A stretch of 64,000 nt of DNA from Chlorella sorokiniana. Its lineage: Eukaryota; Chlorophyta; Trebouxiophyceae; Chlorellales; Chlorellaceae. The DNA is taken from the NCBI GenBank assembly GCA_025917655.1, contig CP084615.1, forward strand, positions 2,232,001 to 2,296,000, read 5' to 3'. Both the position numbers and the translations under genes were made by a program. The stretch's first letter is position 1; each line of letters begins with the position of its first letter. Shown here piece after piece: positions 1 through 64,000 of this stretch. Below the pieces are notes generated by a model that was not told the origin of the DNA, made no database searches, and saw nothing but the letters and a program-made list of their open reading frames with translations.

Positions 1-137
1 AGTCGGCACAGCCAGCGCTAGAGGCGCTGCCGTCGGTGCTGCCGCCGCTTCCGAGCACCGTGCTCGTCCCGCCCTGCAAAGCTGCCCCGCCGCTTCCCTG
101 CGCAGGGCGCGCCACGCAGGCTGCTCACCTGGCCACC

Positions 138-4896
<4,759 letters not shown>

Positions 4897-5003
4897 CTGT
4901 GAAAGCAGGACTAGACCACTGGCAGCGCCAGCAACACACGCCCAGCGCTTCCGTCAAGTGCTGTGGCTGCATGCTGCACGGCCCAGGACGCGTTGCCGCG
5001 CTA

Positions 5004-5859
5004 GGCTGCAGCAGCGGCGCCTCTCCCCGCCTGGCCCCAGCACTGCAGCAGCGCCCCGGCTCCAGCTGGCTGAAGGCCTCCACCGTGTGGCGGTGGCGCA
5101 GCACGCACCAGCCGTGCAGCAGCATGTCCCACTCGTGCTGCAGCTCCAGGTGGCGCCGCGCGGCGAGCGACAGCCGCGCCGGCGGGGCGCACCGCCGTGC
5201 AAGAAGTTGGTGCCGGCGCGCATCGAGGGCGCAACGGCGGCAGGCCCAAGGCCTAGGAATGAGAGGGAGACCGGGGCGGGGCCGCCTGCCAGCTGAGCAA
5301 GGCGGGCGGGGCACACGGGCCGGGGTGAGGCGCTAGGTATCAGGGTAGGGGGGAGCCGCAACTGCAGGCGGCCATTTCCTGTGAAAAGGAGGGGTGCGAG
5401 GCAGGGATGCGGCCAAGCCAAGCGGCAAGCACCTGGTCCAGGCGTGAATCAGCAAGGAGGGACCAAAACGCACCGAACGCCGAGCGGCAGGCGGCGGGGA
5501 GGGGGCCTGTGGGGGGCTGAGGCAGCGGCGCGGGGGCGCCGCTGGCTCATGCAGATGCGGGCTTCCTGGCTGGCAGAGGCCGAAGCCGCTGGGCCACGGG
5601 GTTCAGGAGGCTCGGGCTGGCAGGAAGGCGTCAAGCAAGCTCTGAACGAGGGGGAACTGCTGCTGCTGCTGCTGCTGTTGCTGCTGCTCGCGCCAGCACT
5701 GCTTGTTGTGTTTGGTGGAGGAGGTAGGATGGGACGTAAGCATGCAGGGGAGGGACACCTACAGCTATGCAGCACTTAAGTCCTGCTCGAGGGCTTATAC
5801 CATGTACAAATTCCTAACTTGTGTAATAATGGCAAGCCACACACAGCCTAGAGACTGCT
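5004..5859. other. Intergenic stretch, no recognised gene
   Basis: This lies between the 3' limit of the Miro duplication and the start of block 1. A minus-strand open frame at 4,865-5,314 includes the segment RHLELQHEWDMLLHGW, which looks protein-like, but I do not recognise it and find no clear start or splice pattern. A CTG microsatellite lies at 5,657-5,688. Confidence 0.4.
5657..5688 (+). repeat. CTG trinucleotide microsatellite
   Basis: About ten CTG units, one changed to TTG. Read on the minus strand it would be a serine or glutamine run in a weak open frame. No link to a gene is established. Confidence 0.85.
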
Positions 5860-6373
5860 AGCAGAGCTAGGCGCTGGTGCCTGCCCGCCTCCTTGCGCTG
5901 CTGGCGCCCCTGGTATCCCCTGCCTGTCCTCCTGGTTGGGAAATACTGTAAGTTTTCACAATTTCGAGGAAACCAGCCCTTGCAAGCTTGCCATACGAGC
6001 CAAATGCTGCGGGGGTGGCAGACCAGAGACGCAGCGCTTGCCCCCAGGCGTCGCACTGGTTCAGGAGGTGTCGCTGTGGCCCTGCCTGGTTGCGGAGTTT
6101 TGAGCATTGCCAGATGCTTGGAACGTAAGATCTGGATATATGCGTGCGTTCAAGCAGAAATGGCGGAGTAAATCGACCAGCAACACCGTGCTACTTTCCA
6201 GATCGCTCAAGCGCGGGCGGCGGCGGCCAGAGGAAAGTGCGGCAGCCTGGGGTTCCCTGCTTATGCGCTGCTCTGCTCAAATGTAGCATAGGAAGACCTG
6301 GACGCTTTCCCCTGCCTTTCAGAAACCTAGCGCAGAGGCAACGCAGCCGACAAAACAAACTCGTCAGGCAGCC
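5860..6373 (+). other. Relic of ARF-GEF 3' flank
   Basis: Non-coding sequence matching the DNA just after the ARF-GEF stop in block 2 (42,885-43,385) and block 3. Only the last few codons and the 3' flank of the ARF-GEF are present, so the duplication breakpoint lies at the very end of that gene. It serves as the upstream region of the F-box/LRR copy that starts at 6,374. Confidence 0.7.
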
Positions 6374-7278
6374 ATGCCTCGAGCAGCAAGCATTCACGAC
6401 CTGCCAGTTTCGCTGCTGGAGGCTGTGTTTGGGCGCCTGAAGCTGCAAGAGAGGTGCGTTGCTGTGGCCCTCCTGCCCACTTGCGCCGTTGCACTAGCTT
6501 TCTCCCCCTTGTTCTCGTGAGCCCGTGAACCCGTAGCTGGTTAGGGGCGTATCGGGGTAGACCGATCCAGGCCGTAACGGGGTAGAATTGCCAATCGTGG
6601 GAATGTTAACGGGAATGTTATCGGGAATGGCTGTCCCGTTACCATACGGGAATGCTATCGGGAATGGCTCTCCCGTTACCATACGGGAATGCTTTCGGGA
6701 GAGACAGCACGGCTGTTGCTTACAGTCATTCAGTCAGATAAAGCATCAACATTAAAACTGAAAAGCAGATTAAGGGGCAACAAAATTGGCTTGCATGATA
6801 TCCATACAAAGTTGGGAGTTTGAGTGAACGTCAGCGGCCCGCACCCCAAGGATGCGCATCACGCACAGCTGCAGCCAGAGGCTGCCTGGAGGGCACTCTC
6901 ATGGTTCAACCCCATGTTCTCATAAAAGCGACAGACGCCAGCTGTTCCTTCCAGCGTCTCGCTCAAGTCCACGTAGTGGTCTGTAAGGTTGTATTACTGA
7001 TTGGCGGCCGCCAGTGGTGCCTGCATAGTACAATCGGAGAGAATTTAGACAACAGCTCTAGGAAATAATGACGATAAACAACTCCAGCAGCAGCAGCAGC
7101 GACTAGCAGCAGATACCATGCATGCTATGTAGCATACCCTGGTTCGGGAACTGGAAAATGAGCTTCATTGACGGCTGACGCAGGTGCAGCCTAGCTTGCC
7201 ATTGCCTACACACCAGGTGAGGGGCAGCATCAACCAATGTTAAGACATGAGTTTAGGCGAGAAAGTATGCCAGCAAGG

Positions 7279-7566
7279 CGGCGGGCAGACCAGGCAGCTG
7301 CGCAGCCCAGCCCCCGCCACCAACCGCAACGGCCAACAGCCGAGCCGCTTGCCCCCATCCGGCAGGCGAGCGGCTCAAGGCTGCTGACCGACAGCGGCGG
7401 CAGCAGGGCGGCGGGCAGGCCAGGCAGCTGCGAACCCCAAGCACCTGCCACCAACCGCAGCGGCCAACAGCCGAGCCGCTTGCCCCCATCCGGCAGGCGA
7501 GCGGCTCAAGGTTGCTGACCGACAGGGCGGCAGCAGGGCGGCAGGCAGGCCAGGCAGCGCAAGGAA
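7279..7566. repeat. 131-bp tandem repeat inside the CACTA element
   Basis: Two full units start near 7,279 and 7,410, and a third partial unit starts near 7,540. Units share GCCGAGCCGCTTGCCCCCAT and GGCAGGCGAGCGGCTCAAGG. No coding function is apparent. Confidence 0.8.
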
Positions 7567-8043
7567 GAGTGCACAGCAGAGCCGTCAGGCTCAATGACCT
7601 CACCACAGAAATGCTCAGGCCGGCCGCTGCAGCGGGCTGTTGCTTTCAGCTGTCACAACCGCCGCTCAAGGAACCAAGCGACGAAGTGTGCGTCGCTCAG
7701 CGAACCCATTTATTCCTCCGGGACCATGACACAGGTAAATCAAGGCGCGAGGGCGCAGCGCGGGTCGTTGAAATGACAGTTGGTGCGGAGGCCCTGTGCT
7801 TCTGTACTCGAACGGCCACCAGCGGCTCTAACATAAGACATATACGCTTGATAGGTGTTTTGCACAGGGGCAGAAGCGGGGAAAGCGGAGCTTCGCACCG
7901 GTGGGGCAAGTGCCCGGCGCGCAGCTACTAAGTGGCTTGCTTGCATTGCTGCACGCAGAAAGGAAGCCAAGGCAAGTGGGCTGTGGTGCACCATGGTGCC
8001 ACGCCTGCTGCAAACGCTCATGGCCCGGCGGTACGTGCGAGGT

Positions 8044-8075
8044 ACACTCGTCACTCGTCACTCGTCACTCGTCAC
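8044..8075. repeat. Heptanucleotide microsatellite (ACTCGTC)
   Basis: Four near-perfect ACTCGTC units inside the CACTA element, close to its right subterminal region. Confidence 0.8.
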
Positions 8076-11000
8076 ATGACTTCTTCTGGCGGGTGCCAGG
8101 GTGGTAAGGGGAGGAGACACCTATAGGGGAGACTATAGGGGAGAGGTAACGGGTGAGATTTCACCCCTTACCCATAGGGGTAACTATAAGGGAGAGTATA
8201 GGGGAATGCTTAGGGGTGAGATTCTCACCCCTATAGGCTATAGGGGTGAGAATGGGGGAGAAAGCTAGTGTTGGGGAGGCTGCAAGCCTGACAATCGCTG
8301 TATAGGCAGACCACACTCTCCTGGTGGATGAACTGCTGGCTGGCATGAGCAGGCAGCGGTTGTCATCAACAGCCGACCCCCGCCACCACGGCTTCTGCCG
8401 GTCTGCAGGCAGCGCTCCATCCCGCGTGTGTGCTGGCTTTGGAACGAGGTTGTGCACAGCCCTGCACTCCTGAATCGGGTGATTGTTGACTTGGACTGCA
8501 GCGACATGCCAGGGGAGGCGTGCGTGGGCATCATGCGATCCCTGCGCGACTGGCTGGTCAGTCGGGCAGGGCCCCATGTTCTGCACCTGGAGCTTAAAGT
8601 CAGCCTGCCGCTGAAGAACACTGGGCATCACCTCTTCACAATCGGCCTGGCGGATGAGCATCTGCATGACTGGGACAGCTTGTTTCAAGATGCGCTCGCA
8701 GCCTGCGAGGACGCCGACGAGCTGGCGCTGTCGCTGAACTTCAGCTACTTCTTGAACCGCTACACACGCCACATGCCAGACCTCCGGGCCTTGAGCGCAG
8801 CTACTAATCGCAGCATCGGCGTGATAATGATTGACGAGCCGCTGGAGCAGCCACTGGTGCACTTGCAGTTTCCCATGGTCCAGTGCCTGCATTTTGAGGA
8901 GACTGGCGCGCTGCCCCCTCGCTCACCAGCCTGGTCATCCGCGGCGATTCGCACGAAATTTATGACCTTGAGGGAAAGGCTGGGTGGAAGGATCTGCAAC
9001 CTCAGGTGGGACAGGGGCTGAAGCACTTCCAGTGCCTCGCGCTCTTGCATACTTTGAGCCCTCCTGCTGGATTTATGACTGCAGCTTGGCGCGCTGTCGC
9101 GCTTGAGGCGGCTCACTCTTGACAGCTGTTTTTACGACCCGAAAGAATGCCAACCGCTGCAGCGCATCAGCAGCACATTGACGCAGCTCCGCTGGATTTC
9201 TGAGCCCCTTCCGGACAGCCTCCCTTCCCTGACAGCCCTGCGCAGCCTCACAATTGGGAATCCAGAGGTTGACCCTTTTCACAAGGGATACATCCAAGAC
9301 CTTGAGGCGGTTTTGCCGCAGCTGGCGCATCTCACCCAGCTAATCTTCAACCCAACGGAGTGTTTGCCGGCAACCCTCAGCGCCCTGCAGCAGCTGAGCA
9401 GCTTGTGCATTGTCTGGGTCGAAGAGGCGGATCCCTTGCCTGCTGGCAGCTGGCTGCGCTCTGTGCGCCGCCTGGCAGCGAACAGCGGGTTGCTGGCGGC
9501 CAGCCTGCCCAACTTGGGGTGGGCAGATGGGCTCAAAGACCTTGGCGTGTTTGTTTTCAAGGACGACGACGACATGGTCAGCAACCTGCGGAGCATCGTG
9601 GACTGGGCAGCCCAGCAGCCGCACCTGCAGCGCCTCTTGATCGACCACCGCAGCGGGGAGGACCCCGCCGATTCGGTCCCGCTGCCCCCCAGCCTGGCTT
9701 TCAGCATGGCTCAGGGTTCATGTACAACATCTTGTTTCCCTCGGATGTCTCAGACGATGAAGATCGATTCGCAACATCTGACGATTCAGTTGATGAAGAG
9801 TGATGTGATGCACTACGACAGCATGCCGAAATGCCATACTCTGCTCCTGCGTTGTAACGACAGCTGCAAAGGCGCCTGTCCATCTCAGCAGGGTGGGGAG
9901 CAAAGCTCAGCTCTTCTTCCATTACACAGTGTGTCTACAGGTTTCCACCTACCCAAGTTTGTTCATCAGGTTGGTGTGGAAGAAACCAGACAGAAACGAA
10001 GAGTGTGTTTTGCTTGTGCCAGAGGGGGCTGGGGGTGGGGGTTGAACAGCACTTTGCACCCATGTTGGTAACAGCCGCTTGCACTGCATCGGCCACCCCA
10101 TGCTGCTGTATTGCCCACTAGGCCGGGCAGGCTTAGGCGCACCAGCAACAAGCAAGCGCGCGGCCAGGCTGGACTTCGCTACTGCTGCCGCCCAGCCTGC
10201 GTGCACTCCTCAGTGCTATTGCCGCCCCCATGGGTGCGCCGCAGAGCACCAGCCATTGACTGCTGAGGGTGCAGTTTGACCAGGCGGCACCGGTGTCCGC
10301 GCGGCCGGCGCCTTAGGCCTGGCTGCGGGGCTTGGCATGCGCAACAGTGGGGTTGCTTCGCAGCGGGCAACCGCCATGCCCTGGGTGGGGAGCTTTGCAA
10401 GTTGGCGATTACATTATATTCAAGTACTCCACATCGTCCCATATTGTGACAGGCAAGATAAACAGCCAGCAGAGCAGCTGCCCGTGGGCTGGAGTGGCTG
10501 CCAGCAGGACAAAGGCATCCAGGTTGTCCTGCCGCTACTCCTGCACCAGCTCCTCCAGCTCCTCCTTGTCCTGGGCAGCCGAGCGGAACATGAAGAGGCA
10601 TGCCCAGCAGGTGTCGCGCTTGGCTGCGGGTGGGAGGGCGCAGCGGCGGCAATCAGAGCTCGGCAGAGCCGCTATGAAGCCGTCATGAGGCCAGGCAGTG
10701 ATCACTAGCATCGCAACCAACACAGCTCACCAGTTTTGCGCAGGGACCAGCTGGGGCTGCAATGGCCTCCGGCCCCTTCTACACAGCTGCCTTGCCCGCA
10801 GCGGTGGCTGCATGCAGGTTGAGAGGCAACAAAAGCGTTGAGACATAATCGGTGCATGGCTGGGCCGCCTGAGGCAGCAGCGGCGACAGGCAGCACTCAA
10901 CAGACAGCAGCAGGCTGGTACGCACCGCCTATGGAGAAGACCTCCAGCGAGCCCTCCAAGTGCTGTGCCCAGGCTGCCTTGCCTGCAAAAGCATGACGCA

Positions 11001-11461
11001 GTCAGGAAATGAAGCTGAAAACAATGGTCGCCCACAGCCATATCAAGTTGGCCACTGCAGCCGCATCCTTGCCCATGGATGCAGCGCTGCCCACCTTGCC
11101 TGTAGCAGCGGCGACCGTGGGGCGGCAGGCAAGAGCGGTGAGTGAGAACTTGCGCTGTGAGAAAGGCTGTGACAAGCAGGACACCGGCACCCCCTGGGGC
11201 TGCAGCTCCAGCGCATACAGGCCGCTGATCACGCCGCAGTGCTGCACATGCACCTGGTGGTAGTAGGGGCTGTGCTTGCCAAAGATGTGCTTGCTGGCAA
11301 CCAGCGTGCGGCCGATCAGGTCGATTGAAACGCCGCCGCCAGCGCCGACGTGGAGGCGGAAGAGCCCAGGCAGCCCAGGCCCTCCTCTTGCGCCTGCTGG
11401 GGGCATGCGGCATGCTGGAGCGCGAGATGGCGCGCAGGCTGGTGGGCCCCTTGCACAAGAG

Positions 11462-11725
11462 GCTTCGTCGTCGCCGCCGCTGTCCCGGTGCAGCCTGCCC
11501 ACGCCAGGCTTGTTCACAATCAGCTGCACGCACGTTAATGACCATGTAGCCAAGCTGTTGCTCCTCCAAGGCGAGCGCGCTTGCGGAACAGGTTATCTTG
11601 GGCAGCGCGCTCGCATTGGAGAGGCAACAGCCCGGCTACATGGTCATTAACGTGCAGATGATTGTGAACAAGCCTGGCGTGGGCAGGCTGCACCGGAACA
11701 GCGGCGGCGACGCCGTCGCCAGCGT
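11462..11725. repeat. Quasi-palindrome of ARID-family exon 3 (arms about 118 bp)
   Basis: Arms 11,462-11,581 and 11,608-11,725 are inverted copies. Both read through the conserved codons for GYMVINVQMIVNKPGVGRLH or variants on opposite strands. The spacer is about 26 bp. Confidence 0.75.
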
Positions 11726-11738
11726 CTGCAAGGGGCAA

Positions 11739-11782
11739 GCAGCACGCTGGCGCGCGAGATGGTTCGCGCGCCAGCGTGCTGC
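11739..11782. repeat. Short perfect hairpin
   Basis: GCAGCACGCTGGCGCGC at 11,739-11,755 is followed after 10 bases by its exact reverse complement at 11,766-11,782. It marks a second orientation switch within the exon 3 fragments. Confidence 0.9.
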
Positions 11783-12770
11783 ATGCCCCCAGCAGGCGCA
11801 GGCCCAGGGCCTCGGCTGCCTGGGATTCTCTGCCTCCACCATTGGCGTGGCGGCAGCTTGGCACAGCCGCTCTTGAGTTGGTCAAGTGGCCGGGTACAAA
11901 TCACCAGCAGCGCAACCAACCAGCTCACCATTCTTTGCGACATGGCCAGCCGGGTCTGCCATGGCCTCCGCCCCCATCTCCCCAACGTCTTGCCGCCCGC
12001 TTTGCCTGCGTGCAGGTTGAGGGGCGAGGCAGGTGTTGAGGCAGAACCAGGGCATGGCTGGGCCGCCTGAGGCAGCAGTTGCGGCAGGCAGCGATCAAGG
12101 AGTCCAACAAACAGCAGCGTGCTGGCACGCACCGCCTTTGGAGACGGCCTCCAGCATGCGCCCGCAGTCCTGCTCCCAGGCTGTGATACCTGCAAAACGA
12201 AGCAAAAATGCATCCAGAAACTGAAGCAAAACAAACAATGGTCGCCTACAGCCAAGTAAAGTTGGCCACCACAGCCACATCGGGTCGCACACCAGCCACC
12301 CCGCAGATGTGGGGCCGTGCAGGCGTGGGCGATCTCCAGCGCTAGCTCACCCATGTCAGAACCCCGCGTCGACTCGCCGGCCTCCGTGTGGCCGTCCTCG
12401 CCCAAGGATGCGGTGCCGCCCACCGTGCCTGTGGTGACAAAGGCAGCGGGGCGGCAGCAAGCGCGGTCGGTGTGAGAATGACCATTGTGAGCAAGTTTGA
12501 TCCAAGCAGATATGGGCCCTGTCCCAGCGCAAGAAGTTACCAACATCTGGGCCCCCAGCCCCTCCCGGGAGAGCCTCACCTGCAGCGGCGTAGGAGTGCG
12601 GGCGCGCCAACTTGCCGCCCATGGTGCGCGCGTCAAACACGCCGCGCCTCAGCTCGCTCACCACATCGGCAGGTGGGTCGCAAGGCGGCTGCAGCTGCCC
12701 TGGGAGCACCTCTGCCATCATCTCCTCAGAGGGCGCCAGGCGCTTGCGCTTGCCCACGGCAGCCCCCCAG

Positions 12771-13195
12771 GGCTTGGGCTAAAGCGCATGCGGGCCGCTG
12801 ACGATGCCGTCATGCTGCACATGCACCTGGTGGTAGTAGGGCTGAGCTTGCCAAAAATGCGCTTGCTGGCAAACAGCGTGCGGCCGGTCAGATCGATCGA
12901 AACACCACCGGCAGCGCCAAAGAGGTGGCGGAAAAGCCCAGACAGCCCAGGCGTTGCGCGTCAGCGTGCTGCTTGGCCCCCAGCAGGCGCAAGCACACAA
13001 GGCCTGGGCTGTCTGGGCTTTCCCGCCTCCTCCATAGGCGCTGGCGGCGGCGTTTCAATCGACCTCACCGGCCGCACGCTCTTCGCCAGCAAGTTTAACC
13101 TGGGCAAGCACAGCCCCTACTACCACCAGGTGCAAGTCCAGCATGATGGCATAGTCAGCGGCCTGTATGTGCTAGAGCCCAAGCCCCAGGAGGCC
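12771..13195. repeat. Long quasi-palindrome, block 1
   Basis: Arms 12,771-12,953 and 13,002-13,195 are inverted copies of ARID-family exon 3. Both strands encode near-identical segments around LFASK and YYHQVQV. The spacer is about 48 bp. The same structure occurs at the same relative place in blocks 2 and 3. Confidence 0.8.
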
Positions 13196-14078
13196 GCCGT
13201 GGGCAAGAGCATGATCCGCTGTAAGGTGTTGATGGCAGAGACGGGGGACTGGTGTTAGGCAGCTGGCAAATGTTGGGACAGGATCGGTGCATGACTAAAT
13301 GGCGGCCAGCAGTTGCGGTAGGCAGCTCTGAAGCACTTCGACAAAATCAAGCATGCTGCTACGTACCGCCTTTGAAGGCGACCTCCAGCAAGCCCTCTCG
13401 GTGCTGTGCCCAGGCCTGCCGGGTATGCCATGTGTACAACGGGGTTGTGAGTTTGGTGGTGGCGACAGGTTTGTGGATGGAAGAGGAGGGAGAGCCAGGC
13501 AGCGGGAAGCGGCGCTGGCAAAGGAGGGCAGGTGGCCCCTGACCTTCACAATACCATGGAAATGACAGCTGATTCGCCGCTGCGGACAGCTGCACAACAC
13601 CGGCACACCCATGGAAGCAGCCCGGTGCCGGCCTGCCGGCCTCCCTGTAGCCGCCCCTAGTCACGGCGTCGGGGCCGCCCATCTTGGTGCCGCCAGCTGC
13701 AGCTGCGGCGCAGGACGCGGGAATGGATCAGAAAGCAAACATTGAGCAGAAATCAGCTGAGGCTGGGACTGTGCCTACAGCGCGCTGTGTAACAAGCACA
13801 GTCGACAAGGTTGCAGCCTGTCCAGAGTGCCACCACAACCCCCAACCGTGCCTAGCCACTCGCCTGAAGAGGGCTCAGGGTGCAGGCTGTCCACCAGCTG
13901 CCCTGGCAGCAACACCCGCTGGTTGGGCCAACCGGGGCATGCGTCCCAGCTCGGTGCTGGAAGGCAGCCGTGGCAATGGCGGCAGCTCATGCTGCCTGCG
14001 TGACTCTGCCATGATGCCTGCAAAGGACTTGGCTGGCAGCGCCGGTTCCGCGGCCATGTGGCGCACAGCGCTGACCTG

Positions 14079-14255
14079 ACCCAAGAGATGGATGCGTCGC
14101 AAGCCACGCTGTGGCAGCCCAGGCTCAGCAGCATACCACCGCCATGGCCGACAGGGGGACCTGGGGAAAACCGGAAGAACTCCGGTCGGCCTCGCCGGTG
14201 GCGTGCTGCTGAGCCTGGGCCGCCACAGCGTTGCTTGCGATGCAGCAATCTTGGG
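14079..14255. repeat. Second type of quasi-palindrome, block 1
   Basis: Arms 14,079-14,156 and 14,180-14,255 share GCAACGCTGTGG-type sequence in inverted order. On each strand an arm can be read as LLSLGRHSVACDA or a close variant, so the arms look like two inverted pieces of an unidentified coding exon. It is present in block 2 (48,169-48,345) and not found in block 3. Confidence 0.75.
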
Positions 14256-15060
14256 CAAGGGCAGTGATGTGTGCCACATGACCGCCTCCACAAGACTGGT
14301 GATTAGCTGAGCATCATTCTTGCTGCAGGCAGCGGAGGCAGGACAGCGCATAGAAGCGGCGACGTGTGAGGAGTGCATCCAAGTCCTTAGGGGACATTAA
14401 GGCCGACGCAGGTGCAGGAACCGGGAGCTGCTGCCATCTTTGAAAGAACTTTCAAATATACCTACCTTCTTCGGCGCTTGCAGATGCGTGCGGTGGGGCG
14501 GCAGCGGCAGCGGGACGTCCCCTCGGACGGCGGCAGGCCGGTGGCTGCGGCGGGTGGGGCAGGCAGGCAAGGCTGATGCATCACAAGTGGCCCTGCAGCG
14601 TTGCTGCCTACGCCAAGCAACCTTGAGAGGCCGCTCAGGCTGGTTGCAGGCAGCCCAGTGCAGGTGGCGCCAGGCGCCGGCTGCAGCAGGGGCCTTGGAC
14701 TCCTCCAACTTACGGCGCGATGGGCTCCCTGCCCTCTCGACGCCTCGGAGTCTCCATTACTGCCGGTGTTCGCGCGGCTGGGCCTCCCTAGCGCGTTCGG
14801 GCTCCTCGAGCAGCGCCACAGGGTGCGGTGAGGGCAAAATGATCGCGCATCAAAGCGTTGAGCAAAACGGCGGAAGCCGAAAGGGAGGGACCAGGCTCCA
14901 GCCCTCCAAGGAACGCCAGGCACACCTCATGTAGCTTCCCCGCCCTGCGGGCGCTGCCTGCCCCGCCTCCCAGGATCTCGCACTGTTTCGGACTGTGTTC
15001 CATCGAGGCAAAGCGCCGTAAATGGTCATGGTTGGAGCAAACGGGGGTTTAGTATGTGGG

Positions 15061-15639
15061 CTTTGCGCAGCATGGGAAGCGCTGCCGCCGTATGGGCTGC
15101 CGCCTCCGGCCCGTGGCCGGCTGCCCTGACTGACGCGCCGTGAAGCGCTTGTGCCTAGTGGCTGCTTCAGCCTGTCGCTTTTGGTTGTGCGACCTCTGCG
15201 ATCATCACGCTGGGCGGGAGCCTTGTAAATGTAGATAGCTGCGGAGCCGCCCCATGGAGCAGGCAGCTGCACTCAGGACCAATGGTTATGCAGGCTTCAC
15301 TGCTGATAGGTGGCCCCAGCTGCAGGCCATGGGCCCGCCCGCTGTCTGCAAAGGGCATGGCGACAGCCGCGGCTGTCATGCTAGTGCTGCCCTCCTGCGT
15401 CGTGTCCTGACCTGCCCGCTGGGACCGCTTGCGAACTTGCCCGCTACCTCTGGCCTGGCCATGTAACTGCCCGCAATGATGGACACATCCCCACGTGGCA
15501 AGCAGGAATGCAAGGGAGACGTACAGCTTCCCTGCAAGGAACGCCACCGACGCTGTGTCACATACGGAAAACGTTTGCATGCTCCATGAAGGGTACTCAC
15601 AAGGAACAGCAGCACACGAGCAAAACAAGGGGGAATTCA
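15061..15639. other. Intergenic, 3' flank of the ankyrin gene
   Basis: No supported gene. Minus-strand open frames here have no recognisable motif. A short stretch near 15,147-15,172 resembles 31,003-31,028 (GTGGCTGCTTCAGCCTGTC), so a minor dispersed repeat is present. Confidence 0.4.
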
Positions 15640-18600
15640 TCAGGCATCGCAGCCGAAAGCATTCATCAAGATGCAAGGAAAGATGTCAGAGGGCAAGGTA
15701 ACACTGCGCCGACGCTGAGAGACGTGCAGGCACTGCAACGTTGTGCGCAGGCGAGCTGCATCGATGGGAGACAGCCGCTGCACAATCTCACGGCCCTGGT
15801 CTGCTGACCGGGCGAGAGCGGCTGGCAGGGCGCGCAGGATGCCTGGGCAGGGGGCTGGAATGTGCTGCCACTCGGCGCTGGAGAGGGGCACCCGAGCAAT
15901 CACGAAATCGGCCAGCAGATGCAGCCCACGAGGACCAGCAGCAAGTAGAATGGACAGGTCAAGCTGCCTGGGTGCTGCTGCTGCACAAAGCAGTAGGCTG
16001 GCAGCCGCAGAATGCGGAAAGCCATTGCCATGATGGAGCGCCAGCTGCAGCGGCAGCTGCCCTGCCTGCGTTGCCCGCATGGCAGCTTTCGGGGCAGCAC
16101 TCAGCAGTTGCTGCACCACTGCCGTGTGCCCATTCTGCGCCGCATAATGCAGCGGCAGGCCGCCATCTATATTCAACTGCATGGAAGCCTCAGGAGCTGC
16201 CGCGAGCAACTGCTGCACCACTTCAGTGTGCCCATTCTGCGCAGCCAGATGCAGCGGCAGCCAGCCTCTTTCAATTGCCTGCATCGCGGCTTCTACGTTT
16301 GCCGCAAGCAGCAGTTTCACCACTGCTGTGTGCCCATTCTGCACCGCCACGTGCAGCGGCAGCTGCCCTGCCTGCGTTGCCCGCGTGGCAGCTTCCGGGG
16401 CAGCACTCAGCAGTTGCTGCACCACTGCCGTGTGCCCATTCTGCGCCGCATAATGCAGCGGCAGGCCGCCAACTGTATTCAACTGCATGGAAGCCTCAGG
16501 AGCTGCCGCGAGCAACTGCTGCACCACTTCAGTGTGCCCATTCTGCGCAGCCAGATGCAGCGGCAGCCAGCCTGTCTCACTTGCCTGCATAGCAGCCACA
16601 GCAGCTGCCATCAGCAGCTGCTGCAACACTGCCGTGTGGCCGTTCTGCGCCGCCAGATGCATGGGCAGCCAGCCGTCCTCGTCTTGTCTTGTCGCAGCCT
16701 CAGCAGCTGCCGCTACCAGCTGCTGCACCACCGCCGTGTGGCCATTCTGCGCTGCCAAATGCAGCGGCAGAAAACCGTCAGACTCTGGCACCAGCGCCGC
16801 CGGCGGGGCGGCAGCAAGTAGCTGCTGCACTACCGCCGTGTGGCCATTCTGCGCTGCCAAATGCAGCGGCAGCCAGCCTTCCTCATTTGCCTGCATCGCG
16901 GCCTCAGCAGCTGCCCCCAACAGCTGCTGCACTACCGCCGTGTGGCCATTCTGCGCTGCCAAATGCAGCGGCAGCCAGCCTTCCTCACTTGCATGCATTG
17001 CGGCCTCAGCAACTACCAAAAGCAGCTGCTGCACTACCGCCGTGTGGCCATTCTGCGCTGCCAAATGCAGCGGCAGCCAGCCTTCCTTTGTTGCCTGCAT
17101 CGCGGCGTCAGCAGCTGCCCCCAGCAGCTGCTGCACTACCGCCGTGTGGCCATTCTGCGCTGCCAAATGCAGCGGCAGCCAGCCTTCCTCATTTGCCTGC
17201 ATCGCGGCCTCAGCAGCTGCCCCCAATAGCTGCTGCACTACCGCCGTGTGTCCATTCTCCGCTGCCAAATGCAGCGGCAGCCAGCCTTCCTTTGTGGCCT
17301 GCACCGCGGCCTTTGCAGCGGCAACAAGTAGCTGTTCCACCACTGCTGTACGGCCATTCTGCGCTGCCAAATGCAGCGGCAGCCAATCTTCCTCAGTTGC
17401 CTGCATCGCGGCCCCAGCATCTGCCCTCAGCAGCTGCTGCACAACTGTCGTGTGGCCATTCTGCGACGCAAAATGCAGTGGCAGCCAACCGTCCTCGTCC
17501 AGTCTTGTCGCAGCCTCAGCAGCCGTTGTCAGTAGCTGCTGCACCACCGCTGTACGGCCATTCTGCGCTGCCAAATGCAGCGGCAGCCAGCCTTCCTCAC
17601 TTGCATGCATTGCGGCCTCAGCAACTACCAAAAGCAGCTGCTGCACTACCGCCGTGTGGCCATTCTGCGCTGCCAAATGCAGCGGCAGCCAGCCTTCCTC
17701 ATTTGCCTGCATCGCGGCCTCAGCAGCTGCCCCCAACAGCTGCTGCACTACCGCCGTGTGGCCATTCTGCGCTGCCAAATGCAGCGGCAGCCAGCCTTCC
17801 TCACTTGCATGCATTGCGGCCTCAGCAACTACCAAAAGCAGCTGCTGCACTACCGCCGTGTGGCCATTCTGCGCTGCCAAATGCAGCGGCAGCCAGCCTT
17901 CCTCATTTGCCTGCATCGCGGCCTCAGCAGCTGCCCCCAATAGCTGCTGCACTACCGCCGTGTGTCCATTCTCCGCTGCCAAATGCAGCGGCAGCCAGCC
18001 TTCCTTTGTGGCCTGCACCGCGGCCTTTGCAGCGGCAACAAGTAGCTGTTCCACCACTGCTGTACGGCCATTCTGCGCTGCCAAATGCAGCGGCAGCCAA
18101 TCTTCCTCAGTTGCCTGCATCGCGGCCCCAGCATCTGCCCTCAGCAGCTGCTGCACAACTGTCGTGTGGCCATTCTGCGACGCAAAATGCAGTGGCAGCC
18201 AACCGTCCTCGTCCAGTCTTGTCGCAGCCTCAGCAGCCGTTGTCAGTAGCTGCTGCACCACCGCTGTACGGCCATTCTGCGCTGCCATGTGCAGCGGCAG
18301 CCAGCCTTGCTCAGTTGCCTGCATCGTGGCCCCAGCAGCTGCCGCCAGCAGCTGCTGCACCACTGCCGTGTGCCCATTCTGCGCCGCATAATGCAGCGGC
18401 AGGCCGCCATCTATATTCAACTGCATGGAAGCCTCAGGAGCTGCCGCGAGCAACTGCTGCACCACTTCAGTGTGCCCATTCTGCGCAGCCAGATGCAGCG
18501 GCAGCCAGCCTGTCTCACTTGCCTGCATAGCAGCCACAGCAGCTGCCATCAGCAGCTGCTGCAACACTGCCGTGTGGCCGTTCTGCGCCGCCAGATGCAT

Positions 18601-21600
18601 GGGCAGCCAGCCGTCCTCGTCTTGTCTTGTCGCAGCCTCAGCAGCTGCCGCTACCAGCTGCTGCACCACCGCCGTGTGGGCCATTCTGCGCTGCCAAATG
18701 CAGCGGCAGAAAACCGTCAGACTCTGGCACCAGCGCCGCCGGCGGGGCGGCAGCAAGTAGCTGCTGCACTACCGCCGTGTGGCCATTCTGCGCTGCCAAA
18801 TGCAGCGGCAGCCAGCCTTCCTCATTTGCCTGCATCGCGGCCTCAGCAGCTGCCCCCAACAGCTGCTGCACTACCGCCGTGTGGCCATTCTGCGCTGCCA
18901 AATGCAGCGGCAGCCAGCCTTCCTCACTTGCATGCATTGCGGCCTCAGCAACTACCAAAAGCAGCTGCTGCACTACCGCCGTGTGGCCATTCTGCGCTGC
19001 CAAATGCAGCGGCAGCCAGCCTTCCTTTGTTGCCTGCATCGCGGCGTCAGCAGCTGCCCCCAGCAGCTGCTGCACTACCGCCGTGTGGCCATTCTGCGCT
19101 GCCAAATGCAGCGGCAGCCAGCCTTCCTCATTTGCCTGCATCGCGGCCTCAGCAGCTGCCCCCAATAGCTGCTGCACTACCGCCGTGTGTCCATTCTCCG
19201 CTGCCAAATGCAGCGGCAGCCAGCCTTCCTTTGTGGCCTGCACCGCGGCCTTTGCAGCGGCAACAAGTAGCTGTTCCACCACTGCTGTACGGCCATTCTG
19301 CGCTGCCAAATGCAGCGGCAGCCAATCTTCCTCAGTTGCCTGCATCGCGGCCCCAGCATCTGCCCTCAGCAGCTGCTGCACAACTGTCGTGTGGCCATTC
19401 TGCGACGCAAAATGCAGTGGCAGCCAACCGTCCTCGTCCAGTCTTGTCGCAGCCTCAGCAGCCGTTGTCAGTAGCTGCTGCACCACCGCTGTACGGCCAT
19501 TCTGCGCTGCCATGTGCAGCGGCAGCCAGCCTTGCTCAGTTGCCTGCATCGTGGCCCCAGCAGCTGCCGCCAGCAGCTGCTGCACCACTGCCTGATGGCC
19601 ATGCCGTGCCGCAAAATGCAGGGGCAGCCAGCCTTCCTCAGATGCCTGCATTGCGGCCTCAGCAGCTGCCACCAGGAGCTGCTGCACAACTGTCGTGTGG
19701 CCATTCCGTGCCGCAAAATGCAGGGGCAGCCAGCCGTCCTCGTCCGGTCTTGTCGCAGCCTCAGCAGCTGCCTCCAGCAGCTGCTGCACCACTGCTGTAC
19801 GGCCATTCTGCGCTGCCACGTGCAGCGGCAGCCAGCCTTGCTCAGTTGCCTGCATCGCGGCCTCAGCAGCTGCCACCAGGAGCTGCTGCACAACTGTCGT
19901 GTGGCCATTCCGTGCCGCAAAATGCAGGGGCAGCCAGCCTTCCTCACTTGCATGCATTGCGGCCTCAGCAACTACCAAAAGCAGCTGCTGCACTACCGCC
20001 GTGTGGCCATTCTGCGCTGCCAAATGCAGCGGCAGCCAGCCTTCCTCATTTGCCTGCATCGCGGCCTCAGCAGCTGCCCCCAACAGCTGCTGCACTACCG
20101 CCGTGTGGCCATTCTGCGCTGCCAAATGCAGCGGCAGCCAGCCTTCCTCACTTGCATGCATTGCGGCCTCAGCAACTACCAAAAGCAGCTGCTGCACTAC
20201 CGCCGTGTGGCCATTCTGCGCTGCCAAATGCAGCGGCAGCCAGCCTTCCTCATTTGCCTGCATCGCGGCCTGAGCAGCTGCCCCCAACAGCTGCTGCACT
20301 ACCGCCGTGTGGCCATTCTGCGCTGCCAAATGCAGCGGCAGCCAGCCTTCCTCACTTGCATGCATTGCGGCCTCAGCAACTACCAAAAGCAGCTGCTGCA
20401 CTACCGCCGTGTGGCCATTCTGCGCTGCCAAATGCAGCGGCAGCCAGCCTTCCTCATTTGCCTGCATCGCGGCCTAAGCAGCTGCCCCCAACAGCTGCTG
20501 CACTACCGCCGTGTGGCCATTCTGCGCTGCCAAAATGCAGCGGCAGCCAGCCTTCCTCATTTGCCTGCATCGCGGCCTCAGCAGCTGCCCCAATAGCTGC
20601 TGCACTACCGCCGTGTGGCCATTCTCCGCTGCCAAATGCAGCGGCAGCCAGCCTTCCTCACTTGCATGCATTGCGGCCTCAGCAACTACCAAAAGCAGCT
20701 GCTGCACTACCGCCGTGTGGCCATTCTGCGCTGCCAAATGCAGCGGCAGCCAGCCTTCCTTTGTTGCCTGCATCGCGGCCCCAGCATCTGCCCTCAGCAG
20801 CTGCTGCACAACTGTCGTGTGGCCATTCTGCGACGCAAAATGCAGTGGCAGCCAACCGTCCTCGTCCAGTCTTGTCGCAGCCTCAGCAGCCGTTGTCAGT
20901 AGCTGCTGCACCACTGCTGTACGGCCATTCTGCGCTGCCATGTGCAGCGGCAGCCAGCCTTGCTCAGTTGCCTGCATCGTGGCCCCAGCAGCTGCCGCCA
21001 GCAGCTGCTGCACCACTGCCGTGTGCCTATTCTGCGCCGCATAATGCAGCGGCAGGCCGCCATCTATATTCAACTGCATGGAAGCCTCAGGAGCTGCCGC
21101 GAGCAACTGCTGCACCACTTCAGTGTGCCCATTCTGCGCAGCCAGATGCAGCGGCAGCCAGCCTCTTTCAATTGCCTGCATCGCGGCTTCTACGTTTGCC
21201 GCAAGCAGCAGTTTCACCACTGCTGTGTGCCCATTCTGCACCGCCACGTGCAGCGGCAGCTGCCCTGCCTGCGTTGCCCGCGTGGCAGCTTCCGGGGCAG
21301 CACTCAGCAGTTGCTGCACCACTGCCGTGTGCCCATTCTGCGCCGCATAATGCAGCGGCAGGCCGCCAACTGTATTCAACTGCATGGAAGCCTCAGGAGC
21401 TGCCGCGAGCAACTGCTGCACCACTTCAGTGTGCCCATTCTGCGCAGCCAGATGCAGCGGCAGCCAGCCTGTCTCACTTGCCTGCATAGCAGCCACAGCA
21501 GCTGCCATCAGCAGCTGCTGCAACACTGCCGTGTGGCCGTTCTGCGCCGCCAGATGCATGGGCAGCCAGCCGTCCTCGTCTTGTCTTGTCGCAGCCTCAG

Positions 21601-24600
21601 CAGCTGCCGCTACCAGCTGCTGCACCACCGCCGTGTGGCCATTCTGCGCTGCCAAATGCAGCGGCAGCCAGCCTTCCTCATTTGCCTGCATCGCGGCCTC
21701 AGCAGCTGCCCCCAACAGCTGCTGCACTACCGCCGTGTGGCCATTCTGCGCTGCCAAATGCAGCGGCAGCCAGCCTTCCTCACTTGCATGCATTGCGGCC
21801 TCAGCAACTACCAAAAGCAGCTGCTGCACTACCGCCGTGTGGCCATTCTGCGCTGCCAAATGCAGCGGCAGCCAGCCTTCCTTTGTTGCCTGCATCGCGG
21901 CGTCAGCAGCTGCCCCCAACAGCTGCTGCACTACCGCCGTGTGGCCATTCTGCGCTGCCAAATGCAGCGGCAGCCAGCCTTCCTCATTTGCCTGCATCGC
22001 GGCCTCAGCAGCTGCCCCAATAGCTGCTGCACTACCGCCGTGTGGCCATTCTCCGCTGCCAAATGCAGCGGCAGCCAGCCTTCCTCACTTGCATGCATTG
22101 CGGCCTCAGCAACTACCAAAAGCAGCTGCTGCACTACCGCCGTGTGGCCATTCTGCGCTGCCAAATGCAGCGGCAGCCAGCCTTCCTTTGTTGCCTGCAT
22201 CGCGGCCCCAGCATCTGCCCTCAGCAGCTGCTGCACAACTGTCGTGTGGCCATTCTGCGACGCAAAATGCAGTGGCAGCCAACCGTCCTCGTCCAGTCTT
22301 GTCGCAGCCTCAGCAGCCGTTGTCAGTAGCTGCTGCACCACTGCTGTACGGCCATTCTGCGCTGCCATGTGCAGCGGCAGCCAGCCTTGCTCAGTTGCCT
22401 GCATCGTGGCCCCAGCAGCTGCCGCCAGCAGCTGCTGCACCACTGCCGTGTGCCTATTCTGCGCCGCATAATGCAGCGGCAGGCCGCCATCTATATTCAA
22501 CTGCATGGAAGCCTCAGGAGCTGCCGCGAGCAACTGCTGCACCACTTCAGTGTGCCCATTCTGCGCAGCCAGATGCAGCGGCAGCCAGCCTCTTTCAATT
22601 GCCTGCATCGCGGCTTCTACGTTTGCCGCAAGCAGCAGTTTCACCACTGCTGTGTGCCCATTCTGCACCGCCACGTGCAGCGGCAGCTGCCCTGCCTGCG
22701 TTGCCCGCGTGGCAGCTTCCGGGGCAGCACTCAGCAGTTGCTGCACCACTGCCGTGTGCCCATTCTGCGCCGCATAATGCAGCGGCAGGCCGCCAACTGT
22801 ATTCAACTGCATGGAAGCCTCAGGAGCTGCCGCGAGCAACTGCTGCACCACTTCAGTGTGCCCATTCTGCGCAGCCAGATGCAGCGGCAGCCAGCCTCTT
22901 TCAATTGCCTGCATCGCGGCTTCTACGTTTGCCGCAAGCAGCAGTTTCACCACTGCTGTGTGCCCATTCTGCACCGCCACGTGCAGCGGCAGCTGCCCTG
23001 CCTGCGTTGCCCGCGTGGCAGCTTCCGGGCAGCACTCAGCAGTTGCTGCACCACTGCCGTGTGCCCATTCTGCGCCGCATAATGCAGCGGCAGGCCGCCA
23101 ACTGTATTCAACTGCATGGAAGCCTCAGGAGCTGCCGCGAGCAACTGCTGCACCACTTCAGTGTGCCCATTCTGCGCAGCCAGATGCAGCGGCAGCCAGC
23201 CTGTCTCACTTGCCTGCATAGCAGCCACAGCAGCTGCCATCAGCAGCTGCTGCAACACTGCCGTGTGGCCGTTCTGCGCCGCCAGATGCATGGGCAGCCA
23301 GCCGTCCTCGTCTTGTCTTGTCGCAGCCTCAGCAGCTGCCGCTACCAGCTGCTGCACCACCGCCGTGTGGCCATTCTGCGCTGCCAAATGCAGCGGCAGC
23401 CAGCCTTCCTCATTTGCCTGCATCGCGGCCTCAGCAGCTGCCCCCAACAGCTGCTGCACTACCGCCGTGTGGCCATTCTGCGCTGCCAAATGCAGCGGCA
23501 GCCAGCCTTCCTCACTTGCATGCATTGCGGCCTCAGCAACTACCAAAAGCAGCTGCTGCACTACCGCCGTGTGGCCATTCTGCGCTGCCAAATGCAGCGG
23601 CAGCCAGCCTTCCTTTGTTGCCTGCATCGCGGCGTCAGCAGCTGCCCCCAGCAGCTGCTGCACTACCGCCGTGTGGCCATTCTGCGCTGCCAAATGCAGC
23701 GGCAGCCAGCCTTCCTCATTTGCCTGCATCGCGGCCTCAGCAGCTGCCCCCAATAGCTGCTGCACTACCGCCGTGTGGCCATTCTGCGCTGCCAAATGCA
23801 GCGGCAGAAAACCGTCAGACTCTGGCACCAGCGCCGCCGGGCGGGGCGGCAGCAAGTAGCTGCTGCACTACCGCCGTGTGGCCATTCTGCGCTGCCAAAT
23901 GCAGCGGCAGCCAGCCTTCCTTTGTGGCCTGCACCGCGGCCTTTGCAGCGGCAACAAGTAGCTGTTCCACCACTGCTGTACGGCCATTCTGCGCTGCCAA
24001 ATGCAGCGGCAGCCAATCTTCCTCAGTTGCCTGCATCGCGGCCCCAGCATCTGCCCTCAGCAGCTGCTGCACAACTGTCGTGTGGCCATTCTGCGACGCA
24101 AAATGCAGTGGCAGCCAACCGTCCTCGTCCAGTCTTGTCGCAGCCTCAGCAGCCGTTGTCAGTAGCTGCTGCACCACTGCTGTACGGCCATTCTGCGCTG
24201 CCATGTGCAGCGGCAGCCAGCCTTGCTCAGTTGCCTGCATCGTGGCCCCAGCAGCTGCCGCCAGCAGCTGCTGCACCACTGCCTGATGGCCATGCCGTGC
24301 CGCAAAATGCAGGGGCAGCCAGCCTTCCTCAGATGCCTGCATTGCGGCCTCAGCAGCTGCCACCAGGAGCTGCTGCACAACTGTCGTGTGGCCATTCCGT
24401 GCCGCAAAATGCAGGGGCAGCCAGCCGTCCTCGTCTTGTCTTGTCGCAGCCTCAGCAGCTGCCTCCAGCAGCTGCTGCACCACTGCTGTATGGCCTTTCA
24501 TCGCTGCCAAATGCAGCGGCAGCCAGCCTTCCTCATTTGCCTGCATCGCGGCCTCAGCAGCTGCCCCCAACAGCTGCTGCACTACCGCCGTGTGGCCATT

Positions 24601-27600
24601 CTGCGCTGCCAAATGCAGCGGCAGCCAGCCTTCCTCACTTGCATGCATTGCGGCCTCAGCAACTACCAAAAGCAGCTGCTGCACTACCGCCGTGTGGCCA
24701 TTCTGCGCTGCCAAATGCAGCGGCAGCCAGCCTTCCTTTGTTGCCTGCATCGCGGCGTCAGCAGCTGCCCCCAGCAGCTGCTGCACTACCGCCGTGTGGC
24801 CATTCTGCGCTGCCAAATGCAGCGGCAGCCAGCCTTCCTCATTTGCCTGCATCGCGGCCTCAGCAGCTGCCGCTACCAGCTGCTGCACCACCGCTGTGTG
24901 TGGCCATTCTGCGCTGCCAAATGCAGCGGCAGAAAACCGTCAGACTCTGGCACCAGCGCCGCCGGCGGGGCGGCAGCAAGTAGCTGCTGCACTACCGCCG
25001 TGTGGCCATTCTGCGCTGCCAAATGCAGCGGCAGCCAGCCTTCCTCATTTGCCTGCATCGCGGCCTCAGCAGCTGCCCCCAACAGCTGCTGCACTACCGC
25101 CGTGTGGCCATTCTGCGCTGCCAAATGCAGCGGCAGCCAGCCTTCCTCACTTGCATGCATTGCGGCCTCAGCAACTACCAAAAGCAGCTGCTGCACTACC
25201 GCCGTGTGGCCATTCTGCGCTGCCAAATGCAGCGGCAGCCAGCCTTCCTTTGTTGCCTGCATCGCGGCGTCAGCAGCTGCCCCCAGCAGCTGCTGCACTA
25301 CCGCCGTGTGGCCATTCTGCGCTGCCAAATGCAGCGGCAGCCAGCCTTCCTCATTTGCCTGCATCGCGGCCTCAGCAGCTGCCCCCAATAGCTGCTGCAC
25401 TACCGCCGTGTGTCCATTCTCCGCTGCCAAATGCAGCGGCAGCCAGCCTTCCTTTGTGGCCTGCACCGCGGCCTTTGCAGCGGCAACAAGTAGCTGTTCC
25501 ACCACTGCTGTACGGCCATTCTGCGCTGCCACGTGCAGCGGCAGCCAATCTTCCTCAGTTGCCTGCATCGCGGCCCCAGCATCTGCCCTCAGCAGCTGCT
25601 GCACAACTGTCGTGTGGCCATTCTGCGACGCAAAATGCAGTGGCAGCCAACCGTCCTCGTCCAGTCTTGTCGCAGCCTCAGCAGCCGTTGTCAGTAGCTG
25701 CTGCACCACTGCTGTACGGCCATTCTGCGCTGCCATGTGCAGCGGCAGCCAGCCTTGCTCAGTTGCCTGCATCGTGGCCCCAGCAGCTGCCGCCAGCAGC
25801 TGCTGCACCACTGCCTGATGGCCATGCCGTGCCGCAAAATGCAGGGGCAGCCAGCCTTCCTCAGATGCCTGCATTGCGGCCTCAGCAGCTGCCACCAGGA
25901 GCTGCTGCACAACTGTCGTGTGGCCATTCCGTGCCGCAAAATGCAGGGGCAGCCAGCCGTCCTCGTCCGGTCTTGTCGCAGCCTCAGCAGCTGCCTCCAG
26001 CAGCTGCTGCACCACTGCTGTATGGCCTTTCATCGCTGCCACGTGCAGCGGCAGCCAGCCTTCCTCATTTGCCTGCATCGCGGCCTCAGCAGCTGCCCCC
26101 AACAGCTGCTGCACTACCGCCGTGTGGCCATTCTGCGCTGCCAAATGCAGCGGCAGCCAGCCTTCCTTTGTTGCCTGCATCGCGGCGTCAGCAGCTGCCT
26201 CCAGCAGCTGCTGCACCACTGCTGTACGGCCATTCTGCGCTGCCACGTGCAGCGGCAGCCAGCCTTGCTCAGTTGCCTGCATCGCGGCCTCAGCAGCTGC
26301 CACCAGGAGCTGCTGCACAACTGTCGTGTGGCCATTCCGTGCCGCAAAATGCAGGGGCAGCCAGCCGTCCTCGTCCGGTCTTGTCGCAGCCTCAGCAGCT
26401 GCCTCCAGCAGCTGCTGCACCACTGCTGTATGGCCTTTCATCGCTGCCACGTGCAGCGGCGGCCAGCCTTCCTCATTTGCCTGCATCGCGGCCTCAGCAG
26501 CTGCCCCCAACAGCTGCTGCACTACCGCCCGTGTGTCCATTCTGCGCTGCCAAATGCAGCGGCAGCCAGCCTTCCTCACTTGCATGCATTGCGGCCTCAG
26601 CAACTACCAAAAGCAGCTGCTGCACTACCGCCGTGTGGCCATTCTGCGCTGCCAAATGCAGCGGCAGCCAGCCTTCCTTTGTTGCCTGCATCGCGGCGTC
26701 AGCAGCTGCCTCCAGCAGCTGCTGCACCACTGCTGTATGGCCTTTCATCGCTGCCACGTGCAGCGGCAGCCAGCCTTCCTCATTTGCCTGCATCGCGGCC
26801 TCAGCAGCTGCCCCCAACAGCTGCTGCACTACCGCCGTGTGGCCATTCTGCGCTGCCAAATGCAGCGGCAGCCAGCCTTCCTCATTTGCCTGCATCGCGG
26901 CGTCAGCAGCTGCCCCCAGCAGCTGCTGCACTACCGCCGTGTGGCCATTCTGCGCTGCCAAATGCAGCGGCAGCCAGCCTTCCTCATTTGCCTGCATCGC
27001 GGCCTCAGCAGCTGCCCCAACAGGTGCTACTACCGCCGTGTGGCCATTCTGCGCTGCCAAATGCAGCGGCAGCCAGCCTTCCTTTGTTGCCTGCATCGCG
27101 GCCCCAGCATCTGCCCTCAGCAGCTGCTGCACAACTGTCGTGTGGCCATTCTGCGACGCAAAATGCAGTGGCAGCCAACCGTCCTCGTCCAGTCTTGTCG
27201 CAGCCTCAGCAGCCGTTGTCAGTAGCTGCTGCACCACTGCTGTACGGCCATTCTGCGCTGCCATGTGCAGCGGCAGCCAGCCTTGCTCAGTTGCCTGCAT
27301 CGTGGCCCCAGCAGCTGCCGCCAGCAGCTGCTGCACCACTGCCTGATGGCCATGCCGTGCCGCAAAATGCAGCGGCAGCCAGCCTTCCTCAGATGCCTGC
27401 ATCGCGGCCTCAGCAGTTGCCTCCAGGAGCTGCTGCACAACTTTCGTGTGGCCATTCCGTGCCGCAAAATGCAGGGGCAGCCAGCCGTCCTCGTCCGGTC
27501 TTGTCGCAGCCTCAGCAGCTGCCTCCAGCAGCTGCTGCACCACTGCTGTATGGCCTTTCATCGCTGCCACGTGCAGCGGCAGCCAGCCTTCCTCATTTGC

Positions 27601-30186
27601 CTGCATCGCGGCCTCAGCAGCTGCCCCCAACAGCTGCTGCACTACCGCCGTGTGGCCATTCTGCGCTGCCAAATGCAGCGGCAGCCAGCCTTCCTTTGTT
27701 GCCTGCATCGCGGCGTCAGCAGCTGCCCCCAGCAGCTGCTGCACTACCGCCGTGTGGCCATTCTGCGCTGCCAAATGCAGCGGCAGCCAGCCTTCCTCAT
27801 TTGCCTGCATCGCGGCCTCAGCAGCTGCCCCAATAGCTGCTGCACTACCGCCGTGTGGCCATTCTGCGCTGCCAAATGCAGCGGCAGCCAGCCTTCCTTT
27901 GTTGCCTGCATCGCGGCCCCAGCATCTGCCCTCAGCAGCTGCTGCACAACTGTCGTGTGGCCATTCTGCGACGCAAAATGCAGTGGCAGCCAACCGTCCT
28001 CGTCCAGTCTTGTCGCAGCCTCAGCAGCCGTTGTCAGTAGCTGCTGCACCACTGCTGTACGGCCATTCTGCGCTGCCATGTGCAGCGGCAGCCAGCCTTG
28101 CTCAGTTGCCTGCATCGTGGCCCCAGCAGCTGCCGCCAGCAGCTGCTGCACCACTGCCTGATGGCCATGCCGTGCCGCAAAATGCAGCGGCAGCCAGCCT
28201 TCCTCAGATGCCTGCATCGCGGCCTCAGCAGTTGCCTCCAGGAGCTGCTGCACAACTTTCGTGTGGCCATTCCGTGCCGCAAAATGCAGGGGCAGCCAGC
28301 CGTCCTCGTCCGGTCTTGTCGCAGCCTCAGCAGCTGCCTCCAGCAGCTGCTGCACCACTGCTGTACGGCCATTCTGCGCTGCCACGTGCAGCGGCAGCCA
28401 GCCTTGCTCAGTTGCCTGCATTGCGGCCTCAGCAGCTGCCACCAGGAGCTGCTGCACAACTGTCGTGTGGCCATTCCGTGCCGCAAAATGCAGGGGCAGC
28501 CAGCCGTCCTCGTCCGGTCTTGTCGCAGCCTCAGCAGCTGCCTCCAGCAGCTGCTGCACCACTGCTGTACGGCCATTCTGCGCTGCCACGTGCAGCGGCA
28601 GCCAATCTTCCTCAGTTGCCTGCATCGCGGCCCCAGCAGCTGCCGCCAGCAGCTGCTGCACCACTGCCTGATGGCCATGCCGTGCCGCAAAATGCAGCGG
28701 CAGCCAGCCTTCCTCAGATGCCTGCATCGCGGCCTCAGCAGCTGCCTCCAGGAGCTGCTGCACAACTGTCGTGTGGCCATTCCGTGCCGCAAAATGCAGG
28801 GGCAGCCAGCCGTCCTCGTCCGGTCTTGTCGCAGCCTCAGCAGCTGCCACCAGCAGCTGCTGCGCCACTGCCGTGTGGCCATTCCGTGCCGCAAAATGCA
28901 GCGGCAGCCAGCCTTCCTCAGTTGCCTGCATCGCGGCCTCAGCAGCTGCCGCCACCAGCTGCTGCACCACCGCCGTGTGGCCATTCTGCGCTGCCAAATG
29001 CAGCGGCAGCCAGCCTTCTTCAGTTGCCTGCATCGCGGCCTCAGCAGCTGCCGCCACCAGCTGCTGCACCACCGCCGTGTGGCCATTCTGCGCTGCCATG
29101 TGCAGCGGCAGCCAGCCGTCCTCAGTTTCCTGCATCGTGGCCTCAGCAGCTGCCGCCACCAGCTGCTGCACCACCGCCGTGTGGCCATTCTGCGCTGCCA
29201 CGTGCAGCGGCAGAAAGCCTGCCTCATCTGGCTGCATCCCAACTTCGGGGCTGCAGCCAACAGCATCCTCACGCCTGTGCTGCTGCCACGCTCTGCTGCC
29301 AGGTGAAGGAGAGATCCCGCAGTCTGTGGCTTCCCTGCCTCACTTGACAGGCATACTTTTGCCAAGGCTGCCGAAGGGTTGGCCAAGAGCAACAGCTCCA
29401 GCGCAGCGTCATGCCCCAGCGTCACTGCTGCACCCGGCAGGCCCACCGCCGCCACACGAGGAGGGGCCACTGCAAGGGAGGCATGAAACCATGCAGTATC
29501 CCTATGCCATTGCACAACCAAGCATAATAACACCACTCTAGCTACCTCACCTTCAGAAGTGGCCTGATTGTTAGCAGCGCAGTCGGCAAGCTGCTGCAGC
29601 ACAGCCAGCAGGGGCTCCTGCAAGGGGCCGCCACCAGCAAGCGCCTCCAAGCGAAGCCTGCAGGCATGCTTAACCATGTTCAGCCCAGTGTGCAGTACGC
29701 ATTGAATTCCATGCAAACCCCGCCAACAGGCAGCAAAACGCAACACACGCTCACCTTTGCAGGCGGGCGCTCTGCAGCTCAGGCGTATCATCCTGGAAGC
29801 GGAGCTCTGCTGCCGTAACAGACCGCCCCGCATCCAGAGTCCACTTCACTGCATTCATCGGCCAATGGAGCTATGGGTGCTGTCAGACGAGGCCAGCGCG
29901 GAGCGTTTGCCGACGGAACTCACGCGTGACGGCGTCGCACACCACCGCCGCCTCCTCCTCAGTGCGCAGCGGAGAAACCTCGTGCACCTCCCCGTCGAGA
30001 GTTGCCGCAACCTAACAAGCGAGGGCGACGGTCTCAGGAGTCAGGTGGCGTTGAGGTTGCACGGCGCGCGTGAGGGCAGCCAGCACCGGCTGGCGATTAT
30101 GGTGGTGCAGGGATTGCAGGGTTTGCGGCTACCTTGAAGCGGTCGCCGACAGCTTCAACTCTGCAGATCAGTGTGGCGCAGCCCAT
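15640..30186 (-). CDS. Giant ankyrin-repeat protein gene with several frame lesions
   Basis: Likely first exons on the minus strand are 30,186-30,133 (MGCATLICRVEAVGDRFK), an exon from 30,011 (VAATLDGEVHEV; 3' splice uncertain), one ending at 29,755, then 29,657-29,551, 29,469-29,357 and 29,282 onward. From 29,755 onward the intron phases agree. About 130 ankyrin repeats follow, each 34 residues, for example GWLPLHLAAQNGHTAVVQQL. The C-terminal part (about 15.99-15.64 kb) is not ankyrin and includes LSSAEWQHIPAPCPGIL. Ankyrin arrays mediate protein binding; the partner is unknown. Within the array the frame is lost near 27,830, 26,529, 24,899, 23,840, 23,028, 22,016 and 18,679; changes near 20,590 and 20,533 offset each other, and an in-frame TAG lies near 20,475. 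The full frame would be about 4,600-4,700 residues. Either a decaying gene or an assembly with errors. Confidence 0.75.
15990..29260 (-). repeat. 102-bp ankyrin array with kilobase-scale duplicated units
   Basis: The base unit is 102 bp. Larger identical or near-identical stretches recur at multiples of it: 20,615-21,040 matches 22,042-22,467 (1,427 bp apart, 14 units minus one base), 16,487 matches 18,425 (1,938 bp, exactly 19 units), and 17,238-17,420 matches 17,952-18,134 (714 bp, exactly 7 units). This is the pattern of unequal crossing-over or gene conversion. Confidence 0.9.
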
Positions 30187-30684
30187 GGCTGTAGCGAGAA
30201 GCTACGGCATGCAGCAACGTGCCCAGCCGTTCAAACAGGCGCAAAATGCATTGGATTACGGCCTCTGAGGCACAGCTCCCCACTCAAAGTTCCTACCGCC
30301 TGCGCAGCGTGCCTGCTGCGCCGCTGGCATTGTGGTCGGACTCTTGATCCAGTTTTCGATGCCTGGAATTAAAATTTATCAGTTTTTCCAGATCATCAAT
30401 AATCAAACAACCGGCTGGATTCCTGTAATGAAGTTTGTCTGGGCAGCTGCTTGGACCTGTGCTGATGTTAGAAAAAGCGGGCCGGTCCCCTGGGCAGCCC
30501 AGCTCCAGGGAGCGCTCCAGGCAGGCGGGGTCGCCTTTGACCTGCAGCTGCGCCTGCCGCTACACCCGCAAGAAGTCAGGCACGCCACACGCGAGCACGG
30601 CGCGTAGCGGCCGCGGGCTTCAGCCGCCTGCACCACTACTTTGTGGCGGCGCGGCCTGAGTGCCTCTAGCTAGTACGCCCAGCT

Positions 30685-31020
30685 TGGGTCAGAATGGGGA
30701 TGGAAAGGGGGAAGGCAGGGCCTCGCAGCAGAGCGACAGCAGGCCGCTGACAGCCACGCTGCGAAGCTTGCCCCGGCACAGTAGCCGGGAGGCGGCTGGG
30801 CGGGCGGGCGGAAACGACACAGGGCAGGCAGGGCACACAGAAGCCACATGGAGAGCTGACTCGACTTGACTGACTGCTACAGAGTCAAGGCGAGCTAACG
30901 CGCCGGGCACACACAGCAGTGCATCCCACTAGCTCCGGTGCAACATCTAAGCATCGCAGGCGGTCGAGCGGGCAGGGATGTAAGCGATGGTGCAAGCCCT
31001 TGTGCTTAGTGGCTGCTTCA
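30685..31020 (+). repeat. Dispersed repeat shared with 49.75-50.27 kb
   Basis: Shares GTCAGAATGGGGATGGAAAG, then GGCGGGCGGAAACGACACAG, then AGCAGTGCATCCCACTAGCT with the region upstream of the tRNA gene. The order of the two halves differs between loci, so at least one rearrangement followed the copying. Confidence 0.8.
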
Positions 31021-31873
31021 GCCTGTCCTTCAACCAGTCCTTGCCCCCGGGGCCCATCGGGCGCCCCAGACCTTCCGACCCCTTGGCCGACAGGTGGGGT
31101 GTTAGATCCTGGGTGGCTCAGGCCGACCGGTCCCGCCTAAGCGGAGGGGCGCACCACGTTTGCTTGATTTGCAGGGGCATTTTATGGGGAAGACTCATTG
31201 GCAACAGGCGCCGGCGCGGGCGCTGGCGCTGGCGCCAACTGTTTTTCCGGCGCCTTCAAAGCTTGCAGCTGCGCCGGGCGGGGCTCTGGGACCACCGTGC
31301 CAAGGAAGGTGCTGGGTGCCGGCAGGGAACAGGGAACCAACTAGGGGATGGAGGTCAGTGTAGAGGGTGCATTTGATGAGACTGAGGCGCGTATCCTCAA
31401 CCTGCCGCCATCCCCTTGCCACCGCGCAAGTGCGGCCAGAAGCGCTCGGCTGCTGGCTGGGCCTCGCGGCCGCGCAAGCGACCTGTCACCTCCACCCCAC
31501 AGCGGACGTTGGTGCGGAGTGCCAGTGCGGAGCGCGCGGAGCGCCGGTGCGGCGTCCCCCTGCCTGGCTAACTACGATGCTTGTCCCACTGTCTCTGGAC
31601 CAGTCCTTCCCCCTCCCACACCGTGCATGTTTGTCAGCTGTAAGTCGGGATTGGAGGCCCACACATAGGAGCCGCAGCCATGACCGGCAGCCACCGCCAA
31701 GGGTGTCCGGTTCTGCAGGGGCGCTGCTTTTTCACTAAGCACTAGCTAGACCGTGTAGCACCCCAAGCTGTGACTGCATTCAATGGCTTTGAAGACTTAG
31801 GTCGTCCTACTCAAGTCTAAATCAACCAAGACAAGCAACTTGGCCAAAATGAAAACACACGGCAAAATGCCGA

Positions 31874-31916
31874 ATGTCAGGATCGCATGCACTGACCACC
31901 TCAGTGCATGTTACAT
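31874..31916 (-). other. tRNA-3'-end-like remnant with hairpin
   Basis: Minus-strand sequence resembles the 3' half of the tRNA-Met at 50,592-50,690, with ACTGAGGTGGTC, TGCGATCCTGACA and GGCATTTTG in order. It also contains a perfect 10-bp inverted repeat (CATGCACTGA and TCAGTGCATG, 5-bp loop). It lies just beyond the stop of the coiled-coil gene copy. Confidence 0.35.
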
Positions 31917-31973
31917 CGATTCCAGTACAATAGATGAAGTGCTGTCGCGCTGCGGCTCAGGACTGGCCATGCG

Positions 31974-34900
31974 CTATCGCCGCCGCTGTGCGCGCCCGCT
32001 GCTCAGCCCTCGCGCAGCCAGCCGCAGCTCCTTGTTCACCTGGCGCCGGATTGCTTGCTGCCGCTGCTCCTCAGCAGCTGCCCGCTGATATATGCGCTGC
32101 AGCTCCAGCTCCGCGGCCTTCATCGGGTTCCACTCGACGTGCTCGGGCGGTAGCAGCTGCCAGCCTTGCTCGAGCAGCACCTCCTGGGCGGCCCGCTCAT
32201 AATAATGTGCGAAATCGCGCGCATCCTCTGCTTCCAGCTCCACCTGCAGGCGGCGCTGCCGCTCTGCCTCCCGCGCAGCGACTCGCCGGCGCCGCGCTGC
32301 AGCGGTCGCCGCCAGCTCAGCCTGGCGCTGCTGCTCCCGCTGCTCCGCTCCGCGGCTTGCTTCTGCTGTGCTGCAGCGGTCGCCGCCAGCTCAGCCTCCC
32401 CTGCTGCTCCCGCTCCGCGGCTTGCTGCTGCTGCGCTGCAGCGGTCGTCGCCAGCTCAGCCTCCCCTGCTGCTCCCGCTCCGCGGCTTGCTGCTGCTGCG
32501 CTGCAGCGGTCGTCGCCAGCTCAGCCTCCCCGCTGCTCCGCTCCGCGGCTTGCTGCTGCTGCGCTGCATCGGTCGCCGCCAGCTCAGCCTGGCGCTGCTG
32601 CTCCCGCTGCTCCGCTCCGCGGCTTGCTTCTGCTGTGCTGCAGCGGTCGCCGCCAGCTCAGCCTCCCCTGCTGCTCCCGCTCCGCGGCTTGCTGCTGCTG
32701 CGCTGCAGCGGTCGTCGCCAGCTCAGCCTCCCCGCTGCTCCCGCTCCGCGGCTTGCTGCTGCTGCGCTGCAGCGGTCGTCGCCAGCTCAGCCTCCCCGCT
32801 GCTCCCGCTCCGCGGCTTGCTGCTGCTGCGCTGCATCGGTCGCCGCCAGCTCAGCCTGGCGCCGCCGCTCTACCACCTCCGCTCCGCGGCTTGCTGCTGC
32901 TTCTTCCGTTCCTCCCGCTCGGTGGCTTGCTGCTGCAGTGCTGCAGCGCGCGCCGCAAGCTTGGCCTGACGCCGCTGCTCACGCTGCTCCCGCTCTGCGG
33001 CCCGCTGCAGCTCCCGCTGCTCCCCTACGGCCCGCTGCTGCCGCGCTGCAGCGGTCGCCGCCCGCTTGGTCTGGTGCTGCAGCTCCCGCTGCTCACGCTC
33101 TGCGGCCCGCTGCTGCCGCTGCTGCTGCGCGCGCCGCCAGCTCAGCCTGGCGCTGCTGCTCCCGCTGCTCCCGTTCTGCGGCTCCCGCTGCTGCAGCCTT
33201 CTTCGCATCATGGCGCTGCTTGTTCGCCTGCTTCACAGCCTTCCGCCGCTGCGCGGTCGCGGCACGCTGCGCCATGCTCTGTTGGTTGCCGCCCTTACGC
33301 CCGCGAGGTTTCCCCTTGCGACGCAGAAGGTGCTGCAGAGCTGCATGAGTGCACGGCCTGCCTTTGCTGATGTGGCGCGAGAGCCGTGTCTCCTCATGGT
33401 TTGGCAGCCCGCCAGACAATGGGTGGCCCACGCACGCCTGCTGGCATGGGTAAGCCCCTTGCTGCGACTCGGCGACAGCCTGCGCCAGCTCGGCCGCGTT
33501 TCCAGCCTTGGATCGGTGGATGAAGGCGCAAGCGTAGCAGGTTTTCAGCTTGGCTGCAGGGAGGGGTGCGGCCAAGCGTGAGGAGGGCAGGGCATCCTGC
33601 AGGCGACGACGGCAGCCCCCTTGCAGGCGACGACAGCAGCCCCCTGCAACGTCGCAAAGCACCATTCTGTCAAGCTGGAAGCTGGTCACCCAAGTCAAGG
33701 CCATGCCCACCATTCTTGGCGCCGTGGCCAGCTTTGTCAGCCATTGCCCCCGCCGCCTTCTTCACAGCAGCCTCGCCGCCCGCTTTGGCTGCATGTTAGT
33801 GGAGGGGCAGTCAAATGTTGAGACAGACCCAAGGCATGGCTGGGCCGCTCAAGGAAGCGGTGACAGCGCGCAAGCAAGCCAACAAACGGCAGCATACTGG
33901 TACGCACCGCCCTCCAACATGCGCTCGCGGTTCAGCTCCCAGGCTGCCTTGCCGCCCTCCGTGCCTGCAAACGCAATTATGAACTGAAGCGGAAACATTG
34001 GCCGCGCACAGCATTTCAAACTGGCCACATACGCTAGCTGGAGCTGCACACAAGCCACCGAGCCGATGTGGGGCTGTGCACCTGTTGGCGACCCCAGCGC
34101 AGACTCACCCATGTCAAAAGCCCGCTTGGACTTGCCGGTCTCTGTGAGGCCCTCCTTGGCCATGGATGCGGTGCCGCCCGCCGCACCTGCGGCGGCAGGG
34201 GCAGGGGCGTCGGCCGCGAGAATGAGCGCCGTGAGAAAGGCTGCCCCAAGCAAGATGGGCTCCATTGCCAGCGGATGGATTTACCAAGAGCCAGCGCCCA
34301 GCCCCAGCCAGCCCCCGCGGCGCCTCACCCGCCGCGGCAAAGGAGTGCAAAAGTTCCATCTCGCCACCCGTGGTGCGCGCCTCGAACACGCCGCGCTCCA
34401 GGTCGCGCACCACGTCAGCAGGCGGGTCGCCACGGGGCTGCAGCTGCCCGGGCGCGCCCGCTCCTCGGCCATCATCTCCTCAAAGGGCTGCAATCGCTTG
34501 CGCTTGCGCGCAGGGGGCCCCTGCGGCTCGGCCACCAGCGCGTACAAGCCGCTGGCAATGCCGCCGTGCTCCACCTGCACCTGGTGGTGGTACGGGCTGC
34601 CCTTGCCCAGGACCTCCTTGGTGGCGAAGAGCGTGCTGCGAGTCAGGTCGATTGAAACGCCGCCGCGAGCGCCGGAAGAGGTTGTGGAGAAGCCCAGGCA
34701 GCCCAGGCCCTCCTCTTGCGCCTGCTGGGGTGCAAGCAGCACGCTGGCGCGCGAGATGGCGCGCAGGCTGGCGGGCCCCTTGCACACGCTGGCGCCGTCG
34801 CCGCCGCCGCTGTCTTGGTGCAAGCCGCCCACGCTCGGCTGGGTCACGATGATCTGCACATGCAGGACACGGTACCCAGGCCGCTGCTCCTCCACGGCGA

Positions 34901-35726
34901 GCGCGCTGCCAATGAACACCTTTTTGGCGTAGGGCCCGTAGATGGGCACCGCTTCGGCCGCTGCCAGGTCGTCCGAATGCATGTACAATCGGCCGTTGTT
35001 GTCCTTCAGGACACCGGCCGCCTCATATGCCCGGATGCAGCAGGCGATATCGCGGCCGCTGTACGGCTGCAGCGCGGCGTCGCCCAGCTGCACATGTTCT
35101 GGCAGGCTCAGCTGCGGCCGCCTGCCGCCGGCGGCTGGCGGCAGGCTGCGCAGCGCTGCGTCCGCCTCCTCCACCGTGCTCACCCTCCGCCACTTGTGCG
35201 GCTCCGTCAGCCAGCGGTCGTTCTTGTTGATGGGAGCACCGGGGGCGCCGGGGGCAGCGGGGGCAGCTGTCAGGCGCACTGGCTTCACCTTAACCGCCTG
35301 CAGGGGTGGGTGCAATGCAGCGCTGTCGGCCGCTGTGCGGGCCCGATCCATCGACTGCAAACAGCCCTGCATGCGCCAGTATGCATGCAGGCAAGACTCA
35401 TTTTCTTCTGGCGACTGATCACCTGCTCGGCCAGGTCGAGCAGCGCCCGGAGCGGCGGCTGCGGCGTGACCGGCTCCCGCGGCCGGTCGCCTGCGGCGGA
35501 TGGGGCAGGCAGGCATAGGCTATGAATCACAAGTAGCCCTGGAGCATTGCTGCATCAGCAAGACAACCTTAGCAGGCAGCCCAGGCTGGGTTGCAGGCAG
35601 CCCAGTGCCTGCAGGCGGCGCCAGGCTACAGCAGGCTGGGCAGCAGGGCAGGACCCTAGAACTCCCCGCCAGCTCACCGTACTCTGCGATGGGCTCCTTG
35701 CCCTCTCGGCGCCCCAAAGTCTCCAT
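31974..35726 (-). pseudogene. ARID-family paralogue with coiled-coil C-terminus, probably broken
   Basis: A paralogue of the 52,077-55,092 gene. Exon 1 is 35,726-35,678 (METLGRREGKEPIAEY), exon 2 35,490-35,423, exon 3 35,297-34,329 (WLTEPHKWRRVSTVEEADAA, AAGVLKDNNGRLYMHSDDLA). Short Lys/Ala-rich exons follow near 34.17, 33.96 and 33.75 kb. The Cys/His module KTCYACAFIH...GAYPCQQACVGHP is near 33.65-33.40 kb and runs directly into a charged helical tail (AEREQREQQRQAELAA repeats) ending DFAHYYERAAQEVLLEQGW to 31,974. The ARID-like exons are absent. Exon 3 is one base out of phase near 34,455, and the coil repeats lose frame near 33,130 with a stop near 32,870. Function unknown; nuclear by analogy with its paralogue. 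Confidence 0.6.
32290..33215 (-). repeat. Heptad-like coding repeats of the coiled coil
   Basis: Imperfect units of about 60-90 bp encoding Q/E/R/A-rich helix, each containing GCTGAGCTGGCGGCGACC or a variant. More units are present here than in the second copy at 36.98-37.38 kb, which shows expansion or contraction after duplication. Confidence 0.75.
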
Positions 35727-36094
35727 TTCTGACGGCGGTCGCGCGGCTGGGCCTCTCTAGCGCGATCGGGCTCCTCGATCAGCGCGATAGGGTGCAACAG
35801 GGACAGGGCGACCGAGCAACGGAGCGCCGAGCAGGCCGGTGGAAGCCAAAAGGGAGGGCATGAGCACCCATCCATCCACCCCTCCAAGGAAGGCAAGTGC
35901 ACAGCTGCGCATGGCTTCCCCGCCCGCCGGCGCAGCCTGCCGGGCCTCCGCCACTTCCATGCTGCCTCAAATCGTCCACCATGAAGGACGAGCGGTGCAA
36001 ATGGGCGGGGGAGGGGCTGGAGGGCGGGGATGGGTTTGTGGTGCTGCGCAGCGCAGGCAGCATGGGGGATGGGGCCTGGGATTCGAATTCAGGG

Positions 36095-36500
36095 CTCCTA
36101 ACTTAGAAAAACTCCAGCCCGTGCCAAGTGACGGGCCAGGCTAAAACTAGCCCGTACAGGGGGTCTTGAGCGTGAAAACTCGGGCTTGGGGCCACATCAT
36201 GCCACCGGCGGCAGCGCCGCTCCCAGCCAAGTGCTTTGCACTCTCAGCGCTCTCCTTTTCTGCCCTCTTCTCCTGTGCACACGCAGCTTTGCCTTTCACA
36301 CTTGCCTTGAGAGCGTGAGCTCAGTTTTTGGGTGCAGTGGAAGGAGTTGCGTCAGGGACAGAAAATGCGGGCGACATTTGCGATGGCGGCAGCTGGATGA
36401 ATGGAAGTGCCGGCTGTGGAACTCGCGTCCGGGCGCGCAGGCTTCCCACTCATTTCAAGGCCGTACAGCAGCTCGATCAAGAAGGGGGCAGAGCATGAAA
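36095..36500. repeat. Upstream region shared with the 52-kb ARID-like gene (inverted)
   Basis: Matches 51,560-51,150 in reverse orientation, including GGCCACATCATGCCACCGG-like and CCACTCATTTCAAGGC-like stretches. It is the upstream part of a duplicated unit that also includes the gene at 31,974-35,726, so it probably contains the ancestral promoter region. Confidence 0.65.
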
Positions 36501-36677
36501 GGCTTGAACAGCAGTAAGGAGAGCAAGTCAAGGGCGTCGGTCAGTTGTTGGTCCTCCCAAGCTATGCGGGCGTTGACATAGGCACACCACCGCAAGGGTA
36601 CTGGGATGCTTGCCCCTGGGACCAAGCTCTGGCACAGACGGCACCAAGTACAAAGTTTGGCTGGCTGCTGGAAGAAA

Positions 36678-36715
36678 AAACAAAATGCCGGGCTCGAACT
36701 CACCGTCTCAGTGCA
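36678..36715 (-). other. Partial tRNA-like remnant
   Basis: On the minus strand, CACTGAGACGGTGAGTTCGA followed by GCCCGGCATTTTG resembles the T-arm, acceptor end and T-rich tail of the tRNA-Met at 50.6 kb. The sequence beyond it (36,640-36,677) also matches the DNA after that tRNA (GCAGCCAG, CCAAAC). The 5' half is missing. It sits at a duplication boundary. Confidence 0.4.
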
Positions 36716-37930
36716 TGTCACATCGAATAGAGTACATTTGATGCAATGCTGTCAAGCTGCTGCTCACCTGGCGCCGGATTGCTTCCTGCCGCTGCTCCTC
36801 GGCAGCTGCCCGCCGATATATGAGCTGCAGCTCCAGCTCCGCGGCCTTCATCGGGTTCCACTCGTCGTGCTCGGGCGGTAGCAGCTGCCAGCCTTGCTCG
36901 AGCAGCACCTCCTGCGCGGCCCGCTCATAATAATGTGCGAAATCGCGCGCATCCTCTGCTTCTAGCTCCACCTGCAGGCGGCGCTGCCGCTCTGCCTCCC
37001 GCGCAGCCAGTCGCCGGTGCCGCGCTGCAACGCGCGCCGCCAGCTCAGCCTGGCGCTGCTGCTCCCGCTCTGCAGCTCGCTGCCGCTGCGTTGCAGCGGT
37101 CGCCGCCAGCTCAGCCTGGCGCTGCTGCTTCCGCTGCTCATGCTCTGCGGCTCGCTGCCGCAGCGCTGCAGCGGTCGCCGCCAGCTCAGCCTGGCGCTGC
37201 TGCTCACGCTGCTCATGCTCTGCGGCTTGCTGCTGCTGCGCTGCAGCGATCACCGCCAGCTCAGCCTGGTGCTGCAGCTCCCGCTGCTCACGCTCTGCGG
37301 CTTGCTGCTGCCGCTGCGCTGCAGCGGGCGCCGCCAGCTCAGTCTCCCCCTGCTGCTCCCGCCGCTCACGCTCTGCGGCTCCCGCTGCTGCAGCCTTCTT
37401 CGCATCATGGCGCTCCTTGTTGGCCTGCTTCACAGCCTTCCGCCGCTGCGCGGTCGCGGCACGCTGCGCCACGCTCTGTCGATTGCCACCCTCGCGCCCG
37501 CGCGCTTTCCCCTGCGACGCAGGAGGTGCCGCAGAGCTGCCTGGTTGCATGGCCTGCCTTTGCTGATGTGGCGCGAGAGCTGTGTCTCCTCATGGTTTGG
37601 CAGCCCGCCAGACAATGGGTGGCCCACGCACGCCTGCTGGCATGGGTAAGCCCCTTGCTGCGACTCGGCGACAGCCTGCGCCAGCTCGGCCGCGTTCCCA
37701 GCCTTGGATCGGTGGATGAAGGCGCAAGCGTAGCAGGTTTTCAGCTTGGCTGCAGGGAGGGGTGCGGCCAAGCGTGAGGAGGACAAGGGCATCCTGCAGG
37801 CGACGACGGCAGCCCCTGCAAGGTTGCAAGGCAGCGCTCTATCAAGCTGGAAGCTTGTCATCCAAGTCAAGGCCGTGCCCACCATTCCTTGCGCCGTGGC
37901 CAGCCTTGTCAGCCATGGCCCCAGCCGCGG
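36708..37930 (-). pseudogene. Second partial copy of coiled-coil ARID-family paralogue
   Basis: Repeats the 3' half of the gene at 31,974-35,726: a Lys/Ala-rich exon near 37.9 kb, the Cys/His module KTCYACAFIH...PCQQACVGHP near 37.83-37.58 kb, and the coiled coil. The coil is open for 280 codons from 37,550, with AEREQRELQHQAELAV-type repeats, and ends SIRCDMH. One base is missing relative to the first copy where the module joins the coil (near 37,505). Exons 1-3 are absent. At about 37,930 the homology stops abruptly against the truncated Miro copy. It could be expressed only if an upstream start has been acquired. Confidence 0.6.
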
Positions 37931-37936
37931 CTTAGT

Positions 37937-40821
37937 GGGCGGTGCTGCGCCGCTTTGGATACGACAACACCCTGCACCTGAGCGAAGAGGCGCTGTCGCG
38001 GGTCGGCTTCGACCACGCGCCAGACCAGGTCCGCATCCGTGCAGGGGTGCAGCCCAGCGGTCATGGTGTGTGTGCGTGCTCGTGTGTGTGTGGTAGGGGG
38101 TTGAATTGTGTGTGCGGCGGGCGGGGGGGGCAGTGGCAATTCCGCAGCCCGCAGGTCTTCTGCCTGCTGCTCCACACGCTGTAGCTCCGTGGCTCCTCGG
38201 ACTTTCCTTCGTACCGCTTGTGTGTGCAGCCCTTTGCGGCTCCGCTGCGCGGCACGAGCACGGTGGTGTGCCCCCTCGCAGCTCACCCCTTCTGCCGCCC
38301 ACCGACGACAACCCCTTCCCCCTCCATACGCAGGTGGTGGAGCTGACGGCGGCGGGCCGCAAGTTCTTCCGGGACGCCTTTGAGCGCTTTGAGGTGGACG
38401 ACGACGGCGTGCTGTCGGCGCGGGAGCAGGAGGAGATGTTCTCGACGGCGCCGGGAGAGTGAGCGGCGGCGGGGGGCGGGGGTCCAGCAGCTGCAGGGCA
38501 GCTGCTCGTTCCCGCCACATATGCGCCCGGCTTCTGGAGCTCCTCGCCGCCATGCCGCTGCCTGGCTGCCCCGCTCAGCCTCCCCAGATAGCGCTGACGT
38601 GCTTGGCTGCTCTGCACACCTGCTGCCCGGACCTGCTCCACCCTCACCTGGCCCCGTCTGATTTGCCCCCTGCCCCCCCCCCCCCCCCCCCCCCACCCCA
38701 CACACACACACGACCACACCCACCCACCCCCCCCAGCCCCTGGGCCTCCCCGAGTACGAGGGCCTGCTGGTGGAGTGCAGCCGCAAGGGCCTGCTCACCC
38801 TGGGCGGCTTCCTGGCGCGCTGGGCGGTCACCACCGCCGCCGACCCGCGCCGCACCCTGGCCTACGCCTACTACCTGGGGTGGGGGGGGTTGGGGGTAAC
38901 AGGGGGCTGGTGCTGCAGAAGGACGATAATACACATGCCGGTGCTTGTGCCTAGACTGCTGAGGGAAGGCATGCAGAAAGGATGCAAGGAGCGACACCCA
39001 AAGGTCACCAACTGAGTGTACAGATTCCATTCAGCCGCGCACTGCCCAAGCCGGACAGGTTGTGGCTCACCTGCCTGCCCCTCGTCCGCTTGCAGGCTGC
39101 CCGAGGACGCCGCCGCCGACAAGCTGTTTGCGGTGTCACGGCCGCGGCGGCAGGAGCGGCGGGCGGACGCGCCGCGCCGCGGCGTGCTGCAGTGCCTGCT
39201 GTTTGCGCCCGAGGGCGTGGATGCGGCGCCGGTGCTGGAAGGGTTGATAGCGCAGGCCCGCCCCACGCACGGCAGCCTGGCGGGGCCGCTGCGTGCGGCG
39301 GCGGCGGCAGTGGGCGGCGGCGGCGGCGGCGAGCCCGCGGCCACACTCATTCTGCGGTCGGTGACTGATGAGCAGGCACAGGTGGGGCGCGCAGGGTGCG
39401 GGTTTCAGCAAGCTCCCTCCCTTGTGCTCGGATTCGTACGAACCACCATGTGGCAGCTAGCTGCGCCGCCACTCCGTCTTGCTGGCTCCCAAGCGGGCGG
39501 TGTTGGGTGCCAGGCCAGCAACGCGTTGCTGCGGGGCCTGGCAAGCAACCCAGGCAGCGGGTCGCTCAGATTTCCTGGCTTGCCCCCCAGGTGCTGCTGG
39601 AGTCTCCCGCTGGCAGCGAGGAGCTGCAGCGCTGCGACGTGGCGGCGTTCCTGTTCGACGCGCGGCAGCCAGGTTCTGCGCTGCGCGCCTGCTGCCGGCA
39701 GCCTGTTTCTGCTGCGGCTTGAGCAGGCAGCAAGGAAGCGTCTGGCAGAATTTGTCGGCCCTTCCTCCTGGCTGGGCTCAAACGGCCTGGATCCCTCCTC
39801 TTCCCATCCACATGCCCCTGTCTGCCGACCTCACCCCCTGCAGCCAGCTTTGAGGCGGCGCGGGAGCGCATGCTGGCGATCGCGTCCGCAGCGGGCGACG
39901 CGCTGCCCTGCCTCTTCCTGCAGGCCAACAACAGCGAGGCAGCGCCGCAGCTGGTGGGCCGCGCTGCTGGCTGGCGCGCTGGTTGTGGCTGGGTCTGCGT
40001 GTGACAGCAGGACAGTGCAGGGTATCCGCTCTCTCCTGTGCTCACTGGCGGCGCCCTGAACTCCGTTTGTGCACGCACTGTTGTGAGGGAGTTCCAGCTG
40101 CCGGCTGTCTCTGCCCTCCCCACCTGCACCCCCTGACCGTTCCACCCCCTCGCCTGTCCCTGCCCTCCAGGCGGAACGCATCGGCGGGGCGTGCAGCGAG
40201 CTTGCGGTGAAGCCGCCCGCCGCGTACGCGCTGCGCCCCACCGCCGCTCTGTACCAGGCCGTCGTGCAGACAGCGCAGCAGCCTGAGCTGGCCATCCCGG
40301 AGACGCCCAGCCTCAAGGTGTGTGAAAAAGAGATGGCATGTGCTGACTGGGCACTGGGGGTATGCATGAAAGCCAGGGCAGCAAGTGCATGGCCCCTCCC
40401 AGACAGGCCAAGGAGGTTTGGTATGGGGGCAGCGAGCCGCATCTTCCTCCACAACCCCCTTGAAGACTCTCGTCTGCGCTCTGTACCTCCGCAGGCATCC
40501 CGACGGTACCGCCGCATGCTGCGCCGCGGCCTGCTGTGCACGGGGGCGGGCACCACGCTGGTGCTGGGCGGATACTTCGGGTACCGCCTGTGGAAGGAGC
40601 ACCGCGCCGCGGCGGGGGCGCATCCAGCGAGGCGCCGGCGGCAGCTCCGGCGGCAGCGCGCCTGCGGCCAGCAGCGGGGCCTAGATGGTTACAGCAGGCG
40701 GCCAGCATGTGTGCGCTGGAGTGGGCAGGAAGGCTGGTCGGCGGGCCATGCATGGCTGCTGCGTGCAATTGTAGCATTGCCTGGCTTGCTTACCGTGCCA
40801 CTGCTTCTATTTGATTGCTAG
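37937..40821 (+). pseudogene. Miro, 5'-truncated duplicate
   Basis: Direct duplicate of 2,066-5,003, beginning inside the EF-associated exon at [15 protein letters not shown], so the first GTPase domain and first EF-hand are missing. It retains the second EF-hand (FEVDDDGVLSAREQEEMF), the second GTPase-like domain and the membrane segment (TTLVLGGYFGYRLW). Two places where the full gene is out of frame are in frame here: FFRDAFERF near 38,370 and ADAPRRGVLQCLLFAPEG near 39,170. Other parts are worse, for example a long poly-C in an intron. No start or promoter is evident for the remnant. Confidence 0.8.
38673..38711. repeat. Poly-C tract followed by CA repeat
   Basis: A run of 22 C at 38,673-38,694, then a short CA microsatellite to 38,711, within an intron of the truncated Miro copy. 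The corresponding intron at 2.8 kb has only short C runs, so the tract expanded after duplication or is a base-calling artefact. Confidence 0.8.
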
Positions 40822-40948
40822 CTGTAAAACAGGACTGGACCACTAGCAGCACCAGCAAGACAGACCCAGCGCTGCTGTCAACTGCTAGATCTGCGTGCTG
40901 CACAGGCCTGGACGCGCTTGACGTGCTAAGCCCTCGACCCTGGCCACC

Positions 40949-42893
40949 GACGAGTGCCAGCCGCTGCGAGACAGCGCCATCATGGTGCTGGGGTGAGGCC
41001 TCTGCTGCCGCCGCCACCCACTGCCTACCCAGCCTTCCGCTGCCCTGCGTGCAAGAAGCAAAACATGTCTGCACGCCTTGCCGCAATCATGCTCTGAAGC
41101 ACCATCCCCAACCCGCCCCTGCCCGTCTCGTTTGGTTTGCAGCCGCGCGCTGCAGAAGAGCGAGTGCCTCAATTTGCCGCCGGACCTGTGGGTACAGACG
41201 TTCCGCGAGTTTCTTGTGCCGGTAGCGGCAGGTGAGGGCAAGGCGCGAGCAGCATTGCACCCTTTGACTGTCACAATCGACTGTCATGATTTGAAGCCAG
41301 GCCTGCACCTCCCTTGTTTTCGATGCTGTTGTCGGTAGCAAAGTTGCAATTGCAATCTTGCAATCGCAAGCCACGTTCTGAGCCAGCGTCCCTCCACCGC
41401 CCCGCAGAACTGGCCCGTCTGGCGGCGAAGAAGGCCAAGAGCCACCCCGGTGCCGAGAAGAGCGTGCGGCTGGCTGTAGCCATGCTGACAAACACCACGA
41501 TGCAGGTGGGTGGGTGAGGGGTTCAGGGCGCCGTTGCGCTCATTTATGTTCCGCGCACGCTTCGCTTCGCTTAAGTGCTGCCTGGCCAGCATCGCATGCC
41601 GTCGTGGCGGCAAAAGCAGGGGCGCCTCCCGAGCAGCCCTGGCTGACGTCCCCCCCCCCTGCTTGTTGCCTGTACCGCCTGCAGTACGTGGAGGTGGTGC
41701 AGCACGACCGAGACTTTTACGCGCTGTGGGGGCGGTGCTGCAGGCGCTGCAGGTGGGGCCAGCCGCCCGCCCAGAGTGCAGCCGATGGACAGGCATGCCA
41801 TGCAGCGCGGGATTTGTGCCGCTGCCCTTACGCGGCTGCCCAGCAGCGGCGTCCCACCCCCGCGCTGCGCCTCTGTTGGCCGCTGCCACTGCCCGCTTGG
41901 CTGGCCAGCCCGTCCCGCCTGCCCCCGCTTGCTGCAGGACTGCATGGCTGTGCGGCATGAGGCGGTACAGGAGGCGGTGCCTGAGAACGCCAAGAACATG
42001 CTGCTGGTCATGGCCGCATCGGGCATCCTGACCCCAGACTGGAAGGTGGGCGGCTTGTGGGGTAGAGGGCATCGGCCTGTTTCACACCTGAGCACCCGGA
42101 GTCAGTGGAGCAGCCAGCCGCGGTGGCGGTCGAGATGGGGCTGTGGGATCCATCAGCAATCTGGCTGCTGGCTGTGGCAAGGAAGCCGCACTGCACGGTA
42201 TCCGCTGTTGGCCACGCCTCAGCGCCCTGCCGCCCCAGCCACCGCCTGCCGACTCCTTCACCCACTGCCCTTTGCTCCCCCTCTGCCCCCCTCAGGATGT
42301 GTCGGGCGCAGCCTGTGGGACCTCACCTTCTCCCGGGTGCACTCCATCTCGTCAGGCCTGAACCCAGGCATGCTGCAGGCCACGCTCACGCCAAGCAGCC
42401 CCGCGCAGACTGGCCAAGAAGCCGCGGCACCCCCGCTGTGGCTGGAGCAGCAGCAGCTACGGAAGCAGCGGCTCCTGCTGCAGTTGGGCACGCAGCAGAG
42501 AACGCCAACGGGGTGGCCCCTGATGCTGGCGCGGAGCGGGAGGGCACTGTGGCGGTGGCTGCTGGCGACGCAGCGGCGACGCCCGCCCCCGCCAGCCGCC
42601 TCCTTGATGGGTTGGAAGGTTCTGGCTTTGGCAGCGAGGGTGTGCGGTCGCACCCCATCAGCCCCGAACACTTGGATGATACGCCGGGCACCTCCCAGGC
42701 AGCGGGTGCAGCAGGACCCGCCTCCGCCGTCAACCCTGCAGACGGCGGCGAGCCCAGCAGCTTTCAGGGTCGCACACCAGCAACGGCAATGCAAGCAGGA
42801 GCGCAAGACCTGGCGGCAGTAGCAGCTGATGAAGATGACTACAGCAAGGATGTGCAGGCTGAGCAGTCGTCATCGACTTGCAAGCAGAGCTAG
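40949..42893 (+). pseudogene. ARF-GEF (GBF1/GNOM-like) C-terminal fragment
   Basis: Six exons of a large ARF guanine-nucleotide exchange factor, 5'-truncated: to 40,992 (LATDECQPLRDSAIMVLG), 41,143-41,231 (LQKSECLNLPPDLWVQTFRE), 41,408-41,505 (ELARLAAKKAKSHPGAEKSV), 41,685-41,752, 41,938-42,045 (PENAKNMLLVMAASGILTP) and 42,296-42,893. The last contains LWDLTFSRVHSISSGL and a Ser/Ala/Pro-rich tail ending STCKQS. The NAKNMLLVM and LWDLTFSRV segments correspond to the HDS3 end of GBF1/GNOM proteins, which load ARF with GTP at Golgi and endosomal membranes. The catalytic Sec7 domain is absent. The last exon needs a frame change between LWDLTF and the tail. Confidence 0.6.
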
Positions 42894-43385
42894 GCGCGGG
42901 TGCCTGCCCGCCTCCCTGCGCTGCTGGCGCCCCTGGCATCCCCTGCCTGTCCTCCTGGTTGGGAAATACTGTCAGTTTCATATTTCAAGGAAAGCAGCCC
43001 TTGCAAGCTTGGCAAACGAGCCAAGTGCTGCGGGGGTGGCAGACCAGAGCCGCAGCGCTTGCCCCCAGGTGCTGCACTGGTTCAGGAGGTGTCGCTGTGG
43101 CCCTGCCTGGTCGCCAAGCTTTGGCACTTGCCAGATGCTTGGAAAGTGAGATCTGGATTCATGAGTGCGTTCAGGCACAAATGGCGGAGTAATTCAACCA
43201 GCAGCACGGTGCGACTTTCCAGATTGCTCAAGCGTGGCGGCGGCGGCCAGAGGAAGGAGCGGGTTCCCTGGTTATGCGCTGCTTTGATTTAATATTAACA
43301 TAGGAAGACCTGAACGCTTTCCTCTGCCTTTCACAATTCTAGCGCAGAGGCAACGCAGCCGACAAAGCAAACTCGCCAGGCAGCC

Positions 43386-45036
43386 ATGCCTCGAGCAGCA
43401 AGCATTCACGACCTGCCGGTTTCGCTGCTGGAGGCTGTGTTTGGGCGCCTGAAGCTGCACGAGAGGTGCGTCGCTGTGCCCTCCTGCCCCCTCCTGCCTG
43501 GACTGGGAGGCTGCAAGCCTTGCAGTCGCTGTATGGGCAGACCACACTCCCCTGGTGGATGGAAGTGCTGGCTGGCATGAGCAGGCAGCGGTTGTCAGCA
43601 CAGCCGACCCCCGCCACCACTGCTTCTGCCGGATCCTGCAGGCAGTGCTCCATCCGCCAGGTGTGCTGGCTTTGGAACGAGGTTGTGCATAGCCCTGCAC
43701 TCCTGAATCGGGTGGTTGTTGACCTGGGCTGCGGCGCAATGACCGGGGAGGAGTGCGTGGGCATCATGCGGTCCCTGCGCAACTGGCTGGTCAGTCGGGC
43801 GGGGCCCCATGTTCGTCACCTGGAGCTTGCAATTGGCCTGCCGTTGAAGAATGCTGGGCAGCATTCCTTCACAATCGGCCTGGCGGATGAACATCTGCAT
43901 GCCTGGGACTTGTTGTTTAGAGAAGCGCTCGCAGCCTGCGAGGACGCCGATGAGCTGGCGCTGGAGCTTAACTTCAGCTACTTCTTGAACCGCTACACAC
44001 GCCACTTGCCGCACCTGCGGGCCTTGAGCGCAGCTGCCAACCGCAACTTCGGTGTGATAATAATTGAAGAGCCGCTGGAGCAGCCGCTGGTGCACTTGCA
44101 GTTCCCACAGGTCAGGTGCCTGCACTTTGAAGAGGCTGGCGCGCTGCCCCCTCGCTCACCAGCCTGGTCATCCGCGGCGATCAGTGCGAAATCTATGACC
44201 TTGAGGGAAAGGATGTGTGGAAGGATCTGCAACCTCAGGTGGGGCAGGACCTGAAGCACTTCAGTACTTCAGCGCTCTTGCATGCTCAAGCCCTCCTGCT
44301 GAATTTCATGATTGCAGATTGGCGCGCTGTCGCGCTTGAGGCGGCTCACTCTAGACGGCTGTTTTTATGGCCCGAAAGAATGCCAACCGCTGCAGCGCAT
44401 CAGCAACACACTGACGCAGCTCCGCTGGACGTCCCCATACTTGCCAGACAGCCTCGCTTCCCTGACAGCCCTGCGCAGCCTTACAATTGGGGACCCAGAG
44501 GTTGACCCTATTGATGAGGGCGACACCCAGGTCCTTGAGGCGGTGCTGCCGCAGCTGGTACACCTCACCCAGCTGATCTTCAACCCAACAGAGTGTTTGC
44601 CGGCGACACTCAGCGCCCTACAGCAGCTGAGCAGCTTGTGCATTGTGTACGTCGAGGAGGCGGATCCCTTGCCTGCTGGCGGCTGGCTGCGCTCTGTGCG
44701 CCGCCTGGCAGCAAACAGCGAGCTGCTGGCGGCCAGCCTGCCAAACTTGGGGTGGGCAGATGGGCTGGAAGACCTTGGCGTGTTTGTTTTTGAGGACGAC
44801 GACGACATGGTCAGCAACCTGCGCAGCATCGTGGACTGGGCAGCCCAGCAGCAGCACCTGCAGCGCCTCTTGATCGACCACCGCAGCGGGGAGGACCCTG
44901 CCGCTGCGGTACCGCTACCCCGCAGCCGGGTTTTCAACATGGCTCTGGGTTCATGTACAACATGCTGTTCCCCTCGGATGTCTCGGATGATGAGGATCGA
45001 TTCGCGGCATCTGACGTTTCAGATGATGAAGAGTGA
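43386..45036 (+). CDS. F-box/leucine-rich-repeat-like protein
   Basis: The best-preserved of three copies. Proposed exons are 43,386-43,465 (F-box-like, SIHDLPVSLLEAVFGRLKL), 43,510-44,238 and 44,318-45,036; the phase fits if the first intron ends at GGGAG|G. Exon 2 has VCWLWNEVVHSPALLNRVVV and HLPHLRALSAAANRN. Exon 3 has leucine-rich repeats (LSRLRRLTLDGCFY, LASLTALRSLTIGD, LSALQQLSSLCIV) and an acidic tail, FPSDVSDDEDRFAASDVSDD. The F-box would bind SKP1, and the repeats would choose a ubiquitination target, by analogy with FBXL proteins. A C run near 44,148 (CCCCC) appears one base short for LTSLVIRGDQ, and the acidic tail is in a different frame from the repeats, so the last part is uncertain. 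Confidence 0.65.
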
Positions 45037-45299
45037 TGTGATGCACCACGACAGCATGCCGAAGTGTTGTACTCTGCTCCTGCGTTGTAACGACAGTTGC
45101 GGAGGCGCCTGTCCATCATCAGAAGGGTGGCGAGCAAAGCTCAGCTCTTCTTCCTACACAGTGTGTCTACAGTTTTCCACCCACCTAAGTCCCGCCTGCA
45201 GCTTGGTTGTGAGAGGAAGCCAGACAGAGATGAAAGTGTGTTTGTGTGTGCTCGAGGAGGGCAGGGGACGGGGTTCCACCAGGAGCAGGGCTTTGCACC

Positions 45300-47340
45300 C
45301 ATAATGGCAATGCAGACGCTTGCACTACGTTGGCCACCCCATGTTGCTGCATTGCCCACCAGGCCGGGTAGGCTTGGGTGCAGCAGCAACAAGCAAGACT
45401 CGGGGCCAGGCTCGACTGCGCTGCTGCCGCCCAGCCTGCGTGCACTCCACAGTGCTATTGCCGCCCCCATGGGTGCGCGGCAGGGCATCAGCCATTGACT
45501 GCCGAGGGTGCAGTCTGACCAGGCGGCACCGGTGTTGGCGTGGCCGGCGGCCCAGGCCCAGCTGCAGGGCTTGGCATGCGCAACAGTGGGGTTGCTTCGC
45601 GGCGGGCAACCACCATGCCCTGGGTTGGGAGATTATAAAGCTGGGGATTACATTGAATTCAGGTGCTCCACATCGTTTCGTAATGTAGCAGGCAAGAGTA
45701 AAAGCCAGCAGAGCAGCTGGCAGAGCATGGGCTGCCAGCAGGGCAAAGGCATCCCGGTTGTCATGCGCCGCCTCCTGCACGAGTCGTGACAGACGAAGCT
45801 GCCCAGCAGCATTTTTTACATCCGCCTTCTCCAGCTCCTCGTCCTGGGCAGTCGACCGGAACATGCACATGCATGCCCGGCAGGTGTCGCGCTTGGCTGC
45901 GGGCGGGGGGCGCATTGGCGGCAGTCAGAGCTTGCTCGGCAGAGGCTCTGTTAGGCCGTCATGAGGCCAACAACCCAAAAAGGCAGTGGTCACCAGCAGC
46001 GCATCCGACACAGCTTACCATTCTTTGCGCCGTGCCCAGCTGCACTGGCCTCCGCCCATCTCCGCAGCTGCCTCGCCGCCCGCTCTTCCTGCGTGCAGGT
46101 CAAGGGGCGAAGCAGACGTTGAGGCAGAACCAGTGCATGGCAGGGCCGCCTTAGATAGCAGGTGCGCAGGCAGCGATCAAGTAGTCCAACAAACACGGCA
46201 TGCTGGGACGCACCGCCTTTGGAGACGGCTTCCAGCAAGCGCCCGCAGTCCTGCTCCCAGGCTGCCTTGCCTGCAAAAGCACAATGCAGTCAAGGAATAA
46301 AGCAAAACAAACAAATGCTCGCCTACAGCCAAGTCAAGTTGGCCACCACAGCCACAACGGGTCGCACACAAGCCACTCCGCAGATGTGGGGCCGTGCAGG
46401 CGTGGGCGATCTCCCGCGAGCTCACCCAGGTCAGGAGCCGCGTCGAATTGCCGGCCTCCGTGTGGCCATCGTGCCCATGGATGCGGTGCCGCCTACCGTG
46501 CCTGCGGCGGGATGGCGGCAGGGCGGGAGGCAAGAGCTGTCAGTGTGAGCATGACCGTTGTGAGCAAGGCTGATCCAAGCAGGAATGCGCCCTTGTACCC
46601 AGTGCAAAAAGTTACCAACATCTGGGCGCCCAGCCCCTCCCAGGAGAGCCCCACCCCGCTGCGGAGTAGGAGTGCAGGCGCGCCATCTTGCCGCCCCGTG
46701 GTGTGCGCGTCAAACACGCAACGCCCCAGCTCGCTCACCACGTCGGCAGGTGGGTCGCCGAGCGGCTGCAGCAGCCCCGCCCCGCCCCCGCCTTTGCCGT
46801 CAACTCTCGAAGCGTGTCATGCGCTTGCGCTTGCCCATGGCACCCCCATGGGGCTTGGGCTCCAGCACATACAGGCCGCTGACAATGCTGTCAAGATGGA
46901 CTTGCACCTGGTGGTAATACGGGCTGTTCTTGCCCAGGATATACTTGCTGGCGAAGAGCGTGCGGCTGGTGAGCTCGATTGAGGCGCCGCCGCCAGCGCC
47001 GGAAGAGGTGGCGGAAAAGCCCAGACAGCCCAGGCGTTGCGCGCCGGCGTGCTGCTTGGCCCCCAGCAGGCGCAAGCACAGAGCCTGGGCTGTCTGGGCT
47101 TGTCTGCCGCCTCTTCCGGCGCTGGCGGCGGCGCCTCAATCGAGCTCACCGGCCGCACGCTCTTCGCCAGCAAGTATATCCTGGGCAAGAACAGCCAGTA
47201 TTACCACCAGGTGCAAGTTCATCTTGACAGCATAGTCAGCGGCCTGTACGTGTTAGAGCCCAAGCCCCAGGAGGCCGCCGAGGGCAAGAGCATGATCCGC
47301 TGTAAGGTGTTGATGGCAGAGACGGGGGACTGGTGTTAGG
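45300..47340 (-). pseudogene. Degenerate ARID-family exons, block 2 proximal set
   Basis: Minus strand from about 47,075: an exon 3 piece (LFASKYILGKNSPYYHQVQV, LYVLEPKP), an exon 4 piece near 46,490 (TVGGTASMG), an exon 5 piece near 46,260 (AWEQDCGRLLEAV), then near 45,900 DTCRACMCMFRSTAQDEE, the first half of the Cys/His module. That half is followed by a different tail (DNRDAFALLAAHALPAALLA), not by the second Cys-His cluster. The plus-strand stretch 47,075-47,340 is an inverted exon 3 piece that ends ETGDWC. No complete frame. Confidence 0.65.
46852..47268. repeat. Long quasi-palindrome, block 2
   Basis: Arms 46,852-47,035 and 47,083-47,268 are inverted copies of ARID-family exon 3. The two strands encode nearly the same peptide over most of each arm (PRIYLLAKSVR, ARSSPASISWART). 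The spacer is about 47 bp. Confidence 0.85.
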
Positions 47341-49240
47341 CAGCTGGCAAATATTGGGACATGATCGGTGCATGACTAAATGGCGGCCAGCAGTTGCGGC
47401 AGGCAGCTCTGAAGCACTTCGACAAAATCAAGCATGCTGCTACGTACCGCCTTTGAAGGCGACCTCCAGCAAGCCCTCTCGGTGCTGTGCCCAGGCCTGC
47501 CGGGTATGCCATGTGTACAACGGGGTTGTGAGTTTGGTGGTGGCGACAGGTTTGTGGATGGAAGAGGAGGGAGAGCCAGGCAGCGGGAAGCGGCGCTGGC
47601 AAAGGAGGGCAGGTGGCCCCTGACCTTCACAATACCATGGAAATGACAGCTGATTCGCCGCTGCGGACAGCTGCACAACACCGGCACACCCATGGAAGCA
47701 GCCCGATGCCGGCCTGCCGGCCTCCCTGTAGCCGCCCTTAGTCACGGCGTCGGGGCCGCCCACCTTGGTGCCGCCAGCTGCAGCCACGGCACAGGACACA
47801 AGGATGGCTCAGAAAGCAAACATTGAGCAGAAATCAGCTGAGGCTGGGACTGTGCCTACAGCGCTGTGTAACAAGCACAGTCGACAAGGTTGCAGCCTGT
47901 CCAGAGCGCCACCACAACCCCCGACTGTGCCTGGCCACTCGCCTGAAGAGGGCTCGGGGTGCAGGCAGTCCATCAGCCGCCCTGGCAGCAACACCCGCTG
48001 GTCTGGCCAGCCGGGAGCATGCGCCCCAGCTCGGTGCTGGAAGGCAGCCGTGGCAATGGAGGGAGCTCACGCTGCCCGCGTGACTCTGCCATGATGCCTG
48101 CAAAGGACCCCGGCTGCACCCACGGCGCAGCGCCGCTTCGCGGCCATGTGGCGCACAGCGCTGACCTGACCCAAGAGATGGATGCGTCGCAAGCAACGCT
48201 GTGGCAGCCCAGGCTCAGCAGCATACCACCGCCATGGCCGACAGGGGGACCCGGGGAGGACCGGGGGAACTCCGGTCGGCCTCGCCGGTGGCGTGCTGCT
48301 GAGCCTGGGCCGCCACAGCGTTGCTTGCGACGCAGCAATCTTGGGCAAGGGCAGTGATGTGTGCCTCATGGCCGCCTCCACAAGACTAGTGACCAGCTGA
48401 GCATCATCCTTGCTGCGGGCAGCTCAGGACAGCGCACAGAAGCGACGACGTGTGAGGAGTGCATCCAAGTCCTTAGCGGACGTCAAGGCCGATGCAGGCT
48501 CAGAGCCGGAGCTGCTGCCAACTCAAGAGAAAGTTTTTATCAGACCCACCCTCTTCTGCGCTTGCAGATGCGCAAGCTTGGGCGGCGGCGGCGGCAGTGG
48601 CAGCGGCGTCGGGACGCCCTCCCGGCCGGCGGCAGGCCGGCGCCTGCGGCGGGTGGGGCAAGCAGGCACGGCTGATGCAGACACGTGGCCCTGCAGCGTT
48701 GCTGCCCACGCCAAACAACCTTGAGAGGCCGCTGAGGCTGGTTGCAGGCAGCCCAGTGCAGGTGGCGCCAGGCCCGCCCGCAGCAGGGGCCTTGGACCCC
48801 CTCACCGTACTCTGCGATGGGATCCTTGCCCTCTCGACGCCTCGGAGTCTCCATTGCTGCCGATGGTCGTGCGGCTGGGCCTCTCTAGCGCGATCGGGCT
48901 CCTCGAGCAGCGCGAGAGGTGCAGTGAGGGCGGAGCGACGGCGCAAATGACCGGCAAGAGTGCCGGTGGGACGCCGAAAGGGAGGGGATGGGCAGGAACC
49001 CTTCAGGCGCAGCTGCGCGTGGCCTCCCGCCCTGCGGGAGCCCCCTGCCGGGCAGTCGCCCTTCTCATGTTGTTTCCGGCTGTGTGAGTTGAAGGAAGTG
49101 CGGTGCAGACGGGCGGTAGCGGGGCCACAGGGCGGGGCTGGGGTTGTGGGTGCCGCGCAGCGCGGGCAGCATGGGCGTGGGGCATGGGGGTTGGGGCGGG
49201 GGCGGCGGCCAGCGACGGCAGCCTGGGATTCAAGGATCTG
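47341..49240 (-). pseudogene. Degenerate ARID-family exons, block 2 distal set
   Basis: On the minus strand, exon 1 near 48,854 (METPRRREGKDPIAEY followed by a GTGAGG donor), exon 2 near 48,540-48,660, and an exon 5-like piece near 47,480 (AWAQHREGLLEVAF). Exon 3 and the Cys/His and ARID exons are not in this set. The stretch 48,120-48,430 holds a second palindrome. DNA upstream of exon 1 (48,860-49,240) resembles the upstream region of the other ARID-family copies. Confidence 0.6.
48169..48345. repeat. Second type of quasi-palindrome, block 2
   Basis: Arms 48,169-48,246 and 48,271-48,345 are inverted copies. The counterpart of 14,079-14,255, with a few base changes. Confidence 0.75.
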
Positions 49241-50591
49241 ATGGCCTTGGACGCGCCTTGAGGTGCACTCGGGCCCTAGAGCGTGGGCAGCCTGCACACG
49301 GCGCATGGCAGCAGCGCGCCCGACCCCTGGGCGGTGGGATGGAGGACGGCCCGCAGCCACGGGGAGCGCGCCAGCTGTGCGGCGTCGGTGGGCGCCTGGC
49401 TGCAGGCACCGTCTGCGCCGTACCTAAACGGGCCACTGAGGGGGCGGTGCTTCAGGAACGGTGCATGTTGGCACCATCGCACGCCGCCGCACACCCGCAC
49501 GGGACGGGAGGTAAGCATGGGGGGACAGGCGCGCGACGGTGCGCGGCAGGGGGCCGTCTCGAGGATGCGCGGAGTCTGCAGCGCCAATTAAGGGCATTCA
49601 CACCACCCAGGCATCAAACAAAACAAAGAGGAGCTTGGTGGATGCTCCGCCGCCCGCCGCCGCCAGCGGGGCCGTCGCGGCGCCCGTGGTATGGAGGCCG
49701 CAACCGGCATGGACGGACAGGCCAGGGAGCATGCCTGCCTGAGGTACATGCGGTGTCTGGTGACTGTTACAGAGGCGAGGCGCGGTAACGCGCTGGGGCA
49801 CACAAGCAGTGCACGCCACTAGCTCCGGCTGCTGGTGACTGGTGACTGTAACAGAGGCCAGGCGCGGTAACACGCCGGGGACACAGCAGTGCATCCCACT
49901 AGCTCCAGTACAACATGTAAGCATTGCGGGCGGGCGGGCGGGCGGGTTGTAAGCACCGGCGCAAGCGGGGGATCGGCGGTAGGGAAGCGGAGGGCGCCTG
50001 GGAGCACACCCAAAGCGCCGCCAGCGAGGCAGCAGACACGGGAAGGCAGGGAGGCAGGGCGCCGGTTATGCATGTGGGCACCATCGCACGCCACCGCAGG
50101 GGCCGCCATCACGGGTCAGAATGGGGATGGAAAGGGGGAAGGTGGGGCCCCGCAAAAAGGCAAAGAGCGGGCCGCTGACAGCCACGCGCCGCGGCCCCCC
50201 CGGCACAGTAGCCGAGAGGCGGCCAGACGGGCGGGCGGAAACGACACAGGGCAGGCAGGGGACACTGAAGCGTCATGCGGCGGGTCAGACAGGGATGGCC
50301 AGGGGAAGGGCCCGGGCGAGGCACGCCGCCACCAAAAGCAGCAACCAAGCCCGCCCCGGCACAGGAGCCGTGAGGCGGCCAGACAGGCAGGTTGGGCGCC
50401 GCACATGAGGCGGGGGCGAGAGGAGCTCGGCGGACTGTAAGCGTGGGGTGCGAGAACTTTTACACAATGATGTTTTTGCGGGTCCAGATACTATACAAAA
50501 TTGGAACGGATCATCTGTAGCCCACAGGCCAGTCACAATCAGCCACTCAAACGGTGGAGTAACCATCGGATGGTGGGAGCACACTGATTGG
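49241..50591. other. Intergenic, repeat-rich
   Basis: No supported gene. It holds a local tandem duplication (49,757-49,928) and the dispersed repeat also seen at 30,685-31,020. The last 150 bp before the tRNA are less GC-rich than the surroundings. Confidence 0.5.
49757..49928. repeat. Local tandem duplication, unit about 85-90 bp
   Basis: Two consecutive units, each running from GGTGACTGTTACAGAGGC or GGTGACTGTAACAGAGGC through GCGCGGTAAC to CCACTAGCTCC. The second unit is closer to the copy at 30.87-30.95 kb. Confidence 0.75.
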
Positions 50592-50690
50592 GCCGGATTA
50601 GCTCAGTTGGTCCTAGAGCGCAGGTTTCATAGAAGACTCGATTCTAAATGAACGAGCCTGAGGTCGATGGTTCGATCCCATCATCCGGCA
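50592..50690 (+). tRNA. tRNA-Met (CAU), elongator type, with 23-nt intron
   Basis: The acceptor stem GCCGGAT pairs with ATCCGGC (50,683-50,689), with discriminator A at 50,690. The D-arm is GCTC/GAGC. The anticodon stem CAGGT pairs with GCCTG around loop TTCATAA, anticodon CAU at 50,629-50,631 within one base. The intron (50,632-50,654) lies one base 3' of the anticodon, the canonical eukaryotic nuclear position. The T-arm contains GGTTCGATCCC, a perfect B box. The mature length is 76 nt. The sequence matches eukaryotic elongator tRNA-Met. All arms pair, so it is probably functional. Confidence 0.93.
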
Positions 50691-50695
50691 TTTTT
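50691..50695 (+). terminator. RNA polymerase III T-run terminator
   Basis: Five T residues directly after the tRNA discriminator base, as expected for Pol III termination. Confidence 0.85.
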
Positions 50696-52076
50696 GTTTC
50701 TTCATCTCGCAGCCAGGCCAAACCGAATGCCGTCTATTAGACAACTGTGTCCATTCCCACATCAGGTAGGGGCAAGGCATACCTGCGCTCTCGACTTGTT
50801 CCCCTTCACGGGCCCGCTCCTGCCGCCGACGCACGTTGCTTGCCGCCGCCCACTGTCGGGTCGGGTCAGGTGTTTTGTGAAGCCAGGCCACCACCTTCAA
50901 GGCTCGCACAGGACCCGCCCCAAGCCATCAGAACCTTGATGGCCAGGCTGTTGCTGATGCCGTCGCTGCTGGTGCCGCGGGCTCCAAAGAGGGTCCGTTT
51001 TCTCGTCTTAGACGGATGGTTTTGAGTTTAGGCTCTTTGGCACGGGGCAGGTCGTCCCTCTGGCCGTCGGGTGGCACAGGCTGAGGTTTCGTTGCGAGCA
51101 CTACGAGCCCCAGGCGAGCCCGTACGCAGTACATGATGCAGTACGCCTACTCACGCAGCTCTGGGAGCCCTCCTGCTCTGCCCCCTCCTTGATCAAGCTG
51201 CTGTAAGGCTTGAAATGAGTGGGAAGGCTGCGAGCCCCGGGCACGAGTTCCACAGCCGACACTTCCCCAGCCATCTGCCGCCATCGCAAATGTCGCCGCG
51301 CAATTTCTGACTCTGACGTAACCACTTCCTCTGCACCAGAAACTGAGCTCACGCTCTCAAGGCCAGTGTGAGCGGCAAAGCTGTGTGTGCACAGGAGGGG
51401 AGAGCAGAGAAGGAGAGCGCAGAGAGTGGGTAGCACCTGGCGGGAGCGGCGAGGCCGCCGGTGGTATGATGTGGCCCCAAGCCCCAAGCACCAGACCACA
51501 TGTACGGGCTCGTGTTATCCTAATACGTCACTTGGCACGGGCTGGAGTTTCTAAGTTGGAGCCCAGCCTGGTGCTGCACCCTTCCACCCCCATGCCGCCC
51601 GCTGCCGCCTGGCTGTCGCGCAGCACCCACGTCCCCAGCCCCTGTCGTTACCTGCCAGTGTTTACCAGGATGCAGCCTTGACGCTCCCTAGATCTCGAAC
51701 ACAGCTGAAACCGGTCCCAAAATCATCAAAATTTCGAATCCCAGCCCCCTATCCCCCATGCTGCCTGCGCTGCGCAGCACCCACAAACCCATCCCCGCCC
51801 TCCAGCCCCTCCCCCGCCCATTCGCACCGCTCGTCCATCATGAACAATGTTACTGAACAGCATGGGAAGGCTGCAAGCCGGGCAAAGGCCCCCCGGGGCG
51901 GGGCAGCCATGTGCAACCCTGGTTGCAAGGGCGGGTGCCGTTTCCCTCCCTTTCGGCTTTCCACCAGAGTTTGACCGGCCCTTTTGCGCGGTCTCCCCGC
52001 CCTCACCGCACCCTCTGGCGCTGCTCGCGGAGCCCGATCGCGCTAAGGAGGCCCAGCGGCGCGGCGACCAGCACCA
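50696..52076. other. Upstream region of the ARID-like gene, shared with 36-kb copy
   Basis: No supported gene. The stretch at about 51,150-51,560 matches 36,500-36,095 inverted, and 51,730-51,840 matches 36,070-35,960. It therefore belongs to the duplicated unit and probably contains the promoter of the gene starting at 52,077. A minus-strand frame here has a plus-strand counterpart at 36,186-36,581, but the encoded sequences diverge and I do not treat it as a gene. Confidence 0.45.
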
Positions 52077-55000
52077 ATGGCGTCTCCGAGGCGCCGTAAG
52101 GGCAAGGAGCCCATCGCGGAGTACGGTGAGCTGGCCTGGGAGCCCTCGGAGCCCTAGGGCCCTGCCCTGCTGCCCAGGCCTGCTGCAGCCTGCCGCCGCC
52201 TGCACTGGCCTGCACTGGGCTGCCTGCAACCAGCCTGCCAAGGTTGTTTTGCTGATGCAGCAATGCTACAGGGCAACATGTGATTCTTAGTCTGCGCCTG
52301 CCTGCCCCATCCGCCGCAGGCGACCCGCCGGCGCTGGCGTTCCTGCCGCTGCCGCCGCTGCCGCCGCTCCTGCCGCCGCACGAGCTGGGCGGGCGCGCGA
52401 GCAAGCGCCAGAAGGTGGGTGTCAAGCCGCATGCGTACTGGTTCATGCAGGGCTGGTTGTGGTGTATAGATCGGGCCCGTACAACAGCCGACAGCGCTGC
52501 ATTCTCCCACCCTTGCAATAGCTCAAGCCTGGGGAGGTGAAGCTTGTGCGCCTGACAGCTGCCACTGTGGCACCTAACAGTGGCAACAGGAACGATCGCT
52601 GGCTGATGGAGTCGCACAAATGGGCGACGGTGAGCACGGTGGAGGAGGCGGACGCAGCGCTGCACCGCCAGTTATATGCCAGCGGCAGGCAGCCGCAGCT
52701 GAGACTGACCGACCATGTGCAGCTGGGCGACGCCGCGCTGCAGCCGTACAGCGGGTTCCCTATGGTCTGCGGCATCCGGGCATATGAGGCGGCCGGTGTC
52801 CTGAAGGACAACAACGGCCGATTGTACATGCACTCCGCCGACCTGGCAGCGGCCGAAGCGGTGCCCATCTACGGGCGCATTGCTGAGCAGGTGTTCATCG
52901 GCAGCGCGCTCGATGTGGAGCGGCAGCAACCGGGCTACGAGGTGGTCGATGTGCAAATAATGATGAACGAGCCCAGCGTGAGCGGGCTGCACCGCGACAG
53001 CGGCGGCGGCGCCGGCGGCGGCGACGACGGCGCCAGCGTGTGCAAGGGGCCGGCCAGCATGCGAGCCATCGCGCGTGCCAGCGCACTGCTGGACCCCCAG
53101 CAGGCGCAGGCACAGGGCCTGGGCGGCCTGGGCTTCAGCGCCTCCTCCATCGGCGCTGGCGGCGGCGCCACTATAGACCTCACCGGGCGAACACTGTTCG
53201 CAACGAAGTTTGCCCTGGGCAAGGACAGTGACTATTTCCACCAGGTGCAGGTGAAGCGCCGCGGCATTGCCAGCGGCTTGTACGCGCTGGAGCCCAAGCC
53301 GCAGGGGCCGGTTCAGCGCAAGGGCAAGCGCACGGGGCACTTTGAGCAGCGGATGGCAGAGGCGCGGGCGGGTGCGTGGCAGCTGCAGCCGCTCGGCGAC
53401 CCGCCTGCCGACGTGGTGCGCGACCTGGAGAGCGGCGTGATTGAGGCGCGCACCACGGGTGGCGAGATGGAGCGCCTGCACTCCTACTCCGCAGCGGGTG
53501 AGCGTTGTGGCGGCTGGCTGGGGCCCAGGAGCTGGCTGGGCGCTGGCTGGCTGGCCTGCGCTCGGCTGGACTTGCTGTGCAGGGACGGGGGCCCACGCCA
53601 GCCTGGAACAGCCTTTCTCATAGTTCGCACACCGAGCACCCCTGCCCGCCCCCTGCTGCCTCTGCCGCCGCAGGTAAGGTGGGCGGCGCCGCATCCATGG
53701 CCAAGGAGGGCCTCACAGAGACCGGCGAGTCCAAGCGGGCTTCCAACATGGGTGAGGTGGCGCTGAGTTCGCGCTGCACAGCCCCACATATGCAGCCATG
53801 CTCTTGTGCGATCCCAGCCAGCTGTTGTGGGCAGTTTGGCTAGGGGCGGGTGACCACTGCGCTTGTGTTTCTTCACCACCTGACTGCGTTATGCTTTTCA
53901 GGCAAGGCGGCGTGGGAGCAGAAACCCGAGCGCATGCTGGAGATCACCAGAGAAGCCAGTGAGTGGCCATGCCGCAGCTCGTGACTCGCTGGTGTTGATG
54001 TCTTTTGCACGGAACCAACTAAGCGGGGCAGCGCTTGCTTTTGGCCACGGCTGCAGGCAAGAAAGCTGTGAAGAAGAAGGCGGGGGCCCAGGCAGACCCG
54101 GCTGCGCACGGCGCAAAGAATGGTGGGCTGTGCTGCACTGCTGGTGACCAGTGCCTGGCCTCATGACTGACGGCTCAGCATCGCCTCTGCCAAGCAAGCT
54201 CTGATTGCAGCCGCTGCGCCCTCCCGCCACCTTCAGCCAAGCGCAACACCTGCCGGGCATGCATCTTCATGTTCCGCTCGACTGCCCAGGACGAGGAGGA
54301 GCTGGAGGAGCTGGTGCGGGAGTCGCAAATGGGCAAGTTCCCCTGCCAGGGCTGGTGCGACGGGCACCCGTTCCAGCACGACCTCCCGGGCGGCAGGAAG
54401 AGCCGCCAAGGCCGCTGGCTGGAAGAGGGCAAGGTATGCGACGCCGTGGCCGAGGACTTCATCCTCAACCAGCCCTTGGCCAAGAAGAAGGACAACAGCG
54501 GCCGCCAGAAGCAGGTGATCGCCGCCGGCGACGGGTAGAGCGGCGCTGCCAGCGGCGCAACTCATGACATGCTGCCGGCTGCCGCCCTTGCTCCTCACAT
54601 ATGAACCCTCCCTCTCCCTCCTTGCCCTGTCCAGCCGGAGGTGCCCGCCGACGCTGCTCCCAGCCTGCCCAGAAACGCCCCGTTCGGTGTGTCAGAGTGG
54701 AAGGCGCAGTACATGGCCCACTTTGACCGCAAGCGCGTGGCGAACCTCGTGCCGGTCAAGAACGACGGCTTGGCCGTGAAGCTGAGCATGGCACAGCTGC
54801 ACGAGAAGGTGCTGGCTGCCGGCGGCTTGAATGAGGTGGGCGCAGTGCTGTTGACTGCGCTTGGCCGCTTGCTGTTCTCTCATGTACGTGCAACTGCTGA
54901 GAGCCTGCCGTGGATGAGGGCCTCTGGCTCTCTTCCCTGCCGCAGCTGGACGCTCAGCGCTCGGTGGAGCAGGTTGGCGCTGGCTGGGAGGGGGTCGCGA

Positions 55001-55092
55001 CGGTGATGGGCCTGCCGGGCCAGGGCACCGCCATCTGCGCCGCCTACGACAAGTATGTGCGCCCCCTGCTGGTCGACAGTGACAGCGAGTGA
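52077..55092 (+). CDS. ARID-like protein with novel Cys/His module, nine exons
   Basis: Exons 52,077-52,125, 52,320-52,414, 52,522-53,497, 53,674-53,751, 53,902-53,958, 54,057-54,122, 54,237-54,514, 54,635-54,835 and 54,946-55,092; every intron is GT-AG and all phases agree, giving 648 residues. Residues 1-48 are basic/proline-rich (MASPRRRKGKEPIAEY). Residues 49-373 form an unrecognised region (STVEEADAALHRQL, AAGVLKDNNGRLYMHSADLA). Residues 374-440 are Lys/Ala-rich, like linker histone tails. Residues 446-484 carry C-x2-C-x27-C-x3-C-x2-H (TCRACIFMFRS, FPCQGWCDGHP). Residues 545-645 resemble ARID: LHEKVLAAGGLNE then WEGVATVMGLP and AAYDKYVRPLL, the Leu-x-GG, Trp and Tyr-x-x-Tyr-Leu landmarks. 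ARID domains bind DNA, so a nuclear chromatin role is likely but inferred. At least six degenerate relatives lie in this window. Confidence 0.8.
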
Positions 55093-56432
55093 GCCGTGAG
55101 GGCGCTCCAAGGAGGCCTTGTGGCTAGGGCGCCGCCAGCTGCAGCTGCAGGCACCTTGCGGGCAGCCGTGGCGTCCAAGGCTGCTGCCCACTTATGCAAC
55201 CGTGCCGCTCCTGACATGTCTCATAAGCAGGCACCACATTTCTTACCACCTCATATCAGCCCTCATCATTCTCATTTTACTCATTCAGTAACTTGTTTCC
55301 CACTGTAAGTTCGTTCACTGCTACTAAGCTTTTGGCGAGGGAGTCCAAGGCCCCAGTTGCGGGCGGGCCTGGCGCCACCTGCACTGGGCTGCCTGCAACC
55401 GGCCTCAGCGGCCTCTCAAGGTTGTTTGGCGTAGGCAGCAACGCTGCAGGGCCGCGTGTCATGCATCAGCCTTGCCTGCCTGCCCCACCCGCCGCAGGCG
55501 CCTGCATGCCGCCGGCCGAGGAGGGCGTCCCGCCGCCGCTGCCGCGTCGCCGGAAGCGACGTGCCATAAGTGGCTCCGAATCTTTGCGGACGTCATGGCA
55601 GAGGCACGCGCGGCGCAGGAGCCACCGCTCCCGTCGCGGCTGCCTTCCAGCACCGAGCTGGGGCGCATGCTCCCGGCTGGCCAGACCAGCGGGTGTTGCT
55701 GCCAGGGCGGCTGATGGACTGCCTGCACCCCGAGCCCTCTTCAGGCGAGTGGCCAGGCACAGTCGGGGGGTTGTGGTGGCGCTTTGGACAGGCTGCAACC
55801 TTGTCGACTGTGCTTGTTACACAGCGCGCTGTAGGCACAGTCCCAGCCTCAGCTGATTTCTGCTCAATGTTTGCTTTCTGAGCCATCCTTGTGTCCTGTG
55901 CCGTGGCTGCAGCTGGCGGCACCAAGGTGGGGGCCCCGTTGCCGTGACTAAGGGCGGCTACAGGGAGGCCGGCAGGCCGGCATCGGGCTGCTTCCATGGG
56001 TGTGCCGGTGTTGTGCAGCTGTCCGCAGCGGCGAATCAGCTGTCATTTCCATGGTATTGTGAAGGTCAGGGGCCACCTGCCCTCCTTTGCCAGCGCCGCT
56101 TCCCGCTGCCTGGCTCTCCCTCCTCTTCCATCCACAAACCTGTCGCCACCACCAAACTCACAACCCCGTTGTAAACATGGCGTACCCGGCAGGCCTGGGC
56201 ACAGCACCGAGAGGGCTTGCTGGAGTTCGTCTTCAAAGGCGGTGCGTAGCAGCCTTCTTCTGTTTGTTGAGACTGCTTCAGAGGTGCCTGTCGCCGATGC
56301 TGCCTCAGCCGGCCATTCAATCATGCACCGATCCTGTCCCAACGCATGCCTGCTCCCCCGCACCAGCCCGCGCCTTTGCCATCATCTCTCGAAGCGCGTC
56401 ATGCACTTGCGCTTGCGCGCAACACCCCTCTG

Positions 56433-56850
56433 GGGCTTGGGCTCCAGCGCATACAGGCTGCCTGCTGACGATGCCGCCATGCTGCACCTGAACCTGGTGG
56501 TAGCAGGTGCTGTTCTTTCCCATGATCTCTTTGGTGGCGGACAGCATGCGGCCCGTCAAGTCGATGGAGACGCCGCCGCGAGCGCCGGAAATGGATGTGG
56601 AAAAGCCCAGGTAGCCTAGGCGTTGCGGCTAGCGTGCTGCTTGCCCGCAGCAGGCGCACGCGCAGTGCCTCGGCTGCCTGGGCTTCTCCACATCCTTTTC
56701 CGGCGCTGGAGGCGGCATCATCATCGATCTCACTGGCCGCATGCTGTACGCCACCAAGGACATCAAGGGAAAGGGCAGCCCCTGCTACCACCAGGAGCAA
56801 GTCCAGCACGACGGCGTCGCCAGCGGCCTGTATGCGCTGTAGCCCATGCC
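56433..56850. repeat. Long quasi-palindrome, block 3
   Basis: Arms 56,433-56,620 and 56,666-56,850, inverted copies of ARID-family exon 3 with a 45-bp spacer. This is the block 3 counterpart of 12,771-13,195 and 46,852-47,268, with arms more diverged from each other. Confidence 0.75.
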
Positions 56851-57663
56851 CCAGGACACAGCTGTGCTCAATTGCAAGCGCATGGCGCTTCGAGCAGATG
56901 ATGGCAAGGCGCGCGGGCGCGCCCTAGGGCAGCTGCAGCCGCTCGGCGACCCGCCTGCCGCCGTGGTGAGCGAGGTGGGGTGCAACGCGTATGAGGCGCG
57001 CACCACGGGGGCAAGATGGCGAGCCTGCACTCCTACTCTGCAGCGGGTGAGGTGCTCGGGCGCAGGGGGCGCGCGCTTAGCTTTCGGCTGGACTTCTTGC
57101 GCTTGGACAGGGAGTCCTGCTTGGATCAGCCTTGCTCATGGCACTCAGTCTCCAACCGACTGGTCCTGCCCGCCGCCCCGCTGCCTCCGCTGCTGCAGGC
57201 AAGGTGGGCAGCGCTGCATTCAAGGGCGAGGAAGTGGTTGTTGTGGCTCAACTTGGCTTGACTGTGGGCCACCATTCTGTATGTTGCTTCATTTCGTAAC
57301 TTTTACTTGCTTTTGTTTGCAGGCAAGCGAGCTGAGAGCAGGGCTGCGGGTGTATGCTGGAGGCCGCCTCAAAGGCGGTGCGTACCAGCCTGCTGCTGTT
57401 TGTTGAGTGCTGCCTGTCGCCGCCGCTGCCTCAGGCGGCCCAGCCATGCCCGGGTTCGGCCTCAACGCCTGCCTCGCCCCTCAACCTGCACGCAGGCAAA
57501 GCGGGCGGCAAGGCAGCTGTTGAGATGGGGCGGAGGCCATTGCAGCCCCAGCTGTACACGGCGCAAAGGATGGTGAGCTGTGTTGGATGCACTGCTGTTG
57601 GTCTGTACCCCTTGGCCACTTGTCCAACCTAAGAGCGGCTTTGCCAAGCTGCTGCCTGCACCA

Positions 57664-58238
57664 GTGGTGGAGGCAGAGAATCCCATGCCGCCCAGGCCCT
57701 GGGCCTGCGCCTGCTGGGGTGCAAGGAGCACGCTGGCGCGCGAGATGGCGCGCAGGCTGGCCTGCCCCTTGCACACGCTGGCGCCGTCGTCGCCGCCGCT
57801 GGCGCCGACATCGCCGCCGCTGTCCTGGTGGAAGCCGCCCACGCTCGGCTCGTTGACGATAATCTGCACGTGCTGGACACGGTATCCAGGCCGCTGCTCC
57901 TCCACGGCGAGCGCACTACCAATGAACATTTTCCTGGCGTAGGGCCCGTAGATGGGCACCGCCGCAGCAGTGCCTGACTGTTGGCCCTACGCCAAGAAAG
58001 TCTTTCTTGGCAGTGCGCTCGCCGCGGAGGAGCAGCGGCCTGGGTACGTCGTCCTGCATGTGCAGCTCATCGTGAACGAGCCGAGCGTGGGCGGGCTGCA
58101 CCAGGACAGCGGCGATGACAACGGCGCAGGCGTGGGCAAGGGGCCTGCCCGCCTGCGCGCCATCTCGCGCGCAAGCGTGCTACATGCCCCCAGCAGGCGC
58201 AGGCCCAGGTCTGGGCTGCCTAGGCTCTTCCGCCTCCA
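57664..58238. repeat. Longest quasi-palindrome, block 3 only
   Basis: Arms 57,664-57,946 and 57,983-58,238 (about 260-280 bp each, 36-bp spacer) are inverted exon 3 copies. GGCGTAGGGCC at the inner end of the left arm faces GGCCCTACGCC at the inner end of the right arm. Confidence 0.8.
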
Positions 58239-59825
58239 CATCGGCGCTGGTGGCGGCGTTTGAATGGAGCTGCCCGGGCGCACACTGTTTGCCAGCAAGC
58301 ACATCCTTGGCAAGGCCAGCCCCTACTACCACCAGGTGCATGTGCAGCACGAAGACATCGCCAGCAGCCGGAGCCCCAGGAGGGCGCCTGAGTCCTGCGT
58401 GTCACAGCCCTTCCCACAGCGCACATTCTCACACCGACCGCTCTTGCCCGCCGCCCCGCTGCCTCCGCTGCCACAGGCAAGGTGGGCAGCGTTGCATCCG
58501 TGGGTAAGGAAGTGGCTGTTGTGGCTCAATTTGACTTGACTGTGGGCAACGATTGTTTGTTCCCTGGCTGCATTACGCTTTTGTTTGCACAGGCAAGGCA
58601 GCCTGGGAGCAGGACCGCGGGTGCATGCTGGAGGCCGTCTCCAAAGGCGGTGCGTCCCAGCATGCCGCTGTTTGTTGGACTCCTTGACTCCTTGATCTCT
58701 GCCTGCCGCAACTGCTGTCTAAGGCGGCCCAGCCATGCACCGTTTCCACCTCAACGCCTGCCTCGCCCCTCAACGTGCACGCAGGCCAAGCAGGCGGCAA
58801 GGCAGCTGCGGAGATGGGGGCGGAGGCCATGGCAGACCCAACTGGCCCCGGCGCAAAGAATGGTGAGTTGTGTTGGTTGCGCTGCTGTGATCAGTGCTCG
58901 GCCTCATGACGGCTTATTGGCGGCTCTGCCGAGCTAGAACTGATGGATGCCGCTGCGCCCTCCCACCCGCAGCCAAGAGCGACACCTGCCGGGCACACAT
59001 GTGCATGTTCCGCTCGACTGCCCAGGTCGAGGAGGAGCTGGAGGAGGCGGATGTGCAAAAATCGCTGCTGAGGCAGCTTCGTCTGCCACTGCTGGTGCAG
59101 GAGACGGCGCATGACAACCGGGATGCCTTTGCCCTGCTAGCAGCCCATGCTCTGCCAGCTGCTCTGCTGGCTTTGAATCTTGCCTGCCACATTACAAAGG
59201 AATACCTGAATTCAATGTAATCCCCAGCTTTATAATCTCCCAACCCAGGGCATGGCGGTTGCCCGCCGCGAAGCAACCCCACTGTTGCGCGTGCCAAGCC
59301 CTGCAGCCGGGCCTGGGGCGCCGGCCACGCCGACACCGGTGCCGCCTGGTCAGACTGCAGCCTCGGCAGTCAATGGATGATGCCCCGCCGCGCACTTATG
59401 GGGGCGGCAATAGCACTGTGCAGCGCACGCAGGCCGGGCAGCAGCAACAGCGCAGCCCGTTTGGCCCTGATCTTGCTTGTTGCTGGTGCCCCTAAGCCAA
59501 GCCGGTCAGGTGGGCAATGCAGCAGCATGGGGTGGCCAGCGCAGTGCAAGCGGCTGCATTGCCATTTGGGTGCAAAGCCCTGCTCCTGGTGGAACCCCCG
59601 CCCCCTGCCCTCCTCGACACACACAAACACACTCCTCATCTCTGTCTGCCTTCCTTTCACATCCAACCTGCAGGCGGGACTTAGGTGGGTGGAAATCTGT
59701 GGGCACACTGTGTACAAAGAAGAGCCGAGCTTTGCTTGCCACCCTGCTGATGATGGACAGGCGCCTCCGCAGCTGTCGTTACAAGCAGAGTACAGCATTT
59801 CAGCGTGCTGTCGTAGTGCATTACA

Positions 59826-61480
59826 TCACTCTTCATCATCTGAAACGTCAGATGCCGCGAATCGATCCTCGTCATCCGAGACATCCGAGGGGAACAAGAT
59901 GTTGTACATGAACCCAGAGCCATGCTGAAAGCCGGGCTGGGGGGCAGCGGGACCGCAGCGGCAGGGTCCTCCCCGCTGCGGTGGTCAATCAAGAGGCGCT
60001 GCAGGTGCTGCTGCTGGGCTGCCCAGTCCACGATGCTGCGCAGGTTGCTGACCATGTCGTCGTCGTCCTCAAAAACAAACACGCCAAGGTCTTTCAGCCC
60101 ATCTGCCCACCCCAAGTTGGGCAGGCTGGCCGCCAGCAGCTCGCTGTTTGCTGCCAGGCGGCGCACAGAGCGCAGCCAGCCGCCAGCGGGCAGGGGATCC
60201 GCGTCTTCAACATACACAATGCACAAGCTGCTCAGCTGCTGCAGGGCGCTGAGGGTCGCCGGCAGACGCTCCGTTGTCTTCAAGATCAGCTGGGTGAGGT
60301 GCGCCAGATGCGGCAACGCCTCCTCCAGGTGGTAAAAATCAGGATCCTGCATTGGGTCCACATTCGGATCCCCAATTGTAAGGCTGCGCAGGGCTGTCAG
60401 GAAAGTGAGGCTGCCTGGCAAGTATGGGGACGTCCATCGGAGCTGCGTCAGTGTGTTGCTGATGCGCTGCAGCGGTTGGCATTCATTCGAGTCGTAAAAC
60501 AGCCGTCAAGAGTGAGTCGCCTCAAGCGCGACAGCGCGCCAATCTGCAGTGTCGCTATTCGGCAGGAGGGCTCAGATTTCCCGATAATGCTGATGTGCTT
60601 GAAGTGTTCTGTGCTGGCCCAGCCCCCACCTGAGATTGCAAGGGCTTTTCTTCAGCTGAAAGGTCCAGGTAATCAATTTCATACTCATCGCCGCGGATGA
60701 CCAGGCTGGTGAGCGAGGGGGCAGCGCGCCAGCCTCTTCAAAGTGCAGGCACCTGACCTGTGGGAACTGCAAGTGCACCAGCGGCTGCTCCAGCGGCTCT
60801 TCAATTATTATCACACCGAAGTTGCGGTTGGCAGCTGCGCTCAAGGCCCGCAGGTGCGGCAAGTGGCGTGTGTAGCGGTTCAAGAAGTAGCTGAAGTTAA
60901 GCTCCAGCGCCAGCTCATCGGCGTCCTCGCAGGCTGCGAGCGCTTCTCTAAACAACAAGTCCCAGGCATGCAGATGCTCATCCGCCAGGCCGATTGTGAA
61001 GTTATGCTGCCCAGCATTCTTCAACGGCAGGCCAATTGCAAGCTCCAGGTGACGAACATGGGGCCCTGCCCGACTGACCAGCCAGTTGCGCAGGGACCGC
61101 ATGATGCCCACGCACTCCTCCCGGTCATTGCGCCGCAGCCCAGGTCAACAACCACCCGATTCAGGAGTGCAGGGCTATGCACAACCTCGTTCCAAAGCCA
61201 GCACACACGGCGGATGGAGCACTGCCTGCAGGATCCGGCAGAAGCAGTGGTGGCGGGGGTCGGCTGTGCTGACAACCGCTGCCTGCTCATGCCAGCTAGC
61301 ACTTCTATCCACCAGGAGAGTGTGGTCTGCCTATACAGCGATTGTCAGGCTTGCTGCCTCCCCAGCCGCGCCCAGGGGCGGGAGGAGCACAGCAACGCAC
61401 CTCTCGTGCAGCTTCAGGCGCCCAAACACAGCCTCCAGCAGCGAAACTGGCAGGTCGTGAATGCTTGCTGCTGGAGGCAT
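59826..61480 (-). pseudogene. F-box/LRR-like gene, block 3 copy
   Basis: Starts at 61,480 (MPPAASIHDLPVSLLEAVFG) and ends at the TGA at 59,828-59,826 after an acidic tail (FPSDVSDDEDRFAASDVSDD). If the first intron ends at the TATAG near 61,343, exon 2 continues QTTLSWWIEVLAGMSRQR in frame. Relative to block 2 one G is missing in a G run near 61,122, which breaks the frame after LGCGAMTG. The leucine-rich exon is open and intact over about 200 codons (LTFLTALRSLTIGD, LSALQQLSSLCIV). With one homopolymer difference as the main lesion, it could be a functional gene with a sequencing error; otherwise a young pseudogene. Confidence 0.6.
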
Positions 61481-61978
61481 GGCTGCCTGGCGAGTTTATT
61501 TTGTCGGCTGCGTTGCCTCTGCGGTAGATTTCTGAAAGGCAGGGGAAAGCGTCCAGGTCTTCCTATGCTACATTTGAGCAGAGCAGCGCATAAGCAGGGA
61601 ACCCCATGCTGCCGCTCTTTCCTCTGGCCGCCAGCAGCCAGCTGATTCAGCTATTTGCAAAGCAGCACCGTGCTGCTGGTTGAATTACTCCACCAGTTGA
61701 TGAACGCGCTCATGAAGCAGCCTGCACTTTCCATGCATCTGCCGAAGCTCAAAGCTCGGCAACCAGGCAGGGCCGCAGCGACATCTCCTGAACCAGTGCA
61801 GCACCTGGGGGCAAGCGCTGCGTCTCTGGCCTGCCACCCCCGCAGCACCTGGCATCCTGGCAAGCTTGCAAGGGCTGGTTTCCTCATCCTGGTTCGAACT
61901 TACAGCAAATTCAAACAGGAGGACAGGAAGGGACACCAGGGGCGCCAGCAGCGCAGGGAGGCGGGCAGGCACCCCCGC

Positions 61979-64000
61979 CTAGCTCTGCTTGCAAGTCGAT
62001 GATGACTGCTCAGCCTGCACATCCTTGCTGTAGTCATCTTCATCAGCTGCTACTGCCGCCAGGTCTTGCGCTGCTGCTTCCGTCGCCGCTGCTGATGCGC
62101 CACCCTGAAAGCTGCTGGGCTCGCCGCCGTCTGCAGGGTTGACGGCGGAGGCGGGTCCTGCTGCACCCGCTGCCTGGGAGGTGCCCGGCGTATCATCCAA
62201 GTGTTCGGGGCTGATGGGGTGCGACCGCACACCCTCGCTGCCAGAGCCAGAACCTTCCGGCCCATCAAGCAGGCGGCTGGCGGGGGCGGGCGTTCCTGCT
62301 GCGTCACCAGCAGGCACGGGCGCCTGTGCCCCGCTGATCTCCCGCTCAGCGCCAGCATCAGGGGCCGCCCCATTGGCGTCCTCTGCTGCCTGCCCAGCGG
62401 CAGCAGGAACCGCTGCTTCCGTAGCTGCTGCTGCTCCAGCCACGGCGGGGGTGCCGCCACGGCCACTGCGCGGCCTGTCGCGGCTTCTTGGCCAGGCTGC
62501 GCGGGGCTGCTCGGCGTGAGCGTGGCCTGCAGCATGCCTGGGTTCAGGCCTGACGAGATGGAGTGCACCCGGGAGAAGGTGAGATCCCACAGGCTGCGCC
62601 CGACACATCCTGAGAGGGGGCAGAGGGGGAGCAAAGGGCGGTGGGTGAAGGAGTCGGCAGGCGGTGGCTGGGGCGGCAGGGCGCCGAGGCGTGGCCAACA
62701 GCAGATACCGTGCAGTGCGGCTTCCTTGCAGCCAGCAGCCAGATTGCTGATAGATCCCACAGGCCCAACTTTGCCGCCACTACGGCTGGCTGCTCCACTG
62801 CCAATCCGGGCGCTCAGGTGTGTAACAGAACGATGCCCTCTGCCCCACAGGCTGCCCACCTTCCAGTCTGGGGTCAGGATGCCCGATGAGGCCATGACCA
62901 GCAGCATGTTCTTGGCGTTCTCAGGCACCGCCTCCTGCACCGCCTCGTGCCGCACAGCCATGCAGTCCTGCAGGAAATGGGAGCAGGCGGGATAGGCTGT
63001 CTGGCCAAACGGGCAGCGGCAGCGGCCAACACAGGCGCAGCGCGGGGTTGGGGCGCCGCTGCTGCGCAGCCGCGTAAGGGCGGCTGCACAAATCCCGCTG
63101 GGATGGCATGGCTGGCCAGCGGCTGCACTCCGGGCGGGCGGCGGCCCCCACCTGCAGCGCCTGCAGCACCGCCCCCACAGCGCGTAAAAGTCTCGGTCGT
63201 GCTGCACCACCTCCACGTACTGCAGGCGGTACAGGCGACAAGCGGGGGGCGGCACGTCAGCCAGGCTGCCGGCAGGGGCCCCTGCTTGCTGCCGCCGGGA
63301 CGGCACGTGATGCTGGCAAGGGGCCAGGCAGCACTCAAGGGCAGCGTGCGCGGAACATGCATGAGCGCAACGGCGCCCTGAAACCCTCATCCACCCACCT
63401 GCATCGTGGTTTTCGTCAGCATGGCTACAGCCAGCCGCACGCTCTTTTCGGCACCGGGGTGGCTCTTGGCCTTCTTCGCCGCCAGACGGGCCAGTTCTGC
63501 GGGGCGGTGGAGGGACGCTGGCTCAGAACGTGGCTTGCGATTGCAAGATTGCAATTGCAACTTTGCTACCGACAACAGCATCGAAAACAAGGGAGGCGCA
63601 GGCCTGGCTTCAAATCATGACAGTCGATTGTGACAGTCAAAGGGTGCAATGCTGCTCGCGCCTTGCCCTCACCTGCCGCCACCGGCACCAGAAACTCGCG
63701 GAACGTTTGCACCCACAGCTCCGGCGGCAAATTGAGGCACTCGCTCTTCTGCAGCGCGCGACTGCAAATCGGACAGGCAGGGACAGGGTTGGATGGGTAC
63801 TCCATAGCTTGATTGCAGCAGACATACAACCACGATTGCTTCTTGCGAGCAGGGCAGCGGAAGGCTGGGGAGGGCAGCGGGTGGCGGCGGCGGCGGCGGC
63901 GGCCGCCCTCACCCCAGCACCATGATGGCGCTGTCTCGCAGCGGCTGGCACTCGTTTGTGGCCAGGGTCTGTGCCAGCACGCCCATGCTGGTCAGCCACA
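61979..64000 (-). CDS. ARF-GEF (GBF1/GNOM-like), C-terminal part, runs off the right edge
   Basis: The exon at the edge (64,000-63,913) encodes LTSMGVLAQTLATNECQPLR. Next come 63,761-63,673 (LQKSECLNLPPELWVQTFRE), 63,496-63,399 (ELARLAAKKAKSHPGAEKSV), an exon near 63.2 kb (YVEVVQHDRDFYALW), one near 62.95-62.85 kb (PENAKNMLLVMASSGILTP) and the last exon to 61,979, with LWDLTFSRVHSISSGL and a long Ala/Pro/Ser tail. The HDS-type helical end of large ARF-GEFs is recognisable; the Sec7 domain should lie beyond the window. These proteins activate ARF1-class GTPases for COPI or endosomal traffic. The final exon changes frame at a C run near 62,455. This copy continues past the point where the block 2 copy is truncated, so it is probably the parental gene. 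Confidence 0.62.

Follow-up and report, generated by a model that had tools for sequence, protein, structure and literature searches.

A candidate metal-binding Cys/His module with differing C-terminal partners in a duplication-rich locus of Chlorella sorokiniana

The THAP domain of THAP1 and of the P-element and Galileo transposases is a long zinc module of about 90 residues built on two knuckles (C..C / C..H); it is tied to DNA binding and coordinates zinc through a C2CH set of residues, as given in an excerpt of PMC3688188. Residues of the C2CH type are present in a module encoded by a single exon of the Chlorella sorokiniana gene described here, which has the pattern C5-x2-C8-x27-C36-x3-C40-x2-H43, i.e. 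C-x2-C-x27-C-x3-C-x2-H. Unlike THAP, presumably Pfam family PF05485, this module holds an extra conserved Cys in the 31-residue gap between its knuckles, and it lacks a THAP profile or PDB-sequence match. PARP-type zinc fingers are spaced C-x2-C-x28/30-H-x2-C; their knuckle-to-knuckle distance is similar, but the module has the last two ligands in reverse order (C..C...C...C..H) and found no PARP-type match in Pfam or the PDB. Pairs such as C-x2-C and C-x3-C-x2-H are typical metal knuckles.

The window analysed, meaning the whole 64-kb stretch, is part of contig 5 of a 38.8-Mb genome in 15 contigs, where the chlorophyll-binding-protein family has 41 matches. The module-bearing gene, g54 (52077-55092, forward strand), is a putative nine-exon spliced model of 648 aa with a single open frame to a TGA, and all eight of its introns are GT-AG. 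Exons 1-5 lie at 52077-52125, 52320-52414, 52522-53497, 53674-53751 and 53902-53958, and exons 6-9 at 54057-54122, 54237-54514, 54635-54835 and 54946-55092. GC at the third codon position is 0.84-0.93 in the four of nine exons measured (3, 7, 8 and 9). The module exon (54237-54514, forward strand) comprises 92 whole codons between a 5' intron of phase 1 and a 3' intron of phase 0; it begins CAG|CCAAGCGC, its translation opens KRNTCRACIFMFRSTAQDEEELEELVRESQMGKFPCQGWCDGHPFQHDL, and a lysine-rich exon neighbours it. No publication on g54 was found by title and abstract start in literature on ARID, zinc fingers, genomes or shuffling in Chlorella and Trebouxiophyceae, nor under 'novel zinc finger' in green algae. 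Retaining the intron behind the module (54515-54540) would end g54 a few codons later with VIAAGDG*, and a copy on contig 1 treated in this way would likewise end early, with VIADGDG*; a protein form ending with the module is thus possible through intron retention in both.

Either side of the module, the protein is only partly classifiable. Exon 3 (52522-53497, forward strand) encodes an unclassified N-terminal domain, which has numerous partial copies within the window: 17 matches in its own genome including itself, 15 in the window and two at contig 5:274.7 kb. It matched no Pfam family at E up to 1 and nothing convincing among PDB sequences; 39 pattern matches in IMG/VR and 88 in prokaryote genomes yielded no confirmed relative, and its structure prediction was poor (pLDDT 32). 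Exons 8-9 (54635-55092, forward strand) resemble the ARID/BRIGHT domain PF01388, matching its profile positions 28-87 of 89. The 115-aa part scores 17.5 bits (E 0.0056), under the curated Pfam cut-off of 24.1, and within the whole protein the score is 13.2 bits (E 0.12). The ARID-like domain placed after the module by the preliminary description is present as a match below that cut-off. Five other ARID matches occur in the genome at E up to 1, four of them above the cut-off, and g54 is absent from these matches when searched exon by exon. The ARID-like end found no convincing match among PDB sequences; its weak genome matches are at C11:595560 (E 0.0006 over 27 aa) and C9:1909408 (E 0.03), E values that apply to searches against those stretches.

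Seven loci were hit at E up to 1 when the whole genome was searched at the protein level with the module: g54, contig 1:1077100, minus-strand copies at 33.5 and 37.7 kb of the window, and short pieces at 10.5, 45.8 and 58.9 kb. Two weak matches, C10:517116 (E 0.05) and C2:1391774 (E 0.16), were dropped because their frames, when read, showed none of this Cys/His spacing. The second module copy (33318-33553) belongs to a paralogous gene, p33 (31974-35726, limits approximate, minus strand), in which exons 1-7 are ordered as in g54 and are followed by a coiled coil instead of the ARID-like end. This module has the acceptor CAG|CCAAG, as in g54, and runs in frame into the coil (ORF 33093-33761), the joint frame stopping at 33093, about 75 codons on. 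A 1-nt length difference shifts the frame of p33 exon 3, GT is missing at the place equivalent to the g54 exon-2 donor, and the coil repeats contain stops or frame changes; against Pfam, the p33 reading frame found only DUF4638 (E 0.56), within the coil part. The third copy, p37 (37514-37749, minus strand), has no N-terminal exons found beside it, and a 1-nt length difference between module and coil puts the coil (ORF 36708-37589) in another frame. The statement that both paralogues run straight into a coiled coil is thus correct at 33.5 kb and wrong, by one nucleotide, at 37.7 kb. Since the p33, p37 and contig-1 copies are broken or incomplete, g54 alone looks intact, and proteins that carry the coil may have ceased to be produced.

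All four full-length copies keep Cys5, Cys8, Cys36, Cys40 and His43 with identical spacing. This bears out the earlier observation of exact spacing in g54 and the 33.5- and 37.7-kb copies, with divergent residues between the cysteines (FMFRSTAQDEEE against FIHRSKAGNAAE), and extends it to a fourth, previously unseen homologue, the contig-1 copy, which is 61% identical to the g54 module over 83 residues. The two window paralogues do not provide two independent samples, however: their modules share 96% DNA identity, silent sites included (dS 0.07 over 79 codons), and are counted once. Both lie within 1 kb of sequence shared at 81% identity, and gene conversion between the modules is suggested. 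Three independent lineages remain, namely g54, contig 1 and p33/p37. In the alignments used, the contig-1 row of A1 extends 7 residues beyond the splice donor, and A3 is A2 minus two rows, with three other rows shortened.

The remaining three pieces are, as aligned to g54, truncated or frame-disrupted module remnants. On the minus strand, 10534-10623 carries the first half of the module and then a TAG, with similarity to g54 stopping at 54326; 45826-45896, also on the minus strand, carries a 3-nt deletion, with similarity stopping at 54310. At 58973-59111 (forward strand) the second Cys of the first half is replaced by His, and the second half is present in the DNA and disrupted by insertions. 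The preliminary description correctly saw the first half of the module in these blocks and proposed that it joins a third, unrelated tail. At 58.9 kb the start of this tail is the module itself out of frame, because DNA similarity continues, with insertions, as far as g54 position 54366, taking in the codons of Cys36 and Cys40 and reaching into that of His43, with other sequence beyond 59111. The 58.9-kb stretch shares 86-92% identity with those at 10.5 and 45.8 kb, and a third partner in these copies, as first stated, is not supported.

The reading we tentatively prefer, at somewhat under even confidence, is that of a lineage-specific metal-binding module in a putative nuclear DNA-binding protein, whose 3' partners (ARID-like end or coil) were exchanged by recombination. 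The exon would encode a compact metal-binding module of about 80 residues. One zinc would most likely sit on Cys5, Cys8 and two of Cys36, Cys40 and His43, which would tie the C-x3-C-x2-HP loop to the short first knuckle; with five candidate ligands, more than one coordination scheme is conceivable. The helical tail behind the knuckles could serve as a contact surface, and the g54 protein may hold DNA or chromatin through the zinc module and the ARID-like domain together. For the module alone, zinc binding is the probable function, within a single putative nuclear protein that ends in an ARID-like part.

Constraint on the module was assessed by residue invariance and by dN/dS, the latter over aligned codons only, with stop codons left out, a bootstrap over codons of 500 rounds, and p33 exon 3 taken up to its frame break only (34431-35291). 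Of the seven Cys/His residues of g54, five do not vary across the three lineages, compared with 25 of the 78 columns as a whole (hypergeometric P 0.03); the other two, His47 and Cys67, each persist in two of the three. The P value falls to 0.0025 if the five residues are chosen after the fact, which is not a fair test: the positions were selected after the alignment had been seen, and five-residue conservation was, as a post hoc choice, rejected as decisive evidence. Little is added by the contig-1 copy, because 25 of the 31 positions common to g54 and p33 are kept there anyway. Module dN/dS is 0.44 (0.22-0.74) for g54-p33, 0.64 (0.37-1.06) for g54-p37, 0.60 (0.27-1.09) for contig 1-p33 and 0.58 (0.28-1.06) for contig 1-p37, so that these four cross-lineage comparisons span 0.44-0.64 and only the g54-p33 interval excludes 1. 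Within the other pairing, g54-contig 1, the ratio is 1.13 (0.61-2.30). Together, invariance and dN/dS provide moderate indications that the Cys/His core is constrained.

These same values bear on the alternative that survives best, namely that the spacing is shared by descent only, that function was lost or metal never bound, and that every copy, g54 perhaps among them, is a decaying relic. We consider this possible, if doubtful. The frame breaks in p33 and p37 agree with it, as do the missing N-terminal exons of the contig-1 copy, the g54-contig 1 ratio, the inclusion of 1 in three of the four cross-lineage intervals, the truncation or disruption of all three block copies, and the dN/dS of close to 2.5 that the 10.5- and 45.8-kb pieces show against g54 across 24-30 codons. 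Against it, g54 is open across nine exons with GT-AG borders, the Cys/His residues are better kept than other sites, and the g54-p33 ratio lies below 1 both in the module and in exon 3 (0.54, 0.38-0.73). The other copies have the look of genes in decay or cut short; for g54 we retain the reading as a candidate metal-binding module.

A second, unlikely alternative holds that the module is no new fold, instead being a very diverged large C2-CH-type finger (THAP-, PARP- or BED-like) that would use Cys5, Cys8, Cys40 and His43 as C-x2-C-x31-C-x2-H. In its two-knuckle layout and its C-x2-H-P end the module is similar to THAP as the excerpt of PMC3688188 presents it. This comparison draws on the general spacing rules of these families. 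Profile searches speak against it: none of the four copies matched any Pfam-A family, THAP included, at E up to 10, in a search where HMMER's filters discard the bulk of matches beyond about 0.1. The prokaryote models of NCBIfam gave no match at the same threshold either. Four PDB chain sequences were listed for the module profile (best E 0.42), none of them a THAP or PARP finger; 16 pattern matches in IMG/VR and 48 in prokaryote genomes yielded no confirmed relative. Across the PDB sequence searches with the module, exon 3 and the ARID-like end, the sole row below E 0.01, 8pjx (0.0017), was set aside as three repeats of about 6 bits each. Structural comparison says little, as the AlphaFold model built from a four-row alignment is poor (pLDDT 52, pTM 0.36) and Foldseek returned nothing better than E 4.5 with it. 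The model places helices at residues 6-15, 19-28, 56-62 and 68-76, and residues 30-50, which include the second Cys/His cluster, fall below pLDDT 50. The proposal that the module lies outside named zinc families accordingly held against Pfam, NCBIfam and the viral, prokaryote and PDB collections, and the module is a real Cys/His core, unclassified in these collections. It is very unlikely that the cysteines instead form disulphides or a purely structural, metal-free cluster in a non-nuclear protein, as their even conserved number (four) would allow, given that the two pairs are of the metal-knuckle kind and that the lysine-rich neighbouring exon and the ARID-like neighbour fit a nuclear, reducing location.

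The second part of the preferred reading, an exchange of 3' partners, draws on the divergence of g54 from p33 and on the contig-1 copy. For g54-p33, dS is 0.38 (0.29-0.49) in exon 3 against 1.53 (0.92-3.12) in the module, and these parts are of different ages because the intervals do not overlap. Counted over aligned columns, between borders drawn by eye, nucleotide identity in exons 1-6 is 0.83, 0.77, 0.81, 0.90, 0.82 and 0.75; in introns 3 and 4 it is 0.74 and 0.71, and in intron 5, intron 6 and the module 0.66, 0.67 and 0.66. The fall is gradual, with no single sharp step. Intron 1 (52126-52319 against 35491-35676), at 91% identity, stands above exon 3 at 81%.

The contig-1 copy, whose N-terminal exons were not found, matches g54 from 53534 to 54622 at 74% in one gapped match that covers exons 4-7 and most of the next intron, and the similarity ends about 13 nt short of the ARID exon. 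A further 133 nt on, the same copy matches the end of the p33 coil (84% over 109 nt); at the nearest acceptor, this coil and the module are out of phase. From these matches, one module lineage stands beside coil DNA and elsewhere beside the ARID-like end, the change falling within the intron or at its end. At contig 1:513 kb, a truncated copy of the ARID end with an internal deletion, about 80% identical over 243 nt, starts inside the post-module intron, and no module was found beside it.

Partner replacement is thus supported at the DNA level, by the dS difference and by the contig-1 juxtaposition. The module, in an older sequence lineage, is joined to the coiled coil in the paralogue 20 kb away, and the coil and ARID 3' partners would have been exchanged by recombination in or near the post-module intron of this duplication-rich locus; the juxtaposition is observed, and the event itself is what we infer. 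The coil as the original partner is slightly favoured, because it is found with both module lineages. Of the exon shuffling first proposed within the locus, the change of partner stands at the DNA level; the classical form does not, since a classical unit has symmetric phases and the module exon has phases 1 and 0.

If the module binds zinc and occurs in other algae, a small, unclassified domain would be added to the green lineage, along with a case, perhaps dateable, of one domain switching its C-terminal partner through an intron. The weight of this is modest, with a single gene that looks intact while the other copies are cut short or broken in frame: a module in a small, largely decaying gene family with reshuffled DNA is a modest lead and no clear discovery. 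The broadest reading, in which an undescribed zinc-plus-helix DNA or chromatin domain, restricted to one group of green algae, was repeatedly given new C-terminal partners (coil, ARID) by recombination in the next intron within a palindrome-rich nursery of chimeric nuclear proteins, we regard as quite unlikely.

The surroundings are rich in repeats. Five imperfect palindromes of 526-573 nt (11332-11857, 12710-13247, 46785-47328, 56366-56918 and 57667-58239) overlap exon-3 copies in both orientations, have arms with perfectly complementary runs of 15-45 nt, and reach folding energies of -0.76 to -0.93 kcal/mol per nt, compared with -0.40 to -0.54 for eight random 540-nt windows; a 36-nt stretch in the one at 57667-58239 matches g54 in antisense. 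They are a possible source of hairpin RNA, and by title no publication on the locus was found in literature on Chlorella inverted repeats and siRNA. Two shorter palindromes of 236 nt (14050-14285 and 48140-48375) have no g54 match of at least 12 nt. An inverted block duplication (40936-46355 / 58512-63969) is 88% identical over 5.5 kb, and a direct one (2064-5006 / 37935-40931) is 92% identical over 3 kb. Finally, a long minus-strand array of repeats (LPLHLAAQNGHTAVVQQLL), which we take to be ankyrin-like, occupies 15640-29340, with stop-to-stop frames of up to 1042 aa and the array broken into several frames.
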